A stretch of 64,000 nucleotides of DNA, taken from positions 1-64,000 of the forward strand of contig JAISOV010000048.1 in NCBI GenBank assembly GCA_031275405.1, written 5' to 3'. This document shows positions 1 through 64,000 of the stretch, piece by piece. Position 1 is the stretch's first letter; the number at the start of each line of letters is the position of its first letter. Position numbers and translations under genes: made by a program. A model generated the notes under the pieces. That model did not search any database, was not told the origin of the DNA, and saw only the letters and a program-made list of their open reading frames with translations. This stretch comes from Clostridium sp. (GTDB lineage Bacteria > Bacillota > Clostridia > Lachnospirales > Lachnospiraceae).

Positions 1-152
1 TTTTCAATAATTTTTTTTACCCATTTATCACCTTCTCACACCCCCGCGCGCGTCCCCGTTCCGCGGGTCGACCCCCCCGCAGTGTCCGCGCCCCCGCTTC
101 CGGTATCCCGAAAACCCTGACACGATCCTCCAGATCAGAAAGGATTCTACTG

Positions 153-737
153 ATGGACACAGTCACACCCAAAAACACCGCGCCGGACACTTCTTCCCGA
201 GCCAGGCTCCGGCGCATGGCGCTGGTCGGCCTGATGGCCGCCCTTACCTGCATACTGGCCCCGATGAGCATTCCCCTGCCCTTCAGCCCCGTTCCCTTTT
301 CCCTCACCCCCCTGGTCGTCTACTTTTCCATCTACGTACTGGGGATGAAACAGGGAGCCTTCAGTTACCTGATCTATCTCCTGCTCGGCCTGGCCGGGCT
401 TCCGGTCTTCTCCGGTTTCAGCGGCGGGCCGGGCAAGCTTCTTGGCCCGACCGGAGGCTATCTGATCGGGATGCTGCTGATGGCGGCCGTCTGCGGCTGC
501 TTTATCGATCGGTGGCCGTCCAGAATGCTTCTCTGCTTCCTGGGCATGGCGCTGGGCACCTTGGTAAACTATACCTTCGGCACCGTCTGGCTCGCGTGGC
601 AGGCCGGCATGGCCTTTCCCGCCGCCCTCATGGCGGGCGTCATTCCCTATATCCCCGGAGACCTGGCAAAGATGCTTCTGGTCATGCTCCTCGGCCCGCA
701 GGTCAGGAACCGCCTGAAAAAAGCGGCTCTGATTTAG
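153..737 (+). CDS. bioY: BioY-family biotin transporter, substrate-binding S component
   Basis: Polytopic membrane protein of 194 aa, the usual length for BioY, the biotin-capturing S component of ECF transporters. Family features seen are the N-terminal hydrophobic stretch with LPFSPVPFSLTPL, the GGPGKLLGPTGGYLIG segment near residue 90, and a final hydrophobic segment with PYIPGDLAK. About six membrane segments are visible. The ATG follows AAAGGA at good spacing. No ECF ATPase or T component is in the window, so it probably uses a shared ECF module. No biotin biosynthesis gene is nearby. Confidence 0.93.
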   Translation: MDTVTPKNTAPDTSSRARLRRMALVGLMAALTCILAPMSIPLPFSPVPFSLTPLVVYFSIYVLGMKQGAFSYLIYLLLGLAGLPVFSGFSGGPGKLLGPTGGYLIGMLLMAAVCGCFIDRWPSRMLLCFLGMALGTLVNYTFGTVWLAWQAGMAFPAALMAGVIPYIPGDLAKMLLVMLLGPQVRNRLKKAALI

Positions 738-741
738 AAAA

Positions 742-788
742 GCCCCTAAGACGCTTTCCCACATTGATAGCTCACGAAATCATAATAC
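742..788 (-). pseudogene. Relic of the 3' end of a paralogue of the membrane glycosyltransferase at 3321-4787
   Basis: These 47 bp match 3317-3363 with four mismatches (about 91%). Read on the minus strand they encode YYDFVSYQCGKAS and a stop, against YYDFVIYRCEKAF and a stop at the C-terminus of the gene at 3321. Nothing else of the gene remains. The two copies are direct repeats bracketing the lower-GC GntR/ABC operon. This could be the scar of a deletion or of an insertion through a tandem duplication. Confidence 0.6.
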
Positions 789-789
789 A

Positions 790-823
790 GATACCAAGAA
801 GCGGGAGACCGCTTCTTGGTATC
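790..823. repeat. Perfect 15-bp inverted repeat with GAGA tetraloop
   Basis: GATACCAAGAAGCGG and its exact complement are separated by GAGA, a GNRA-type tetraloop. No T-run follows on either strand, so it is not a typical intrinsic terminator. It directly abuts the gene relic at 742-788. Confidence 0.6.
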
Positions 824-925
824 GAATGACGGCGCAAGGGCGGCGCCTTTTATCGGAAGCTGCCGCACAGCTTCCGACCCGGGAAAGCTGTCTTTGATTC
901 CAGGATACGCCTTTTATGGCACAAC

Positions 926-959
926 GAACCCCGCCGAACAACGGGGGGGGGGTTCTTTT
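926..959 (+). terminator. Probable intrinsic terminator of bioY, with a 10-G tract
   Basis: GAACCCC pairs with GGGGTTC and is followed by TTTT. The 3' arm contains a run of ten G (943-952), an obvious slippage site. A second inverted repeat (CTTCGGGCC / GGCCCGAAG) lies at about 1004-1026 and is followed by TGATTTTTG on the plus strand. Confidence 0.55.
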
Positions 960-1053
960 CCGCTTGCGCGGCGGGCGTTTTTGCCGTATTTTGCTGTCAT
1001 GGACTTCGGGCCGGCTTGGCCCGAAGCCGCCTGATTTTTGTGTTCTGGAACGC

Positions 1054-1686
1054 TTAATCAATATCTTTTTTAAGATACCTATTTGCCGCGACTTGATAGG
1101 AGCATAAGAATGACAGAATGGAAACCACGAGCGCAACAGAAAATGGCAGAAGGATATTCCCTTTGACAGGGAGGAATAGATTGGTCAGCAGGGTTATTCC
1201 GGCTATGATGACCGCCGCGCCGACAAACGACAACATAAAAACCACCTGTGAATTTTCCGGGTCAAACATATAAGCGCACAACAGGCTAATGCTGCCCGCG
1301 AAAAAAGATACTCCAAGCCCCAATAAGCCGTACAGCAATATGGACTGTAAGGTTACGTCATGCCGTATCAGCCACAGGACAGCGCAAGGAAAAAGACCAG
1401 TAACAATACCTGTCAATGCGAGAATAAGGTATATGATATATTTACCTGCAATAATCTGTCGTCTTGATATGGGCGTTGTAACCGCAAGTCTATTCCATTT
1501 TGAGCTTGCGTCAGCCGTAATGCTTTGGAAGACGGCGGTTGTAAAGACTGCGGGTGAAAGCACCAAGATGGCACTGGATTCCATCAAAAAGGAAAGCCCG
1601 AATCCGATCACAATCAAGCTGACCGCTGTAATAAAAAGATTGCTCTTTGCAATATAGTAATCCTTTAATAATAAGCCTTTCATCAT
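1054..1686 (-). CDS. ABC-2 type transporter permease, GntR-linked
   Basis: Membrane protein of 210 aa with about six hydrophobic segments and the N-terminus MMKGLLLKDYYIAKSN typical of ABC-2 permeases. Its start overlaps the ATPase gene stop by 4 bp (ATGA), so the two are translationally coupled. It is the last gene of a GntR-ATPase-permease operon of the YtrABC/BcrAB type. Such operons usually respond to antimicrobial or cell-envelope stress; the substrate cannot be read from sequence. GC content is clearly lower than in flanking genes. Confidence 0.85.
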   Translation of the reverse strand: MMKGLLLKDYYIAKSNLFITAVSLIVIGFGLSFLMESSAILVLSPAVFTTAVFQSITADASSKWNRLAVTTPISRRQIIAGKYIIYLILALTGIVTGLFPCAVLWLIRHDVTLQSILLYGLLGLGVSFFAGSISLLCAYMFDPENSQVVFMLSFVGAAVIIAGITLLTNLFLPVKGNILLPFSVALVVSILSFLCSYQVAANRYLKKDID

Positions 1687-2543
1687 TTTTCTCCTTTCAC
1701 ATAAAGCAGCATGATTTCGTCAATCGTCGCGGGGTCTATGAGAGCCTTTGGATACTTCTTTTGTGCGTCCGCTCTGTCCGCGACTAACACCTGCCACTCA
1801 TAATCCTGTTTACGATAGGCGACAATATCGCTTTTATCAAGACTGTCAAACTGCGCGGAGCCGCATTTCATAATTCCATATTGATAAATCAATTCATGTT
1901 TGGTCTTTTCAAAAACAACTCTGCCGTTATGGATAAAGACGATATAATCCGCTACCTTTTCCAAATCGCTTGTGATGTGAGAGGACACAAGGATAGAGTG
2001 TTCTTCGTCCTGTACAAAATCCAAAAACATATCTAAAATATCGTCGCGGATAACAGGGTCAAGCCCGCTTGTCGCTTCGTCCAGAATCAAAAGCTTTGAA
2101 TGATGGGACAGCTGCACGGCAATAGACAGCTTCATCTTCATTCCTTTAGAAAACCGCCTGATTTTTTTATCCAAAGGCAAGGAGAGTTTTTTCAGTAATG
2201 AGCTATAAATATGTTCATCCCAGGAAGCGTAGATGTTCTGCAGAACTTTACCGAGCTTTCGCGGGGATAGGGCTTCCGGGAAATTGCTTGCATCGAACAC
2301 AACCCCTATTTGTTCACGAACCGTATGGTCTATTTCCTGCTCCTGTTTCCCCAAAATGGACACAACGCCCGCGTCTTTCTGAATCAAGCCGAGGATTGCG
2401 TTGATGGTTGTGCTTTTTCCCGCTCCGTTTTCTCCGATAAGCCCGACAATCCCTCCTTGAGGCACTTCAAAAGATACCTTGTCTAAAACAAAGTCCGGAT
2501 ATTTTTTAGTCAATCCATCTACCGCTAAAACGTGATTGCTCAT
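1683..2543 (-). CDS. ABC transporter ATP-binding protein
   Basis: Nucleotide-binding subunit of 286 aa. Walker A is GENGAGKST (near residue 37). The signature motif is degenerate: RRFSKGMKMKLSIA. Walker B is LLILDEATSGLD, followed by SSHI (H-loop). The C-terminal 70 residues form the extension common in BcrA/YtrB-type ATPases. It overlaps the GntR gene and the permease gene by 4 bp each, giving one coupled operon. It should energise the permease at 1054-1686. Confidence 0.92.
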   Translation of the reverse strand: MSNHVLAVDGLTKKYPDFVLDKVSFEVPQGGIVGLIGENGAGKSTTINAILGLIQKDAGVVSILGKQEQEIDHTVREQIGVVFDASNFPEALSPRKLGKVLQNIYASWDEHIYSSLLKKLSLPLDKKIRRFSKGMKMKLSIAVQLSHHSKLLILDEATSGLDPVIRDDILDMFLDFVQDEEHSILVSSHITSDLEKVADYIVFIHNGRVVFEKTKHELIYQYGIMKCGSAQFDSLDKSDIVAYRKQDYEWQVLVADRADAQKKYPKALIDPATIDEIMLLYVKGEK

Positions 2544-2923
2544 GATGATTCTCCCTCCTGATAGAACAGCCTTAACATCTCAACAAGTTTCTCAACAGGT
2601 ATGCCGCTTGTTTTTCCGATTTGCACGGCTTCCTGCAAGTACCCTTCCGCTTTTCGCTGCTGTTCTTCTTGCAAAAAGTCTCTGTTCTGAGCCGACACAA
2701 AGCTGCCGCGCCCAACAGTGGTTTCTATAAATCCGTCCCTCTGCAAATCTTCATAAGCCTTTTGGACGGTTATCACGCTCACGTGAAGCGATTTTGCCAA
2801 TGCCCGCATAGAAGGAACGGGATCGCCCGTCTGCAGTTCGCCGCTCATAATCAGCGCCTTTATCTGTGTGGTGATCTGCTCATAAATAGGCTTACTCGTA
2901 TTACTGCTGATGATGATTTCCAC
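2540..2923 (-). CDS. GntR-family transcriptional regulator, YtrA type
   Basis: Regulator of 127 aa. The N-terminal winged helix (IYEQITTQIKALIMSGEL, then PSMRALAKSLHVSVITVQKAYEDL) is followed by a short C-terminal dimerisation tail, the YtrA subgroup architecture, with no large effector domain. It is the first gene of the operon and very likely represses it. A strong promoter with an inverted repeat just downstream of the -10 box lies before it. Confidence 0.92.
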   Translation of the reverse strand: MEIIISSNTSKPIYEQITTQIKALIMSGELQTGDPVPSMRALAKSLHVSVITVQKAYEDLQRDGFIETTVGRGSFVSAQNRDFLQEEQQRKAEGYLQEAVQIGKTSGIPVEKLVEMLRLFYQEGESS

Positions 2924-2952
2924 TAAAATCTTCCTTTTTTTGTGATGGAATG

Positions 2953-2999
2953 TACTTGTTGTTTAAGTATGTTATATCACAAATAATTCATTATGTCAA
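2953..2999 (-). promoter_or_regulatory. Promoter and candidate operator of the GntR/ABC operon
   Basis: On the minus strand TTGACA (2994-2999), 17 bp, TATAAC (2971-2976). An inverted repeat TACTT-N7-AAGTA (2953-2969) covers the expected transcription start, a good place for autorepression by the GntR protein. The rest of the 2924-3320 gap shows no gene I can support. Confidence 0.75.
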
Positions 3000-3320
3000 C
3001 CCCAAAATGATGAAAAAATTATAAAATACAGCCAGACACAGGAGAAGCATGATCCGATGTCCTGCGGCGGCGGTGAAACAACCCCGAAACCCGCCGCCGT
3101 AAACACCTTGTCCGCTTCCGGTCATCACCTCCCCAAACAGCCAAAACTCTTTGCCACAAGCGGATTGGCCGCCTATGAAAAAATAATAGTTGAAAAACTG
3201 CCATTTCATAATAGATCCAATGTGCCACGGCTATGGCAGACGAAGAGACGCAGGATGCTGCGATCGGCATGGTACCAGTGGACGGCGGCAATCCGTCGGA
3301 TGATTTTGGGGAGCCTGCCC

Positions 3321-4787
3321 CTAAAACGCTTTCTCACATCGATAGATCACGAAATCATAATACATATAATGGAAAGAAAGCACCTTCTCATATGTATACA
3401 GCGGCTCCAGCAGCTTCGGCGTGCCTCCCGAAAGACAGATGAACCAGAGGCTCCCCTCTATCTCGTCCAGCTGCTCCCATTCCAGAAGCGCGGCGATGTT
3501 TTGGAATGGGAGATTGCCGGGCTTATAGGCATAGAGGAAATGCGGTATCTGCGGATGGTAGACGCTCAAAAAAACACTGTGCTGATTCGGCGAAAGGAAG
3601 CCGTCCTGTTCCGTCACGTTCCGTGCGTAAAATTCCTCATAGGTTTTCAGCCCTTCGTCATATTCCAGCAAAAATTCCGAGCGGTACTGTAGCAGGAAGC
3701 AGGTCAGCACCAGTGCCACGGTCACGCTCTTGAGCTGCGGGGAAATGATTTCTTTCAGCCCGAACGCATAGAGCAGCGCCAGGGAGCCAAAGCCTGGGAA
3801 GATATACCTTCCCAGGAAACAGGGATTGACATACAGCGACAGCAGGGTTCCCGTCAGCGCGGTCAGAGCGGCCCCGGTCAGCCCCAGCGCCGGTATGTAA
3901 CAGGCTCTGCGGCGCATCTGCTCTATCGCGCAGTACCCTAAGAGCAGCGCCAGCCCCATCCCTAAAAGCACCACCAAGGAAATCGGCGTCTCCAACGCGG
4001 AGAACCATTCTTTGCAGTAATCCATGAACGTGTACAGCGTGGGAACCCCCGAAGCGGTTCCAAGCGGATTGTCGCCCATACGCAGGCGAAGCTGGATATA
4101 AGTGACCACCAGCCAGGGCGAAAAGGAGACGCTGACCACGAGCGCGTTCCAGAGAAATCCTTTCAGCAGTTCATACCGTTTGCGGAGCAAAATGACGGCC
4201 AGAAACAGAAGGTACCAAAAAGCGGTCTGTATCATGGAAAAAGTATGGCAGTACACACTGGCGACGCTGGCTGTGCAGAAAACCAGCCATTTCCACCGCT
4301 TAGGCTCCCGATAGAGGTCGCAGGCGGCAAGCCCCGTCAAGGTCATGCAGAACAGGGCGAGCGCGTACATTCGGACATTCGCCGCCTGTACCGCCATGCT
4401 CGGCATCGCAATGGAAGCAAACATGAAATATACCGATATGGTTTCATCGAAGAGCTTCCTGACATAATATTTCCCCAGAAATAAATACCCCGCCATGAAC
4501 AGGACCGACAGCTGCTTGAGTACCCAGAAACCGGCCCCGCCAGCTGCGGCTGCGCCCCCCGCCAGGTGGTAGCACAGTTTCAGCAGGGCATAGTAGAACG
4601 GGGAATGGGTGTCCGCCGCCGTGATCCGGAGCATATCAAACCAGCTGTTGGAAACCAAGGCGGCGGAATAAGCCTCGTCATACCAGAGGTTCCTCGAAAA
4701 CCCCAGGACGCCCCAGACCGCCCATCCTACAAAAGGCAGAATCTTCCACCAAAAATGAAGAGTGGTTATTTTTGAAAACTTTCCCAT
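3321..4787 (-). CDS. Membrane glycosyltransferase, GT-C fold (family 39-like)
   Basis: Polytopic membrane protein of about 488 aa. Near the N-terminus the first extracytoplasmic loop carries NLWYDEAYSAALV and later ADTHSPFYYALLK, the acidic-motif loop seen in PMT/ArnT-like glycosyltransferases that use polyprenyl-phosphate sugars. About ten hydrophobic segments follow. The ATG at 4787 has GGGAGAG seven bases upstream; a longer reading to 4862 would overlap the upstream gene and lacks a better site. It follows the large membrane protein at 4850. With the GT2 gene at 7690 it may transfer lipid-linked sugars to a surface polymer (inference). Its last 15 codons are duplicated at 742-788. Confidence 0.75.
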   Translation of the reverse strand: MGKFSKITTLHFWWKILPFVGWAVWGVLGFSRNLWYDEAYSAALVSNSWFDMLRITAADTHSPFYYALLKLCYHLAGGAAAAGGAGFWVLKQLSVLFMAGYLFLGKYYVRKLFDETISVYFMFASIAMPSMAVQAANVRMYALALFCMTLTGLAACDLYREPKRWKWLVFCTASVASVYCHTFSMIQTAFWYLLFLAVILLRKRYELLKGFLWNALVVSVSFSPWLVVTYIQLRLRMGDNPLGTASGVPTLYTFMDYCKEWFSALETPISLVVLLGMGLALLLGYCAIEQMRRRACYIPALGLTGAALTALTGTLLSLYVNPCFLGRYIFPGFGSLALLYAFGLKEIISPQLKSVTVALVLTCFLLQYRSEFLLEYDEGLKTYEEFYARNVTEQDGFLSPNQHSVFLSVYHPQIPHFLYAYKPGNLPFQNIAALLEWEQLDEIEGSLWFICLSGGTPKLLEPLYTYEKVLSFHYMYYDFVIYRCEKAF

Positions 4788-4849
4788 CACGTTTCTCTCC
4801 CGAAATAGACCTGTGCCATCTGAACGCAGCCCGGATGATAAGCGGCAGC

Positions 4850-6820
4850 TCAGATTTCCCAAACAACAAACTTTTCATTCTCATAAGTGGGCCGGTATCC
4901 ATAGTCTTCTAAAAATTTCCAGATCAGACCCCATTTCAGATCGCCTTCCGCCTTTCCCACCTGGCTTCTGTAGCTGTCCAGAATCACCACCGGAGGATCG
5001 TCTCCTTGCGCGATCTTCACGCGCAGTTTTTCCAGATCCGCTTCCATGACCTCGTAACGGTAAGAGGGAATATCGCTCCACGAGTTGAGCGCTGGGGGCA
5101 GCCGCAGATAATAGGACAGCGCCGGAATCTGTCCGTACAGCAGGACTTCTTTGCCCGCGAGGTTCCGGCTGGAAACATACTCGCTGATCCCCGACAGCCA
5201 CCGCGCTTTCTCCTCATTGGTACCAATACCGGCAAGAATGGGGTTATGTTCCACTTTTGCCGTGACTTCCGGCACTCCCGCCGCTTCCGCATAGACGAAC
5301 CGAAGCCCGAAACGGACGCTCTGGAACAGCAGCAGAAGCACCGAGAGGGCGACCAGGCATTTCCATGGGAACAGCGGGAGAACGTCCTTGCCCTTCCCGT
5401 ACCGGCAGAACTTCCAGGCCATCCAGAACGTATAGGGCGCTGCCAGAAACAGGTTATTGATGCTGGAATAGATCGCGTTGTTGCTTCCCAGCGAGGACAG
5501 CAGGATCATCAGAATGACCATGGCAGACAGCAGTTTTTCCTCTTGGAAACCGATTCCTCCCATGGAAGGTACTTCTTCCGTGGAAGGTATTTTTTCCATG
5601 GAAAGCATTTTTTCCATGGAAAGCATTTTTTCCATGTTCCCGTCCGGAAGCAGAATCCGGACTGCCGCCATGCACAGCGTCACAGTCAGGAACAGCACGC
5701 ACGGCTCTAAAATGGAACTGTACTCCGTATACCTGGCCGTGTAAAAAGCGTTCCGATAAAGCCACCGGGCCAGAAACAGCGTCACGGCGATGCAGAGCGC
5801 TTTTTCCCAATATCCGGCTCCTTTCCGGAAAATGCTTCCGGGCCAAGAGCCTGCGGAAAACCTTCCAAGGAACGGCAGTGAAACTTTTCGGGTCAGCCGC
5901 TCCGAAACTCTGCGGATCAGCCGCTCCGAGAAGAGGAACAGAACGGCGCTGCCCAGTGTGGCCGCCAGCAGCAGCCATTTCCCCCAGTAAAGATTATGTT
6001 TATAATACCAGACCATCCCCAGCAGCATGGATGAGACGGTGTAATCCGTGGCGGTCTCCGTCATCCGGAACAAGCGCAGGACCGCGCCCGCATATTCCCC
6101 CAGGCCGTACCGCAGCGCGATATAGGCAAGAAAACTTCCATACGCGCCCGCAAAGCCCAGGAGGCACCATCCGGTCTGCGCCAGAACTTCCTTTTTTTTT
6201 CTCCGGTACCAGAAGCCGGACAGCCCGATGCACAGCAGCATAGCCATTTCCGGCAGATTGGAGAAGCGGACGCTCATGTTCAGCCCGAACAGGACACCCG
6301 CCGCCAGCAAAGCCTTCCGGTCGTCTTCCGTCAGCCCCAGATACAGCAGGACGCTTCCCGCCAGAAACAGAAGATAGGTCAGATAAGTATATAAAACGGC
6401 ACTCGGCAGCCAGCAAAGGCTAAGCGCGGCGATCTCCCCCGCGAAGACGGCCGGCGCCCACATCTTCACTTTTGCCGTGCAGAACCGGTATCCCAGAAAT
6501 GCCAAGGCGCCCACAATGAGGGCAGTGTAGAAATTCATTCCCAGCAGGGATCCGGCAAACGGCAGCTTCGTCAGGAAAGCGCCGACCGCCGTCGCTCCGT
6601 AGGTCGCGAAGAACCACATGGAATCCATGTATTGCAGGCCCCTGTAATGGAAATTGCCGTAATTATATCCCGTATCCCACAGATCCACCCCCCAGTGGAT
6701 ATGCCGCAGCGAGTACAGGAACAGAAGCAGGGGAACAAGATAACGGCTACAGAAAGAAAACCCTGTTCTGAAAAGAAGCTTCTTATTTCCCCCGTCTGTT
6801 TTCGTGAAATTTTTCACCAT
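4850..6820 (-). CDS. Large polytopic membrane protein, probable GT-C glycosyltransferase
   Basis: About 656 aa with more than ten hydrophobic segments and a C-terminal soluble part. The first loop after membrane segment one reads HWGVDLWDTGYNYGNF, resembling the acidic substrate loop of GT-C enzymes. The C-terminal third has NLAGKEVLLYGQIPALSYYL, as in ArnT-like proteins. The ATG at 6820 is preceded by GAGGAG; reading further upstream runs into a repeat element. It contains an in-frame short tandem repeat of MEKMLS type (5568-5636). It probably acts with the downstream GT-C protein. The exact sugar and acceptor are unknown. Confidence 0.65.
   Translation of the reverse strand: MVKNFTKTDGGNKKLLFRTGFSFCSRYLVPLLLFLYSLRHIHWGVDLWDTGYNYGNFHYRGLQYMDSMWFFATYGATAVGAFLTKLPFAGSLLGMNFYTALIVGALAFLGYRFCTAKVKMWAPAVFAGEIAALSLCWLPSAVLYTYLTYLLFLAGSVLLYLGLTEDDRKALLAAGVLFGLNMSVRFSNLPEMAMLLCIGLSGFWYRRKKKEVLAQTGWCLLGFAGAYGSFLAYIALRYGLGEYAGAVLRLFRMTETATDYTVSSMLLGMVWYYKHNLYWGKWLLLAATLGSAVLFLFSERLIRRVSERLTRKVSLPFLGRFSAGSWPGSIFRKGAGYWEKALCIAVTLFLARWLYRNAFYTARYTEYSSILEPCVLFLTVTLCMAAVRILLPDGNMEKMLSMEKMLSMEKIPSTEEVPSMGGIGFQEEKLLSAMVILMILLSSLGSNNAIYSSINNLFLAAPYTFWMAWKFCRYGKGKDVLPLFPWKCLVALSVLLLLFQSVRFGLRFVYAEAAGVPEVTAKVEHNPILAGIGTNEEKARWLSGISEYVSSRNLAGKEVLLYGQIPALSYYLRLPPALNSWSDIPSYRYEVMEADLEKLRVKIAQGDDPPVVILDSYRSQVGKAEGDLKWGLIWKFLEDYGYRPTYENEKFVVWEI
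5568..5636. repeat. 18-bp in-frame tandem repeat inside the membrane protein gene
   Basis: Two perfect and two decayed 18-bp units encode MEKMLS, MEKMLS, MEKIPS and a TEEVPS-like unit in a loop near residues 395-418. Unit length is a multiple of three, so copy-number change would lengthen or shorten the loop without a frameshift. Confidence 0.75.
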
Positions 6821-6868
6821 TCCGCTCCTCGTAAAGAAAGACAAAAAAACGCAGTATGTGCTTATTCC

Positions 6869-7078
6869 GTTACTACTCAGCAGGAAGATCCTGCGAAGCA
6901 AGACCCATACACGGGCATTCCCGTAGATAGGAATGTGCATGATTCCGCGCAAAATTTCGAGGACAGCTTGCGCCAAGCTGCCATTCAGCAGCCCCTGCTG
7001 AACATCGTCAGCTGCCTTTGCTGAATGCCGTCAGCTGTTCCTGCTGAATAGGATCCGCTGTTCTTGCTGAGTAGTAAC
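6869..7078. mobile_element. MITE-like intergenic element with perfect 14-bp terminal inverted repeats
   Basis: GTTACTACTCAGCA at 6869-6882 is exactly complementary to TGCTGAGTAGTAAC at 7065-7078. Between them lie a segment with CAAAATTTCGAGGACAGC, also seen at other elements of this family, and four 23-bp-spaced units of the type GTCAGCTG-N5-TGCTGAA. The element encodes no protein. Related copies are at 13075-13285, 22009-22250 and 53133-53209. Confidence 0.65.
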
Positions 7079-7196
7079 CTTGTCCCACATGACTGCAGTT
7101 CTTTTGTGTATCGAACCCTTGACATATCGCAATAAAGAGGTCATTTTTTTATCGGCGAGGGAGCCTCCGCGCTTGTATCATCCTACGGACACGCCT

Positions 7197-7577
7197 TTAC
7201 ATCCCTTTCACATCCAGTCTGATCTTATCAGCTATTCTCGCTATGTACTCGCTGTTGGTCGGCCTGTTCTTGCCGGACTGCACCGAATACCCGAAAAGCT
7301 TTTCAAAAGTGTCCGTATTTCCCCTGGTCCACGATACCTCGATCGCGTTGCGGATCGCCCTCTCCACTTTCTGATCCGTGGTCTTGAAGCGTTTGGCAAT
7401 GGTCGGATATAATAATTTCGTCACACTACTCACCACTTCTATATCTTTCCCGGATATGAGGATCGCATCCCTTAGATAATGGTAGCCTTTCAGATGTGCC
7501 GGAACCCCTATATCCAGCATAATGCTTGTAATGTACTTTTCTAACTCGTAGTCCTTTAGAGCTGTAATCTCCATCAT
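7197..7577 (-). CDS. Stand-alone Spo0A C-terminal DNA-binding domain protein
   Basis: A 126-aa protein that is essentially only the Spo0A effector domain: IGVPAHLKGYHYLRDAI, LYPTIAKRFKTT, VERAIRNAIEVSWTRGN and NRPTNSEYIARIADKIRL all match Spo0A helices, including the DNA-recognition helix region. No receiver domain or phosphoacceptor Asp is present and none is encoded upstream; the intact ATG start has AGGGG at good spacing, so this is not a recent truncation. It should bind 0A boxes without phosphorylation control. Three 0A-like boxes lie directly upstream, suggesting autoregulation or cross-control by the full-length Spo0A. Confidence 0.9.
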   Translation of the reverse strand: MMEITALKDYELEKYITSIMLDIGVPAHLKGYHYLRDAILISGKDIEVVSSVTKLLYPTIAKRFKTTDQKVERAIRNAIEVSWTRGNTDTFEKLFGYSVQSGKNRPTNSEYIARIADKIRLDVKGM

Positions 7578-7594
7578 GAATTTCCCCTTTCATA

Positions 7595-7650
7595 TGTCGA
7601 GTATTCGCCTTTACCGCGACTGTCGAAGTAATTTTATCATATCTGTCGAA
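7595..7650 (-). promoter_or_regulatory. Cluster of three 0A-like boxes upstream of the Spo0A-C gene
   Basis: TGTCGAG at 7595-7601, TGTCGAA at 7621-7627 and TGTCGAA at 7644-7650, written on the plus strand. The 0A consensus is TGTCGAA. They lie about 18-73 bp upstream of the start codon of the Spo0A-C gene, spaced 26 and 23 bp apart, covering the likely promoter. Confidence 0.65.
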
Positions 7651-7689
7651 AAATGAAAAGTGATTTTAATCGCGAAAAAGTATAAATTT

Positions 7690-8619
7690 TTACTGTAATT
7701 CCTCTTTTACCAAATAAATCGGGCGATTTTTTACTTCCATGTAGGTTTTGGCAAGGTATTGCCCGATGATGCCCATACAGAAGAACTGCACTCCGCTGAC
7801 CAGCAGGATAATGCAGACCAGGGACGGCCAGCCGGAAACCGGATCCCCCAGAATCAGCTTGCGAACGATGATGAACAGGATCATGACAAACGCCAGAACG
7901 CAGAACAGCACCCCAATGAAAGAGGCGATCATCAGCGGAACCGTGGAGAACGCGGCAATGCCCTCCAGGGAGTATTTGAACAGTTTCCAGAAGCTCCACT
8001 TGGTTTCCCCTTTCGCCCGTTCGATGTTCTCATATTCAAGCCACTTCGTTTCATAACCCACCCAGCTGAAAATCCCTTTGGTGAAACGGTGGTACTCCCG
8101 CATGGACAGCACCGCATCCACCACGCACCGCTTCATCAGCCGGAAATCCCTGGCTCCGTCCACGATCTCCGTCCTGGAAATGTGCTTCATCAGGCTGTAG
8201 AATCTTCTTGCGAAAAAACTCCGGATAAGCGGTTCCCCGGCGCGGCTCACCCGTCTGGTGGCCACCGAGTCATAGCCCTGACGCGCATACGACCACATCT
8301 TCGGAAGGAGCGAGGGCGGATCCTGTAGATCCGCGTCCATCAGCACCACATAGTCGCCCTTTGCCTTTTCCATCCCCGCATACATGGCGGCTTCTTTCCC
8401 GAAATTCCGCGAAAAAGAAACCAGGCGGACACGCCCGTCGCTTTCCCGGAGCTTCTTGATTTCCTCCGCCGTCCTGTCCCGGGAACCGTCGTCAATATAC
8501 AGGATCTCCATCTCCACTCCGTTTTCCCGGAAAAAGGACTCGTTCTCCGTCAGTTCTTTATAAAAATCCGCCACGTTCTCTTCCTCATTATAACATGGCA
8601 CGATCACGCTCAGAAGCAT
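7690..8619 (-). CDS. GT2-family glycosyltransferase, DPM1/GtrB-like
   Basis: 309 aa. The N-terminal GT-A domain has SVIVPCYNEEENV, then LYIDDGSRD and VLMDADLQDPPSLLPKM (DxD metal and nucleotide-sugar site). Two C-terminal membrane helices (VPLMIASFIGVLFCVLAFVMILF and a second) and the ending TYMEVKNRPIYLVKEE match the GtrB/YkcC group that makes polyprenyl-phosphate sugars. Start chosen with AAGGAGG eight bases upstream. It could supply the lipid-linked donor used by the GT-C proteins at 3321 and 4850. Confidence 0.92.
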   Translation of the reverse strand: MLLSVIVPCYNEEENVADFYKELTENESFFRENGVEMEILYIDDGSRDRTAEEIKKLRESDGRVRLVSFSRNFGKEAAMYAGMEKAKGDYVVLMDADLQDPPSLLPKMWSYARQGYDSVATRRVSRAGEPLIRSFFARRFYSLMKHISRTEIVDGARDFRLMKRCVVDAVLSMREYHRFTKGIFSWVGYETKWLEYENIERAKGETKWSFWKLFKYSLEGIAAFSTVPLMIASFIGVLFCVLAFVMILFIIVRKLILGDPVSGWPSLVCIILLVSGVQFFCMGIIGQYLAKTYMEVKNRPIYLVKEELQ

Positions 8620-8942
8620 TCCGTATCCCTCCTTGGCAGATCCGTCCTACGCGTATCCGGTTCTGCGCTTCCTGAATTGATTTCCGGCTTTTCCGCTATC
8701 TTATTTGGTTCCAGTATACTATTTCAGAACCTGACCCGCAAGGTTTTCTTGCGGCTGCTCAGCAAGAACAACCTTTTCTTTTGGATTGTCAGGCTTTCCA
8801 AAATTTTAGGTAGCTATCTGCGACAGATTCGTGTATAATGTTGATTAAAGTCAGTTTTTGTCCCTGGTCGCCGCGGTCTCTGTCCGGAAAGATCCGGAGT
8901 GAGCCGGCGCCCATGCTGAAACGGACAGAGGGGAGCATTTGC
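8620..8942. other. Divergent intergenic region with hairpin and promoter-like box
   Basis: Separates the minus-strand GT2 gene from the plus-strand PAP2 gene. It contains CCGCAAG-gtttt-CTTGCGG (8736-8754), a fragment CTGCTCAGCAAGAAC of the dispersed repeat family, and TATAAT at 8834-8839 that could be the -10 of the downstream gene, without a convincing -35. No gene seen. Confidence 0.45.
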
Positions 8943-9410
8943 ATGAATTTTCTTCACGAGCTTTTCAGCAACCGTATTCTGACGGCGGGAGTGGCCGGCT
9001 GGCTGGTCGCCCAGATTCTGAAGACGTGCGTCCACATGTTCCTGAACAGGGAATTTGTGGCCGAACGCCTGGTGGGAAGCGGGGGAATGCCCAGTTCCCA
9101 CTCTTCCACCGTATGCGCGCTGGCGACTTCCGTCGGCTACGAATACGGCGCGGGCGGATTTGAATTCGCGATCGCCCTCTTGTTTGCTCTGATCGTGATG
9201 TACGATGCGATGGGTGTCCGCCGGGAGACCGGCATTCAGGCCAGGCTGCTCAACGACATCATGAAAGTATTTGAGGACATGGGCCACAGCGATATTTCCG
9301 CCCATGACAAATTGAAAGAATTTGTCGGACATACTCCCCTACAGGTTCTGGCGGGCGCACTGCTGGGCATCCTCGTCGCCGTTTTCCTGTATGCCGGGCT
9401 TGGGCTTTGA
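8943..9410 (+). CDS. Divergent PAP2-family membrane protein (DUF212)
   Basis: 155 aa. The diagnostic run is GSGGMPSSHSSTVCALATSVG followed by YDAMGVRRETGIQARLLND and HTPLQVLAGALLG, characteristic of the divergent PAP2 (acid phosphatase/vanadium-dependent haloperoxidase-related) family; four membrane segments. Substrate unknown, possibly a polyprenyl or lipid phosphate. ATG at 8943 has GGGGAG upstream; the longer in-frame reading lacks this. Confidence 0.88.
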   Translation: MNFLHELFSNRILTAGVAGWLVAQILKTCVHMFLNREFVAERLVGSGGMPSSHSSTVCALATSVGYEYGAGGFEFAIALLFALIVMYDAMGVRRETGIQARLLNDIMKVFEDMGHSDISAHDKLKEFVGHTPLQVLAGALLGILVAVFLYAGLGL

Positions 9411-9502
9411 CCGGATCAGCGTCCGTGCGGCATTTTCGCTGTGCGGGTACGTCGATGCCGCTTGGAAATCAATGTCCGCACCGCGGACAGAAAGGAAGTT
9501 TT

Positions 9503-10711
9503 ATGAAGACACTAAAACCTATGTTTACCCGGTTATGTGACGGCCTGTCACGAAGAATCCGCGGCGCGGCATTCCAGACCGGACTGCTGATCGCCGTTTC
9601 CGTCATGCTGCTTGGCGCGTGTGCCCAAGAGGGGCTTCCGGATCCGATTACGGCGCCGCCGGAAACGATCCCTTCCGACACGGGGCAGGAGAACGGCGGC
9701 GACGCGCAGGGCAGCGGTACGCCCGAAGCGCAGGAGGAAGACGATACGCTTCCGCCCCGGGCGGGGATGCTCCGGAGCCGCCTGACCAATGAGTGGGTGG
9801 ACGCCGATGTGGCGAATACCCGGCCGATTGCCGTCATGACGCCCGTCGAAAAAGCCGCGATGCCCCACTACAGCCTCTCCGAGGCTTCCATCCTTTACGA
9901 AGCCAACGTAGAGGGGCGCTATACCCGTCTGCTGGCCATTTACGAAGATTGGCAAAATTTAGAAAAGATCGGGAATGTCCGGAGCCTGCGCCTTTATTAT
10001 GGGTTCTGGGCTTTGGAATGGGATGCGTTCCTCGTACATTTCGGCGGGCCTTTCTTTGTAGACGACCTGCTGAACCAGCCCACTACCCAGAATATCAACG
10101 GCAACAGCGGCACGGATACCGACGCCTTCTTTCGTACCAGCGACCGGAAAGCTCCTCACAACGCTTACGCTTCCGGCCAAGGCCTGCTCAAGGTTATCAA
10201 CCAGAAAGGATACAGCCTTTCTTACCGGGGCCTGGCGGACGAAGAGCACTACCGGTTCACTCCCAAAGCCGTGCCGAACACCTTAGAGCAGTATTCCAAT
10301 GCCGTGACCGCCCGGAATATCGATATGTCAAGCTGCTATCCTTTGACCAGATGCACCTTTGAATACCGTCCGGAGGACGGGCTTTATTACCGCTCGCAGC
10401 ACCTGTCCGGCTCCGAGGAAGGGCCCCACATAGACGCCGTGACCGGAAAACAGCTTGCTTTCAAGAACATCCTCGTGCAGTACACCAAATATGAGGATCT
10501 GGGCAAAGGCTACCTGGCGTTCCAGTGCCATGACACCACCCGGGACGGCTGGTATTTTACCAACGGCAAGGGGATCCATGTGAAGTGGAAAAAGACCTCC
10601 GATTACAGCGCGACGCGCTACTATGACGACAGCGGGAACGAGATCGTGCTGAACACGGGAAAGACCATGGTACTCATCGTAGAAGAAGGCGACTCCTTTG
10701 CATACGAATAA
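9503..10711 (+). CDS. DUF3048 lipoprotein (YerB-like), first copy
   Basis: 402 aa. N-terminal signal with lipobox LLGAC (Cys near residue 41), then an acidic, proline-rich linker and the DUF3048 domain: RPIAVMTPVEKAAMPHYSLSEASILYEANVEG, RLLAIYEDW and NVRSLRLYY. The conserved C-terminal domain follows (GWYFTNGKGIHVKWKKTSDYSATRYYDDSGNEIVLNTGKT). It should be anchored outside the cell. Function unknown; B. subtilis YerB is the reference. A paralogue is at 33816-34979. ATG at 9503 follows AAAGGAAG. Confidence 0.9.
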   Translation: MKTLKPMFTRLCDGLSRRIRGAAFQTGLLIAVSVMLLGACAQEGLPDPITAPPETIPSDTGQENGGDAQGSGTPEAQEEDDTLPPRAGMLRSRLTNEWVDADVANTRPIAVMTPVEKAAMPHYSLSEASILYEANVEGRYTRLLAIYEDWQNLEKIGNVRSLRLYYGFWALEWDAFLVHFGGPFFVDDLLNQPTTQNINGNSGTDTDAFFRTSDRKAPHNAYASGQGLLKVINQKGYSLSYRGLADEEHYRFTPKAVPNTLEQYSNAVTARNIDMSSCYPLTRCTFEYRPEDGLYYRSQHLSGSEEGPHIDAVTGKQLAFKNILVQYTKYEDLGKGYLAFQCHDTTRDGWYFTNGKGIHVKWKKTSDYSATRYYDDSGNEIVLNTGKTMVLIVEEGDSFAYE

Positions 10712-10736
10712 GGAGCAGCCACAGCACAGAAACCAG

Positions 10737-10788
10737 CCATCCCGGCGCGGGAACCTATTCGCAGGCTCCCGCGCCGGGATGGTTTTTT
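10737..10788 (+). terminator. Strong intrinsic terminator
   Basis: A perfect 16-bp stem (CCATCCCGGCGCGGGA with its complement) around a 14-nt loop, then TTTTTT. It ends the DUF3048 transcript and insulates the convergent leuA gene. Confidence 0.92.
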
Positions 10789-10803
10789 ACAGGCTATGTC
10801 ACG

Positions 10804-12483
10804 TCAGCTTCCAAGTCCCAGCCGGTTCACCGCCGAGAAGATCGCCCTCATAGCAGCCCTGGTAATGTCGGAGCTGACCCCGGCTCCATAAGTCACCCTC
10901 CCGCTGTCCGCGTCCAGCAGATGGACGTAGGCCGCCGCCTGGGAATTGGCGCCGCTCTGCAGGGCGTGTTCCACATAATCCAGTACCTTGATCCGCATCC
11001 CGAACGTTTCGGAAAGCCCTCGCTGCACCGCGTCGATCGGCCCGTTCCCTACCGCCTGGAAGGATTTTTCCGTTCCGTGATCCGTATAGACCACCAATAC
11101 CCTGGTAGCCAGGCTTTTTTCCGCTTCTTTGCCCAGATCCTCCACTTTGGTCAGCGTCCGGAAATGAAGCGGTTCCTTCCGGTTCAGGTACTCTTCACGG
11201 AACCGGTCCATGATCTGCGCGGGCGACACTTCTCCCTGCCGCTCGGAAATCTTCTGGATGACCTGGGCAAACTCTTTCTGCATGGCCTTGGGCAGCTTGA
11301 AGCCGAAATAAGTATCCATGATAAACGCCACCCCGCCTTTGCCGGACTGGGAATTGATCCGGACGACAGGTTCGTACTCCCTCCCGATGTCCGCCGGGTC
11401 GATGGGGAGATACGGCACTCTCCACACCTTGCCGCCCCGCTCCTTCATCGCCTTTACCCCTTTGTTGATGGCATCCTGATGGGAGCCGGAAAAAGCGGTG
11501 AACACCAGCTTCCCGGCATAAGGATGTCTTGGATGGACGGGAAGCTTGCAGCAGCGTTCATATATTTCTATCGTATCGTTTATCCGATCCAGATCCAGCT
11601 TAGGGTCGATTCCTTGGGAAAACAGATTGTAGGCGATATTCAGGATGTCCACGTTGCCCGTGCGCTCCCCGTTGCCGAACAGGGTTCCTTCCACCCGCTC
11701 CGCCCCCGCGAGCAGGGCAAGCTCCGCGCTCGCTACGCCCGTCCCTCGGTCGTTGTGGGGATGTACGCTGATGATCAGGCTTTCCCGGTGTTCCAGATGC
11801 CGGATCATCCACTCAATCTGATCCGCATACACGTTGGGCGTATTCATCTCCACTGTGGAAGGCAGGTTCAGGATCATCGGATCCTGCGCCGTCGCGCCCC
11901 AGGTACTCCGTACCGCGTCACAGACTTCCAGCGCGTAATCCAGTTCCGTCCCGGTAAAGCTTTCCGGCGAATACTCCAGCCGGATCCTGCCCGGGAACCG
12001 CTTCGCCCGTTCTTTCACCAGCTCCGTTCCCCGTACCGCGATCTGTGTGACCTGCTCTCTGTCCATCTGGAAGACCACGTCCCTCTGTAGGGCGGAGGTG
12101 GAGTTGTAGATATGCACGATCGCCTGCTTGCAGCCCTCGATCGCTTCAAACGTCCGGCCGATCAGATCTTCCCGGCACTGCGTCAGCACCTGTACCCAGA
12201 CATCGTCCGGAATCAGCTTCCGGTCGATGAGCTGGCGCAGGAAATCAAATTCGATCTGGCTGGCGGCGGGGAAGCCGACCTCGATCTCCCGGAAACCCAG
12301 CTTGATCAGATACTGGAACATCTCGATTTTTTCTTCCACCACCATCGGGTCGATCAAGGCCTGATTCCCGTCGCGCAGATCCACGCTGCACCAGACAGGC
12401 GCCTTTGTGATCTCCAGCCCCGGCCATTTTCTTTCCGGATAGTCCACCACCGGATTTTTACGATACCTCTGATAATGTAACAT
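10804..12483 (-). CDS. leuA: 2-isopropylmalate synthase, long form
   Basis: 559 aa. Condenses acetyl-CoA with 2-oxoisovalerate in leucine synthesis. Seen: SVDLRDGNQALIDPM (catalytic Arg and metal Asp), SVHPHNDRGTGVASAELAL (metal-binding HxH) and a C-terminal LeuA allosteric dimer domain with GPIDAVQRGLSETFG. The N-terminus MLHYQRYRKNPVVDYPERKWPG identifies the actinobacterial/fungal-like long form. ATG at 12483 follows AAAGGAG. No T-box or leucine leader peptide fits into the 70 bp between it and the upstream terminator. Confidence 0.96.
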   Translation of the reverse strand: MLHYQRYRKNPVVDYPERKWPGLEITKAPVWCSVDLRDGNQALIDPMVVEEKIEMFQYLIKLGFREIEVGFPAASQIEFDFLRQLIDRKLIPDDVWVQVLTQCREDLIGRTFEAIEGCKQAIVHIYNSTSALQRDVVFQMDREQVTQIAVRGTELVKERAKRFPGRIRLEYSPESFTGTELDYALEVCDAVRSTWGATAQDPMILNLPSTVEMNTPNVYADQIEWMIRHLEHRESLIISVHPHNDRGTGVASAELALLAGAERVEGTLFGNGERTGNVDILNIAYNLFSQGIDPKLDLDRINDTIEIYERCCKLPVHPRHPYAGKLVFTAFSGSHQDAINKGVKAMKERGGKVWRVPYLPIDPADIGREYEPVVRINSQSGKGGVAFIMDTYFGFKLPKAMQKEFAQVIQKISERQGEVSPAQIMDRFREEYLNRKEPLHFRTLTKVEDLGKEAEKSLATRVLVVYTDHGTEKSFQAVGNGPIDAVQRGLSETFGMRIKVLDYVEHALQSGANSQAAAYVHLLDADSGRVTYGAGVSSDITRAAMRAIFSAVNRLGLGS

Positions 12484-12554
12484 GCCGCCCGCTCCTTTCC
12501 CGTTCTTGACTTTCTTCCGCTGGGACGAGGGAACTGTCCTTGTCAAACAGTCAC

Positions 12555-12582
12555 AAAAAATCAGCTCATCCAGTAGATGAGC
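12555..12582 (-). terminator. Intrinsic terminator of ptsH
   Basis: On the minus strand GCTCATC-tactg-GATGAGC, then TGATTTTTT. It lies between ptsH and leuA, so these two are probably transcribed separately. Confidence 0.8.
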
Positions 12583-12597
12583 CGCCGCTTCGTCTTT

Positions 12598-12861
12598 TTA
12601 TTCGCCAAGGCCGCTTTCCACTGCCGCGACCAGAGTCTGTAAGGCAAGCTCCTCATCCTCTCCGTCGCAGACAAACTCAATCTCGTCGCCGCACTTTACG
12701 CAGGCGCCCAGGACACTCAGAACGCTTTTTGCATTCGCGGTATTATCCCGAAAAGTAAAGGTAATCAATGATTTGAACTGCATCGCTTCTTTGCATAGGA
12801 TACCTGCCGGTCTCAGATGTAATCCCGTGGGATTATTGATTGTTACCTTCTGGTTCACCAT
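12598..12861 (-). CDS. ptsH: HPr-family phosphocarrier protein
   Basis: 87 aa, standard HPr size. NNPTGLHLRPAG places the phosphorylatable His at position 15, and AKSVLSVLG places the regulatory Ser at 46, so both phosphotransfer and HPr-kinase sites are present. It is not accompanied by ptsI or other PTS genes. ATG at 12861 has GGAGGG nine bases upstream. It could be a true HPr or a Crh-like regulator; retention of His15 argues for HPr. Confidence 0.93.
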   Translation of the reverse strand: MVNQKVTINNPTGLHLRPAGILCKEAMQFKSLITFTFRDNTANAKSVLSVLGACVKCGDEIEFVCDGEDEELALQTLVAAVESGLGE

Positions 12862-13074
12862 ACTCTGTCTTCCCTCCGCTTTCTCCCGCCGTACAAGCCG
12901 AACCGCCCGCCATCCTACTTCCGTCCGGTATTTCCCGATCATCCGTATGTACCTTTCCGGCGGGTTCGTTTCCCGATCTGTTTTTCATCATTCTCCGCTC
13001 TATCCCTCTTAAACTATATCATGACCGCGAGGCAATCTCAACCTCTTTTCTCGAAAACTTCTCAGAAGTCACTG

Positions 13075-13285
13075 TTCAGCAAGAACAGCTGACGACAGCC
13101 GGCAAGTGCCGCCGGCGCCACTCAGCCAGGACAGCGACATGGCAGCTTGGCGCGCGCTGTCCTCGCAATGGTACGCAAATCCGTATACCCATGTATGGAT
13201 ATGCCCATACATGGGCATGACCATACATGGGCATGACCATACATGGACACTCGCTAGCTCACGGGATACTCCCGCTGAGCGGAAC
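13075..13285. mobile_element. MITE-like intergenic element with nested hairpins, second copy
   Basis: Starts with a TTCAGC-N6-AGCTGA unit, then GGCAGCTTGGCGCGCGCTGT and CCTCGCAATGGTACGC, shared with the other elements. Next come a perfect 11-bp hairpin (CCCATGTATGG 13188-13198 with its complement 13205-13215) and 16-bp direct repeats of CCATACATGGGCATGA (13205-13246). It ends in GGGATACTCCCGCTGAGCGG, next to the glmM stop. The gap from 12862 to here shows no gene. Confidence 0.55.
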
Positions 13286-13287
13286 TT

Positions 13288-14649
13288 TCAGAACATAATG
13301 TCCTGAATCAGGTTCGCCAGTTTGGCCGCTTCCGCATGGATCGTCTCCTTGTCCTTGCCTTCGATCATGACCCTGACCAAAGGCTCTGTTCCGGACGGGC
13401 GGATCAGCACCCTGCCTTCCCCGGCGAACCGATCCTCCACAGCCTTCACCGCCCGTGCGATCTCCGGATATTCCATGTACTTTTCTTTTTTGTGGTTCGC
13501 CACTTTCGCGTTCATCAGCGCCTGGGGAAGCACCTCCATCACCTTGGTCAGTTCCGACAAAGGTTTCCCGGTTTCCACCATGACCTGCAGCAAGTGCAGG
13601 GCGCTCAAAAGCCCGTCTCCGGTGGTATTTTCATCCAGGAAGATAATGTGGCCGGACTGCTCTCCCCCCAGGCTCGCTCCGATCTCTTTCATCCGCTCCA
13701 GCACATACCGATCCCCGACCTTGGTCTGTTCTATCGTAAGCCCGTTGCGCTGCCCCATCAGGAAAAAGCCTTGGTTGCTCATGATGGTCGCGACAATCGT
13801 ATCGTTCTTCAGCCTGCCCTGCTCCCGCATATGATTCCCTACGACAGCCAGAATCTGGTCGCCGTTTACGACGTCGCCGTTTTCATCCACCGCCAGAAGC
13901 CGATCCGCATCCCCGTCAAATGCCAGGCCGATACTTGCTTTCTCATAAACCACCCGGGCCTGTAGCTCCTCCAGATGGGTGGAGCCGCAGTTGGCGTTGA
14001 TGTTGGTGCCGTCCGGGCTGTTATGGATCGCCACCACCTTGCCGCCCAGCTCTTTCAGAGCTTCTACCGAAGTATAATAGGAAGCCCCTTCCGCGCAGTC
14101 CACGACGATCTTCAGATCGGACAGGTTCACACCGACCGACTGCATGGCGTGGTTGATGTATTCTTCCCGCGCATCGGTGCGGTACTTGACCTTGCCCACC
14201 CCGGAGCCGATAGGGAACCGGATCCCTTGCATATCCTTGACGATCATCTCTTCGATTTCATCTTCCAGAGCGTCCGGCAGTTTATAGCCGTCGCCGTCGA
14301 AAAATTTGATCCCGTTAAATTCCAGGGAATTATGAGAAGCGGAAACCACTACCCCGGCATCCACTTTGTACTTTCTGGTCAGGTATGCCACCGCCGGAGT
14401 GGGAAGCACTCCTACAAAAATACAGTTGGCGCCTACCGAGCAGGCTCCCGCCATCAGTGCGTTTGCCAGCATATCGCCGGAAATCCGGGTATCGCAGCCT
14501 ACCATAAGCGTGGGCTTATGTTCCTTCTCCCTCGTCAGGACATAGGCTCCCGCCTGCCCCAGCTTCATCGCCAGAGACGGGGTCAGCTCGTCGTTGGCGA
14601 CACCTCTCACCCCGTCCGTCCCAAATAATCTTTCCGTCCTCTTTTCCAT
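13288..14649 (-). CDS. glmM: Phosphoglucosamine mutase
   Basis: 453 aa. Converts glucosamine-6-P to glucosamine-1-P on the way to UDP-GlcNAc. Seen: LFGTDGVRGVAN at the N-terminus, VVSASHNS with the catalytic phosphoserine near residue 105, the metal loop FDGDADR, GGEQSGHI for substrate binding, and RPSGTEPLVRVM at the C-terminus for phosphate binding. Start at 14649 follows GGAGGAA; an in-frame ATG at 14691 has no good site. Classic cdaA-cdaR-glmM order. Confidence 0.97.
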   Translation of the reverse strand: MEKRTERLFGTDGVRGVANDELTPSLAMKLGQAGAYVLTREKEHKPTLMVGCDTRISGDMLANALMAGACSVGANCIFVGVLPTPAVAYLTRKYKVDAGVVVSASHNSLEFNGIKFFDGDGYKLPDALEDEIEEMIVKDMQGIRFPIGSGVGKVKYRTDAREEYINHAMQSVGVNLSDLKIVVDCAEGASYYTSVEALKELGGKVVAIHNSPDGTNINANCGSTHLEELQARVVYEKASIGLAFDGDADRLLAVDENGDVVNGDQILAVVGNHMREQGRLKNDTIVATIMSNQGFFLMGQRNGLTIEQTKVGDRYVLERMKEIGASLGGEQSGHIIFLDENTTGDGLLSALHLLQVMVETGKPLSELTKVMEVLPQALMNAKVANHKKEKYMEYPEIARAVKAVEDRFAGEGRVLIRPSGTEPLVRVMIEGKDKETIHAEAAKLANLIQDIMF

Positions 14650-14713
14650 GGAATGTACTTCCTCCATCCTCTTCTCCACATCTTTTTCCATCTTTTTACA
14701 AAACCTATAGACC

Positions 14714-15991
14714 TTATTCCCTTTCCGAAAACGTCAGCTGTACCTGAATCGGCTGGCTGACGATAAGCCCCTCTCCCAGATCCAGCTCCGCCTGGATGGA
14801 GTGGGTGCCGGGGCTTAAACCGGTTCTCTCCGTCTCGTCCATCCAGTCCGCCACATCTACCGTCGGGTGTATCTGGCTTGCCTGCAGCAGGGAAACCAGA
14901 TCCGCCAGCCCTTTTACTTCCAGCGCGTATATGTCCTCCTCATCCGCGATCTCCGCCGTATAGTCGGAAGGCACGTTGATGATCCGGACGTTCTCCGCCG
15001 GTATCTCCAGCTGTCTGGTCTGTTCCGGCTCTATCGACACCCGGATACTGACTTTGCTGTTTGGTTCGTCTTTTGCCAGCTTCACATCTTCCGGCAGGAA
15101 GTCGCCGAGGTTCAGGCTGCGTACCAGATCCTGCGTCTGCCCGGTAATATCCAGTTCCGCTTCCGGTATCACGAGCTTCTGGACATTGTTCAGCGCGTAG
15201 GCGCTGCCCACCAGTTTCACCTTCCCCGGCCTGCACTCCACCTCTCCGGTTTCCAAATAGCCGTCCTCCGGCGTACCTGTCACCGTATATTGAATCGGCA
15301 CGGTCTTGGTAGGCAGTACCTGTACATTCACGTTTACCATCTGGATGTTCATTTCAATGGGAGCTTCATCCAGCAGAGCGCCCTCCGCGTCATAGAGATA
15401 AATCTTCTCCCTCGTGGCCAGATCCTGTGTGATATTGCTGACATCCACCTCCACGGCGGCATAGCTTGCCGCAGACACTTTCGACTGTGCGCCGGAGATG
15501 GAGATCCGGTTCTGCTCCGCCGTCGCCGACACCAGCTCATAATCCTCCGCGACCTGTCCTCCCGTATTGACCCGCAGATTCAGGGATTTGGAAGCCCGGT
15601 CCTCGATCTCCAGACGCACGGTGGACATGCTCCCCTCAATGGATCCTATCTGGTTGCTGTACTGCGGTACGCTGTACTCGATCTGCACAGTGTTGGTAGC
15701 CGTCAGGTTCTTGAAATCCGCCGTCGCCACAATGTCCGTGATCTTCAGTTCATTGACCAGGCTGTTCGACACAAGCACCTTCACGCTCCGGACGACGTCG
15801 GTCTGATCCAGAACCGCGTACACCTTATTCTCGTCCGTCAGAAGCTGCGTATTGAGCAGGGTTACGGGCACATTGCTGAATACCTTCGTTTCCAGCGGAT
15901 CCGTCACGCTCATCACCACCAGCCACAGGACAAAAGCAAACGCCAGGGAAACCAGCTTGAGTCCCCAGTTGGACAACAGTTTCTTTTTCAT
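14714..15991 (-). CDS. cdaR: YbbR-domain protein, c-di-AMP cyclase regulator CdaR
   Basis: 425 aa. One N-terminal membrane helix (LKLVSLAFAFVLWLVVMSV), then extracytoplasmic YbbR repeats with the recurring DPLETKVFSNVPVTLLN and MNIQMVNVNVQVLPTKTVPIQYTVTGTPEDGY patterns. CdaR binds and modulates CdaA at the membrane. The ATG at 15991 is 13 bases after AAGGAG, a slightly long spacing, because that ribosome binding site is part of the 73-nt repeat element at 16002-16074. A TTG at 16072 would extend it by 27 residues but lies over the cdaA stop. Confidence 0.92.
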   Translation of the reverse strand: MKKKLLSNWGLKLVSLAFAFVLWLVVMSVTDPLETKVFSNVPVTLLNTQLLTDENKVYAVLDQTDVVRSVKVLVSNSLVNELKITDIVATADFKNLTATNTVQIEYSVPQYSNQIGSIEGSMSTVRLEIEDRASKSLNLRVNTGGQVAEDYELVSATAEQNRISISGAQSKVSAASYAAVEVDVSNITQDLATREKIYLYDAEGALLDEAPIEMNIQMVNVNVQVLPTKTVPIQYTVTGTPEDGYLETGEVECRPGKVKLVGSAYALNNVQKLVIPEAELDITGQTQDLVRSLNLGDFLPEDVKLAKDEPNSKVSIRVSIEPEQTRQLEIPAENVRIINVPSDYTAEIADEEDIYALEVKGLADLVSLLQASQIHPTVDVADWMDETERTGLSPGTHSIQAELDLGEGLIVSQPIQVQLTFSERE

Positions 15992-16001
15992 TGTGATAAC
16001 T

Positions 16002-16074
16002 ATGCTCCTTCCAAAGTCTGGAGACTTTGTGCGTAACACAAATCTCCGGTTGAAAGAACGCAATTCTTTCAACC
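16002..16074 (-). ncRNA. 73-nt dispersed structured element, copy A, between cdaA and cdaR
   Basis: Read on the minus strand it forms hairpin 1 (GGTTGAAAGAA / TTCTTTCAACC), hairpin 2 (GGAGATTTGTG / CACAAAGTCTCC) and an 18-nt tail ending in GGAAGGAGCAT. It overlaps the cdaA stop codon and supplies the cdaR ribosome binding site. It is 68/73 identical to 27384-27456; differences fall in loops or are compensatory within stem 1. Confidence 0.75.
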
Positions 16075-16935
16075 TTTCTGCCTGCTCCTTCCCGTTCTTT
16101 TGCGCTTCCCTTTGATTTCCTCTTCTCCCTTGTTCTGTATCTGTTCCAGACGCGCCCGGAGCCGGTCCCCGTCCAGTCCCCTCTCCAGCCTCCCGTCGTA
16201 AGCCACGCTGATCTTCCCGGTCTCTTCCGATACGACCACCGTCAGGGAATCCGTCACCTCCGAGATCCCTACGCCCGCCCGGTGCCTGGTTCCCAGTTCC
16301 TTGCCTAAGGTAAGATTGTCGGACAGCGGCAGATAACAGGTAGCGGAGGTAATGCGGTTGCCCCGGATGATCACGGCCCCGTCATGAAGGGGCGTGTTAT
16401 GCTCAAAAATATTGACTAACAGCTGGCTGGACACGAGTCCGTCCAGATCGATCCCGGTACGTTCATAGTGGCTCAAAGAGTCTTTCTGCTCGATGACGAT
16501 CAGCGCGCCTGTCTTCACTTTCCCCATCTCCACCGCTGCCCTCACGATCTCATGCACGGTCTTGTCGGAAAACAGGGCGGCCTCATGTCTGCCCACCTCA
16601 AAAGGAAGAACCGCAGAGAGAAGATTCTTCTTCCCCAGTTCCTCCAGAGCCTTGCGGAGTTCCGGCTGTAAGACCACGATCAGCGCGGTGACGGCAAAGC
16701 CGAGTACGTTCGACGCGATCCAAAGAATGGTGTGCATTTTGAAAAGAGTCGCCAACAGCAGGAAGAAAGCGATCACCAGCAGCCCTTTCAGCAGAGACCA
16801 GGCCCGGCTGGTCTTGATCCAGATCATGATATGATATACCAAAAAGGCGACCAGGAAAATCTCCACGACGTCGCCCGGCCCTATCGTTGCAATAAACCGT
16901 TTTAACCAGCTGATTCCTTGTTCTATCCACTCCAT
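16069..16935 (-). CDS. cdaA: Diadenylate cyclase CdaA
   Basis: 288 aa. Makes c-di-AMP from two ATP at the membrane. Three N-terminal membrane helices precede the DAC domain with LHDGAVIIRGNRI and GTRHRAGVGISEVTDSL, the DGA and RHR catalytic motifs. The C-terminus is basic (KGKRKRTGRSRQKG). The ATG at 16935 is preferred; an upstream TTG at 16959 has a poor site. It lies upstream of cdaR and glmM, the conserved regulatory unit linking c-di-AMP with cell-wall precursor supply. Confidence 0.96.
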   Translation of the reverse strand: MEWIEQGISWLKRFIATIGPGDVVEIFLVAFLVYHIMIWIKTSRAWSLLKGLLVIAFFLLLATLFKMHTILWIASNVLGFAVTALIVVLQPELRKALEELGKKNLLSAVLPFEVGRHEAALFSDKTVHEIVRAAVEMGKVKTGALIVIEQKDSLSHYERTGIDLDGLVSSQLLVNIFEHNTPLHDGAVIIRGNRITSATCYLPLSDNLTLGKELGTRHRAGVGISEVTDSLTVVVSEETGKISVAYDGRLERGLDGDRLRARLEQIQNKGEEEIKGKRKRTGRSRQKG

Positions 16936-16999
16936 CACTGTCTCAATCCTGTCTGTCAATCACTCTGAAAATACCGTTTCCATCTGCCATGCGGCGCCC

Positions 17000-18097
17000 T
17001 TAATCCAGGCCCTCATAATCGTCCGGCCCGTTATCCTGCCTGCCGTGAACGATCGTGACGCTCTTTCCCCCGGCTCCCTTCCGGCCGCTCCGGGCAGCGC
17101 TCCCTCTTGCCGACAGGTTCTCCGTCATCACGCTTCTGCCGCGCTCCCCTGCGGAAGCGGCCGCCAGGCTCCTGGACGGGTTGATCTTTTTTACGGTCTT
17201 GGTCTGGGCGGCTACCATCATCTTAGGCACTGCTTTCACATAATAATAATATTCGTCGTCCTCAAACTGGACTTTTTCCGTCCGGCTGTAGTCCACGCAG
17301 AACCTGAAAAATTCCAGGACCTTCGCGGCCAGCAGCGCCAGAAAGGAACCCAGCAGGGCGACCGGCAGCGAAGTATTGGTATCATAGAGCAGATCGCCCA
17401 CCAGCAGGATCACCAGATTCAGGATCGCTCCGGCCACCATCGCGAGGGTCCAGGAATGGGCGACTGCCATCCTGCGGATCAGATAGACCGCGATGATCGT
17501 AATGGAAAATGCCGCGATGACCACAAGCATGGTCTTGTTGTCCAGTAGGCCGTCTATCAGAAGCCGCAGCTTCGCGGCCGCTTCTTCCGTCCCCATCTCG
17601 CCGATGACCGGAGCTTGCGCCGCCACGCTTTCCAGGAAATAATAGATCACCACGCCGCAGGCCACGGAGACCGCCGCCGCCGGACTCCCGATCAGCCCCA
17701 TCACGATAGGCATGACATAAGGAACCTTCATCACGAACAGGAGCGGCATCAGGAGGACTGCCAGCAGGTTCTTAGGCGCGAAGCGGAAAAACAGCAGGAA
17801 CATCACCAGATACAGGCACAGCCCCACCAAGGCCGCTTCCAGGGAAAGGGCATACAGATGCAGGAGACTGAACAAAGCGGCAAACAGGAGGATACAGCCG
17901 TTGGGCAGAAAAGAGGAAAGCAGGGAAACCATCAGCACAATCGGCAGGCTGTCTAATCTGGACATGTATCCTAATCTGTCATTCACGATATGCAATGCAA
18001 GAAAAGCAAGAAAGAACTTCATGACGGGGATCATAAAGACTTCGTTCTTGCTGTAGATCCGCTTGCATATCTCTCTGAATTCGAGTAAGCTTGTCAT
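17000..18097 (-). CDS. Polytopic membrane protein of unknown function
   Basis: 365 aa with about eight hydrophobic segments, beginning MTSLLEFREICKRIYSKNEVFMIPVMKFF. It ends in a cytoplasmic basic, Ser/Arg/Gly-rich tail of about 70 residues after FEDDEYYYYVKAVPKM. I do not recognise the family. ATG at 18097 is preceded by AAAGGATTG. It directly follows the small membrane protein at 18100 and precedes cdaA on the same strand, so it may belong to the same transcript and have an envelope-related role (inference). Confidence 0.75.
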   Translation of the reverse strand: MTSLLEFREICKRIYSKNEVFMIPVMKFFLAFLALHIVNDRLGYMSRLDSLPIVLMVSLLSSFLPNGCILLFAALFSLLHLYALSLEAALVGLCLYLVMFLLFFRFAPKNLLAVLLMPLLFVMKVPYVMPIVMGLIGSPAAAVSVACGVVIYYFLESVAAQAPVIGEMGTEEAAAKLRLLIDGLLDNKTMLVVIAAFSITIIAVYLIRRMAVAHSWTLAMVAGAILNLVILLVGDLLYDTNTSLPVALLGSFLALLAAKVLEFFRFCVDYSRTEKVQFEDDEYYYYVKAVPKMMVAAQTKTVKKINPSRSLAAASAGERGRSVMTENLSARGSAARSGRKGAGGKSVTIVHGRQDNGPDDYEGLD

Positions 18098-18099
18098 TT

Positions 18100-18513
18100 T
18101 CACAATCCTTTCCGGGATCTGCCCGGGGAATCCTGGTACAGGGAACTCAGTTTCTTTAAGTTGCGGTAATATGCCTTCAGGCTCTTTTTTGCCCGCAGAT
18201 AGCGGTAGGAACACACCAGATAAGAGAGGACGCCGTAGGATACCACCGTTACTCCATACCAGATCAGTACATTTTTGGCAAAGGCTATCAGATCCATCTT
18301 ATAAATGTCCTGTATGAACGCCTCAAAATCATAGAAAATGAACAAGGCAAACAGAATCCCATAAGCCAAAGTGGCGCTGGCAACGGATTTCAGCACCTGT
18401 ATGGCGAGATAATCACTGCGGAAATATTTTCCTATTGCCACATTCTTTTTTCCCTCGTGTTCCTCGTAAGAGGTCATTTTCGTCATTAAGATAATGCGCT
18501 CTTCACTTAACAT
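18100..18513 (-). CDS. Small membrane protein of unknown function
   Basis: 137 aa with two or three hydrophobic segments (VASATLAYGILFALFIFYDF and VLIWYGVTVVSYGVLSYLVC) and a basic C-terminal tail (RAKKSLKAYYRNLKKL). It stops only a few bases before the start of the next membrane gene, so the two are probably co-translated and may interact. No family recognised. The start is weakly supported; an ATG at 18486 is an alternative. Confidence 0.65.
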   Translation of the reverse strand: MLSEERIILMTKMTSYEEHEGKKNVAIGKYFRSDYLAIQVLKSVASATLAYGILFALFIFYDFEAFIQDIYKMDLIAFAKNVLIWYGVTVVSYGVLSYLVCSYRYLRAKKSLKAYYRNLKKLSSLYQDSPGRSRKGL

Positions 18514-18548
18514 CCGCTGGTCTTCTTTCCATTCTGCCGGAAGCCCCT

Positions 18549-18953
18549 CTACAGGAACCGCATTCTCGGGCTTTCCTTGTCATTCCCTTTCTTAGGCTGC
18601 GGCTTAGGCTTGTTGGCGTCTATCAGTTCCTGCAGGTCATTGGCCGTCCTGTTCTTGCATTTTTCACAGAAGCGCCCGCTCCGGATCGGCGCCCCGCAGG
18701 TCTCGCAGACAAGGACGCTAGCGGAGCTTTCCGTCAGCTCCAGGCGTTCCTCCCTCAGCCACTGGCGGATCTGCCCCGGATCCACTTCACAGGCTTCCGC
18801 CACATCCGTTATCCCTACTCCCGGATGCTCACGGATATATCCCTTTACTTCCTGGAACTTTTCTTCCATCTTCTCTCTGCATTTCGGACACGTGGGCGGC
18901 CCGCCGATATAATTGAAGATCCGTCCGCACAGCTTGCAATTCTTTACGTTCAT
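18549..18953 (-). CDS. YvyF-like zinc-ribbon protein (flagellar operon protein family)
   Basis: 134 aa. Two zinc-ribbon-like Cys pairs at the N-terminus (CKLCGRIF, PTCPKCREK), a central helix-turn-helix-like part (GVGITDVAEACEVDPGQIRQWLREE), then a second ribbon CETCGAPIRSGRFCEKC. This matches the YvyF/TIGR03826 family, which follows comFC and precedes flagellar genes in Bacillus. Here comFC lies directly upstream. ATG at 18953 follows AAAGGATGG. Confidence 0.85.
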   Translation of the reverse strand: MNVKNCKLCGRIFNYIGGPPTCPKCREKMEEKFQEVKGYIREHPGVGITDVAEACEVDPGQIRQWLREERLELTESSASVLVCETCGAPIRSGRFCEKCKNRTANDLQELIDANKPKPQPKKGNDKESPRMRFL

Positions 18954-18970
18954 AAAAGTACCATCCTTTC

Positions 18971-19675
18971 TCACAAAACGCCGCAGGCCAAAGCAACAAA
19001 ATACACCTTCCGCACTCCGCGTTCCGACAGCACGACCGCGATCTCCTCCATGGTGCTGCCGGTAGTATAAATATCGTCAATTATGATTACTGTTTCTAAT
19101 TTTACCTTATTTCCGGCCATATGAAAAGCTTTTTTCAAATTATTTTGCCGCTCCCTGAGATCCAGCCGCTTCATGGGGAGCGTATCCCGTTTTCTTTTCA
19201 ACAGCTGCCCATATACGGGGATCCCGGTATAACGTCCGACAGCGCGGGCCAGAAGCAAGGACTGGTTATATCCCCGCGCCCTCTGCCTGTTCCTGTGGAG
19301 CGGCACCGGCAGAAGGGCGTCCGGCTGTACGCGGCGGATAAAATCCCCCAGATACCGGGCGATCTCCTCCCCGTAGAAATCCGCGTATTCCCTCCGGTTC
19401 CCGTATTTGAAACGGTAGATACTCGCCGCAACGCTTTCATACTGATACAAGGCCCGGCCCTGTATAAAATGGACGCGGCGGCTCCGACAGTCACGGCAGT
19501 ATTCCTCTTCTTCCAGAAGGAGCGTCTTCCCGCAGCGGAAACATCTGGGAGACGTCACATACCGCAGCCTGGGAAGACACTCCAGGCAGATCTTTTCCCC
19601 GAAAGGCGTCACGATCCCGTCGCAGACCGGACACCGCAGGGGGTATACCAAGGACAGCAAAACGCGCCATTTCAT
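18971..19675 (-). CDS. comFC: ComF-family protein (amidophosphoribosyltransferase-like)
   Basis: 234 aa. N-terminal zinc finger (YPLRCPVCDG, CLECLP, CFRCGK, CRDCRSR) followed by a PRTase-type domain with the motif TVIIIDDIYTTGSTMEEIA and RARGYNQSLLLARAV. ComFC takes part in DNA uptake or recombination linked to natural competence in Firmicutes. It starts 11 bp after recD2 ends and is followed by the YvyF-like gene, so it sits in a recD2-comFC-yvyF-like run. Confidence 0.93.
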   Translation of the reverse strand: MKWRVLLSLVYPLRCPVCDGIVTPFGEKICLECLPRLRYVTSPRCFRCGKTLLLEEEEYCRDCRSRRVHFIQGRALYQYESVAASIYRFKYGNRREYADFYGEEIARYLGDFIRRVQPDALLPVPLHRNRQRARGYNQSLLLARAVGRYTGIPVYGQLLKRKRDTLPMKRLDLRERQNNLKKAFHMAGNKVKLETVIIIDDIYTTGSTMEEIAVVLSERGVRKVYFVALACGVL

Positions 19676-19686
19676 ACTCCTGCTTT

Positions 19687-21963
19687 CTACAGGCTTTCTC
19701 CCTTGCCGAATTCCCGGATACGCCCGGCGAGAGCCGTGTAGCGGCGGTTCTCGCTTTCATTTTCGATCATGCCGCGTACTGTGCCGCTGTTGCCCAGGAT
19801 CATGACACAGTTTCGCGCCCGCGTCACCCCGGTGTATAAGAGGTTGCGGTTGAACAGCAGCTTCGGCCCGCCCAGGAGGGGCATGACCACCGCCGGGTAT
19901 TCGCTCCCCTGGGATTTGTGGATGGTGATCGCATAAGAAAGCTCCAGTTCGCCCAGCTGGGAAAAAGGATACGTCACCCGCCGGTGTTCATCGAACTCCA
20001 CCACCATCTGGGAAGCGTGTTCGTTGATTTCAAGGATTTTCCCCATGTCTCCGTTAAATACTCCCGCCCCGCTGTCAACGGGGATTCCGCAACGTCCGGC
20101 CACTTCCCATTCCAGCTGATAGTTGTTCTTCACCTGCATGACCTTATCCCCCTCCCGGTAAGTGACGCTCCCGCTGATATGCTCCTTTTTCCCGTCGCCC
20201 GGCGGATTCAGGTATTTCTGCAGAACCGTATTCAGCGTCTCCACGCCTAGGCTGCCCTTACGCATGGGCGTCAGCACCTGGATCTCATACGAAGACGTCC
20301 CCACATAGCCCGGAAGCTTTTCCCGGATCAGCTGTATCATGTGTTTGTATATGACGTTCACGTCATTTCTCTCCAACAGGAAAAAATCTTTGCTCCTGTT
20401 GTCCAGAGCGATCTGCTCCCCCCGGTTGATCCGGTGGGCATTGACGACAATGTCGCTTTCTCCCGCCTGCCGGAAGATCCTGCGCAGAACGACCATCGGA
20501 AACGCGCCGCTGTTCATGAGGTCGCGCAGTACTTGTCCGGCCCCTACGCTGGGCAGCTGGTTGACGTCGCCCACCAGGATCAGGCGGACGCCCGGAACGA
20601 CCGCTTTCAGGAGTGCCTCGAACAGTTTCAGATCCACCATGGACATTTCGTCAATGATCACCACATCAGCAGCCAGGGGATTCTGCTCGTTGCGCTCGAA
20701 CCGGACTTTGCCCAGCTCCTCATCCGACAGGGCGGAGTTCAGCTCCAGCATACGGTGGATCGTCCTGGCTTCATATCCGGTCGCTTCCGTCATGCGCTTC
20801 GCCGCCCGCCCTGTGGGCGCCGCCAGGCAGATGTCCAGACCCTGCGCGTCAAAGTAACGGATGATCATGTTGATGGTCGTGGTCTTCCCCGTTCCCGGCC
20901 CGCCGGATAAGATGAACAGGCCGTTCTTGATACATTCCAGTACCGTCTGCTGCTGGAGTTCGTCCAGCTCCATGTGAAGCCTGAGCGCCAGCTCCCCGAT
21001 GCTTTTCCGCAGAGCCGCTTCCCCGCCGGAAAACATGTCCGGCTCCCCGGCTTCCCGCGCCCTCTCCCACAGGGGGATGTTCAGCTCATGGAGCAGCCTG
21101 GCGCAGCTGAGTTCCGCGTAATAATGGCCCGGCAGAAAGACACCATGCCCGTCCGCTTCCGAGCCGCCGCGGATGACCAGCTTCCTATCCATCATCAGGT
21201 TCTGTGTCTGGATACGGATGTCCTCCTGCTCCACGCCGAGAAGCTGCCCAGCCCTCTCCAGCAGGAGCCGGAGGGGGAGATAGCAATGCCCTTCCCCGAC
21301 GGACTGCTGTAGAATATGCAGGATCCCGCTCCGGATCCGGTAATCCGAATCTGCATGGATCCCGGTCTTCGCCGCAATCTCGTCCGCGATCCGGAAGCCG
21401 ATCCCCCGGATGTCCTCCGCTAGCTGGTACGGGTTCTCTTTCATCACCCGGTACAGCTGCGCGCCGTAGGTATCGTATATCTTGACCGCCAGGGCATTGG
21501 AGATCCCGTACTGCCGCAGATAGACGAACGCCGCCCTCTGCTCTTTCTTTTCGCTGAGCTGCGCGCCGATCTCCTGTGCCATCCTCTGGCTGATCCCCCG
21601 GATCTGCGCAAGCCGCTCCGGCTCTTCTTCGAGAATGCGGGCGGTGTCCTCCCCGAAACGGCTGACGATCCTCTTCGCCAGTGCCGCGCCCACGCCTTTG
21701 ACCGCGCCGAAGCTAAGGTAACGCTCCATATCGATGCTGCTCGTAGGCGCAATAGCCTGATAGGAGCGGATCTGGAACTGTTTCCCATATACCGAATGCT
21801 CCACATACTCCCCCTGCGCGCAGATGGTTTCTCCCGCCGCCGCCCCTTTCAGCGTTCCCACACAGGTGATCTCTTCCTCTTTGCATACCAGGCTCATCAC
21901 CGTATAGCCGTTCTCGCTGTTCTGATAAACGATATGGTCAATATAGCCGCTTACTGTTTCCAT
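19687..21963 (-). CDS. recD2: RecD2-type ATP-dependent DNA helicase
   Basis: 758 aa, standard for RecD2/YrrC. An N-terminal OB-like region precedes helix-hairpin-helix repeats (FGAVKGVGAALAKRIVSRFG; IRGIGFRIADEIA). SF1B motor motifs follow: SGGPGTGKTTTINMI (Walker A), VVIIDEMSMVDLKLFEALL (Walker B), GDVNQLPSVGAGQVL and AITIHKSQGSEYPAVVMPL. RecD2 acts 5'-3' in repair and replication, without RecBC. The ATG lies just after AGGAG. Confidence 0.96.
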   Translation of the reverse strand: METVSGYIDHIVYQNSENGYTVMSLVCKEEEITCVGTLKGAAAGETICAQGEYVEHSVYGKQFQIRSYQAIAPTSSIDMERYLSFGAVKGVGAALAKRIVSRFGEDTARILEEEPERLAQIRGISQRMAQEIGAQLSEKKEQRAAFVYLRQYGISNALAVKIYDTYGAQLYRVMKENPYQLAEDIRGIGFRIADEIAAKTGIHADSDYRIRSGILHILQQSVGEGHCYLPLRLLLERAGQLLGVEQEDIRIQTQNLMMDRKLVIRGGSEADGHGVFLPGHYYAELSCARLLHELNIPLWERAREAGEPDMFSGGEAALRKSIGELALRLHMELDELQQQTVLECIKNGLFILSGGPGTGKTTTINMIIRYFDAQGLDICLAAPTGRAAKRMTEATGYEARTIHRMLELNSALSDEELGKVRFERNEQNPLAADVVIIDEMSMVDLKLFEALLKAVVPGVRLILVGDVNQLPSVGAGQVLRDLMNSGAFPMVVLRRIFRQAGESDIVVNAHRINRGEQIALDNRSKDFFLLERNDVNVIYKHMIQLIREKLPGYVGTSSYEIQVLTPMRKGSLGVETLNTVLQKYLNPPGDGKKEHISGSVTYREGDKVMQVKNNYQLEWEVAGRCGIPVDSGAGVFNGDMGKILEINEHASQMVVEFDEHRRVTYPFSQLGELELSYAITIHKSQGSEYPAVVMPLLGGPKLLFNRNLLYTGVTRARNCVMILGNSGTVRGMIENESENRRYTALAGRIREFGKGESL

Positions 21964-22008
21964 CTGCTCCTATCTGCACACCGCTTTCCGTCCGACAGAG
22001 CCGACCGG

Positions 22009-22146
22009 ACACATCCGGCAAAACCGGCCGGACACATTCAGCAAAACCGGCCGGACACATTCAGCAAAACCAGCTGAACACATTCAGCAAAACCAGCTGA
22101 ACACATTCAGCAAAACCAGCTGAACACATTCAGCAAAACCAGCTGA
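22009..22146. repeat. Six tandem 23-bp units, TTCAGC-N7-GCTGAA type
   Basis: Units begin at 22009, 22032, 22055, 22078, 22101 and 22124. The first three carry CCGGCCGG-type arms and the last three CCAGCTGA-type arms, with the partner arm changing from TCCGGC to TTCAGC in unit one, so pairing is kept. There are no spacers, so this is not CRISPR. It continues to about 22250 with a tail (CCTCGCAATG, GGGATACTCCCGC) shared with the MITE-like elements. Confidence 0.85.
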
Positions 22147-22253
22147 ATGGAACTATGCGCGTATGCCATCCTCGCAATGTTGCGCGAAATGACGCACCTG
22201 CCTATCTGCGCTATGGCTCCGCGGGATACTCCCGCCGAACAGCGGCGGTTTCC

Positions 22254-22601
22254 TCATAGGCCATAGTTGCGCTTCATCTGCTCATACAGGCTCTGTGCCA
22301 GCCCCAGGCTGTTCCGCTCCGTAGACTGAGCGGCCAGATCCTGAATCATCCGCTCTTTGTGAAAATCCAGCAACGTCGCATCCGCCCCTGTCACCGTTTC
22401 CGACTCGGGAACCGTCTTCCACATCTGTTTCAAGACTTGCTCCAGAAAATAAGACTCGAACTGCTTACAGACGTCCATCAGCTCCTGATCCGTAGGCTGG
22501 GTATCCGCACCCAGCGCGTTTTCCAGTTTGGAAGCGGTCTGCTGCTGCGCCACCGTGCCGTACAGGTCGCCATAGGCGCTCGTAAGACTGGAAATATCCA
22601 T
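22254..22601 (-). CDS. Flagellar rod-binding protein, FlgJ N-terminal type
   Basis: 115 aa. Matches the rod-binding domain of FlgJ: CKQFESYFLEQVLKQMWKTVP, then LDFHKERMIQDLAAQS and GLAQSLYEQMKR. It has no muramidase domain, as is normal in Firmicutes. It likely caps or scaffolds rod assembly through the peptidoglycan. It is downstream of two rod-protein genes on the same strand. ATG follows AAAGGATGG. Confidence 0.9.
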   Translation of the reverse strand: MDISSLTSAYGDLYGTVAQQQTASKLENALGADTQPTDQELMDVCKQFESYFLEQVLKQMWKTVPESETVTGADATLLDFHKERMIQDLAAQSTERNSLGLAQSLYEQMKRNYGL

Positions 22602-22764
22602 GCTATATGACCATCCTTTCCCCGTGCCGCAAAACGGGATACTCTGTCCGCCGGTACCGCCGGATTCGTGCCGGTACAGCAGAAGCGCGCTTCCTTTTCC
22701 ACTCGAAAGGAAAAAACAACCCCGGCAATGTCGTAAGAAAAAAACCGCGGAGCTTTTCTAAGAT

Positions 22765-23583
22765 TTAACGCCGCAGATTATTGGCCTGCTGGAGCATTTC
22801 ATCCGAGGCCGTGATCGCCTTGGAATTCAGCTCGTAAGCGCGCTGGGTCACGATCATGCTGACCATCTCGTCCGCTACCTGGACATTGGAGCCTTCCAGG
22901 TAGCCTTGCAGGATCACGCTTTTCTCCACCTCGTTGTTGGCGGCTTCATTGATCGGCTGACCGCTGGCGGCAGTCTGCTGAAAGAGATTGTCGCCTTGCT
23001 TTTCCAGTCCGGCGGGATTACGGAACTGGAACAGCCCGATCTGGATCCCCAGCGACTGCGGGTTATTGTTCGCGTCCGGATAGACAAGCTGTCCGTCGCC
23101 GGTGACGCTCACCTGGCTGACGACATAATTCTGGTTCAAGATAATAGGATTTCCGTTGGAAGCCATTACCGGACGCCCGTCCGAGTCAGCCAGCATGTTC
23201 CCGCCGTTCGCCGCCGTCGTCCACTGGAAATCCCCCGCCCTGGTATAATAGGGATTGCCATCTTCCCCCCGGACGGCGAAAAAGCCTTTCCCATTGACGG
23301 CAAAGGAGGAATCGCTTTCCGAAGCAAGCATACTGCCTGTCTTGAAAACGGAAGTCACGGAAGCATTCCGTACCCCCAGCCCCACCTGTGAGCCGATGGG
23401 CTTGTTCTCGCCGTTCGCCGTGGTGGTTCTGGTCTGGATCGTCTGATACAATAAGGACTTGAAGCCGTTGACCTCCGTCTTGTATCCGGTGGTGTTCACA
23501 TTGGCCAGGTTGTTAGCTATGACGTCCAGATTGACCTGCTGGGCCGCCATGCCGGTCGCCGCCGTCCACAAACTACGTACCAT
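22765..23583 (-). CDS. Flagellar basal-body rod protein, FlgG/FlhP-like
   Basis: 272 aa. Starts MVRSLWTAATGMAAQQVNLDVIANNLANVNTTGYK, the rod-protein signature. It has a central FLG domain with NGKGFFAVRGEDGNPYYTRAGDFQW and ends with EGSNVQVADEMVSMIVTQRAYELNSKAITASDEMLQQANNLRR. This is a distal-rod (FlgG) class protein; by synteny with mbl-flhO-flhP of B. subtilis it corresponds to FlhP. Exported by the flagellar type III system. Confidence 0.93.
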   Translation of the reverse strand: MVRSLWTAATGMAAQQVNLDVIANNLANVNTTGYKTEVNGFKSLLYQTIQTRTTTANGENKPIGSQVGLGVRNASVTSVFKTGSMLASESDSSFAVNGKGFFAVRGEDGNPYYTRAGDFQWTTAANGGNMLADSDGRPVMASNGNPIILNQNYVVSQVSVTGDGQLVYPDANNNPQSLGIQIGLFQFRNPAGLEKQGDNLFQQTAASGQPINEAANNEVEKSVILQGYLEGSNVQVADEMVSMIVTQRAYELNSKAITASDEMLQQANNLRR

Positions 23584-23615
23584 TTATCCTGTCCTCCTTT
23601 TCACAAGAGCGCGCT

Positions 23616-24392
23616 TTAGAGTTTCCCGAGCTGGTTCACCGCGATGTCCAGGCCGGAATCATATGCCTGGAGGATCTTCTGGTTGGCTTCGTATGCCCTG
23701 GTAATGGCGATCAGGTTCACCATTTCCGCCACCGTGTTCACATTGGCCATCTCCAGGTATCCGGAGTTCACCGTCGCGCTGCTGTCCGCCAAGACGGCGC
23801 CCTCTGCCGGCTGATAATAATTCTCTCCGTATTTTTCCAAGTAGTCGTAGTCTTCAAAATCCGCCACCTGGATCTGCGCCACACGGAGATTATTCTGAAT
23901 GAGATAGCCCTCTTGATCGATTTCCGTCTCCGAATTGGCATTGAGCCGGATCCGGCGGTTCTGGGCATCCAGCACGAAATCCCCGTCCTTCGTCGCCAGG
24001 TATCCTTCCTGGGTCAAGGTGAAAGAGCCGTCGCGGGTGTACTTCGTGGAGGTTTCCCCCGCCTTGTTGGTAAACTCGACGGCGAAGAAGCCCTCCCCGG
24101 AAAGCGCCAGGTCATAGACGTTATCCGTGGCCCGGAAAGAGCCTTGGGAATAATCCGTATAATTCTCGCCGATCTTCACCCCGGGATTGTTCCAGCCGTT
24201 CTGCTGGATCGCAGCCAGGCCGACGGAAGAGTCTTTTAATTTATAAGCCAGAATATCTTCAAACGCTTCACTGGTTGTCCCTTCCTTTTTGAAGCCCACC
24301 GTGGACGCGTTCGCCAGATTGTTGGTCATCGTATCCAGACGTTTCTGCTCGTGGATCATGCCCGTATAAGCAGTGTAAAGCCCTTTCAGCAT
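23616..24392 (-). CDS. Flagellar basal-body rod protein, FlgF/FlhO-like
   Basis: 258 aa. Starts MLKGLYTAYTGMIHEQKRLDTMTNNLANASTVGFKKEG; a central GEGFFAVEFTNKAGETSTKYTRDGSFTL domain follows and it ends with NTVAEMVNLIAITRAYEANQKILQAYD. It is a proximal-rod/FlgF-type relative of the gene 33 bp downstream, and by position after mbl it is FlhO-like. ATG at 24392 follows AGAGG; the longer reading has no support. Confidence 0.92.
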   Translation of the reverse strand: MLKGLYTAYTGMIHEQKRLDTMTNNLANASTVGFKKEGTTSEAFEDILAYKLKDSSVGLAAIQQNGWNNPGVKIGENYTDYSQGSFRATDNVYDLALSGEGFFAVEFTNKAGETSTKYTRDGSFTLTQEGYLATKDGDFVLDAQNRRIRLNANSETEIDQEGYLIQNNLRVAQIQVADFEDYDYLEKYGENYYQPAEGAVLADSSATVNSGYLEMANVNTVAEMVNLIAITRAYEANQKILQAYDSGLDIAVNQLGKL

Positions 24393-24609
24393 AAAACACC
24401 TCTTTCGCCCGCTCTGCGCGGATGCACGCCGCCCGTCCCGCACCGTTACGTTCCCTGCCCGTCCCGTGCCAGGATCCCGTCAGATTCTGCGGGAAGCCTC
24501 CGCAAGGAAGCAGTGTCCCTGTAAAGGTATGCCCCTGCGGGGACACCCCTATCGTTCTATCCGGCTCTGCCGAATGTGTCCGGAGTCCTCGGTGAAAAAG
24601 AGCCTGCCC

Positions 24610-25602
24610 TTAGTCTTCCCGGTATCCGGCTAAAAACTCCACATATTTCCCGGTTCCGATCGCCACCGCCGTCATGGGATCCTCCGCCGTCATGGTATTG
24701 ATCCCCGTCCTGGAAGAAATCAGATCCTCCAGGCCCCGGAGCAGGCTGCCGCCGCCGGTGAGGACGATCCCTCTGTCCGCGATGTCCGCCGCCAGTTCCG
24801 GGGGGGTCTTCTCCAGTACGCTATGGATGGTTTCCACGATCTGGGAAGTGGTTTCCTTCAAGGCCTCCTCCGTTTCCTCGGAAGAGACTTTCACGGTCTT
24901 AGGAAGCCCGGTCACTAGGTTGCGCCCCCTTACGTCCATGTAGTCCACTTCCGGGCGTTTGTAGGCGGAACCGATCTTTATTTTCAGATCCTCCGCGGTC
25001 CTTTCCCCGATCAGAAGATTGTGTTTCTTCCTCATATAACGCACGATTGCTTCGTCAAAATCATCTCCCGCGATCTTAATGGACGCGCTGACTACGGTGC
25101 CGCCCAAGGAAATCACCGCAATATCCGAAGTGCCGCCTCCGATGTCCACGATCATGTTGCCGCAGGGCTTGGAAATATCGATGCCCGCCCCGATCGCCGC
25201 CGCGATCGGTTCCTCAATGATGGACACTTCCCGGGCGCCCGCCTGGTATGTGGCGTCCTCCACGGCTTTCTTCTCGACCTCCGTCACGCCGCTCGGCACA
25301 CAGACTGCAATCCTAGGCTTCCGGAAAGTCCTTTTCCCCAATGCCTTTTGAATGAAATATTTCATCATCTTTTCCGTTACGGTATAATCGGAAATCACGC
25401 CTTGGCGCAGAGGCCTGACCGCAATGATATTGCCTGGCGTCCTGCCCAGCATCAGCCGGGCGTCTTCCCCGATCGCCTTGATCTTGTTGGTATCTCTATC
25501 AAAAGCTACAACGGAAGGCTCTTTCAATACGACGCCTTTCCCCCTGATGTAGACCAGTATGCTGGCTGTGCCCAAGTCAATACCGATGTCTGTACACTGC
25601 AT
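24610..25602 (-). CDS. mbl: MreB/Mbl-type actin-like cell-shape protein
   Basis: 330 aa. Actin-fold nucleotide-binding motifs: DIGIDLGTASILVYIRGKGVVLKEPSVVA (phosphate 1), VDIGGGTSDIAVISLGG (phosphate 2) and GIVLTGGGSLLRGLEDLI (adenosine). Also CVPSGVTEVEKKAVEDA. It forms membrane-bound filaments guiding lateral wall synthesis. It is placed upstream of two flagellar rod genes as mbl is in Bacillus, rather than before mreC/mreD, so Mbl is preferred over MreB. ATG follows AAAGGGG. Confidence 0.94.
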   Translation of the reverse strand: MQCTDIGIDLGTASILVYIRGKGVVLKEPSVVAFDRDTNKIKAIGEDARLMLGRTPGNIIAVRPLRQGVISDYTVTEKMMKYFIQKALGKRTFRKPRIAVCVPSGVTEVEKKAVEDATYQAGAREVSIIEEPIAAAIGAGIDISKPCGNMIVDIGGGTSDIAVISLGGTVVSASIKIAGDDFDEAIVRYMRKKHNLLIGERTAEDLKIKIGSAYKRPEVDYMDVRGRNLVTGLPKTVKVSSEETEEALKETTSQIVETIHSVLEKTPPELAADIADRGIVLTGGGSLLRGLEDLISSRTGINTMTAEDPMTAVAIGTGKYVEFLAGYRED

Positions 25603-26381
25603 AAATCGTAACCCCTTTCTGATGGTACGGCTGTCCGCCGCTTGATCTGTATCTGAAACCGGCTGGCAAACCCGGACAGCTGCCCGACGTCTCTCCTACC
25701 TATTTACCGAAAACCCCCGTTGCCAGTCCTTTGACGTTCCCGTTTCATGCAAAGCGCGCTTCGCAGCCGCTTGGCTCACTGTCTACGCATATTATACCTT
25801 AAAGTTTTCTTTTTTCATAGATTTTCATGAAAAAATTTTTATAGGTCTTTCTGAAAAAAATTCCTCAAGAATCTTCAGCGCGGTTCTGTCCCAAGAAATA
25901 TGCGAAAAAAAGAACGGTCCCCTCGCTCCCTTTTCCGCATCCATGCGCCGCTTCTTATGCTGTCTTTTATATTATCGGCATGATTGCCCTTATACTTAAG
26001 TGATTTTATGAATTTCTTATTTTTTTTATATTGATTCCTGATGGCGGATGAATTGACTGTTTCATCCAGCGTGACACGGAAATCATTCCGGTGGAGCCAA
26101 GGGCGGCGTGGGAACTGGTCTGAGGCCAAAGCAGCCGAATGCGGCCACTCCGGCTGTCCAGGCCCGAACCCATACGCGTGTTTCTTTTCTTCCATCTGCC
26201 GTCCGGCTTCCGCTCCATCAGCCCCACTGAACCGTTCCTGCCGACTTTCTTGGCCGAGACGTTTTTCCTGATCCGCAAGGCTCTTCCCGACCGCCGCAGG
26301 GAGGTCGCGGACGGCGTGGGTACTGTGCCTGCGTTTGCGCTGCTTGTCTTCAAAATTATTTATAAAACTTTAAGAAAACGC
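25603..26381. other. Long intergenic region between mbl and tRNA-Lys with no supported gene
   Basis: About 780 bp. Short open frames exist on both strands, but none has a ribosome binding site plus recognisable protein features. It is AT-rich around 25790-26040 and returns to high GC after that. It may hold the mbl promoter. I see no RNA gene besides the tRNA downstream. Confidence 0.4.
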
Positions 26382-26410
26382 TTGCATTTTTGATCCGCCT
26401 ATACTATAAT
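26382..26410 (+). promoter_or_regulatory. Promoter of tRNA-Lys
   Basis: TTGCAT (26382-26387), 17 bp, TATAAT (26405-26410), 33 bp before the tRNA. Confidence 0.85.
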
Positions 26411-26443
26411 AATTTTTGCGTTGCAAAGCCGCTTGATAGAAAG

Positions 26444-26516
26444 GCGCTGTTAGCTCAGTTGGTAGAGCACCTGACTCTTAATCAGGGTGTCCAGGGTTCG
26501 AGCCCCTGACGGCGCA
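26444..26516 (+). tRNA. tRNA-Lys, anticodon CTT
   Basis: 73 nt cloverleaf: acceptor GCGCTGT/ACGGCGC (one G-T pair), D arm GCTC/GAGC, anticodon stem CCTGA/TCAGG with loop CTCTTAA (anticodon at 26477-26479), T arm CAGGG-TTCGAGC-CCCTG, discriminator A. The CCA end is not encoded. Confidence 0.97.
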
Positions 26517-26615
26517 TAAAGGTTCTGGGACTCGCACTTGGCGCGGGTTTCGGGACTTTTATTTTTGATTGCCGGACAGACGATCCCGCCCGGCGCGAAA
26601 GGAACGGCCAGAATT

Positions 26616-27458
26616 ATGATATTTGACACACATGCCCATTATGATGACGAAGCGTTTGACCAAGACCGGGAGACGCTTCTTGCCGGGCTGCCGGGGGCGG
26701 GGATCGCAAGAGTCGTGAACATCGGCGCCGATCTGGCTTCCTGCCGGCGGACAATCGCGCTGACGGAACGCTACCCATACATCTACGGGGCATTGGGCGT
26801 ACATCCCAGTGAAACCGGAGAACTGGACGAAGCTTCTTTCGCCTGGCTGAAAGGCCAGTGCGGCCTGGAAAAATGCGTGGCGGTCGGCGAGGTCGGTCTG
26901 GACTATCACTGGAAAGAAGCCGACGTCCGGACACAGAAAAACTGGTTCCGCCGATTTCTGGATCTGGCAAAGGAAGCGCGGCTGCCCGTGGTGATCCATT
27001 CCCGTGATGCCGCCCAGGATACGCTGGAAATCCTGCGGGCGGCGGGGGCAAAGGATCTGGGCGGCGTCATGCACTGTTATTCCTATTCCAAGGAAATGGC
27101 AAAGTCCTTGCTGGAAATGGGATTCTTTTTCGGTATCGGCGGCGTCGTGACCTTTCAGAACGCCAAGAAACTGCGCGAAGTCGTGGCGTACCTTCCCATG
27201 GACACTCTGGTTCTGGAAACGGACTGCCCTTACCTTTCTCCGGAACCCTATCGCGGAAAACGCAACTCTTCGCGGAACCTGCCCTATGTGGTAAGGGCCG
27301 TCGCCGAGATCAAGGGGATTCCGGAAAAAGAGGTGGAGCGGATCACTTGGGGAAACGCCTGCAAGCTATATGGGATGGGTGAAGGTGGAAAGAATTGCAT
27401 TCTTTCCACCGGAGATTTGTGCTGCGCACAAAGTCTCCAGACTTTGGAAGGAGCATGA
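26616..27458 (+). CDS. TatD-family metal-dependent hydrolase
   Basis: 280 aa. Motifs: MIFDTHAHYDDEAFDQDR (HxH metal), GALGVHPSE, VAVGEVGLDYHW (Glu ligand), VVIHSRDA, HCYSYSKEMAK and LETDCPYLSPEPYRGKRN (Asp ligand). TatD proteins are 3'-5' DNases or deoxyribonuclease-like hydrolases. ATG at 26616 has AAAGGA upstream. The last about 24 residues, after KLYGMGE, are encoded by the 73-nt repeat element at 27384-27456 and look like an added tail. Confidence 0.93.
   Translation: MIFDTHAHYDDEAFDQDRETLLAGLPGAGIARVVNIGADLASCRRTIALTERYPYIYGALGVHPSETGELDEASFAWLKGQCGLEKCVAVGEVGLDYHWKEADVRTQKNWFRRFLDLAKEARLPVVIHSRDAAQDTLEILRAAGAKDLGGVMHCYSYSKEMAKSLLEMGFFFGIGGVVTFQNAKKLREVVAYLPMDTLVLETDCPYLSPEPYRGKRNSSRNLPYVVRAVAEIKGIPEKEVERITWGNACKLYGMGEGGKNCILSTGDLCCAQSLQTLEGA
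27384..27456 (+). ncRNA. 73-nt dispersed structured element, copy B, at the tatD 3' end
   Basis: Same length and layout as 16002-16074: hairpin 1 (GGTGGAAAGAA / TTCTTTCCACC), hairpin 2 (GGAGATTTGTG / CACAAAGTCTCC), tail with GGAAGGAGCAT. Relative to copy A, the T-A pair at positions 4/24 is replaced by G-C. An alternative hairpin CAAAGTC-tcca-GACTTTG uses the 3' arm of hairpin 2, so the two folds exclude each other and are placed directly before the Shine-Dalgarno sequence. Confidence 0.75.
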
Positions 27459-27538
27459 TGATGAGCATGAAAGCGTCCAGGCTAAGATTCTATCGTAGAC
27501 TTCATTTGGAAAGGACATGCCAAAAATGCGGGAACTAG
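27455..27538 (+). CDS. Possible 27-aa basic leader peptide
   Basis: Starts at the ATG directly after the GGAAGGAG of the repeat element and reads MMMSMKASRLRFYRRLHLER then TCQKCGN, stopping at 27536-27538. It overlaps the end of tatD and the start of the acyltransferase gene. It could couple translation of the next gene. I cannot tell whether it is made; spacing from GGAGG to the first ATG is short, and better to the second or third. Confidence 0.3.
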   Translation: MMMSMKASRLRFYRRLHLERTCQKCGN

Positions 27539-28377
27539 CGCGGTTATGCAAGCGCCTGGACATGCCGGAGCAGGTAACGGAACGGATCCTGCATCTGGCG
27601 GGCAGCGACCTGTTTCGCCAGGAGCCTTTCTCCCGGCGGGTACAGCTGCAACGAAGGCTCTCCGTGCCGGACGGAGCGGAAGAACTGGGCAAGCTTCTGG
27701 GAGAGGACGAGGATGGCTATCAAATGCTGGCCTGTATGCTGCTGGCCGGGGAAGCCACCCGGGAAAAATACCGGGAAAAAGGAATCAGCGACATGGTTTT
27801 TTATGATACATTCCGCTGTTTTCCCCGGTTCGTCCGGGAACACCGCGCAAGCTTCGGGCGGTTCGGCTTCGACAGGGCCTGGTGGACCTACCGGCAGGTC
27901 GGGATGAAGCTGTTCCGGATCGGAACCTTGGAATATGAAATGGCCGCCCTGGACGGCCAACCGGCCGTCAGCGTACACATCCCGTCCGGCTGCCCTCTGG
28001 ATGCCGTCTCCCGCAAGGAGTCTTACCAGGCGGCCGGGGAATTTTTCCGTACTTACTACCCGGATTTCGCCCAGGTGCCGTATATCTGCGATTCCTGGCT
28101 GTTAGCCCCGGCGCTAAAAGAAGTATTGCCGGAGGACTCCCATATCCTGGCTTTCCAGAGAGAATATGAAATCCGATCTGTCGATCCGGACGACCAAGGG
28201 TTCCTCCTGTGGGTATTCCAAACCGAAAAACTTCCTGTGGCAGAACTGCCGGAGGATACCTCCCTACAGCGGAACCTGAAACAGAGGCTCCTAAGCGGCG
28301 GCAGGATCGGACGTGCGGTCGGGGTTCTGAAAAGAAGCCTTTACGAAACAGCCGCTCTTGCTGAACGTATTCCGTAA
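27517..28377 (+). CDS. Acyltransferase-domain protein (GNAT-like two-domain family)
   Basis: 286 aa, soluble. Recognised from the run ISDMVFYDTFRCFPRFVREHRASFGRFGFDRAWWTYRQVGMKLFRIGTLEYEM and the later VSVHIPSGCPL and PYICDSWLLAPALKEVLP, which match the acyltransferase family with an N-terminal helical part and a GNAT-like C-terminal domain. The substrate is unknown. ATG at 27526 is an equally good start by ribosome-site spacing. It follows tatD and the repeat element. Confidence 0.75.
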   Translation: MPKMRELARLCKRLDMPEQVTERILHLAGSDLFRQEPFSRRVQLQRRLSVPDGAEELGKLLGEDEDGYQMLACMLLAGEATREKYREKGISDMVFYDTFRCFPRFVREHRASFGRFGFDRAWWTYRQVGMKLFRIGTLEYEMAALDGQPAVSVHIPSGCPLDAVSRKESYQAAGEFFRTYYPDFAQVPYICDSWLLAPALKEVLPEDSHILAFQREYEIRSVDPDDQGFLLWVFQTEKLPVAELPEDTSLQRNLKQRLLSGGRIGRAVGVLKRSLYETAALAERIP

Positions 28378-28482
28378 AGGCGGCTTGGTACCATCAGCAG
28401 GAACAGCCGGGAAAGCCGGACTCCGGAAGACCCCGCTCAAGAAGCCGGAGCCTTACGGGAACAGCCGGACAGTACCCCTGTT

Positions 28483-28893
28483 TTATTTGATCTTCCGGGC
28501 ATAGTCGGCGGCGGCTTTCAGATCCGCCTCGTTGGGTCGTCCTCTGTTCAGGAACAGAAAGCTTCCGGGGAGCAGTTTTTCATCGACCACAGAAACCCCC
28601 TTCGCTTCCAGTACCTCACGCGCTTTGGCCTGCCGCGCGGCTCCTCTGGTACTGGAAGTGACCAGCACCGCCTTTTTCACGTTTTTGACATGGTCGCCCT
28701 GTAAATAGGAAACCAGCTTTTTGCTTTCGGCGCCGCCATAGATCCCGCCGACCACAAAAAGCGTGTCCACGTTCACCGCCCTCGGATCCGTTTTGACGTC
28801 CTCCGGCACTACGTTCCGCGCTTTGGCGATGGCTTGGGCATATTTGCGGCTGTGTCCGGTCATGGTCGCGTAAATGACTTGTGTTTTTGGCAT
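28483..28893 (-). CDS. Flavodoxin-like protein
   Basis: 136 aa. MPKTQVIYATMTGHSRKYAQAIA is the FMN phosphate-binding loop (T-x-T-G-x-S variant). It is followed by TLFVVGGIYGGAESKKLVSYL and a small alpha/beta fold ending PNEADLKAAADYARKIK. Flavodoxin-domain electron carrier; partner unknown. ATG at 28893 chosen because AAAGGA lies 12 bases upstream; an ATG at 28905 directly abuts that site. Divergent from the MBL-fold gene. Confidence 0.85.
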   Translation of the reverse strand: MPKTQVIYATMTGHSRKYAQAIAKARNVVPEDVKTDPRAVNVDTLFVVGGIYGGAESKKLVSYLQGDHVKNVKKAVLVTSSTRGAARQAKAREVLEAKGVSVVDEKLLPGSFLFLNRGRPNEADLKAAADYARKIK

Positions 28894-29044
28894 AGCTAAG
28901 ACCATTCCTTTCTCATAAAGTGGGATATGTCCAGCATAGCAGATAACGCTCCGGAACACAACAGGAAAATGGGGACCACCATCCAAAGACGCTTTGCGGA
29001 TCAGAGCGGACAGAGGGGAGCAGAATTTCGAGGAGTAACAAACT

Positions 29045-29812
29045 ATGGAAAAACAGATCAAAGTAACCTATCTCGCGCACAGCGGCTTCCTGGTCGAAAC
29101 CGAGCGGCATGATCTCTTATTCGATTATTCCACGGGGAAGCTTCCCGGCCTGGCAAGCGGCGGGCCTCCCTCCTCGGGCAAGCCCTTTTATGTCTTTGTC
29201 AGCCATTCCCACGGGGATCATTTCAATCCGGAAATATTCCGTCTGCCGGAGATCTTTCCTCAGGTCTTTTACGTCCTCTCCGACGACGTCGTCAGGAAGC
29301 CCGGGTACCGCGAAAACCGCAAAAACCTCGCGCCGGAAAGAATCCTTTCCGTAAAACCGGATCAGAGTTATGACCTGGCGGATCTCCGCATTACCACTCT
29401 CCGGTCAACGGACGCGGGGGTGGCCTTTTTGGTGGAAACAGAGGGGATCACGGTCTATCACGCCGGGGATCTGAACTGGTGGTTCTGGAAAGAAGAAAGC
29501 AGGCAGTGGAACAACGACATGACTGCCCGCTATCAAAAAGAACTGGAAAAGATGAGGGATGTTCCCATCGACCTGGCGTTCCTTCCCTTGGATCCCAGGC
29601 AGGAGGAATATTATTATCTAGGGTTCGAGTCCATGCTCAAGGCCGCCAAGGTGAGGTACGCGGTTCCCATGCATATGTGGGGCGTATATTCCCTCGCGCG
29701 CAAACTGCGCGAGGACGGGCATCTGGACGGAACCGGCACAAATGTCCTGGAAGTGACCGGAAACGGGCAGGAGATCACGCTTTCCCTGCCCGACTTGCCG
29801 ATTCCGTCATAG
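29045..29812 (+). CDS. MBL-fold metallo-hydrolase
   Basis: 255 aa. Starts MEKQIKVTYLAHSGFLVETE, then FVSHSHGDHFNPEIF (HxHxDH metal motif near residues 53-59) and VYHAGDLNWW (metal Asp). The late His ligand is in VPMHMWGVY. Typical UlaG-like small hydrolase layout. Substrate unknown. It has AGGAGT before the ATG. Confidence 0.9.
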   Translation: MEKQIKVTYLAHSGFLVETERHDLLFDYSTGKLPGLASGGPPSSGKPFYVFVSHSHGDHFNPEIFRLPEIFPQVFYVLSDDVVRKPGYRENRKNLAPERILSVKPDQSYDLADLRITTLRSTDAGVAFLVETEGITVYHAGDLNWWFWKEESRQWNNDMTARYQKELEKMRDVPIDLAFLPLDPRQEEYYYLGFESMLKAAKVRYAVPMHMWGVYSLARKLREDGHLDGTGTNVLEVTGNGQEITLSLPDLPIPS

Positions 29813-29831
29813 CCGCCATCCCGCTTTCTAA

Positions 29832-29878
29832 AAGCTCCCTCCGACAGGGGGGTGATCAGCCGCTGTCGGAGGGAGCTT
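29832..29878. terminator. Long perfect hairpin between convergent genes
   Basis: A 16-bp perfect stem (AAGCTCCCTCCGACAG and complement) around a 15-nt loop. On the minus strand it is followed by TTTAGAAAG, so it may end the feo transcript as well as that of the MBL gene. The T-run is weak on both sides. Confidence 0.65.
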
Positions 29879-29932
29879 CCTGAAAAATACAGAGGAAAGC
29901 GTTCCAAGTTTCCTGCTTTCCGTTTCACGCCT

Positions 29933-30130
29933 TCAGGATGCCTTTCGGTTTTCCCCCTCCTGACATCCCCCGGCCAGCGAGTGCGGACAGCCGTCACAGC
30001 CGCAGCCGCAGCCAAGATGCCTGCCCTTTCGTTGATCCCGCGCCAGAACCGCCACGACCGCCGCGACGATTCCCGCGACGGCCAGCCCGGTCAGGATCGT
30101 GCCTAAGTTCTGCGCTATCCATACCGCCAT
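29933..30130 (-). CDS. FeoB-associated Cys-rich membrane protein
   Basis: 65 aa. One membrane helix (LGTILTGLAVAGIVAAVVAVLA) followed by CGCGCDGCPHSLAGGC, the layout of the small protein encoded after feoB in Clostridia. It could bind iron or assist FeoB. ATG at 30130 follows GGGAGGTGCGGAGG. Last gene of the feo operon. Confidence 0.88.
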   Translation of the reverse strand: MAVWIAQNLGTILTGLAVAGIVAAVVAVLARDQRKGRHLGCGCGCDGCPHSLAGGCQEGENRKAS

Positions 30131-30178
30131 CCTCCGCACCTCCCTTTTCATTCCTTAGGAACAGCCTTCGTTCCCTGA

Positions 30179-32416
30179 TCAGCTTGCCAGAGCCTTCTTC
30201 CGTAGGCTGCCCGCCGGCGCTTTCCGAAACAGCAGGAACAGGAACGCCGCCAGCAGGATAAAGGCCGCCGCCGTCGCGACGGCAAAGCCGCCCGTGGTGA
30301 CTAGTGCCCCGATCTGGTAGACACAGAAGGCGACCACATAGGCGAACGCGGTCTGATAGCCGATGGCGAACCAGAACCATTTCGCGTTGTTCATCTCCCG
30401 CCGGATGGCGCCGATCGCCGCGAAACAGGGAGCGCACAGCAGATTGAACACAAGGAAGGAATACGCGGCGACCGAGCCGAAGCTGGCCGCAAGGCTGCCC
30501 CAGATTTCCGCGCCGTCCTCCGCCACTTCGGCAAAGCCGTAGAGGATCCCGAAAGTGCCGACCACGTTTTCTTTTGCCACAAGCCCGGTAATCGTCGCCA
30601 CCGCCGACTTCCAGTTCCCCCAGCCAAGCGGCGTAAACACCCACGCGATGGCGGAACCGATTTTCGCCAGGATGCTGTCCTGCATTTCCACCGCGCCGAA
30701 CGCCGCCCCGTCCGCCCAGCCGTAGCCTGAGGTGAACCAGACAAAAATGGTGGAGAGCAGGATAATCGTCCCGGCTTTCTTGATAAAGCTCCAGCCGCGC
30801 TCCCACATGCTGCGCAGGACATTGACCACGGTCGGCATGTGGTAGGCGGGCAGCTCCATCACGAAAGGAGCCACGTCGCCCGCGAACAGCGCGGTTTTTT
30901 TCAGAATAATACCGGAACAGATGATGGCGGCGATCCCTACGAAATAGGCGCTGGGCGCGACCCACCACGCGCCGTCGAACAGCGCGCCCGCGATCAGCGC
31001 GATGATAGGCAGCTTCGCGCCGCAGGGGATGAACGTCGTGGTGACGATGGTCATACGCCTGTCACGCTGATTCTCGATGGTCCGGGAGGCCATAATGCCC
31101 GGAATACCGCAGCCCGTGCCGATCAGGATCGGAATGAAGGATTTCCCCGAAAGCCCGAACCGCCGGAAGATCCGATCCATGATAAAGGCGATCCGCGCCA
31201 TGTAGCCGCAGGCTTCCAGGGCCGCCAGGAAGATGAACAGGATCAGCATCTGCGGCACGAAGCCAAGCACCGCGCCCACTCCGGCGACAATGCCGTCCAG
31301 GATCAGCCCTTGCAGCCAGTCGGCACAGTTGACCGCTTCCAGCGCGCCGCCGATGACGACGGGAACGCCCGGTATCCACAGGCCATAGTCGGCAGGGTCG
31401 GCATCCTCCACGGTAAGCGCCGCCTCTTCATAATCTGCGGAACCAATACCCAGAAAATGCCAGCCATCGCCGAACACCCCGTCGTTCGCCCAGTCGGTAG
31501 CGATGGTTCCCACGGTCGTAACCGAAACAAAGTAGACGAGGAACATGACCAGAGCGAAGATCGGCAGCGCCAGAAAACGGTTCGTGACGACCTTGTCAAT
31601 CCTGTCGGAAACGGACAGCCTGCCCTTATTCCTGACTTTTACACAGCCTTTGATGATCGAGTCGATGTATGTATACCGCTCCGCGGTGATGATACTCTCG
31701 GCATCGTCTTTCAGTTCCTCTTCACAGCGGCGGATATCGTCCTCTATGTGGGCGATTTTCTCCGGGCTGATTCCCAGTTTCTCTATGATCTTCCCATCCC
31801 GCTCAAACAGTTTGATGGCGAAAAAACGTTGTCTTTCCTCCGGAAATTCGTGCAGGACGGCTTCTTCGATATGCGCCAGACAGTGTTCCACCTCGCCCGA
31901 GAAGCTATGCTGCGGCACCGTCTTCCCGCCGTTTGCCATCTCGACCGCGACTTTGGCGGCATCCAGTATGCCGGAGCCTTTCAGCGCCGAGATTTCCACG
32001 ACCTTACAGCCCAGTTCCTTGGAAAGCCGCGCGGCATCGATTTTGTCGCCGCTTTTCTGCACCACGTCCATCATATTGACCGCCACGACCACCGGAATCC
32101 CCAGTTCGGTCAGCTGGGTGGTCAGGTACAGATTGCGTTCCAGGTTCGTGCCGTCGATGATGTTCAGGATGACGTCCGGACGCTCGTCGATCAGATAATT
32201 CCGGGAGACGACTTCCTCTAAGGTGTACGGCGAGAGGGAATAGATCCCCGGCAGATCCATGATCGCCACATCCTTGCGGCCTTTCAGCCTGCCCTCTTTT
32301 TTCTCCACCGTGACGCCCGGCCAGTTGCCCACGAACTGGTTCGAGCCGGTCAGCGCGTTGAACAAAGTGGTCTTGCCGCTGTTGGGATTTCCGGCAAGCG
32401 CGATTTTAATTGACAT
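30179..32416 (-). CDS. feoB: Ferrous iron transporter FeoB
   Basis: 745 aa. N-terminal G domain: GNPNSGKT (9-16), MDLPGIYSL (G3) and NMMD (G4, 114-117). A helical GDI-like domain and the polytopic permease with two Gate regions follow; GTGCGIPGIMASRTIENQRDRRMTI and FIPCGAKLPI are diagnostic. Takes up Fe(II) across the membrane. Start follows AGGAGG. A second regulator-like site lies just upstream (32440-32456). Confidence 0.97.
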   Translation of the reverse strand: MSIKIALAGNPNSGKTTLFNALTGSNQFVGNWPGVTVEKKEGRLKGRKDVAIMDLPGIYSLSPYTLEEVVSRNYLIDERPDVILNIIDGTNLERNLYLTTQLTELGIPVVVAVNMMDVVQKSGDKIDAARLSKELGCKVVEISALKGSGILDAAKVAVEMANGGKTVPQHSFSGEVEHCLAHIEEAVLHEFPEERQRFFAIKLFERDGKIIEKLGISPEKIAHIEDDIRRCEEELKDDAESIITAERYTYIDSIIKGCVKVRNKGRLSVSDRIDKVVTNRFLALPIFALVMFLVYFVSVTTVGTIATDWANDGVFGDGWHFLGIGSADYEEAALTVEDADPADYGLWIPGVPVVIGGALEAVNCADWLQGLILDGIVAGVGAVLGFVPQMLILFIFLAALEACGYMARIAFIMDRIFRRFGLSGKSFIPILIGTGCGIPGIMASRTIENQRDRRMTIVTTTFIPCGAKLPIIALIAGALFDGAWWVAPSAYFVGIAAIICSGIILKKTALFAGDVAPFVMELPAYHMPTVVNVLRSMWERGWSFIKKAGTIILLSTIFVWFTSGYGWADGAAFGAVEMQDSILAKIGSAIAWVFTPLGWGNWKSAVATITGLVAKENVVGTFGILYGFAEVAEDGAEIWGSLAASFGSVAAYSFLVFNLLCAPCFAAIGAIRREMNNAKWFWFAIGYQTAFAYVVAFCVYQIGALVTTGGFAVATAAAFILLAAFLFLLFRKAPAGSLRKKALAS

Positions 32417-32439
32417 TCTGCGTTTCCTCCTAAAATTTT

Positions 32440-32456
32440 GTTAGCTTTTCCTAACC
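32440..32456 (-). promoter_or_regulatory. Candidate DtxR-family operator upstream of feoB
   Basis: GTTAG-CTTTTC-CTAAC, same spacing and half sites as the site at 33120-33137. It lies 24 bp before the feoB start, between feoA and feoB. Confidence 0.55.
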
Positions 32457-32540
32457 TCCGTACTGATAAAATGCAGAGAAAATCCCTCTCTGCAATGCGG
32501 CGCTTTCCCTGCTTCCAGATTCCCGTTTCGCTTCGGTCCC

Positions 32541-32774
32541 CTACGCCGAGACTTCTTCCACTTCGATGATCTCCGCATCTTCCCTGCGGAGCGAAAGCTC
32601 GTAGCCGCGCACCGTCACCTCCACCGGATCCCCTAAGGGAGCCACCTTGCGGACAAAAATCTCCACACCCTTGGTAATGCCCATGTCCATGATCCTGCGC
32701 TTGACCGCGCCCATTCCTGTGATTTTCGCGACCCGTACCGTGCTGCCGGTCTTTGTGGTCTTCAGCGTCTGCAT
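32541..32774 (-). CDS. feoA: FeoA-family protein
   Basis: 77 aa, SH3-like FeoA fold: MGAVKRRIMDMGITKGVEIFVRKVAPLGDPVEVTVRGYELSLRREDAEII is the standard pattern. It likely interacts with FeoB. Second of two consecutive FeoA proteins, which is common in Clostridia. Confidence 0.93.
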   Translation of the reverse strand: MQTLKTTKTGSTVRVAKITGMGAVKRRIMDMGITKGVEIFVRKVAPLGDPVEVTVRGYELSLRREDAEIIEVEEVSA

Positions 32775-32832
32775 ACCCCTCTCTCCTCTCTTTGAGCCAT
32801 CATCGCTTCGCAGCCATGGCCCGCATGTGTGT

Positions 32833-33045
32833 TCACACCATGATCTTATCCGCCATCTCGCGGCTGATCGCCACGCGGGATTCCTTAATGTTCACGATCA
32901 CGTTCCCCCCGTTCTTCGTAACGATCGTTACCGGACTTCCTGGAACGAAGCCGAGATTTTCCAGAAACTGCCGAGTCTGCGGCTGACCGCCGATCCGTTT
33001 GATGGAATTGGCCTCGCCCATTTTCGCCATTGTCAAAGGCATCAT
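32833..33045 (-). CDS. feoA: FeoA-family protein, first of two
   Basis: 70 aa. FLENLGFVPGSPVTIVTKNGGNVIVNIKESRVAISREMADKIMV fits FeoA. It is the first gene of the operon. ATG at 33045 is chosen, seven bases after GGGAG; a GTG at 33051 is in frame but sits too close. It diverges in sequence from the second FeoA, so it is not a recent duplicate. Confidence 0.92.
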   Translation of the reverse strand: MMPLTMAKMGEANSIKRIGGQPQTRQFLENLGFVPGSPVTIVTKNGGNVIVNIKESRVAISREMADKIMV

Positions 33046-33119
33046 TGTCACACTCCCGTCCGCGTTAAGTAAGTTGGAACTAACTTTTGTCTAAGACTGA
33101 CTGTCGTCTTAAAGTATAC

Positions 33120-33179
33120 GGTTAGACTGTCCTAACCGCTTACATTATTTATCTTAACAAGGCAGACGAAGTTTGTCAA
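33120..33179 (-). promoter_or_regulatory. feo operon promoter with iron-regulator-like operator
   Basis: Minus strand: TTGACA (33174-33179), 17 bp, TAAGAT (33151-33156), then the palindrome GGTTAG-GACAGT-CTAACC (33120-33137) downstream of the start point. GGTTAG/CTAACC half sites resemble DtxR/IdeR boxes, but the 6-bp gap is wider than the classical one. Confidence 0.65.
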
Positions 33180-33224
33180 GATAAAAATGCGTGAAAATCG
33201 TTATTTTTCGATTTTTGGTTCCTA

Positions 33225-33266
33225 TTCAGCAGGAGCAGCTGAACACATTCAGCAAGGGCAGCCGAA
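33225..33266. repeat. Two 23-bp-spaced TTCAGC-N7-GCTGAA units enclosed by GGTTCCT/AGGAACC
   Basis: Units at 33225 and 33248. The pair is enclosed in a longer inverted repeat GGTTCCT ... AGGAACC followed by TTTTT on the plus strand. It lies between the DtxR-family gene and the feo promoter. Confidence 0.7.
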
Positions 33267-33331
33267 CAGGAACCTTTTTCGGATAGGAAAGATTCTCACG
33301 CGGATACAGGGGGATCTTGACGAAGACCGGC

Positions 33332-33697
33332 TTATCCTGTTTCCAGCAAGCTCCGGATCATCTGAAAGGTCTCCTCGCTGAGGATGTGTTCCATCCGGCA
33401 GGCGTCCGCGGCGGCGTTCTTTGGGCTGACGCCGCTGCGGGTCAGCCAGTCATATAGCGTAGAATGGCGCTCGTAGACCTGACCGGCGGTCTTCATCCCT
33501 TTTTCCGTCAAAGTGATATAGCCGCTTTCGTCCATGCGGATCATTTCCGCCTCGCGCAGTTTTTTCATGGCGATGCTGACGCTGGGCCTGGAGAAGCCCA
33601 TCTCTCCTACGATGTCGATCGAACGGACGGCTCCTGTCTTTTTGGACAGAAGCAGGATCGTTTCCAGATAATCTTCTGCTGACGCTCGGATGACCAT
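33332..33697 (-). CDS. DtxR/MntR-family metal-dependent regulator
   Basis: 121 aa. Winged helix SAEDYLETILLLSKKTGAVRSIDIVGEMGFSRPSVSIAMKKLREAEMI, then the dimerisation and metal domain with ERHSTLYDWLTRSGVSPKNAAADACRMEHILSEETFQMI (His/Glu/Cys ligands of the DtxR metal site). No C-terminal SH3 domain, as in MntR. Located upstream of feo, so it most likely regulates iron uptake. ATG at 33697 follows AGGAG. Confidence 0.93.
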   Translation of the reverse strand: MVIRASAEDYLETILLLSKKTGAVRSIDIVGEMGFSRPSVSIAMKKLREAEMIRMDESGYITLTEKGMKTAGQVYERHSTLYDWLTRSGVSPKNAAADACRMEHILSEETFQMIRSLLETG

Positions 33698-33769
33698 GCC
33701 ACTCCTATCTGCGTACATTGACGCACGCTGTTCATCGGCTAAGTATGAGGAAGACCCCTGCGGAACGCA

Positions 33770-33811
33770 TTCAGCAAAGGCAGCTGACCACATTCAGCAA
33801 AGGCAGCTGAA
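33770..33811. repeat. Two 23-bp TTCAGC-N7-GCTGAA units
   Basis: Units at 33770 and 33793, directly after the stop of the DUF3048 gene. The preceding stretch has CCTATCTGCG, also found in the element near 22201. Confidence 0.7.
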
Positions 33812-33815
33812 TGGC

Positions 33816-34979
33816 TTATTCATAAGCCAGGTACTCCGAATATTCTTTCCAGATATTGCAGATCCACGTTTTGCCTTGGTTGAAAATAATTTCGTCGCCG
33901 TCTTCGTCCAGAAAGAGGTTGGCCCCGTAATCGCCGTCGCGCTCCCAGGTGCCGTGGATCACCCTGCCGCCGGTAAAGACATAAGCTTCCCCCTCGCCGT
34001 GGACGCCGAACGCCAGGTAGTCCTTCGCGGACGGTTCCCGGACTTCGCCGTGGCAGATCTTGAACACCACATTGCTCACCGCGAGCTGTTCCCCGTTCCT
34101 TTCATCTTCCTGTGCCTTGCCGTACTGGTAGCGGTAGTAGAGCCGATCGTCCTCGTCATACTCAAAATAAGGGTTCGCGTTCCCATAGCCGCTGTTGTTG
34201 GCGGAGGTTCCGCCCGGATAGATTTTCGTCGCCTCCGGCTGATCGGGGTACCCGGCAGGCTGCCCATCGTTTGCGAAAGCAAAGGCCTGCACGAACCGAT
34301 CCCGGTACCGCGTTTCATAGCCCAGCCGTTCCACCGCTTCCTCATAGCCTTTTACCATCAGGTACCCGGTGAACTCCGTAGCGTAGCCGGGCCTGGAAAC
34401 ACGGGCAAAGGCTTCCGGAGCCGGACGGTCGATCCCCTCCAGCGCCTGGCTGACGTTGTCTACCCGGTCACTGTTGATCAGATCCTTCACGAAAGGAATC
34501 GCCAGGCCCCAGTTGACATAGATGGCGTCATAGGACATCGCTTCATAGACATAATAATCCCGGCTGCTGCGTACCGGGCCGATACGGTCCAGCTCGTCAT
34601 AGTCTTCAAAAAAAGCCATGAGCCGGGTGGTGCGCCCCTCCACCGGAGCTTCGTAGATCATGCTTGCCTGGGAAAGCCCATACTGGGGAAGAGCGGGTTT
34701 GTTGTTGGGGATCATGACCGCCATGCTCCGTCTCCTGGCCACTTCCTCGTCCTTCCACTCCCCGGTCAGGTAGCTCTGCATTTTTCCGTCCACCACGGTT
34801 CGTTCCTGGATGACTGCGGTATCCGCCGTTTCCTCCTCCGGCTCTGCTTCCTCTTGTGTGGGTGGAGCCAGAATCGGCTCTGCCTCCACCGTATACGCTG
34901 CCGGGATCCCTTCCTCTTTTTGACAGCCGGCCAGCACCGCCCCGGCCAGCACAAGCATTACGATGACGTATTTTTTCAT
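33816..34979 (-). CDS. DUF3048 lipoprotein (YerB-like), second copy
   Basis: 387 aa. Signal peptide with lipobox VLAGC, acidic linker, then the DUF3048 pattern RRSMAVMIPNNKPALPQYGLSQASMIYEAPVEGRTTRLMAFFEDYDELDRIGPVRSSRDYYV. The C-terminal part has GRVIHGTWERDGDYGANLFLDEDGDEIIFNQGKTWI. This copy keeps the more canonical IGPVRSSRDYY motif; the copy at 9503 has NVRSLRLYY. Extracellular, function unknown. ATG follows AAGGGGA. Confidence 0.92.
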   Translation of the reverse strand: MKKYVIVMLVLAGAVLAGCQKEEGIPAAYTVEAEPILAPPTQEEAEPEEETADTAVIQERTVVDGKMQSYLTGEWKDEEVARRRSMAVMIPNNKPALPQYGLSQASMIYEAPVEGRTTRLMAFFEDYDELDRIGPVRSSRDYYVYEAMSYDAIYVNWGLAIPFVKDLINSDRVDNVSQALEGIDRPAPEAFARVSRPGYATEFTGYLMVKGYEEAVERLGYETRYRDRFVQAFAFANDGQPAGYPDQPEATKIYPGGTSANNSGYGNANPYFEYDEDDRLYYRYQYGKAQEDERNGEQLAVSNVVFKICHGEVREPSAKDYLAFGVHGEGEAYVFTGGRVIHGTWERDGDYGANLFLDEDGDEIIFNQGKTWICNIWKEYSEYLAYE

Positions 34980-35053
34980 ACTGTTCCCCTTTTCATCTTC
35001 GCGGCGCGCCTTCCCTTCGTCCGCCCGATTCCGGAGCCGCCGATTCCGGCTCC

Positions 35054-37225
35054 CTAGATCTCAAACATCAGTTCCGTTTCTTCCTCTGCTGCTTGCCGCG
35101 TCTCCCGCTCACATTTCAGGATCGTTCCGGAGGTCTTAGGCAAGGTGATCAGCATTTTCCCCATACGCAGAGGATAGATCCTGCGCTCCAAGGTATACCC
35201 TCCCTCCCCGGTCTGGATCAGCTGTACCATCTTCCCCTCTTTCGGGATGTTCAGCTCCCAGACGGACAGTTCCCTGGTAAGTTCCTGATTGTTGTTGTTG
35301 ATCAGGATCAGGCACTGCCCTGTCTTGTGGAAACGTCCGTATGCCAGAAAATTGTAGTCCTCATCCACCGGCTTGATGGAGCCAAAGCGCAGCTCGTCGT
35401 TTTCCCTGCGCAGACGGATGATGTCCTTGTGGAACGCGATCAGTTCCAGATCCTCCCTGCCCCAAGGATAAGTCCTGCGGTTATCCGGGTCAGTAAAACC
35501 GCACAGCCCGGCTTCGTCGCCGTAATAAAGCGTGGGCGCCCCGGGCCAGGTCATCTGCATGACCACTCCCTCCAGAAAGACGGCTCTGCGCACACCCTCA
35601 TCGGCGGCCTGGGCGCCGAGGGTATTCGTGCGCCCCACCTTATGACTGGTGCGGGTCAGGAAACGGGAATGGTCATGATTGGACAGCTGGTTCATTGCTA
35701 CCTGCCAGCTTGGCATGGAAAAACTTGCGCTGTGGTGGCGTATGGCTCCCCAGAAGCTTTCCGCGTTCCCCAGCAGATCCTCCCGGAAATCGTCGCTATG
35801 CTTCTCCATCCCGGTCAGGAACCAAGTCACAGGCTCCATGAACGCATCGTAGTTCATGACCGTATCCCATTCGTTCCCTTGGAGCCAGTCTCTCGTGTTC
35901 CCGTAATGCTCCGCCAGGATGATCGCGTCCGGGTTGGCGGCCTTGACCGCCTTGCGGAATTCCTGCCAGAAAAAATGGTTATAGCTGAGGCTATGCCCCA
36001 GATCCGCCGCCACGTCCAGCCGCCAGCCGTCCGCGTTATAGGGCGGAGACACCCACTTCGCGGCGATCTTCATGATGTAGTCGAACAGCTCTCTGGAACC
36101 CTCGTAATTGAGCTTCGGTAAGGTGTCATGCCCCCACCAGCCATCATAAGAAGCATTGTATGGCCAGTCATACTCCCTGCGGAAAGAGAAATAATTCCGG
36201 TAAGGACTGTCCGCCGAAACGAAAGCCCCTTTCTCGTATCCCTCGGCGGCTTCGTAAATCCGCTCCCTGTCCATCCATTTATTGAAAGAGCCGCAGTGGT
36301 TGAACACCCCGTCCAGTATCACCCGGATGTTCCTCCGGTGGGCTTCCTCCACCATCCGGATAAACAGCTCGTTACTGGCTTCCAGATTCCTCCGGTCGGT
36401 GACGCGGCGCTTGTAGCGCTCGGCGAAACGGTTCTCCACCCGTCCGCGGCGGAAGCCCTGCACCGCTTCATCCGGAATCGGGTTCTTCCCCTCTTCCGTC
36501 ACGATCCTGCCGAAATGCGGGTCAATATAATCATAATCCTGAATGTCGTACTTGTGGTTGGATGGGGATACGAACAGCGGAGTGAAATAAATCACTTCCA
36601 CGCCAAGCTGCTCTAAATAGTCCAGTTTGTCTATGACGCCTTGGAGATCCCCTCCGTAAAACTCCCGGACGCCCACCTGCGCCGGATATTTGTACCAGTC
36701 CGCCACGTGATTCACAGGCTCCCCGATATAGCAGTATTCGTTTGTCTGTACATCATTTGACGGATCGCCGTTACAGAACCGATCCGCATAGATCTGGTAC
36801 ATGACCGCGCCTTTCGCCCAGTCCGGCGTCTTAAAGCCCGGCAGGATCACGAAGTCATAATACTCATTGACTTCCCGGGCCAGCCCCCGCGTATCGAAAT
36901 ACCCTGTCACCTTTCCGGCCAGCACCTGGAAATGATAGGAGATCTTCTCGTTTTCCAGCTGGTATTCATGGACGTAATAGTCAAAATTCTCGTCCGTTTC
37001 CGCCTTGTTCATCAGGTATCTCACGCCCTTAGATACGAAGAACACCAGATCCACATTGTTCCTCGCCGTCCGGAAGCGGATGCCGATTCGGTCATAGGGC
37101 GCCGGTTCCGCCGGGGAAACAAAGTTCTGCGTCGTATCACTGTACAGGGCCTTCCCATTGAAAATAGGACGCATACCGGCAATGTACTGCTGGTTCTGCT
37201 CCGCCCTTTTGAGTCGTTCTACCAT
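35054..37225 (-). CDS. GH13 alpha-glycosidase (neopullulanase/cyclomaltodextrinase-like)
   Basis: About 724 aa. An N-terminal beta domain is followed by the TIM barrel: GAVMYQIYADRFCNGDPSND, VEVIYFTPLF, ILDGVFNHCG (region I), GWRLDVAADLGH (nucleophile Asp), AIILAEHYGN (acid/base Glu) and QLSNHDHSRFL (region IV). No signal peptide, so cytoplasmic. It probably cleaves maltodextrin-like oligosaccharides. Start at 37225 follows GGAAG; 37228 is an equal alternative. Confidence 0.9.
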   Translation of the reverse strand: MVERLKRAEQNQQYIAGMRPIFNGKALYSDTTQNFVSPAEPAPYDRIGIRFRTARNNVDLVFFVSKGVRYLMNKAETDENFDYYVHEYQLENEKISYHFQVLAGKVTGYFDTRGLAREVNEYYDFVILPGFKTPDWAKGAVMYQIYADRFCNGDPSNDVQTNEYCYIGEPVNHVADWYKYPAQVGVREFYGGDLQGVIDKLDYLEQLGVEVIYFTPLFVSPSNHKYDIQDYDYIDPHFGRIVTEEGKNPIPDEAVQGFRRGRVENRFAERYKRRVTDRRNLEASNELFIRMVEEAHRRNIRVILDGVFNHCGSFNKWMDRERIYEAAEGYEKGAFVSADSPYRNYFSFRREYDWPYNASYDGWWGHDTLPKLNYEGSRELFDYIMKIAAKWVSPPYNADGWRLDVAADLGHSLSYNHFFWQEFRKAVKAANPDAIILAEHYGNTRDWLQGNEWDTVMNYDAFMEPVTWFLTGMEKHSDDFREDLLGNAESFWGAIRHHSASFSMPSWQVAMNQLSNHDHSRFLTRTSHKVGRTNTLGAQAADEGVRRAVFLEGVVMQMTWPGAPTLYYGDEAGLCGFTDPDNRRTYPWGREDLELIAFHKDIIRLRRENDELRFGSIKPVDEDYNFLAYGRFHKTGQCLILINNNNQELTRELSVWELNIPKEGKMVQLIQTGEGGYTLERRIYPLRMGKMLITLPKTSGTILKCERETRQAAEEETELMFEI

Positions 37226-37390
37226 CATTTCTTCCGCAACCTTTCTGATTCTCCCGGTTATCAGGAGTAAAGCGGATATTCGCATTCCGCCGCGCTGCAT
37301 ACTCAGGAACGCAGGCTGCTTCGCAGCGACCAGCATCCCTCCGTACCCGGCCCCCGCTCAGCCCTTTGCGCGCCGGAAGCGGGGAAAGGC

Positions 37391-39205
37391 TTATCCGCGT
37401 TCAAAAAGCCCCTCCAGCTCCTCTCTTGAAATCTTCTCTTTTTCCAGCAGCAGATCCGCGCAGCTGTGAAGCACTGTTTCATTCTCTAAAATCAGTTCTT
37501 TGGCTTTGGCATAGCATTCATCAATGATCAGCTTGACTTCCCGGTCGATTTCCCCCGCCACCGCTTCGCTGTGGGCCTTGGCATGTGCCAGATCCCTGCC
37601 GATGAACACTTCCTCGTCGTCGCTGTCATAATGGATGATGCCGATGTTTTCGGACATCCCGAACCGCGTCACCATCTTGCGGGCAGTCTTCGTCGCCCTC
37701 TTGATGTCGCTGGAAGCCCCGGTGGTAATATCATGGAAAACGATTTCCTCCGCGATCCGCCCGCCCAAGGACACCATGATGTCCTGCTTCATCTTCCCTT
37801 TGGTCAGGAACATCTCATCCCTTTCCGGCAAAGGCATGGTATAACCGGCGGCTCCTACTCCCGTAGGGATGATGGAGACCGTGTAGACCGGGCCGACGTC
37901 CGGCAGCACGTGGAACAGGATCGCGTGTCCGGCTTCATGGTACGCCGTGATCCTCTTCTCCTTGTCGGAGATGATACGGCTCTTTTTCTCCGTGCCGATC
38001 CCCACTTTCACGAAAGCTTTCCGGATGTCCGCCTGTATCAGATAGCGGCGCCCGACCTTCGCCGCGAAAATAGCCGCCTCGTTGAGCAGATTCTCCAGAT
38101 CCGCCCCGGTGAAGCCCGCCGTCGTCTGGGCGATCTGCTTCAGATCCACGTCCTCCCCAAGGGGCTTATTTCTGGAATGAACCTTTAGGATTTCCTCCCT
38201 GCCGCCTATATCCGGCGTCCCCACCGCCACTTTGCGGTCAAACCGTCCGGGACGCAGGATAGCGGGGTCGAGAATGTCCACGCGGTTCGTCGCCGCCATC
38301 ACGATGATCCCCTCGTTCACCCCGAAGCCGTCCATTTCCACCAGCAGCTGATTCAGCGTCTGCTCCCGCTCGTCATGGCCGCCGCCCATTCCGGTTCCCC
38401 GCCGCCTTGCCACCGCGTCGATTTCATCAATGAAAATAATGCAGGGCGCGTTCTTCTTGGCGTCCTCGAACAGATCCCGGACACGGGACGCGCCTACGCC
38501 TACGAACATTTCCACGAAATCCGAACCGGAAATACTGAAAAACGGAACTCCCGCTTCCCCCGCCACCGCCTTGGCAAGCAGGGTCTTACCGGTGCCGGGC
38601 GGCCCCTCTAACAGGACTCCTTTGGGGATCCTGGCTCCTACCATGGTAAATTTTGCCGGTTCTTTCAGGAAATCCACGATCTCCTGAAGCTCTTCCTTCT
38701 CTTCCTTCAGGCCCGCGACTTGCCCGAAACCCGTCTTATTGTCGCCGACGGACAGTCTTGCCCTGTTTTTTCCGAAATTCATCATCTTGCCGCCCGTACT
38801 CCCCGCCATGTTCTGCGCGTTGAACATGGAAAAGAGGAAAATCCCCACCGCGACCACGATCAGCATGGGCAGCAGGTCATTCAGGAACCAGTTCTCCCGC
38901 TTTACGTCCTTGACGATGGGATTGAAGCCGTAACTTCTGACCATTTCCTCCGCTTCTATGACGTCCGTCACATAAAGCTTCTTGCTGCTCCCGTCCTTCA
39001 TGGACACCATCAGATACCCGGTCGGCGTCTCCCTGTTGGGGTAGACGGCGATTTCATCGATCCTGCCCGCTTCCATGTCCACGGCGAACTCGGCTCTGGT
39101 GTAGCTTTCCTCCCTGCTTTTGACCAGATTCAGGATGGCCGCCACCAGCAGCAGCATGATGAGCAGCATAAAATAAGAATTAAAGATCCTTCCATTCTTT
39201 TTCAA
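37391..39205 (-). CDS. ftsH: ATP-dependent zinc metalloprotease FtsH, TTG start
   Basis: About 604 aa. Two N-terminal membrane helices, AAA domain with [22 protein letters not shown] (Walker A), [15 protein letters not shown] (Walker B) and [18 protein letters not shown] (SRH), then the protease motif [13 protein letters not shown] membrane-anchored quality-control protease. The best ribosome binding site (AGGAGG) is seven bases before a TTG at 39205; no ATG fits. The tilS-hpt-ftsH order is conserved in Firmicutes. Confidence 0.97.
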
Positions 39206-39229
39206 TTCCAAGCCTCCTAAGCTAATCTG

Positions 39230-39754
39230 TCATATCCGTTCCAGCACCCCGATATACGGAAGGTTCCGGTACTTCTGATCGTAGTCCAGCCCATAGCCGA
39301 CCACGAACTCATCCGGGATCTCAAACCCTGTATAATCCACTTTCACAGCTGTCACGCGTCTGTCGGGTTTATCCAGCAGGGTACACAGGCGCAGGGATTT
39401 CGGTTCCCTGTCTCTTAGCATTTCCAGCAGATAGTTCAGCGTCCTGCCGGAGTCCACAATATCCTCCACCACGACGACCTCTTTCCCCTTCAAGGATTCA
39501 TCCAGGTCTTTCGTGATCTTCACGATGCCGCTGGATTTGGTGTCGCTTCCATAGCTGGATACGGACATGAAGTCCAAAGACACCGGGATCCGGATCCGCT
39601 TGGCCAGTTCACACATGAAAAAGGCGCCGCCTTTCAGGACACAGAGCAGATGTACCTGCTTCCCCGCGTAATCCGCGCTGATCTGGTCCCCGATCTGCTG
39701 AATCCTGTCGTCCACTTCCTTTTCGCTCAAAAGCACCCTGATATGTTCCGCCAT
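39230..39754 (-). CDS. hpt: Hypoxanthine phosphoribosyltransferase
   Basis: 174 aa. PRPP-binding motif VVVVEDIVDSGRTLNYLLEML, catalytic-loop region SVSSYGSDTKSSG and LLDKPDRRVTAVKVDYTGFEIPDEFVVGYGLDY. Salvages hypoxanthine and guanine to IMP and GMP. ATG at 39754 follows GGAGGA; the longer reading upstream is low-complexity sequence between genes. It starts 24 bp before ftsH. Confidence 0.96.
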   Translation of the reverse strand: MAEHIRVLLSEKEVDDRIQQIGDQISADYAGKQVHLLCVLKGGAFFMCELAKRIRIPVSLDFMSVSSYGSDTKSSGIVKITKDLDESLKGKEVVVVEDIVDSGRTLNYLLEMLRDREPKSLRLCTLLDKPDRRVTAVKVDYTGFEIPDEFVVGYGLDYDQKYRNLPYIGVLERI

Positions 39755-39952
39755 TTTTTCCTCCGTTTCTCCGATCCCATCTTTGCCGTTCCACTTTCTC
39801 CGGTTTGCGCGACAGGCGGCTCCCCTGGGCTCCCCAGCCAGGGCTGCCCTGGACGGCGGCCCTTTCCCGCTTACGCGGCAAGCGGCGGATCTCCCAACGG
39901 AAACCGTGCGCAGCCCCCGGACGGGCCATGGCTGCGAAGCCGCCATGGAAAG

Positions 39953-41521
39953 TCATTGCCTGAACTCCACCCGCAGAATACGCCTGGTATCCCCGGTGAT
40001 TTTATAATATTCACTTACACGGTATCCCACCACCCATAAAATATGATTTTCTTCCGCAAGCAGCGGCACCCGATCCCGTTCCCCGGCAGGTATTTTTTCC
40101 CCTATCATGTACTCCTTGATTGTCTTACGGGATGTTCCGGACGGGTTTAGGCTCTTTATCAGAAAATAATCTCCCGTCTGACGAGTTCGCAACATCAGAG
40201 GTTTTTTTATTTTATCATAATCAAACGATTTCGTATACTGTTTTTCTGGAATCTCTTTGTCTTTTTTGGAAAAAGCGTCATCGTTCAGCAGGGTCAGCCG
40301 GACATGTTCGGCAAAAGCGGCGGGACAGCAGCCGTATGCGCGCATACGGGCCTTGCAATTTTCAGGAAACTTCCCATTTACAGGAAAATCCGGAAGCGTG
40401 ATCTCTCCGAAAACATAATTTTTAGAGATACTTGACTGACTGTACGGGATATTCCCAGGAAGCTGTAACGGAAAAGCGTCTTCCAGGATCACTTCTTCAT
40501 ACTGTCTCCGGCACCGGATCCCATGGGGCAGACAGATCACGCGGTTTCCGGCTTCCTGAAATAAAGGAAGCAGGCTTGACACATGGCGATAGGTAATGTC
40601 TTTCTGTCCGGGAGCCAGGGCTTTCACCATGGCAAAGAGCAGCCTTTTGCCGATCGCCGGATGGAGACTCGAAAAATCGGCGATCCGGATCCGCAGCCTC
40701 GTCTGCTGTGCCGCCGGATTCTGGCAGCCGCCGTCTCTGTTTCCCGCTTTTTCACAGACCACGCACCGCTCATAGGCCCGCCCGGTCTGCATTTCCAGAA
40801 AATCTTCCGTTTCCGCCAGGATGTCCGCCGTCTGCGCCATGTGGGAAACACAGCCTCTCGCAACGGCTTCCTCCGCGTAGGGCAGAATGTGGCGCCGGAT
40901 ACGGTTCCGGGTATAGGCGTCCGTCCGGTTGGTGGCGTCCGTCCGGTACGCAATGCCCCGTTCCCTTAAATAAGCCTCGATCTCGCCGCGTTCCAGACAC
41001 AGGAGCGGGCGGAGGATCTGCCGTCCGCTCCGCCACGTCCGCACCGGGCGGATCCCCGCCAGGCCGCCCAGGCCGCTTCCCCGGAACAGATGGAACAGCA
41101 TGGTTTCCGCCTGGTCGCCCGCGTTATGCGCCACCGCAACCTTAGAGGCTCCGGTCTTTTCGGCAACCCTTTCAAAAACTTCCTGCCGGATCAGACGCCC
41201 GGCTTCTTCTTCCGACAGCTTCCGCTGTTTTGCCGCGCCCTTGACATCCGCTTCTTCTAAATAAAAGGGCAGCCCCTGCGCCCGGCACAGCCCCTCCACG
41301 AACAGGGCGTCCTGCTCCGCTTCCCTGCGGAGTCCATGGTTCACATGCGCGACCGCAAGCTCCAGAGGGTATTTTTTGGCCCATTCCAGCAGCACAAACA
41401 AGAGGCAGACCGAGTCCGCCCCTCCGGAAACGCCCGCCACGACCCGGTCTCCCGGCCGCAGCATCCCATGGCGCCGCATATAGCAGCATACCTTTTCCTC
41501 TGTCTTGATGACTGGCTTCAT
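39953..41521 (-). CDS. tilS: tRNA(Ile)-lysidine synthase
   Basis: 522 aa. PP-loop VVAGVSGGADSVCLLFVLLEW near residue 30, HVNHGLRREAEQDALFVEGLC and VAVAHNAGDQAETMLFHLFRGSGLGGLAGI, followed by the C-terminal TilS domain (LMLRTRQTGDYF, KTIKEYMIGEKIPAGERDRVPLLAEENHILWVVGYR). Converts C34 of tRNA-Ile(CAU) to lysidine. The ATG at 41521 aligns with family starts but has a weak ribosome site. It is the last chromosomal-type gene before the AT-rich island. Confidence 0.95.
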   Translation of the reverse strand: MKPVIKTEEKVCCYMRRHGMLRPGDRVVAGVSGGADSVCLLFVLLEWAKKYPLELAVAHVNHGLRREAEQDALFVEGLCRAQGLPFYLEEADVKGAAKQRKLSEEEAGRLIRQEVFERVAEKTGASKVAVAHNAGDQAETMLFHLFRGSGLGGLAGIRPVRTWRSGRQILRPLLCLERGEIEAYLRERGIAYRTDATNRTDAYTRNRIRRHILPYAEEAVARGCVSHMAQTADILAETEDFLEMQTGRAYERCVVCEKAGNRDGGCQNPAAQQTRLRIRIADFSSLHPAIGKRLLFAMVKALAPGQKDITYRHVSSLLPLFQEAGNRVICLPHGIRCRRQYEEVILEDAFPLQLPGNIPYSQSSISKNYVFGEITLPDFPVNGKFPENCKARMRAYGCCPAAFAEHVRLTLLNDDAFSKKDKEIPEKQYTKSFDYDKIKKPLMLRTRQTGDYFLIKSLNPSGTSRKTIKEYMIGEKIPAGERDRVPLLAEENHILWVVGYRVSEYYKITGDTRRILRVEFRQ

Positions 41522-41770
41522 ATTTTATATTATAGACAATCTTTCGAGAAAAATCAAGTCTTACGTTTCTGCGGGGAAGGGGGTTCCAGAGCCGCCAAGA
41601 ATGTCTGCCTACAACAGAACCACAGAAACGCGCTTCCGTCCTTTGGTAATGATGGATACATCTTACATCAGTTTTCCGCATTTACGCAAAACTCGAAACT
41701 TTCCGGGAGATCAGAAGCCCTGTTCCAAACCGGCAGGAAGAAGGACAGTCTAGTGCCGATAACGTTCTGA

Positions 41771-43516
41771 TCAAGCCTGATTACTCGAAACCAGCCCATA
41801 AACATAATTGCTGAAATCCATCAAAGTATCCATTGTCAGGAATTTGTTGATATCCAGACTACAGTTCATGGTCTCCTCAATTTCACACATAAAAGAAGTC
41901 AGCTCTATGGAATCAAAATTCAGTTTCTCAGAAAATAAATCGTTTGATGAAACGTAGGCCTTAAAATATAACCTCTCCATCAGTATTGTGCGTAATTTAT
42001 TATTAATTTCCATCAAGCAAGCATGTTGAACAATTTTTGACCGATCTATTTTATTGATTGAAGTTTTAGGCAGTTGGACATCGCCAATTATAATATGCCT
42101 AATTTTTTTATAAATAGGTTGTCCATCATTGTATCTATCTATATTTTTCAACAGCTCATCACGATAAGATATTACATCCTCGCAATATAGGTAAAGTGAG
42201 AGCGATCTATCATCAACAGAATATATCGCACATTCCATCACCCCAGGAAATCTACACACTGCTTCTTCGATTTCTTCCGGTATGATTTTTTTCCCTGACG
42301 ATAGCACTATCACGTTTTTTATCCTTCCGGTAATATAAAGCAATCCATTGTGGCCTATGTAGCCGATATCACCGGTTCGGAACCATCCATCCGCATAAGC
42401 ATTTTCTGTAAGCTCGGCTTCTTTATAGTAACCCAGCATAAGATTTTCTCCACGTATGCATATCTCCCCATTTATGATATTAAGCTCATGGCATTTCGCA
42501 GGACTCCCTACATTTTCAAAGTCAACTTTAGCCGTTTTGGAGTTGTTGACTGATATTAACGGAGCTGCTTCTGACATCCCATAGCCTCGTATAACTTCTA
42601 TGCCTATATCGTGATATCCCTGTAGAATTTGTATGTTATTTTTTGCTCCGCCACAGATAAAACGAAATAAATTAGTTCCGAAATACTCCTGTACATTGCT
42701 GATGACTCCATTGGCTAATTTACTTTGACAGCGATTGTATAAATAATTTAGTATAGATGGAACCACGCAAATATAATGAGGGTTATACATAAGCAGTTCT
42801 TTTTCAATATAATTGGAACCGCCGGATATATATGTAGGGTTACCTATATAAGCTCCAAGTAATATAACACACACGAAAGCATAAATGTGAAATAATGGCA
42901 ATACAAGCAGCTGGGTAATGCCGTGGGACTTTTCATCACTGAATACTTCATTTGTAAATGCCATCAGACAGTTAAGCAATGCGCGCCCAGAAAGCATAAC
43001 TTTTTTCTTACTGCCTTGAGATGTGCCTGATGTAGTAATGATAATTCTCATCCCATCAAAAGAATAATCATCAAAAATAAAATCTGTTTCTTCAGCATGG
43101 ACTTCACAACATTTGTTTATATTGACAAATTTCAGCGGATTGATATGTTTTTTTATTTTTTCTATTTTATTCTGATAAAAATGATCATAAAGTATCAGAT
43201 CAATGCCTGTTTTATCAAAAAAATTTAAAAGCCATTCGTCACTGCTGTCACCGTCCACTAAAAACAATCTGCCTGCTCCACACAAACATGCCGTCATGAC
43301 CAGGATGTACTCATAGCTGTTTTTAGCAACAACAGCAATCATACCGCCGTCAGAAATACGATAAATATAATTAGACATTTTTACCATGTCAGCGTAAAAC
43401 CTTCCAAATGATATTTTTTTCATCTCCTGCCCATTGACATATTGAAAAGCTTCCATTTCGCCAAATTTTGTTTGGGACTGAAAAAACAATTCTCTGAAAG
43501 TAGTCGGCTCACTCAT
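41771..43516 (-). CDS. AMP-forming acyl/amino-acid ligase fused to a carrier-protein domain
   Basis: 581 aa. An adenylation domain of the ANL superfamily spans about residues 1-490: IIITTSGTSQGSKKK (phosphate loop), IRGYGMSEAAPL, DGWFRTGDIGYIG and GRIKNVIVLSSGKKIIPEEIE (hinge). The last about 80 residues form a carrier domain with DLFSEKLNFDSIELTSFM, where the Ser after FD is the phosphopantetheine site. It should activate a carboxylic acid with ATP and load it on its own carrier arm. ATG at 43516 follows GGGAG and overlaps the ATPase gene, the last step of the peptide operon. Low GC. Confidence 0.85.
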   Translation of the reverse strand: MSEPTTFRELFFQSQTKFGEMEAFQYVNGQEMKKISFGRFYADMVKMSNYIYRISDGGMIAVVAKNSYEYILVMTACLCGAGRLFLVDGDSSDEWLLNFFDKTGIDLILYDHFYQNKIEKIKKHINPLKFVNINKCCEVHAEETDFIFDDYSFDGMRIIITTSGTSQGSKKKVMLSGRALLNCLMAFTNEVFSDEKSHGITQLLVLPLFHIYAFVCVILLGAYIGNPTYISGGSNYIEKELLMYNPHYICVVPSILNYLYNRCQSKLANGVISNVQEYFGTNLFRFICGGAKNNIQILQGYHDIGIEVIRGYGMSEAAPLISVNNSKTAKVDFENVGSPAKCHELNIINGEICIRGENLMLGYYKEAELTENAYADGWFRTGDIGYIGHNGLLYITGRIKNVIVLSSGKKIIPEEIEEAVCRFPGVMECAIYSVDDRSLSLYLYCEDVISYRDELLKNIDRYNDGQPIYKKIRHIIIGDVQLPKTSINKIDRSKIVQHACLMEINNKLRTILMERLYFKAYVSSNDLFSEKLNFDSIELTSFMCEIEETMNCSLDINKFLTMDTLMDFSNYVYGLVSSNQA

Positions 43517-44189
43517 CTCTGCTCCCATCTGCCATTCTCATGCTTGCATCCGCATAGCTTTTCACAATATCATCATGTGAAACAAGAATAGCGGTCATAT
43601 GATTCTCCAGTATCAGCTTACGTAATTGCTCCAGGAACAGCACACTGTTTTCTTGATCCAGGCTCGCCGTGGGTTCGTCGCACAGAACGATTTTAGGCTT
43701 GTCAATGATGGCACGGATAATCGCAATTCTCTGCTGCTCGCCGCCGGAAAGGCTTTTCAGTTCCCTCTCCTGAATCTGCCCCAGACCCATGACCTCCAGA
43801 TAATAGCTGATACGTTCGTCAGTCTCTTTGGTTACTTTTTTGTTTTTAGCGTATAGTGGCACACAGATATTCTGCTTTACGTTCATAAAAGAAAACAGGT
43901 TCAATCCTTGAAAGATCATACTGATATGATGCAGCCTGAAAGCATCTTTCTCCTTTGACGATAATTGATAAACCGACGTGCCAAAGACAGAAACCTCCCC
44001 GGAATCGATTCTCGACAATAATCCGGCTATCGCATAAAGCAGGGTCGTCTTGCCGGAACCGGAAGATCCCGAAATCGCTGTAATCTTATTTTCTTCAAAG
44101 GAACAGGATATTTCATTTAATAAATTCCGCTTATTACATCCATCTTTCACTGAATACAGCACCTTATTTAACGCTACTGCCACTGACAT
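43509..44189 (-). CDS. ABC transporter ATP-binding protein, MacB/LolD type
   Basis: 226 aa. Walker A ISGSSGSGKTTLLYAIAGLL, Q-loop SMIFQGLNLFSFM, signature ELKSLSGGEQQRIAIIRAI, Walker B IVLCDEPTASLD and H-loop LVSHD. It is in the MacB/LolD group, which pairs with FtsX-type permeases such as the gene just upstream. ATG at 44189 follows AAGGAGG. Probable peptide export or immunity. Confidence 0.92.
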   Translation of the reverse strand: MSVAVALNKVLYSVKDGCNKRNLLNEISCSFEENKITAISGSSGSGKTTLLYAIAGLLSRIDSGEVSVFGTSVYQLSSKEKDAFRLHHISMIFQGLNLFSFMNVKQNICVPLYAKNKKVTKETDERISYYLEVMGLGQIQERELKSLSGGEQQRIAIIRAIIDKPKIVLCDEPTASLDQENSVLFLEQLRKLILENHMTAILVSHDDIVKSYADASMRMADGSRDE

Positions 44190-44214
44190 AACGATACAAT
44201 CCTCCTTCATAAAA

Positions 44215-46092
44215 TCAGTCATTCGCCATGTTACGGAGAAAACCAACGATCTGCGTGTGCGTCGCCCGTATGCAGCCAATGAAAATCAGCACGGGTAATG
44301 TTAGCAAGAGAACAGTCTCCGTAACCACCACAGGTATCGGGTATGTGATGCCCTCCGGATAATAATACGGAGACATCAGAATAGCGCAGGCTACCGTTGA
44401 AAGGACACCTGCCAGCGGAATGCCGATGATCAACGCAAAAATTACAGTCTGCAGAAAGTGAACGATAAAAATGCCATTTGCCGTGCCACCTGTTAAGCCC
44501 ATCGCGCACAGCTTGATATAATCAGCTTTCTTCTCACTGGAGATAAAAAACACGTAATTCAGCAGCATGATCAAAGCACAGACAAAAGTAAGGTTTGCCG
44601 CCAGTTCAATCAACTCTGTACTTTTCACCACCTCATCGTAACTGGCTCTTTCCAGTTCCTCTTTAGACTGTATGACGGCATGAGACGAAAAAGCCGAGGT
44701 CTCAAAACCGGTTAACGAAAAAGCAATATTGGCATACCCTTTCAGTCCAAGGACTGCTTCCAGAAAAGCATTGCTGACAAGGCAGCTGACCTCATTGAAA
44801 TGATTGAGATAACAGCCTGCCACGATTTCAAAGTTGATACTGACGCCATTGATAGAGGCTGTAAACGTTCTGCCAATATCTTCACGGGTAATCAGGTTTT
44901 CTGGAAAAATAACACCATTCCAGTCCTTATCATCAATTCTTGACAGCAGCTCCTCTATGCCGAAACCTGAGAGTGTATCGTTTAGATGTATCGTTTCATA
45001 TGGTTGTTTCAGAAATTCCGAGTTTATCCCTTGCGCCCAGATATTCCCTGCCGTGGTGGAACCCGCTAAAAATTTCAGCATATATAAATCATCGGACTTG
45101 AGTTGTTCTTCTGTCAGCTGAAATGGCTCATCAAATAAGGCGAGTGATTCATAATGAACAGTCTCTTTCGACACCCGTCCAGCCGCCTGCCTGGTGGACA
45201 GATAAAGAGACTGTAGTCCGATGGTAAGCATAACACTAAAGACTATCATCTTGGCTAATGTTTTCGTTCTTTTATAACTGGATTCGCTTAATGCCTGTGA
45301 TAAACGGAAGATACCGGAACCTGACAGCTTTCCCGCTAAGATTTCCACATAATTGAAAACATAAAAAAGGAACTCCTGTAAAAAGAAATAAGCCACAATA
45401 AGCAGTAATTGTATGGATTGGATAAAAAGAGGATCCATCTTGGCTCTGCTGACAAAAAAAACGAACAGTAAAATAACCACTCCAACAGTTGTTTTACCGA
45501 TGCTTAGCCTGGATTTAGAATCGACCCACGTATCAGCCCTCAGCCATTCTATGGGAGATAAAATATTGGCCTTTTGAAATGTTCTGGTAACGGAAAACAG
45601 AACTACAAAAAAGTGAATCGCGGCTGCTCCGATGAGACTGGCCAAGGTCAGATGTCCGTCTGGAAAGCCCAACTGCCGTGCGATCATCAGGTATAGTACT
45701 TCACCAAAAACAAGCCCCGCAGGAATCGCAATGACCTGCATCCTGAACATCTCTGCCAGGTAAATCCTGTAGAGCATACGCTTGCTGATACCTGCTAAAC
45801 GTATATTGATATGAAACGTGCTGCGCCCATCATATAAGGAATGAAACAGCATACGGATGACCCACTGAAAAAAAAGAATGACAATAATGCATATCGATAT
45901 CATCAAAAATATAATTGCCATAGACTGCTCATAATCTCTGGAACTCAATGACGCATTGATGATGCTGTTGTTTAGGCTGGTAGAAATCATTAAAAATATA
46001 AAAATAACAATGATATTTACCATATAGGCTAGCAGTAAAAAGAACTGCTTTCTCTTTTCACTTTTATACAGGCACCTTGCTAATTCCTTCAT
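44215..46092 (-). CDS. FtsX-type ABC transporter permease
   Basis: About 625 aa, around eight to ten hydrophobic segments in two groups. N-terminal MKELARCLYKSEKRKQFFLLLAYMVNIIVIFIF, a large central extracytoplasmic region, and the C-terminal block IMLLNYVFFISSEKKADYIKLCAMGLTGGT typical of BceB/FtsX-family permeases linked to peptide antibiotic export or resistance. ATG at 46092 comes after GGGGGGAGATCAAAGG. It partners the ATPase 26 bp downstream. Confidence 0.85.
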   Translation of the reverse strand: MKELARCLYKSEKRKQFFLLLAYMVNIIVIFIFLMISTSLNNSIINASLSSRDYEQSMAIIFLMISICIIVILFFQWVIRMLFHSLYDGRSTFHINIRLAGISKRMLYRIYLAEMFRMQVIAIPAGLVFGEVLYLMIARQLGFPDGHLTLASLIGAAAIHFFVVLFSVTRTFQKANILSPIEWLRADTWVDSKSRLSIGKTTVGVVILLFVFFVSRAKMDPLFIQSIQLLLIVAYFFLQEFLFYVFNYVEILAGKLSGSGIFRLSQALSESSYKRTKTLAKMIVFSVMLTIGLQSLYLSTRQAAGRVSKETVHYESLALFDEPFQLTEEQLKSDDLYMLKFLAGSTTAGNIWAQGINSEFLKQPYETIHLNDTLSGFGIEELLSRIDDKDWNGVIFPENLITREDIGRTFTASINGVSINFEIVAGCYLNHFNEVSCLVSNAFLEAVLGLKGYANIAFSLTGFETSAFSSHAVIQSKEELERASYDEVVKSTELIELAANLTFVCALIMLLNYVFFISSEKKADYIKLCAMGLTGGTANGIFIVHFLQTVIFALIIGIPLAGVLSTVACAILMSPYYYPEGITYPIPVVVTETVLLLTLPVLIFIGCIRATHTQIVGFLRNMAND

Positions 46093-46294
46093 CCTTTGAT
46101 CTCCCCCCTCCTTGATCAAGTAGTACTGCCAATGATTTCTGCTGTTCTTAAGCCAAAAATCATTGACAGTATTTATAGCGCAATAACTTTGACAGTACAC
46201 ATAATGCCCCTGCGGATCATTTTTCTGTAGGACACATCTGTTATTTTTCAAACAGTTGGCATTGAGTTTTTAGTGATTTTTGAAACTCATCGGC
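46093..46294. promoter_or_regulatory. Gap between precursor gene and permease with repeated TTGACAGTA motif
   Basis: Contains TTGACAGTA at 46163-46171 and 46189-46197. A third, inverted copy is at 46588-46596 on the other side of the precursor genes. CAATGATTT and its complement form an imperfect hairpin around 46132-46168. Possible regulator sites or processing signals separating precursor from transporter expression. Confidence 0.35.
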
Positions 46295-46396
46295 TTAACC
46301 TTTGCAGCAAAATATTGTACCCATGCTACTAGGAGTCACAATTTCTTCAATTTCTTCAAAAGTTTCATAAACTTGTACATCTTCCTGTTCTTTCAT
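46295..46396 (-). CDS. Putative RiPP precursor peptide 1 (33 aa)
   Basis: Reads MKEQEDVQVYETFEEIEEIV then TPSSMGTIFCCKG. ATG follows AAAGGAGG at ideal spacing. The acidic leader segment FEEIEEIVTP and a C-terminal core with GTI-x-CC are shared with the 36-aa peptide 49 bp upstream. The probable core is SSMGTIFCCKG. It lies between the modification genes and the exporter, where a precursor is expected. No known RiPP family name is assigned. Confidence 0.8.
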   Translation of the reverse strand: MKEQEDVQVYETFEEIEEIVTPSSMGTIFCCKG

Positions 46397-46445
46397 GTCG
46401 AAAACCTCCTTTCTGTTTACTATGCTGCTGATTGTGGCGGTAATA

Positions 46446-46556
46446 TTACGCGTAGCAACAACCTATAGTACCCCATCCGCCGGGTGTTACGATTTCTTCG
46501 ATTTCTTCAAATAAATCGAAAATCATAACTTCTTCATCCTGCAATTTGTTTTCCAT
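46446..46556 (-). CDS. Putative RiPP precursor peptide 2 (36 aa)
   Basis: Reads MENKLQDEEVMIFDLFEEIE then EIVTPGGWGTIGCCYA. ATG follows AAAGGAGG seven bases upstream. Leader and core arrangement match precursor 1: ten identical residues FEEIEEIVTP, then GGWGTIGCCYA against SSMGTIFCCKG. The variable residues are in the core, the pattern of a duplicated precursor gene. Encoded directly downstream of the M50 and radical SAM genes. Confidence 0.82.
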   Translation of the reverse strand: MENKLQDEEVMIFDLFEEIEEIVTPGGWGTIGCCYA

Positions 46557-46628
46557 AAGCATCCCTCCTTTCTTTACGGTATTCGTATACTGTCAAAAAG
46601 TTATCCGTAGGGCTGATATAAGATCTAA

Positions 46629-47708
46629 TCACTGAAGCTTCAGATTGTATGTTTTGTAAATAAACCGCACAATCAACAAGACAATCAGAACTATACTTAT
46701 TGTAAACGTAATGTCTGGTGGAATGTTAAAATAAGATGTATTCATCTTTATGCTTTCATATATTCCACAGAAAGATAACGTCCACAAAACCAACAACACA
46801 GCACCATAAGCGGCTTCCTTTTTCCCCGGAGCCTGGCGGTGCAAGACTTTTTTTATTGCCGAATACCCTAAAAGTCTAAGGTTATAGATCCCCAGCAGTG
46901 TGGTTATGATATAATATCCGTCTGTAGCACCAAAAACCGATAAATTAACAAATATCATCGATGTATTGCCAATAATCCATACATCAATAAACGTATTATA
47001 AACACCACACCGCATCAAGACAATCCCTATAACAATTCCTGCCATATGTCCTGCCGCTCCCCCCAGAAGTATGCTGACCTTTTTCAAAGCAGTATTTAAG
47101 TTTAATCCTCGGTAGGTCAGAAAAACAGTAGGATAAGTAATAAAAAAACCTATCTGAAGGCTGGCAACTGGAACGCCCAATAGTGACGCCGCTATGTAGT
47201 GACCAGCTTCATGAAAAAGGTATACAGAAACAGGTACAATAAACACACATGCTAAAACCATAGGCATCGACAAAGAGTGTATATCAAATTGACGATTTAA
47301 AAAGCTCCTGCTATATAAAACAAACCACATCATACCAATAATTGATACGAAATATAACAGGTTTTCAAGGTAATTATTTTTATTCGCCTTTTGCTTAATA
47401 CTGAATTCTTTTTTATATATTATTCTCGCATATGAGTTTATTTCATTAAATGATCCTTTCGGTTTTTTACTGGTTTTAAAAAAACCTTTTGCATCCATCT
47501 GTTTTGCAATTTTTCGATAATCATCCTTCAACATATCAATATCATCCACAATACCTGAATCTATCATTGTTACAAATTCTTTAAAAATGCTTGCCATATT
47601 CTTTTTTACATGAATATAGGTATTGGAATCACGGTCACCAGCTAATAATTTGGAACCAGTGAGGGTAATATTTTTAACACAAACAAATGATTCTCGCAAT
47701 TCTAACAT
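46629..47708 (-). CDS. M50-family membrane metalloprotease with PqqD-like N-terminal domain
   Basis: About 360 aa. Residues 1-78 resemble a PqqD-type peptide-recognition wing (YIHVKKNMASIFKEFVTMID then KGFF). After that come about eight membrane segments with HEAGH near 166-170 and FGATDGYYII as the second metal motif. This layout fits an intramembrane-type protease that removes a leader peptide or releases a product. ATG at 47708 follows AGAGGTGA, only 4 bp after the radical SAM gene. Confidence 0.78.
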   Translation of the reverse strand: MLELRESFVCVKNITLTGSKLLAGDRDSNTYIHVKKNMASIFKEFVTMIDSGIVDDIDMLKDDYRKIAKQMDAKGFFKTSKKPKGSFNEINSYARIIYKKEFSIKQKANKNNYLENLLYFVSIIGMMWFVLYSRSFLNRQFDIHSLSMPMVLACVFIVPVSVYLFHEAGHYIAASLLGVPVASLQIGFFITYPTVFLTYRGLNLNTALKKVSILLGGAAGHMAGIVIGIVLMRCGVYNTFIDVWIIGNTSMIFVNLSVFGATDGYYIITTLLGIYNLRLLGYSAIKKVLHRQAPGKKEAAYGAVLLVLWTLSFCGIYESIKMNTSYFNIPPDITFTISIVLIVLLIVRFIYKTYNLKLQ

Positions 47709-47712
47709 TCTA

Positions 47713-49008
47713 TCACCTCTGCTGATGCCGTCTGCTGATTTTGATAATGGATTCATTAATCCTGACAGAATGCTCTTGATATTGGGTCGCCATAAAACAG
47801 ATAACCTTTTTTAAAAACAATTTCATAACAAGGCACCGTTCAGGTTGCAGTTTGAAATTATTTTCCAATGTCATACCTTTGCAAAATACGCCACATACAT
47901 TCAGAGCAGGACAATTTTGACATTCTTCAAGATTATGCCGTTCTAATGATTTAATCTGCTGAAAGCACTGATTTGCTTCCGCAGCCTGCAAATAATATTC
48001 GCTTAAATCAACACTTCTGCTACGTTCGTTGGCAATAACATGGCATGGATAGACTTGCAGATCCGGTGTAATAGTTATATTGTAACCAGCACCGCAGCTC
48101 GTCGATTGTATTCGCTTGGCTACTAAAAGAATAGTGGCAATAAAAATATTAGGCATAACGGTTGTTTCCTGTGTAATCAGGCAGTTCAGGCAGTGATCTG
48201 CAAGCTCATTACACATTATCTCAAAATTACGCCGTATCTTATCTTCATTTAAATCTATCTTAGTGTAAGAATCTTCTGTTGTAGCAGCTATCATCTCATA
48301 CCATAAAATTGGCAGCGATTCAAATTCCTTTGCCCATCTTGTAATATCGCCTGCCTGGTAGTTCTCTAAATGTACACGACTAAAAGTAAATTGCAATGCT
48401 CGTCTTTGACTTGGCATATCTGATAGAAGGTGTAATGTATTCTTAACCGCATCATATACGCTTGGAATACCACGTCCATTTCTGAACCGATCATTCAAGC
48501 ACTTGGGGCCATCAAGACTTGTGCCGAAGCCGATCTCATATTTATACATAAACTCCTTAATTTCATCATTCATAATTGTTCCGTTGCTGCTAATCGAAAG
48601 GTAAGGAATGTTTGCAGGACTGTAATTACTGTGCAGATATTCCACAAATCTCCTGATCTCTTGAAAACCAAGCAGAGGCTCACCGCCAAAAAAGCCTATC
48701 GTTTTTATTTCACTATGGATCTTAAGCAACAGTTCAAACGCTTTTATATAATTTTCAGCTGTCAGAGTATTCGTTTCCGAAACTCCATGATAGGTTCCTT
48801 GTCCGGCATAACAGTATGAACATTTCAGGTTACAGGCAGTCGAAGAAAGAAAGACCAAGTCTAATGCCATTCTATTCTTTTCTTTTGGCAGTCGTGCAGA
48901 AGCGTAATCCTTTTGCTTTTCAAGATAGGAATGATAGCGATCTTTCCCGGTAATAATATAAAGTTTTTCTGCATCAAACCAGATATTCGTGTCCATTTGA
49001 TGTATCAT
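47713..49008 (-). CDS. Radical SAM/SPASM peptide-modifying protein
   Basis: 431 aa. CNLKCSYC (Cys 59, 63, 66) binds the SAM iron-sulfur cluster, then GFFGGEPLLG. The SPASM region has SCGAGYNITITPDLQVYPCH and CQNCPALNVCGVFCKG, giving auxiliary clusters. Enzymes of this type form thioether or C-C links in RiPPs. ATG at 49008 overlaps the upstream stop (ATGA) and follows AAAGGGTGG. The Cys-Cys cores of the two small peptides are plausible substrates. Confidence 0.92.
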   Translation of the reverse strand: MIHQMDTNIWFDAEKLYIITGKDRYHSYLEKQKDYASARLPKEKNRMALDLVFLSSTACNLKCSYCYAGQGTYHGVSETNTLTAENYIKAFELLLKIHSEIKTIGFFGGEPLLGFQEIRRFVEYLHSNYSPANIPYLSISSNGTIMNDEIKEFMYKYEIGFGTSLDGPKCLNDRFRNGRGIPSVYDAVKNTLHLLSDMPSQRRALQFTFSRVHLENYQAGDITRWAKEFESLPILWYEMIAATTEDSYTKIDLNEDKIRRNFEIMCNELADHCLNCLITQETTVMPNIFIATILLVAKRIQSTSCGAGYNITITPDLQVYPCHVIANERSRSVDLSEYYLQAAEANQCFQQIKSLERHNLEECQNCPALNVCGVFCKGMTLENNFKLQPERCLVMKLFLKKVICFMATQYQEHSVRINESIIKISRRHQQR

Positions 49009-50000
49009 TGGTACCACCCTTTCTTTAACTTATCTTCCAGATCATTCATAGAAGATATTTCCTTTTCTGATATATCCGCCATAATCTCTGAAATTTGACG
49101 AAACAAAGCCTGATCAAAGCATTTCCTGCTATTCTGATAAAAGCGAATTGACCGTCCTACTTCTCTCCATCCATTGCCGCAGATTGCCAGATTCTGAACA
49201 CACATATCCAGATCCACGTTTTTTGCTATAAAGCTGTTTTTCAAAGCAGCAGCAAAATCCTGTCTGTAAAAACCTATGGAACCGCTATTCATTGATGCTG
49301 CAAAAATATACTGTTTCAAATAATCTTTCTTCGTGAAAACTTGTCCAACATCATTGGCATAGTCCTGTAATTGTTCTAAAAAAAAAGAGTAAAATTGAGG
49401 GCCGCTGGAACATTGCGTGTTTTCGTAAACTCTGTTTTTATCCACCAGAAAGCGACTAACTGTTTCGTTTAAGAGAAAGAGAATTTCCTCTTCCTTTAAC
49501 CTCAAAGTTTGTCTGGCCAGTTTTACAAGATAAACCGGTTGCTCAAGGGGTAGCGTATACAGGGTTGAATAATAATTGAAATCTTCCCAGGTTATTTCAA
49601 AAACTTTTTTTTCCTCAATACCTTCACCAGCCACTTCTAAAATAATTATATTGTCATCTATATGTCTTATTGCAAAGGCTGAGTAAAAAGGAAACAGATG
49701 CCTGACATGAATCTTAGGTTTGCTATTCCTTTCAAGGACGGATTTTGGCATCAAGACTATATAAGACCCAAGATCCTGCTCATCCTTTTTTAATTGGTGG
49801 ATGGACGACAAGCTGTATCTTATTTTTAACCGGTCAAGAAAAAATAAGGAATCCAGAAATCCTCTGCCGTCATTGATCCGAATCAGCTCCTTATCATAAC
49901 TGATCGTTCTAAAATTATTTGCCAGTCCATTCGATAGAATTATCATATTGATGTTTATGCCATCAACTTTTGTGTGAATCATATGAAAGAAGCAATCCAT
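49005..50000 (-). CDS. BtrH-like putative acyltransferase of the peptide cluster
   Basis: 331 aa, soluble. The N-terminal half looks like the BtrH N-terminal (papain-like) domain: an early NGLANNFRTIS, LGSYIVLMPKSVLE, HLFPFYSAFAIRHIDDNIIILEV and ITWEDFNYYSTLY. The C-terminal half has GSIGFYRQDFAAALKNSF and GNGWREVGRSI, as in the DUF4872 partner domain. BtrH moves an acyl group from a carrier protein to an amine. With the ligase-carrier gene in the same operon it could acylate the peptide. Homology is moderate by eye. First gene of the operon. Confidence 0.5.
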   Translation of the reverse strand: MDCFFHMIHTKVDGININMIILSNGLANNFRTISYDKELIRINDGRGFLDSLFFLDRLKIRYSLSSIHQLKKDEQDLGSYIVLMPKSVLERNSKPKIHVRHLFPFYSAFAIRHIDDNIIILEVAGEGIEEKKVFEITWEDFNYYSTLYTLPLEQPVYLVKLARQTLRLKEEEILFLLNETVSRFLVDKNRVYENTQCSSGPQFYSFFLEQLQDYANDVGQVFTKKDYLKQYIFAASMNSGSIGFYRQDFAAALKNSFIAKNVDLDMCVQNLAICGNGWREVGRSIRFYQNSRKCFDQALFRQISEIMADISEKEISSMNDLEDKLKKGWYQ

Positions 50001-50047
50001 ATTCTCTCCCCCCCTGACAGCAGAGTTTTTTCTAAGCTATCATAAAC

Positions 50048-50123
50048 ATGATAATGCACTTCCAGGATTTCTTACAAGTGTTTTGGCATAAATGGTAAAA
50101 TGATGTCCGGTTTTTGAATATCA
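50048..50123 (-). promoter_or_regulatory. Promoter region of the peptide operon, duplicated upstream of the LytTR regulator
   Basis: 65 of 76 positions match 52874-52949. On the minus strand TTGTAA, 18 bp, TATCAT are conserved in both, with CATTTTACCATTTATGCCAAAACAC upstream as the likely regulator-binding stretch. A weaker match continues to about 50230. Confidence 0.7.
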
Positions 50124-50639
50124 GGAAATAAATGGAAGAAGTCAGAATCATAAAATCCAGAAATCGACCTGTTTGTGCCCGTCTGCAAGGTCAAAGTTTC
50201 GCTTGAGAAAATATGGAGGGCATACGCTTTTTGCATAAGCCATGGCAGACGGCATACGCTGCCCATGTTTCGATCAGCGCTTTGCATCAGATGTTCCATA
50301 CCGCCATATGTTACTTCACACAAAACGCTGGGGAAATAGGGGGGACAGGAAATATATACTATATATTAGCTGTTGTCCGGTTGGCCGCACCGAGCGGCAA
50401 TATGCTGTTCACGTCTCCAGCTTGCCGTTCACGTCAAAGTCTTGACGTGAGCAATTTGATGTTCGATAATAGCAGACAAGAAGCGACTGATCTCCGATCG
50501 GGACAGCCCTTAACGAAAACCGGAAAAGAACGTGCGGAAGCGCAAAGCAAACCAGGAAACCAAGGTCTTTTCATAACGTTCCGTGTCCCGGATGAAAGGA
50601 AAAGAACGGCTGTCATCATGAAACGTGAGGTGCCTGTCC
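50124..50639. other. Intergenic region upstream of the second ABC pair
   Basis: Holds the weaker part of the promoter duplication (to about 50230), an AT palindrome near 50350, and a 9-bp hairpin TCACGTCAA-agtc-TTGACGTGA (50429-50450). Short open frames on both strands have no convincing ribosome site or family. GC rises from the island level to the chromosomal level near 50400. Confidence 0.45.
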
Positions 50640-51302
50640 ATGCCCAGAAAAGAATTAAAGATGGATATTGGTTATCAGAACCATATTTTATATGAAGACG
50701 TCAGAATTGCCGTTCCCGAAAATGGCATAGTGTCTATCCTCGGCGATAACGGCAGCGGAAAATCAACCTTGTATAAGACTTTACTGGGGATCATCCCTCC
50801 TGTGAAGGGTGAAGTACCCAAAGACCTGGCAGGGCAGATCGCCGTCGTATCCGATTACGTGCATCTCCCGGAAGAAGTCACGGTACGGGATATTCTTTGC
50901 CTGCTCGGGCCTGAGAAAGTAAGCGCTGCCGAAAAAAACCATTCTGATCTTCATTCCTATATCATGCAGTATCAGACGCAAGGAATCGCCACTTTAAGCT
51001 CCGGCCAGAGAAGGATCGTGGAGATCTACGCGGTATTGGCTTCCGGAAAAAAAGTCATTGTCTTGGATGAGGCGACGAATTCCCTTGATGTCAGCAACCG
51101 GCAGCTGTTTTTAACCTATGTAAAAAAACTGTCCGAGGGAAACATCCTCTTTTTCCATACGTCCCACGAAATCCACGATGCTGTTTTCCTGGGCGGCACA
51201 GTATACGCGCTGTTTCCGTCTGCCCGCGCTGTCCGGCAGTTTACGGGGGAATTGACGGGCGACAGCCTGTATCGTTTCCTAGGATATGGGGTGAAGGCAT
51301 GA
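50640..51302 (+). CDS. ABC transporter ATP-binding protein (lantibiotic-immunity-like)
   Basis: 220 aa, short. Walker A SILGDNGSGKSTLYKTLLG, signature IATLSSGQRRIVEIYAVL, Walker B VIVLDEATNSLD, H-loop FFHTSHE. The first part is MPRKELKMDIGYQNHILYEDV. ATG at 50640 follows GAGGTG. It overlaps the permease gene by 4 bp. Divergent from the peptide operon and convergent with the regulator, so probably self-protection or export (inference). Confidence 0.88.
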   Translation: MPRKELKMDIGYQNHILYEDVRIAVPENGIVSILGDNGSGKSTLYKTLLGIIPPVKGEVPKDLAGQIAVVSDYVHLPEEVTVRDILCLLGPEKVSAAEKNHSDLHSYIMQYQTQGIATLSSGQRRIVEIYAVLASGKKVIVLDEATNSLDVSNRQLFLTYVKKLSEGNILFFHTSHEIHDAVFLGGTVYALFPSARAVRQFTGELTGDSLYRFLGYGVKA

Positions 51303-52057
51303 GAGAACTCTTTCTTTTCCAAATGAAGCGATTAAAAAACAGAAAAATCCTGCTCCTGCTGCCCATTCTCTTGCTGGTGATCGGGGCTATGGGGCTTGTA
51401 CTGGGGATCCTGTTTTATGGACAGGACGCCTCGCCTAAAATGTGGCTCGTAAGCGTTTACAATTCCTATACGCAGTTTACCTTTCTTTTTATGATCTATG
51501 TTTTTGTATCGACGTTTTCAGATGATTTCGCAAAAGGGATCTATGCCTTTATGAAGCAGGTCGGATACCCGTTGAACCAATGTATCTTTACAAAGGCGAT
51601 CGCAATGTATCTGGTATCGTTCCTGGGAACCAATTTGTTTCTTATTATGACGAATATCATGAGCGGCAATACCGATGATCCGTATTTGCTCATGATCCTG
51701 GTGTCCGTGAATCTGAGCCTGATATTTATCATCCTGTTCGCAATCGTGCTTTCGCTGCTCGTCAAGAAAACCCTGGCCGCCACGCTGACCGGCTACGGCC
51801 TGTTCCTGCTGATGGACGTCCTGAATTTTGTCGGTTTCGGTCTTACGAATCCTTCCGACGGAAACAGCATATCATCCGTTGCCATCCGTGTCTTGGCCGG
51901 CCAGCCTTTAGACCATTATTCGCTGAGCCGCATGAATCTTGACTTTGAAAAGTATGGTTTCCTTTACGCAACCATACCCGTCCTGGCGTGGGTGCTTGTG
52001 CTGCTGCTGGCAGTGATGTTTCTTGTAAAAAAGGAGACGGACAGAAATGAAATATAA
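51299..52057 (+). CDS. ABC-2 type permease
   Basis: 252 aa, six hydrophobic segments, begins MRELFLFQMKRLKNRKILLLLPILLLVIG. Central FVSTFSDDFAKGIYAFMKQVGYPLNQCIFTKAIAMYLVSF is like bacteriocin-immunity ABC permeases. ATGA overlap with the ATPase gene. It ends at 52057 inside the reading frame of a tiny ORF that may be what is left of a third gene. Confidence 0.8.
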   Translation: MRELFLFQMKRLKNRKILLLLPILLLVIGAMGLVLGILFYGQDASPKMWLVSVYNSYTQFTFLFMIYVFVSTFSDDFAKGIYAFMKQVGYPLNQCIFTKAIAMYLVSFLGTNLFLIMTNIMSGNTDDPYLLMILVSVNLSLIFIILFAIVLSLLVKKTLAATLTGYGLFLLMDVLNFVGFGLTNPSDGNSISSVAIRVLAGQPLDHYSLSRMNLDFEKYGFLYATIPVLAWVLVLLLAVMFLVKKETDRNEI

Positions 52058-52082
52058 GACGCTTGGGTTTACCCTTCCATAA
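52047..52082 (+). pseudogene. Possible 5' remnant of a third gene of the ABC operon
   Basis: ATG with AAGGAG eight bases upstream, overlapping the permease stop, but it reads only MKYKTLGFTLP before TAA. The ideal translation signals suggest a former downstream gene (another permease subunit?) lost by deletion. It could also be chance. Confidence 0.35.
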
Positions 52083-52098
52083 GAAAGGCGTCAAATAT

Positions 52099-52833
52099 TT
52101 ATATCACCTTCTCCCAGGCATCATTAGAATATACTTCCAAAAGACGATTGATATATTTCCGGCCGACCGGCAGGCTCAGCACCTCATTATTTTTTATCAG
52201 ACTTACCGAATACGGATAGGTTTTTTTAACGCTTTCGATTTTTTCGATAGAAATGATGTACGACCTGTGGACTTGAATAAAACAGTCTGTATCCAACATC
52301 GTCTGTACTCTGCCGAGTGTTCCCCGAAAACTTACCTCGCCTTGCCGGGTATGGCACGTCACCGTATGGTCTGTTATTTCCACATACACGAGGTCGTCTT
52401 GACGGACATTGATCACGCGTCCCTCCGTCGTGATCCTGATATTGTTCCGCTTTCCCTGCCGTCTGGCGAGCCTGTCCAGAAACAGACCGAGTCTCCCATC
52501 ATCAACGGGCTTCTGTAGAAACCCCATTGCTTCTACCAGATAGCCATCAGCGGCCCGACGGGAATCGGCCGCCACAAATATGATCGGTATCGAACTGCTT
52601 ATCTTCCTGATTTTTTTCGCCAAAGCGATTCCATCCATGACTTCCTCGCCCAGAAAAACATCCAGGAATACCACATCCATATCCTCATGAACTGCCATAT
52701 AATCAAGTAACGCTTGAGGCGATGCAAAGTAATAATCCAAGACGCTGATTTTTCTGGAAGACGCCCATTTGGTTACTGATGTTTTCAATGTTTCGCTCCA
52801 ATATCGTTCCCTTTCACAGACCGCAACCTTCAT
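52099..52833 (-). CDS. LytTR-family response regulator
   Basis: 244 aa. Receiver domain with the phosphoacceptor Asp near 58 (VVFLDVFLGEE) and FLQKP (Lys). LytTR DNA-binding domain with LVYVEITDHTVTCHT, GTLGRVQTMLDTDCFIQVHRSYIISIEKIESV and LSLPVGRKYINRLLEVY. ATG at 52833 follows AAGGTGG. No histidine kinase is next to it. Its promoter region is a near-copy of that of the peptide operon, so it probably controls both. Confidence 0.93.
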   Translation of the reverse strand: MKVAVCERERYWSETLKTSVTKWASSRKISVLDYYFASPQALLDYMAVHEDMDVVFLDVFLGEEVMDGIALAKKIRKISSSIPIIFVAADSRRAADGYLVEAMGFLQKPVDDGRLGLFLDRLARRQGKRNNIRITTEGRVINVRQDDLVYVEITDHTVTCHTRQGEVSFRGTLGRVQTMLDTDCFIQVHRSYIISIEKIESVKKTYPYSVSLIKNNEVLSLPVGRKYINRLLEVYSNDAWEKVI

Positions 52834-52873
52834 TTTCCCATACCACCTTATCGCTTTCTGGACTATAGCTGAT

Positions 52874-52949
52874 ATGATAAGGCACTTTAAGGATTTCTTA
52901 CAAGTGTTTGGGGATAAATGGTCAAATGATGTCGAATTTTTGATAATCA
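52874..52949 (-). promoter_or_regulatory. Promoter region of the LytTR regulator, duplicate of the peptide-operon promoter
   Basis: TTGTAA, 18 bp, TATCAT on the minus strand and the upstream ATTTGACCATTTATCCCCAAA. Matches 50048-50123 at 65/76; a looser match extends to about 53065. Confidence 0.7.
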
Positions 52950-53132
52950 TTCCGGCAATCCACTGAAACGAGCCAACAGAATAACATCTAGGAACCGGCC
53001 TGTTCATGTCTATTTGCAGGGCCAAAGCTTCGCTGGATGGAATGTGGAGAGCGTATGCCTTTTCTCCAGAAGTCTCTCCGCAGCTTTCCATAAGTTTTTG
53101 ACATCCATTTCCAGATCCATGCGCCTGTAATC

Positions 53133-53209
53133 GTTGCTACTCAGCACACACGCAGCCCTCGTAATTTTGTGCAAAATTACTCCGCTGGATATTCCTGCTG
53201 AGCAGCAAC
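53133..53209. mobile_element. 77-bp MITE-like element with 14-bp ends and internal palindrome
   Basis: GTTGCTACTCAGCA (53133-53146) pairs with TGCTGAGCAGCAAC (53196-53209) with one mismatch. Inside is GTAATTTTG-tg-CAAAATTAC (53161-53180). Ends and core match the 210-bp element at 6869-7078, so this is a minimal member of the family. Confidence 0.7.
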
Positions 53210-53247
53210 GAACAGTAACCCTTTCCCCATACACGTTGACGAATGGA

Positions 53248-54594
53248 CTAATTCAGTTTGATCTTGCTTTCCAGTTCCGCCTGGCATTCGTCAAGCGCTT
53301 CCTGTGCGGTCTTTGAACCGGAGAGCGCGTTGTTCAGGTGCTTCGCTATGATCTCCTGCATTTCCGACTGCTGCTTTACGACCGGCGGCGTAACCAGATA
53401 ATCCAATGACGTGAATACGGCGTCGCGGTTATCCGGCGGCGTGATCTGCAGATACGCGTCCAGAATATCCTGATACGTCACGGGAGGAAGTTCCCAGCTC
53501 GCTTCGACGCGGATCGCGGCGGCTTCTTTGCTTCCCGCCAGGAACGCGGCAAGTTTCGCGGCGGCTTCGGGATATTTCGTTTCGCTGTTCACGACATAAG
53601 CGTTGGAGAAGAAATGCGTCGCTTTGGCCGTGTTGCCCGGTTCTACGGCGACATCCCAAGCAAAATCGCAGTTGTCCGTAAAGTCCGAAAAAGCCCAGAT
53701 GCCCGTGACGATCATGCCCAGACGTCCGGATTTGAACAGATCCCAGTCGCCCATGCCGCCCATCTGCGCATCGGAAGGCATGACGTTGCTGTCATTTACC
53801 CATCCGGCCATGATTTCCAGCGTCTCGACGTTCTGCGGCAGGTTGACCGTAAAACTCGTGCCGTCGTCGCTCATCATGCTCCCGCCGTTCTGCTTTACGC
53901 CCTTATAGAACTCGGTGAAGCTGATGGGGCGGTAGTAGCCATAAATATCGTCGCCCAAAGCGCGAATCTTCTTGGCGGCGTCAAGCATTTCCTCCCACGT
54001 CCAGTCGTTGGTCGGGTAAGCGATCTGTGCCTGGTCGAACAAAGCCTTGTTGTAAATCAGTACGACGTTCGAGAAGGAGTTGGGTATGCCGTACTGTTTG
54101 CCCTGATACTGGAACGCTTCCAGCGCGGTCTGGTTGAAGCCCGATGTATCGCCTATCAGGCCGCCTATGTCCAGAAGCACGTTTTCCGACGCGTAGGACA
54201 CGAAATTCTCAAAGTTCAGCTCGTAAACGTCCGCCGCCGACCCGCCGACCACTTTCGTCTGGAGCTGCGTGAAGTAATCGTCATAGCCGAAACTTTGCAG
54301 CTCGACCGTGATGTCCGGGTTCTGGACGTTAAACTCCGCGATCATCGACTTTAAGGCTTCCTCGGTCGAGCCGCTGCCGGAGAACTGGTCAAGCCGTATG
54401 GTTACTTTTTCGGCCTGCTCAGGCGCGGCCTGTTCAGACGCGGCCTGCTCGCTCTGGCTTGCCGCCACGCTCGCGCCCGAGGTTTCTTCGGCGCTGCCGC
54501 CGGTCTCTTGCGCGGAGCAGGCTGCCAGCATTGCCGCAGCGCAGACCAGTGATACTGCGGAACCCAAAATCTTTCTTACCCTCTTTGCCTTCAT
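53248..54594 (-). CDS. Sugar ABC transporter solute-binding lipoprotein
   Basis: 448 aa. Signal peptide with lipobox LAAC (Cys near residue 26), Ser/Glu/Ala-rich linker, then a family-1 solute-binding fold: KVTIRLDQFSGSGSTEEALKSMIAEFNVQNPDITVELQ, ANVLLDIGGLIGDTSG-like middle and FFSNAYVVNSETKYPEAAAKLAAFLAG. Extracellular capture of an oligosaccharide. No permease gene directly follows; it may share the MalF/MalG pair at 58268-60067. ATG follows AGGAGG. Confidence 0.92.
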   Translation of the reverse strand: MKAKRVRKILGSAVSLVCAAAMLAACSAQETGGSAEETSGASVAASQSEQAASEQAAPEQAEKVTIRLDQFSGSGSTEEALKSMIAEFNVQNPDITVELQSFGYDDYFTQLQTKVVGGSAADVYELNFENFVSYASENVLLDIGGLIGDTSGFNQTALEAFQYQGKQYGIPNSFSNVVLIYNKALFDQAQIAYPTNDWTWEEMLDAAKKIRALGDDIYGYYRPISFTEFYKGVKQNGGSMMSDDGTSFTVNLPQNVETLEIMAGWVNDSNVMPSDAQMGGMGDWDLFKSGRLGMIVTGIWAFSDFTDNCDFAWDVAVEPGNTAKATHFFSNAYVVNSETKYPEAAAKLAAFLAGSKEAAAIRVEASWELPPVTYQDILDAYLQITPPDNRDAVFTSLDYLVTPPVVKQQSEMQEIIAKHLNNALSGSKTAQEALDECQAELESKIKLN

Positions 54595-54655
54595 GTTGAT
54601 TCCCTCCTAAAATGAAGATAATATTTTGCCTTGCTGCTTCCCACGTCACTCATTA

Positions 54656-54669
54656 GTTATACGCTTAAC
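54656..54669 (-). promoter_or_regulatory. Candidate LacI operator upstream of the solute-binding gene
   Basis: GTTATACGCTTAAC matches the perfect palindrome at 55772-55785 at 11 of 14 positions (on the complementary strand), with the central CG kept. It is 62 bp before the start codon. Confidence 0.5.
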
Positions 54670-54694
54670 CACCGATAGGTAAGACCCTCCAAAA

Positions 54695-55741
54695 TCACGC
54701 TCTTGTCGCCACGGAAGCCCTCTCGACCAGCGACAGCGGTATCGTGACCTCGCGCTTGGGTGCGCTGAACTTGCCCACCATCTCAATCAGAAGCTCCGCC
54801 GCCGCGCTCCCTTTTTGGGCGATATTCTGGCGAACCGTAGTCAGCGACGGTTCGCAGATCACCGCTATGCTTGTGTCGTCGAACCCTATGACCGAAACAT
54901 CCTCCGGAACCCTGACGCCAAGCCGCCGGAGTCCTTTGATCAGCCCGACTGCGATAACATCCGCCGTTGCGTGAACTGCCGTAACCTTTGGAACCATTTT
55001 CGCGATCACTCCGGCCGCCTCCTCTCCGGCCTCAAAGCCCACGCTATCGGCTATCACCAAACGGTCGGAAAACGCAAGGCCCGCTTCGGCGAGCGCGTCC
55101 TCATATCCGGCCAGACGGGCCTTGTTCACGCCTTTTCGGTCGACCGCGCCGGTGACAAAGGCGATGGTCTGATGATTCCTGTCAATCAGATATTTCGTAG
55201 CCAAGAAACTCCCATACCGGTCGTTCGTGCCTACGTTATGAAAATAATGGTCGTTTATGTAGCAGTCCACCATTACGACAGGAATCCGCAGAGCGCGGAG
55301 ATCCGCTACGTATTCGCTCGGATAAACACCCATTGCGATGATCCCGTCGAGTGAGCGGTTAATCGCAATATCTGCGTAACTCTGATGAGCGGCGGTTCCC
55401 GAAATCAGCAGATGATACCCGTTTGTCCGGGATGTGTACTCCACAGCATTGAGAAACTCGCTGTAAAACGGGTTGCTGAACATAAACTCACGCCCCGGTT
55501 CCGTCTGCGGGATCACGACGCCGAACAGCTTCGAGCGGGCGACGCCCTGCTTCTTCGCCGAATTGATCGTGATCGCCGCCTGGTTTGGCACATAGCCGAG
55601 CTTACGCGCCGCCTCCAGCACCCTCTGGGTCGTTTCAGGGCTGATGGTCTTTGTCGGCTTCTGATTCAAGACATAAGACACAGTGGCCACGGAAACGCCT
55701 GCTTCCCGAGCGACGTCCTTGACGTTTACGGCCCTATTCAT
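54695..55741 (-). CDS. LacI-family transcriptional regulator
   Basis: 348 aa. N-terminal LacI helix-turn-helix VNVKDVAREAGVSVATVSYVLNQKPTKTISPETTQRVLEAARKLGYVPN and a periplasmic-binding-like effector domain (VFGVVIPQTEPG, GIIAMGVYP, VIGFDDTSIAVICEPSLTTVRQ). It probably represses the neighbouring sugar genes in the absence of a ligand. RBS GGGAGG. It has its own promoter-operator. Confidence 0.95.
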   Translation of the reverse strand: MNRAVNVKDVAREAGVSVATVSYVLNQKPTKTISPETTQRVLEAARKLGYVPNQAAITINSAKKQGVARSKLFGVVIPQTEPGREFMFSNPFYSEFLNAVEYTSRTNGYHLLISGTAAHQSYADIAINRSLDGIIAMGVYPSEYVADLRALRIPVVMVDCYINDHYFHNVGTNDRYGSFLATKYLIDRNHQTIAFVTGAVDRKGVNKARLAGYEDALAEAGLAFSDRLVIADSVGFEAGEEAAGVIAKMVPKVTAVHATADVIAVGLIKGLRRLGVRVPEDVSVIGFDDTSIAVICEPSLTTVRQNIAQKGSAAAELLIEMVGKFSAPKREVTIPLSLVERASVATRA

Positions 55742-55771
55742 GACAGTCCTCCCTGTCAGAAATATATTGAA

Positions 55772-55822
55772 GTTAATCGATTAACCTTTTTCTAGTATAA
55801 CCTGCCGTCGGGGAACTGTCAA
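55772..55822 (-). promoter_or_regulatory. LacI-gene promoter with perfect 14-bp operator
   Basis: Minus strand TTGACA (55817-55822), 17 bp, TATACT (55794-55799). GTTAATCGATTAAC (55772-55785), a perfect palindrome with central CG as usual for LacI-family sites, covers the start point. Confidence 0.85.
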
Positions 55823-55880
55823 TAGGAAAATCGAAAAAGAAATTTCTATTTTATGGAAATCTCCTGGCTGTCCGGCGGTA

Positions 55881-58262
55881 TCAGCCGGACGGTAACGGAA
55901 GCAGCCTCTTCTCCCCGGCCACTCTTTCCCCCGCCCGCAGCTCCAGTCTGTTTCCTTCCAGCCCCGCGCCGTCTACGTGCGGAATCCGTACCGCCACCGT
56001 CTGGCTCCTGTGACTGAAGAGAGCGTACTTCACGCTCTCCTTCGTCCATTCTATGTCTACGCGGATCCCCCCTCGCGCCATCAGTCCTGTTACTTTTCCG
56101 CGTTTCCAGCTCGAAGGGATCGCCGGAAGCAGTACCAGTTCCCCCGCATGGCTCTGCAGCAGCATTTCCGCTACCCCTGCGGTATATCCGAAATTTCCGT
56201 CGATCTGAAAGGGCGGGTGGGCGCAAAACAGATTCGCGTACAGCCCTCCTTCATGCTCCCTGGTTGCCGCTTCCGGCTCTATCAGATGAAACAGACGACG
56301 AACCATCCGCTCTGTCTGTTCCGCGTCTTCCAGCCTCGCCCATAGGATCAGCTTCCACGCCAGGCTCCATCCCGTTCCTTCCCGCCCCCTTCTGGACAGG
56401 CTCGTCCGGGCCGCTTTCCAAAGCTCCGGCTCCTTTGCCGTGATTCCGTACCCCGGGTGCAATTCGTATAAATGGGAAAGGTGTCTGTGATGTACGTCCG
56501 CCTCTTCCACTTCTTCCTTCCACTCCAGGATCTGCCCTTCCTTTCCCACAGCCACAGGAACGATCTGCGGCAGCAAGCGTCTGACCTCTGCCAGAACCGG
56601 ATCCGACCAAGCCGGGCCTGTCTGTTCCAGCGCTTCACAGGCCTGAATATAATCACGAAACAGATTCCGTATGATCGCGAGGGTATTTTCCGTATAATAG
56701 GAAACCGATACCTTCTCCCCCTCTTGCAGGAACTCGTTTTCCGGGGAGGTGGCAGGGCAGGGCGCGTATCCTTGCTCCGTCTTCTCCATCACCTGTACGC
56801 AAAAGATCACATTTTCCCTAAGGATCGGCATGATTCCTTCCAGATACGACCGATCCTCATGAAAAAGATACGCGTCAAATAAATTCCTGCACATCCATGC
56901 CGCCCCGAACGGCCAGAAAGCCCACATGGCCCGCCCCGCCGCAGGGGATGTTTTTCTCCAGATGTCCACGTTGTGAAAGCAGGCGACCCCGTCACATCCA
57001 AAAAACCGCTTCGCGCTTTTTCTCCCATGTTCCATCAGTTCCCGATTCATCGTAACCAACGGTTCGATAAGCTCCGGGAGATTGCATGGACCCGTCAGCC
57101 AGTAATTCATCTGCGTATTGATATTGACCGTATAAGCGCAGCGCCAAGGAGGGATTTTGTCCTGATTCCATATCCCTTGCAGGTTGGCCGCCTGCGTTCC
57201 CGGTCTAGAAGAAGCAATCAGGAGATACCGCCCATAATCAAACAATAAGGCGCACAGGGACGGGTCGGAAGGATCCTGTTCAAACGCCCGAATGCGCTCC
57301 TTCAAGTCCCTATGTTCTCTTCCGCTTTTTTCCAATTCCAGGCTTACTCTGGAAAAATAAGACTGATAATCCCGTACATGCTCCTCCATCAGCTGGTCAA
57401 AGCCTTGCCGAAATGCCTGGCAGTCTTCTTCCAGCCGCTTCCTGGGAGGAACCCCATCCACAAACGGATGTTTCTCATATCCCTGAAAACTCGAACGCAC
57501 CGCTAAAAACAAGGTCACTTCCCGGACATCCCTGCATAGGATTCCATCCTGACCCGCTTCCGCTCTCGCGCCCGGTTTTGCTCCTGTCTTCCCGCCCTTG
57601 ATACGGATCCTGCCAAACGCTTCATAGTACATCCCTTTCTCTTCCGGCTTCTCTGAAAAGACCAGAGCGTCCCCGCCTCCTCCCTGCCCGTCCGCGGGCC
57701 TGCTTCTGCCCGGGCATTGCCCGAAAAGGACAAACCCATCCTTCTCATAGCTCGTCCGTGTCAGGAACCCCTCCGTTCCGTAGAGCTTCACCGTGAACGC
57801 TTCCTCCGCCCAAATGCGATAGACGATTCCCTGTGCCGGCGCGCTGCAGAAACAGACCTGCCGGTACCGCTTTCCGCCGTTTTGATATTCCGCCGTAAGG
57901 ACTGCCGTTTCCAGATCCAGCCATCTGCGATAATCCGTTATTTTACGCTCTCCCTGGAATTCCATCACCACGGTTCCGAAAGGCTCATACATCTGCACCT
58001 CTTCCGCCCCGGCCATTTTTTCTTCCAGCAGCCGCATGGCCTGAACATAGCGGCCGTCTTTCGCAAGCATTCTGATCCGTTCCCGATCGTCCGCGGACAG
58101 ATCTTGCCGTTCCTCCGCCGGATAGCCGGACCATAGAGTATCTTCATTTATTTTTAAGATCTCCTTTGCCGCGCCGCCATATACCACCGCGCCCAGCCGC
58201 CCGTTTCCGATCGGCAGCCCTTCCTGCCAGGATTGCGCCGGATGGTGAAACTCTAATTTCAT
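55881..58262 (-). CDS. Glycoside hydrolase family 95-like, probable alpha-L-fucosidase
   Basis: 793 aa. N-terminal domain [37 protein letters not shown] is the GH95 signature. The (alpha/alpha)6 barrel has [24 protein letters not shown] with the catalytic Asn pair, [15 protein letters not shown] and [25 protein letters not shown]. No signal peptide, so it acts in the cytoplasm on imported sugar. It likely removes alpha-1,2-linked L-fucose (or galactose). It follows the permease genes at 58268 by 5 bp. Confidence 0.9.
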
Positions 58263-58267
58263 GTCAT

Positions 58268-59104
58268 TTACCCTTTCACGCCGCTATAAGCGACTCCCTC
58301 AATAATATATTTCTGCGCGGCGGCATACACAAGCACAATCGGAATCATCGAGCAGACCGTTCCTGCCATGATCGCCCCATAATCCGCCGAGAATTCCTTC
58401 TGGAAAGTAGCCAGCCCTAGCTGTATCGTCCACAGCCTGCCTGTTTCCAGGTAAATCATCGGGGCCATATAATCGTTCCAGACATCATTAAAAGTCAAAA
58501 TCGTGATCGTAGCAAGCCCAGCTTTACACAGTGGTATCATAATATGCAGATACGTCTTCACCGGCCCGCAGCCGTCCATTTTTGCGGCCTCATGAAGGCT
58601 GTCCGGAATACTGATCATGTTCTGGCGCAAGACGAAAACCCCGAACGCGCTGAACGCTTTCAGCAAGATCAGCGCCAGGTGCGTATTATACAGCCCCAGA
58701 TTACGCACTACCATAAACTGCGGAATCATAATCGCGTGCCAGGGTACCATCATCGTGGCCAGATACCCCAGAAACAGTTGATCCCTTCCGGGAAAACGCA
58801 GCTTGGAAAATGCGTAGGCCCCCATGGAACAGGTCGCCAGCTGGATAGCCGTAATCACTGCCGACAGCTTTGCGGTGTTTAAGAAATATTGCAGAAAAGG
58901 AATATCGGTCCAGACATTACTATAATTGTCTTTACGGAAAACGGCCGGAATCCATTTTACCGGATATTCAAAAATTTCCACATTCGACTTAAAAGATGCG
59001 CTCAGCATCCATACGAAAGGCACCAGCATAACGAAGGCGGCCAAGAGACACATTCCAAAAACAACGCAGCGAGAAATTCTGTTTTTCTTATTTTTTAGAT
59101 ACAT
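58268..59104 (-). CDS. Carbohydrate ABC transporter permease, MalG type
   Basis: About 278 aa, six membrane segments, with [31 protein letters not shown] (EAA loop). Also [21 protein letters not shown] at the start, typical of CUT1 inner permeases. Second permease of the pair; ATG at 59104 (GGGAG nine bases upstream) or 59125. It overlaps nothing and precedes the GH95 gene. Confidence 0.92.
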
Positions 59105-59143
59105 GTGTATGATCTCCCTTATCATGCTTCCGAGGACTGTCCG

Positions 59144-60067
59144 CTATTCATTGACCCACCTCTTCTGTCCCCGCCACTGGATCAGCGTGACGGCCAGGAT
59201 AATCAGGAACAGAAAATACGCAATGGCCGACGCGTAACCCATTTTGAAATTCCGGAAAGCCTCCCGGTAAATACGCTGCACCAAGACCATCGTCGCCCGC
59301 CCCGGCCCGCCGTCCGTGGTAATGCTGATAATATCGAACACTTGAAAAGAGGCGATAAAGCATAGAATCGTAACCATGAACGTCGTCGGACTCAGCATGG
59401 GCCACGTCACGTTCCAGAAGCATTTCCACGTGCCTGCCCCGTCGATTCTCGCCGCATCATACAGATGTTCCGGAATCGTCTTCAGTCCGCCCAGGAACAT
59501 CACCATGTAATATCCCGCCTGCTTCCAGACCACCGTAAGCACCACCGTAAGCATCGCCGTCTTCGTGGACGCAAACCATCCGGGCAGACGCTCTTTCGGT
59601 ACTCCCAGGAACAGCAGCAGACGGTTGACCGGCCCTTGCGCGGGATCAAACAGCAGCATCGCCACGCAGCCTATGGCAACCATGGAGGTCAGATTCGGGA
59701 AGAAATAAACCGTCTTGAAAAAGCCTCCTAAGAACCTTCTGCGGTTGAGCATCAAAGCCAGCAGCAGCCCTGCGAGAAGCGACAAGGGCACACTGGTCAG
59801 CGCGTAAAAAATATTGTTGAACAAGGCCGCCCGAAACTGAGAATCCCGGAACATTTTCAGATAATTCTCCAGAAATACGAAATCAAAATTGGGGAAGCCC
59901 GTATAATCCGTAAAGCTGACCCCCAGCCCAAGAACGACCGGAACCGCGATAAAGACCAGGAACCCGATCAGGTTGGGCAGAAGGAACAGATAGCCGGATA
60001 TGGCTTCCCGCTTCTCCATAGCATTCATCTTTTTCTTGAGGGGCCGTTTCAAAGCGCTCTCTTTCAT
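59144..60067 (-). CDS. Carbohydrate ABC transporter permease, MalF type
   Basis: 307 aa, six membrane segments. GYLFLLPNLIGFLVFIAVPVVLGLGVSFTDY at the N-terminus, and the EAA loop IPEHLYDAARIDGAGTWKCFWNVTWPMLSPTTFM. CUT1-type. Pairs with the MalG-type gene 40 bp downstream. The ATPase is not in the window; Firmicutes usually share MsmX-like ATPases. Confidence 0.93.
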   Translation of the reverse strand: MKESALKRPLKKKMNAMEKREAISGYLFLLPNLIGFLVFIAVPVVLGLGVSFTDYTGFPNFDFVFLENYLKMFRDSQFRAALFNNIFYALTSVPLSLLAGLLLALMLNRRRFLGGFFKTVYFFPNLTSMVAIGCVAMLLFDPAQGPVNRLLLFLGVPKERLPGWFASTKTAMLTVVLTVVWKQAGYYMVMFLGGLKTIPEHLYDAARIDGAGTWKCFWNVTWPMLSPTTFMVTILCFIASFQVFDIISITTDGGPGRATMVLVQRIYREAFRNFKMGYASAIAYFLFLIILAVTLIQWRGQKRWVNE

Positions 60068-60171
60068 ATCTTCCTGATCTCCTTCCCTCCGCTTTGGAAC
60101 AGGCGGACGTTTCCCGTCCGCCTGTTCGATCCGTGACCCTAGGAACTGTTGCGGATGACGTATCGTAAGGA

Positions 60172-61467
60172 CTATCCCGCCATCTTTTCCGCTCTCAGCT
60201 TATCATAATTAGCAAACGCTTTCTCCAAGGTCTGCTCATCCAGGAGATAGAGCTGCATTTCCTGCTTGAATGCCTCGTTTAGGTCATTATAGTAAGACTC
60301 CGTTCCCACTTCACTGTTGATCTTAGCGGAAAAACGATATTCGACACCCGGCACGGTAACTTCTTTCTGATAGATTTCCAACGCCTGGTCACTCGGATAA
60401 CTGGGTATATTCTTCTCGGCGGCATAGATGGCGCCGCCTGCTTCCGAAGCCGTACAGAATTCAATGAACTCATAAGCAGCTTCCTGATTCTGAGAGGCTG
60501 CGGAAATACAGAAGTAGGATGCCTGGCCTACCGTGGACTCCGCCGGAATATCCTCAAAGACCGGCAAAGGAGCCGTGCCGTAATTGAGATCTTCGGATAA
60601 CAGATTGAAATCCCAGTCCCCGTTGATCATCATATAGACATTTCCGGATTCAAAAACGGCATTGTAATCATAGCTGCCGGAGGTAATCGTCGCAATGCCC
60701 GGATGGCTCCGATCCTCCGCATAAAGACGGTGCAGTACTTCCATGTATTTTCTCGTATACGGCATGGGTTCATCCGCCGTAAGATATTCTCCCGCCGCGG
60801 TAGCGCCTAAGTTCATCGTCCAGTCCGGAAGCAAGCCGCCCCAGTACTGGGTTCCGTCTTCTTCATAAGTAAGCTCCTTGGCCAGTTCGGCATATTCGTC
60901 CCACGTCAGATTCTCCGGATAAGGAAGCCCTTTCGCGTCGAAGAGATCCCTGTTGTAAAAGAGCATCCAGGCGGAACCGGTAGTAGGCAGTCCATAGAAC
61001 GCGCCGCTCTCATCCGTCACCAGCGCCAACGTGGTATCCCGGATCGGAGACAAGTCCAGTCCGCTGGCAGCCGCAAATCCGGACAGATCCGCCAGAGCGT
61101 TGTTATCCATATACTGCTTGACGACACTGGAACCGCGAAGCCAGAAGACGTCCAGGTCTTCCCCGCTGCCGGAAGCCAGTACCTTGATTTTATCATCATA
61201 GGAATCATTGGCGATCACATGGGGAACTACCGTAATCCCGTTGTCCAAGGCATTAAAAGCTTCTACCTGGGCGTCCACAAACGCCTGGGCATCGGAATGC
61301 TCATAAAAATTGATCACAAGATCTCCTGCGGCAGCGGCGTCTCCCTGCGCGTTTCCTCCCGTATCCGCTCCCGCGTTACCTGTTCCTTCCTCCTGATTTC
61401 CCGAGCAAGCGCTCAGGGAAACCGTCATGGCAAGTGCCAGCATAGCTGCAACCATACGCTTCTTCAT
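60172..61467 (-). CDS. Sugar ABC transporter solute-binding lipoprotein
   Basis: 431 aa. Lipobox LSAC (Cys near residue 21), Gly/Asn-rich linker, then LVINFYEHSDAQAFVDAQVEAFNALDNGITVVPHVIANDSYDDKIKVLA and MMINGDWDFNLLSEDLNYGTAPLPVF. ATG at 61467 follows GGAGGAAACAGG. Directly upstream of the MalF gene, so it is the main binding protein of this transporter. Confidence 0.94.
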   Translation of the reverse strand: MKKRMVAAMLALAMTVSLSACSGNQEEGTGNAGADTGGNAQGDAAAAGDLVINFYEHSDAQAFVDAQVEAFNALDNGITVVPHVIANDSYDDKIKVLASGSGEDLDVFWLRGSSVVKQYMDNNALADLSGFAAASGLDLSPIRDTTLALVTDESGAFYGLPTTGSAWMLFYNRDLFDAKGLPYPENLTWDEYAELAKELTYEEDGTQYWGGLLPDWTMNLGATAAGEYLTADEPMPYTRKYMEVLHRLYAEDRSHPGIATITSGSYDYNAVFESGNVYMMINGDWDFNLLSEDLNYGTAPLPVFEDIPAESTVGQASYFCISAASQNQEAAYEFIEFCTASEAGGAIYAAEKNIPSYPSDQALEIYQKEVTVPGVEYRFSAKINSEVGTESYYNDLNEAFKQEMQLYLLDEQTLEKAFANYDKLRAEKMAG

Positions 61468-61605
61468 CCTGTTTCCTCCTCTTTTTAACCGACCGTCTTT
61501 CCAAATGCGGCTTTGTCTGGTTCCTATCAAGATGATAGAGGATTCCCGGATTTCTGCATAGGTTGAAAAAATATCATCCCCTCTCTCGCGGCAAAGCGCC
61601 TTTCC

Positions 61606-62898
61606 CTACTGAGCCAGTATTGCCGCTCTCTGCCGGTAAAAATCCTCAAATGCCTCTTCGCTGCTTTTATGGCCGCTTAAATATTCAAACATCTCCGTTC
61701 TGAACGTCTCTGTCACCCTCCGGTAAGCCGGATGGCCGCCTTCCTCGCTCAGCATGACAGACTCAAAGAAATAGCCGGCTCCTTCCACATCTGCATGGTC
61801 TAAATAGATCTGCGCGGATTTCGCCGTATAATAAGCCGGAACAGCACTCTGGGAAGCCATGATCTCTGCCCCCGCTTCCCCGCAGTAATAGGACAGGAAA
61901 GCCGCGGCAGCAGCCTTGTATCGGCAGGAAGCCGAGATCGCGAGATAGGAACAGGCGCCTACCGTAATCCCCTTTCTGACAAAATCAAAGGCCGGCAGGG
62001 GAGCAATATCCCAGGAGACTTCCTCTGTGTCTGTTCGCAGCGTGTTTTTTAGGAAGGAAATGCTCCAATCCCCATTGATCATCATAGCCGCCCGCCCATC
62101 CAGAAAGAAGTCATACGGCGAGGTCAGCGTTCCTTGCAGCATAGCCAGATCCGGATGGGACTTTTCCACATCATAAAGCCGATGAAGAAGCTCTATATAC
62201 TGCCTGGTCAGGGGCAGCTCGTCGTCCGTGAGATACTCTTCCGCCGCGACCGCCCCGATATTCAGCGTCCAGGGCGGGATCAGTCCGCCATAGATCTTCG
62301 TGTTCCCCACGCCGCCGGTCAGACGCTGCGCCAGCTGCGCATACTCTTCCCAGGTCAGCTGCTCCGGATAAGGGATCTGCAGCGCATCAAAAAGATCCTT
62401 GTTGTAAAAGAGCACCCATGTGCTTCGGATACGGGGAAGGGCATAAATACCGTCGTCTGCGGAAACCATCTCCAAGGTGGCGCCATAGTTGGACAGCTTC
62501 AGATCAGAAGAGCGCAGATAAGGAGAAAGATCCTCCAGCGCCCCGCTGCCCGCAAAATCATTCACCTGGCTTGGCTGCCTCAGAAACAGGCAATCCGGAT
62601 CTGTGACGTCGCTTTCCAATATTTCCGCAATCGTCTCGTCATAAAGATCATTGTCCAGATACCTGGCGGACACTTGGATCGTATCGCTTTGCCGATTAAA
62701 GCTTTGCACAATCTCATTGGTAACTTCAAAATTATCCACCCCGTCATAGAAGGTCAGGATGACCTTCCCTCCCTCCGAGGCGGAAGACTCCCCGCCGCGC
62801 GGCGTACCCCCGGAGGGCTGCTTTCCACACGCGCAGCATGCGCAGCAAGACAGGATCGTCAGCAACGGAAGGATGAAGCTTCTGCTTCTCTTTATCAT
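61606..62898 (-). CDS. Second sugar solute-binding lipoprotein, paralogue of the next gene
   Basis: 430 aa. Cys-rich lipobox region (SCCACCACG), then a family-1 fold paralogous to 60172-61467: DALQIPYPEQLTWEEYAQLAQRLT against DAKGLPYPENLTWDEYAELAKELT, and MMINGDWSISFLKNTL. Start at 62898 follows GGGAG; 62910 is possible. Tandem duplication, diverged, presumably widening ligand range. Confidence 0.9.
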   Translation of the reverse strand: MIKRSRSFILPLLTILSCCACCACGKQPSGGTPRGGESSASEGGKVILTFYDGVDNFEVTNEIVQSFNRQSDTIQVSARYLDNDLYDETIAEILESDVTDPDCLFLRQPSQVNDFAGSGALEDLSPYLRSSDLKLSNYGATLEMVSADDGIYALPRIRSTWVLFYNKDLFDALQIPYPEQLTWEEYAQLAQRLTGGVGNTKIYGGLIPPWTLNIGAVAAEEYLTDDELPLTRQYIELLHRLYDVEKSHPDLAMLQGTLTSPYDFFLDGRAAMMINGDWSISFLKNTLRTDTEEVSWDIAPLPAFDFVRKGITVGACSYLAISASCRYKAAAAAFLSYYCGEAGAEIMASQSAVPAYYTAKSAQIYLDHADVEGAGYFFESVMLSEEGGHPAYRRVTETFRTEMFEYLSGHKSSEEAFEDFYRQRAAILAQ

Positions 62899-63300
62899 CT
62901 TTGCTCCCATCCGCCCGTTTATCCTATCCGGCGTCTTTCGCGGGCATACAATCAGGAGGGCCTAAACATCGTTATGGTACACCCGTCTGTCTTTCCCTGT
63001 CAAACGGGATTCGGAGCCGCCCCACGGCGGCAGTCTTTCCTTTTGAGAAAACCGGATCGGCAGAAGTTGATCCGGATGGAACGCGTTTCTCAAAACGCTG
63101 CATTTCACCGCGCCGGCTGCGTTCGGCCTCACCCAAGCCGCCTTTTGCGGCGACCAGCCTATTTTACGGTATTGCGTAAAAAAAAGAGACGCTGCTGCCC
63201 TGCGCGCTTTTTCCCGGGGAGCGTAAAGGCCTATGGGACGGCTCTGCCGCAGGGAGCCTGCCGGCGCCATGGAAAAGAAACGGGAAGCCCTCCGCCTTGC
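62899..63300. other. Intergenic region at the right edge, no supported gene
   Basis: About 400 bp, GC-rich. Short open frames on both strands lack ribosome sites. It should contain the promoter of the sugar operon; I cannot assign -10 and -35 boxes confidently. A 17-bp run CCGCGCGGCGTACCCCC belongs to the gene at 62898. Confidence 0.35.
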
Positions 63301-64000
63301 TCAGCCGACCGACCGGAAGTTGGCGACGCCTAGTATGCCGTCAGACGTTGACAGGAGGCTCGTCATCCCGTCGGTCTCGCGGTCGTAGACGAACAGGCCA
63401 TGAACCTCCTCCCGCCCGTTGGTGAAGGCGCCCTGGCAGTAATAGGTCTTTCCGCCGTCAAAGGTCATGGCGGAGCCTACGTACAATGCTTTGGGGAACG
63501 GGTTGTCCACCGGAACGAACGAGGCGCTCTCGCCGTCAAAGGTCAGGCGGTAATATTCATATTCGACTTCAGCCGTAGGAACGCCGTCTTCGTCAGGCGC
63601 TTTCGCGAGCAAGGACACCAGGACTTCCTTCTCGTCAATCTGCGCCATAAACCCTAGCTGACGCGTGACCAGAAACCGCTCCGTGAAGACGGCGGCGGCC
63701 CTGTCCAGACGGGTCGATACCAGCGTGAAGTTATGGTCAATGGCCTCTTCAAAGGAAAGATAGCCCTCCGAGTAGCGGTCGGTCAGCTTGTAATACAGCC
63801 ACGGGAACGTGTCGAACCGGTAATTGTAGTACAGATGCTGAGGCCCTCCCGTATACAGGTCGGAAGGCTCCCCGGTCACGTCCGCCATGTACGTGAACCT
63901 GCCGCTGCCCAGATCGAACAGCGCGGGCGTGAGGGTGTGCGCGGGCGTGGAGGCGATCACCAGCAGCGTGTCCGGATCCAGGACCGTGATGTCGTTGTAC
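63301..64000 (-). CDS. Partial gene, protein of unknown function, possible beta-propeller
   Basis: The C-terminal 232 residues are in the window; the frame stays open to the edge (YNDITVLDPDTLLVIASTP). Repeated short blocks such as SGRFTYMADVTGEPSDLY, GGKTYYCQGAFTNGREEVHG and LFVYDRETDGMTSLLSTSDG look like propeller blades or a periplasmic sensor-like domain. The family is unknown; it may be extracellular. The start is outside the window. Confidence 0.6.
   Translation of the reverse strand, partial: YNDITVLDPDTLLVIASTPAHTLTPALFDLGSGRFTYMADVTGEPSDLYTGGPQHLYYNYRFDTFPWLYYKLTDRYSEGYLSFEEAIDHNFTLVSTRLDRAAAVFTERFLVTRQLGFMAQIDEKEVLVSLLAKAPDEDGVPTAEVEYEYYRLTFDGESASFVPVDNPFPKALYVGSAMTFDGGKTYYCQGAFTNGREEVHGLFVYDRETDGMTSLLSTSDGILGVANFRSVG

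Follow-up and report, generated by a model that had tools for sequence, protein, structure and literature searches.

An operon of eight genes in the window, the 64-kb stretch of DNA analysed here, very probably directs the biosynthesis of a RiPP. Since its gene set and precursors recur in a second genome, and a related sister cluster has a precursor of the same kind, it appears to represent a small, previously unnamed RiPP family, an assignment that is well supported. Across genomes, precursor genes with a conserved leader and a variable core lie beside modifying, protease and transport genes, the arrangement by which a RiPP locus is recognized. RiPPs matured by a radical SAM enzyme are already known as a kind; the unusual element here is a possible acyl-transfer branch. 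A RiPP operon that combines a cross-link with an acyl branch is our best explanation of the whole, and we regard it as about evenly balanced between right and wrong. What was observed is the gene set, the precursor family, its conservation in a second genome and the homologies; the cross-link, the cleavage, the direction of transport and the acyl transfer are predictions from these.

A low-GC, imported-looking gene cluster

The eight ORFs were confirmed on the minus strand at positions 41771-50000. The GC content is 38% in the operon and 54-56% in the surrounding DNA, so that the AT-rich operon of the preliminary description, with the gene set claimed for it, is found in place. The low-GC island is an imported-looking, rare gene cluster of a gut bacterium, and only two intact copies of the eight-gene set are known. 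A repeat scan of the island borders found no repeats. A LytTR regulator is encoded elsewhere in the window, outside the operon (52099-53091).

Precursor genes define the family

Two small genes on the minus strand encode the precursor peptides, MENKLQDEEVMIFDLFEEIEEIVTPGGWGTIGCCYA (precursor 1, 46446..46556) and MKEQEDVQVYETFEEIEEIVTPSSMGTIFCCKG (precursor 2, 46295..46396). The ORF of precursor 1 is listed to 46562 and its start is probably at 46556. These two precursors are 33-36 residues long, and the family shares the gapless motif EEIVT-x4-G-x3-CC. The leader is acidic and ends in a putative recognition motif, (F)EEIEE[I/V]VT, and the 11-residue core following TP has the form xxxGTIxCCxx, with the CC pair two residues before the C-terminus in all precursors compared.

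Several observations show that these small ORFs did not arise by chance. Two copies of the motif were counted in the window, compared with 0.00 expected from shuffled sequence. The differences between the two precursor genes are concentrated at third codon positions (11/8/21 for the three positions), strong ribosome-binding sites precede both ORFs, and a homologous precursor pair occupies the equivalent place in the RGIG2731 cluster. The two tiny precursor-like genes noticed at the outset are thus genuine. A genome-wide scan for the precursor pattern returned three other matches (L016-L018), none of them with cluster genes, which we take as chance, and viral contigs gave no match to the pattern. 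No NCBIfam or Pfam model matches the precursors, and standard gene callers can easily overlook members of this family.

The gene set recurs with its precursors

All eight genes, again with two precursors, are present in RGIG2731, an unrelated genome of Clostridiales (locus L024), in line with the co-occurrence with precursor peptides in several genomes that had been named beforehand as support. Identity between the two clusters ranges from 26 to 52% across the eight genes. A third copy (G725) is decayed, with a frameshifted radical SAM gene, a truncated protease gene, no ligase gene and no small ORFs; this is the only place where the gene set was found without the small ORFs, an arrangement that had been looked for as evidence against the family. 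Besides the window cluster, a sister cluster (L117) lies on another contig of the same genome. Its precursor shows the same gapless motif, and the cluster further encodes an ATPase, a BtrH-like protein, a radical SAM enzyme and a PqqD-M50-FtsX fusion, but neither ligase nor carrier. Thirteen more PqqD-bearing loci in the family had neither a comparable precursor nor a gene for a BtrH-like protein. The precursors form a new family in gut and rumen Clostridia, covered by no NCBIfam or Pfam model.

A radical SAM/SPASM enzyme may cross-link the cysteine pair

The peptide maturase (47713..49017, minus strand) carries the radical SAM motif CX3CX2C (C62/C66/C69) and a seven-cysteine SPASM pattern (C308/C325/C366/C369/C375/C379/C395), both conserved with the RGIG2731 ortholog, to which the enzyme is 43% identical. 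Together with a Pfam Radical_SAM match of 44 bits, these motifs uphold the initial assignment to the radical SAM/SPASM enzymes. The closest relatives are the PapB/SCIFF/QhpD maturases, and the closest solved structure is that of the radical SAM protein 5wgg. The best NCBIfam model is PapB, which the window enzyme matches with 125.6 bits, far below the cutoff of 340; the other scores recorded with this model, 131.8 and 153.9 bits, also remain below it. The enzyme stays far below all curated cutoffs. A search for related loci with the radical SAM protein alone gave no match; radical SAM matches on plasmids belong to different systems, and a protein scan of viral contigs found distant relatives only.

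Relatives of this enzyme make cysteine thioether cross-links. Judged from the sequence, chemistry of the thioether type is somewhat likely here too, and the enzyme would most likely join a core residue to either or both cysteines of the CC pair. Ranthipeptides and sactipeptides (PapB, SCIFF ScfB, CteB, QhpD) likewise involve radical SAM enzymes with a SPASM domain acting on cysteine-containing precursors. However, the window precursors lack CX3D/E or six-cysteine motifs and have an adjacent CC pair near the C-terminus, the cluster has additional BtrH-like and ligase-carrier genes, and the PapB score falls short of the ranthipeptide cutoff. The clostridial CcpM/CLI_3235 system (TIGR04068) also has a radical SAM peptide maturase and is annotated with an acyl-carrier-related protein. 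The window enzyme reaches only 85.5 bits with the CcpM model, whose cutoff is 500, the precursors do not match, and we know of no BtrH-like gene in that system. The view that no named family has this gene set is borne out by the lack of a precursor model and by the subthreshold radical SAM scores; no named family was found to have this combination, which includes candidate enzymes for adding a small acid to the peptide.

An M50 protease is a candidate for leader removal

The gene at 46629..47708 (minus strand) encodes a membrane M50-type metalloprotease with a conserved N-terminal domain of about 110 residues. Its ORF opens at 47756, but the start is probably at 47708. The HEAGH motif and the downstream DG are kept in the ortholog (P0012), and Pfam M50 matches with E 0.003 in the window protein (P0006) and 5.4e-7 in P0012. 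The preliminary description had this protein as an M50 protease with a PqqD-like domain. The protease part stands, whereas a direct PqqD assignment is unsupported, as the N-terminal domain gave E 0.06, equal to controls. The colinear PqqD-M50 protein of the sister cluster matches PqqD with E 1.5e-4, and solely by way of this protein may the window domain be called PqqD-like.

M50 proteases are known to process RiPPs, among them EpeP of the epipeptides and TglG (PMC10885120). The window protease would remove the leader near VT(P), perhaps holding it through the N-terminal domain. Epipeptide clusters (EpeX, EpeE/EpeP, ABC transporter) also combine a small precursor with a radical SAM enzyme, an intramembrane M50 protease and an ABC transporter (PMC10885120); the window cluster differs in its precursor, its cysteine pair and its acyl-type genes. 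TglG and TmoG free modified C-terminal residues (PMC10885120), and the position of CC in every precursor would suit a pearlin-like pathway, in which the peptide serves as a scaffold from which the protease frees a small modified C-terminal piece around CC. We consider this very improbable, as the operon has no gene for a peptide-aminoacyl-tRNA ligase (PEARL) and the conservation of G-T-I ahead of CC suggests a role for the entire core.

A ligase-carrier protein and a BtrH-like protein suggest an acyl-transfer branch

The gene at 41771..43528 (minus strand) encodes an AMP-forming acyl/aryl ligase fused to a carrier domain, as initially read. The Pfam matches are 113 bits for AMP-binding and 20.9 bits for PP-binding (cutoff 20.8), and 132 and 22.9 bits in the ortholog (P0015). 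The phosphopantetheine carrier domain spans residues 512-576 (PF00550; 41801..41995, minus strand) with the attachment residue Ser540 (codon at about 41909-41911). The two proteins align with 248 bits, carrier serines included. The ligase is nearest to 4-coumarate/oxalate/acyl-ACP synthetases, and its active-site stretch, with LPLFHIY and PKT...K motifs, looks like that of acyl/aryl-CoA ligases.

The protein of 331 residues encoded at 49005..50000 (minus strand) has a putatively papain-like N-terminal half and a DUF4872-like C-terminal half. Its DUF4872 match (12.5 bits, E 0.12) and that of its ortholog P0010 (15.2 bits, E 0.018) are below the gathering score of 28, and Pfam BtrH_N matches neither protein. 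Profile comparison by hhalign with eight BtrH-family proteins gave E 8e-4 and a colinear alignment over 260 columns; 60 column-shuffled controls all gave at least 0.1 and the reversed profile gave 0.37. Cys3 aligns with the invariant nucleophile cysteine of BtrH in the window protein (P0008), P0010, the L089 protein and the sister-cluster protein P0020, which itself matches the BtrH family with E 1.9e-5. The invariant histidine of the BtrH GGH motif is not conserved, and P0008 and P0010 share a histidine nearby (H98/H97). An AlphaFold model built from a two-sequence alignment reached a pLDDT of 43.5, too poor for fold comparison. The profile match and the conserved cysteine confirm the BtrH likeness initially proposed and support placing the protein as a divergent member of that family. 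A tblastn search of plasmids found no BtrH-like proteins.

BtrH is a carrier-protein-dependent acyltransferase with a papain-like fold (PMC10318531), and a transfer of this kind is plausible here. The ligase would activate a carboxylic acid and load its own carrier domain with it. From there the BtrH-like protein would probably pass the acid on to the peptide, whose N-terminal amine, exposed by the protease, would be the simplest acceptor. The butirosin genes for BtrH/BtrI/BtrJ likewise encode a ligase, a carrier and a BtrH-family transferase together. There, however, the acceptor is an aminoglycoside, whereas the window ligase looks to be of acyl/aryl type and is fused to its carrier, and the window BtrH-like protein is very divergent and lacks the conserved histidine. 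The ligase-carrier fusion in both intact clusters and the retained nucleophile column make the acyl step plausible. It is weakened by the ligase-free sister cluster, by the altered histidine and by the core, where no conserved Lys or Ser offers an evident site for the acyl group. Acylation of the peptide is possible but somewhat doubtful. Of the acylated RiPP proposed earlier by analogy to BtrH, the RiPP part is sustained by the precursors and the conserved gene set; the acyl part is plausible.

Since the sister cluster keeps precursor, radical SAM enzyme, M50 protease and BtrH-like protein without ligase or carrier, the function of the BtrH-like protein may not depend on the ligase. It could instead be a papain-type peptidase or cyclase, for a second leader trim or for amide formation, with the ligase-carrier protein an unrelated add-on or the source of a separate small molecule. 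BtrH_N lies near the C39 peptidases (PMC10318531), and the missing histidine points the same way. Yet in both intact GTI-type clusters the same genes flank or adjoin the ligase-carrier fusion, and the C-terminal half resembles that of the BtrH acyltransferases, not of peptidases. We judge this reading, a RiPP without acylation, to be rather unlikely.

Among the steps that we infer, we tentatively put forward a combination: the radical SAM enzyme cross-links the C-terminal CC core, and the same peptide is acylated by the BtrH-type transferase, which the self-loading ligase-carrier protein supplies. No ribosomal peptide is known to be acylated in a carrier-dependent way without a GNAT enzyme, so that this would be the first. 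Lipolanthines, goadvionins, lipoavitides, selidamides and nostolysamides also join an acyl group to a ribosomal peptide, but in every case through a GNAT acyltransferase, and most of these compounds are lanthipeptides (PMC13060382). Neither a GNAT acyltransferase nor a lanthionine synthetase was found by Pfam among the eight operon genes. If the acyl step is real, ribosomal peptides could be capped with lipids or acids by a non-GNAT route, which would be of use in engineering, and the two natural versions of the cluster, with and without ligase-carrier, make the acylation question directly testable.

A BceB-type transporter and neighbouring regulators

The permease gene (44215..46092, minus strand) lies in an ORF that opens at TTG 46251; a Shine-Dalgarno site favours ATG 46092, which is very probably the start. 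Hydropathy of the permease (P0005) and its ortholog (P0016) indicates about 10 transmembrane segments with a loop of about 200 residues between TM7 and TM8. The ATPase (43509..44189, minus strand; Pfam ABC_tran 110 bits) is 52% identical to its RGIG2731 ortholog. Of the FtsX/MacB exporter first proposed, the FtsX permease and the ATPase hold, and MacB is ruled out by topology, BceB-type with about 10 segments versus four in MacB. BceAB-type transporters have the same 10-segment FtsX permease, large TM7-TM8 loop and ATPase; in the window, however, no BceRS adjoins the pair, whose predicted role is export or immunity. It would export the product or protect the producer.

The BceB-like topology suggests an immunity module, and BtrH chemistry has been described as protecting butirosin against resistance mechanisms (PMC10318531). 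Acylation could then serve self-protection, the acyl group blocking the peptide in the cell until its removal on export, as the acyl side chain protects butirosin, or could act on another partner. With no BtrG-type acyl-removing enzyme in the cluster, we judge this improbable.

That the product is a peptide for quorum sensing and not an antibiotic is only slightly less improbable. A GHKL kinase and a LytTR regulator are encoded directly upstream in the RGIG2731 cluster, a kinase and an AgrB-like gene upstream in locus L089, and the window has its own LytTR regulator. The window operon, however, contains no cognate receptor kinase, a BceB-like transporter of its own is in keeping with a toxic product, and bacteriocins, too, are commonly under agr-type control.

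Gene content of the operon and its putative precursors

The compact operon at 41771-50000 on the minus strand is transcribed in the order BtrH-like protein (49005-50000), radical SAM/SPASM enzyme (rSAM), M50 protease, precursor 1, precursor 2, FtsX permease, ATPase and an AMP-forming ligase fused to a phosphopantetheine carrier domain (ligase-carrier, 41771-43528). The gene set of the preliminary description is borne out, with the permease start, the M50 start and the permease type all corrected. The GC content is 38.4% in the operon versus 56.4% and 53.6% in its flanks, and the operon looks like an acquired island; its borders were checked for repeats and none was found. On one side the neighbours are tilS and genes for a phosphoribosyltransferase and an FtsH-type protease; on the other they encode an ABC ATPase, a LytTR regulator and sugar uptake. 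Just upstream, 50625-53091 encodes an ABC ATPase, a LytTR response regulator and a membrane protein that has no match in Pfam.

The two tiny precursor-like genes, MENKLQDEEVMIFDLFEEIEEIVTPGGWGTIGCCYA and MKEQEDVQVYETFEEIEEIVTPSSMGTIFCCKG, were also confirmed. They have a gapless EEIVTPxxxGTIxCC in common; searched for in back-translated form, this motif has two matches in the window where 0.00 are expected. The changes between the genes fall mostly at the third codon position (11/8/21), and a strong Shine-Dalgarno site precedes each. Neither Pfam nor NCBIfam has a model for them.

Related clusters in other genomes

A relaxed form of the motif was scanned over 84,980 species genomes and gave 4 matches, three of them isolated and without any cluster gene. 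The fourth, in Clostridiales bacterium RGIG2731 from goat omasum, comprises two motif copies 271 bp apart, surrounded by the whole gene set (L024), so that co-occurrence with precursors holds in another genome. Identities to the window are 26% for the BtrH-like protein, 43% for rSAM, 34% for M50, 30% (248 bits) for ligase-carrier, 29% for FtsX and 52% for the ATPase. The C-terminal ends of its two precursors are VTPAVFGTIACCWG and VTPAIFGTIGCCIV. In gene order, the ligase precedes the transporter in L024 and follows it in the window. Directly upstream of the L024 gene set are genes for a GHKL kinase and a LytTR regulator; like the window operon, L024 and the decayed cluster described next (L089) both have LytTR/GHKL or AgrB-like regulators upstream. 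The BtrH-like protein was not found, with one exception, in the other genomes sampled (250 of the family, 291 of the class, 344 of the order), and a search of 188 genomes from the order of G588 with an rSAM profile gave no additional match.

The gene set without small ORFs, which would speak against a peptide system, was found only in L089 (G725:C37), and we read this as decay rather than a functional precursor-free set. The whole 7.9-kb contig (19% GC) is a decayed copy of the window-type cluster, with a kinase and an AgrB-like gene upstream of BtrH-like, rSAM, M50, FtsX and ATPase genes. The rSAM gene has one frameshift and the M50 gene ends after its N-domain, while the BtrH-like protein keeps its Cys; neither precursors nor ligase are on the contig.

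A sister cluster lacks the ligase

The best non-orthologous rSAM match in the searched class lies on contig C59 of the window's own genome (L117, G000:C59:26000-44000; cluster at 5904-12891). Its precursor, MEENRNNEELTVVSFDDLETVEEIVTGAASGVAVCCIG, aligns gapless with the window precursors. Alongside it are genes for rSAM and an ATPase, for a 1181-aa protein in which PqqD-like, M50 and two FtsX domains are fused, and for a protein of 362 aa. The latter matches the BtrH family N-domain (E 1.9e-5; best of 60 shuffles 0.039); a second match links its C-part to the BtrH-like family of the window (E 0.0038; best shuffle 0.034). No ligase or carrier is present in the L117 cluster. The common core is therefore precursor, rSAM, M50, FtsX/ATPase and BtrH-like protein, with ligase-carrier confined to the sub-type with GTI before CC in the precursor core.

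The BtrH-like protein

The window protein (P0008) falls below Pfam cutoffs (DUF4872, E 0.12; its L024 ortholog P0010, E 0.018). Compared with an aligned set of eight BtrH-family proteins, it gave E 8e-4, colinear over 260 columns, versus 0.51 for an unrelated operon protein, 0.1 for the best of 60 column-shuffles and 0.37 for the reversed alignment. These sequence comparisons identify P0008 as a BtrH-family homolog, in agreement with the preliminary assignment, and its catalysis may be BtrH-like. When all are aligned jointly, C3 of P0008 occupies the column of the Cys that is invariant in the family, and GR, G-T/S-G and F/Y-R motifs follow. No conserved His stands opposite the invariant His of the family; H98/H97, near that column, is common to P0008 and P0010. 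The AlphaFold model from a two-sequence input had a pLDDT of 43.5, too low for use.

The window's own genome also encodes an ordinary BtrH/DUF4872-family protein beside a recombinase-like gene (G000:C23, L091 1486-2526). On plasmids of Acinetobacter, Rhodococcus and Mycobacterium, genes with a BtrH domain (L093 4962-5933, L096 3989-5053, L094 5001-6059, L098 3857-4954) recur with P450, FAD oxidoreductase, transglutaminase-like protein, PaaI thioesterase and acyl-CoA ligase genes in varying combinations.

Ligase, transport and proteolysis

In Pfam, AMP-binding and PP-binding both score above cutoff in the two ligase-carrier orthologs. Among enzymes of solved structure, the nearest are the CoA ligases for 4-coumarate, oxalate and succinylbenzoate, together with acyl-ACP synthetase. 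The substrate-pocket stretch retains LPLFHIY, and the C-terminal catalytic Lys is present as well. This suggests an aryl or acyl acid substrate, not an amino acid. From hydropathy, the permease has about 10 predicted transmembrane segments, with a loop of ~200 residues between TM7 and TM8. BceB has this topology, which makes immunity and export equally likely roles for FtsX/ATPase. M50 proteases process RiPPs; EpeP, for example, acts on epipeptides and TglG on pearlins (PMC10885120). A PqqD-like N-domain in the M50 protease is only indirectly supported.

Proposed pathway

The precursor family and gene set are real, rare and new, a variant of rSAM RiPP systems, and the operon is very probably a RiPP locus. 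Most likely, the leader would be recognised at the EEIEE-VT motif, rSAM would install a modification involving CC, the M50 protease would remove the leader, and the product would be transported; a thioether-type modification is somewhat favoured. Ligase-carrier and the BtrH-like protein may add an acyl cap, best placed at the new N-terminus because only Thr and the cysteines are conserved as other nucleophiles in the GTI-type core. We regard this acylation as a tentative but testable hypothesis and the interesting part of the proposal, weakened by the ligase-free sister cluster. The acylated RiPPs found in the literature all use GNATs (PMC13060382). No literature combining an rSAM RiPP with BtrH was found, which is weak evidence given the partial coverage. 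The clostridial CcpM system, which includes an acyl-carrier-related protein, may set a precedent for rSAM with a carrier in a peptide system; the window rSAM is not a CcpM (85.5 bits vs a cutoff of 500). On a conjugative plasmid of Anaerococcus prevotii, a 50-aa Cys-rich ORF, rSAM, an ABC ATPase and a permease (L013 7461-13454) directly follow a class III lanthipeptide cluster.
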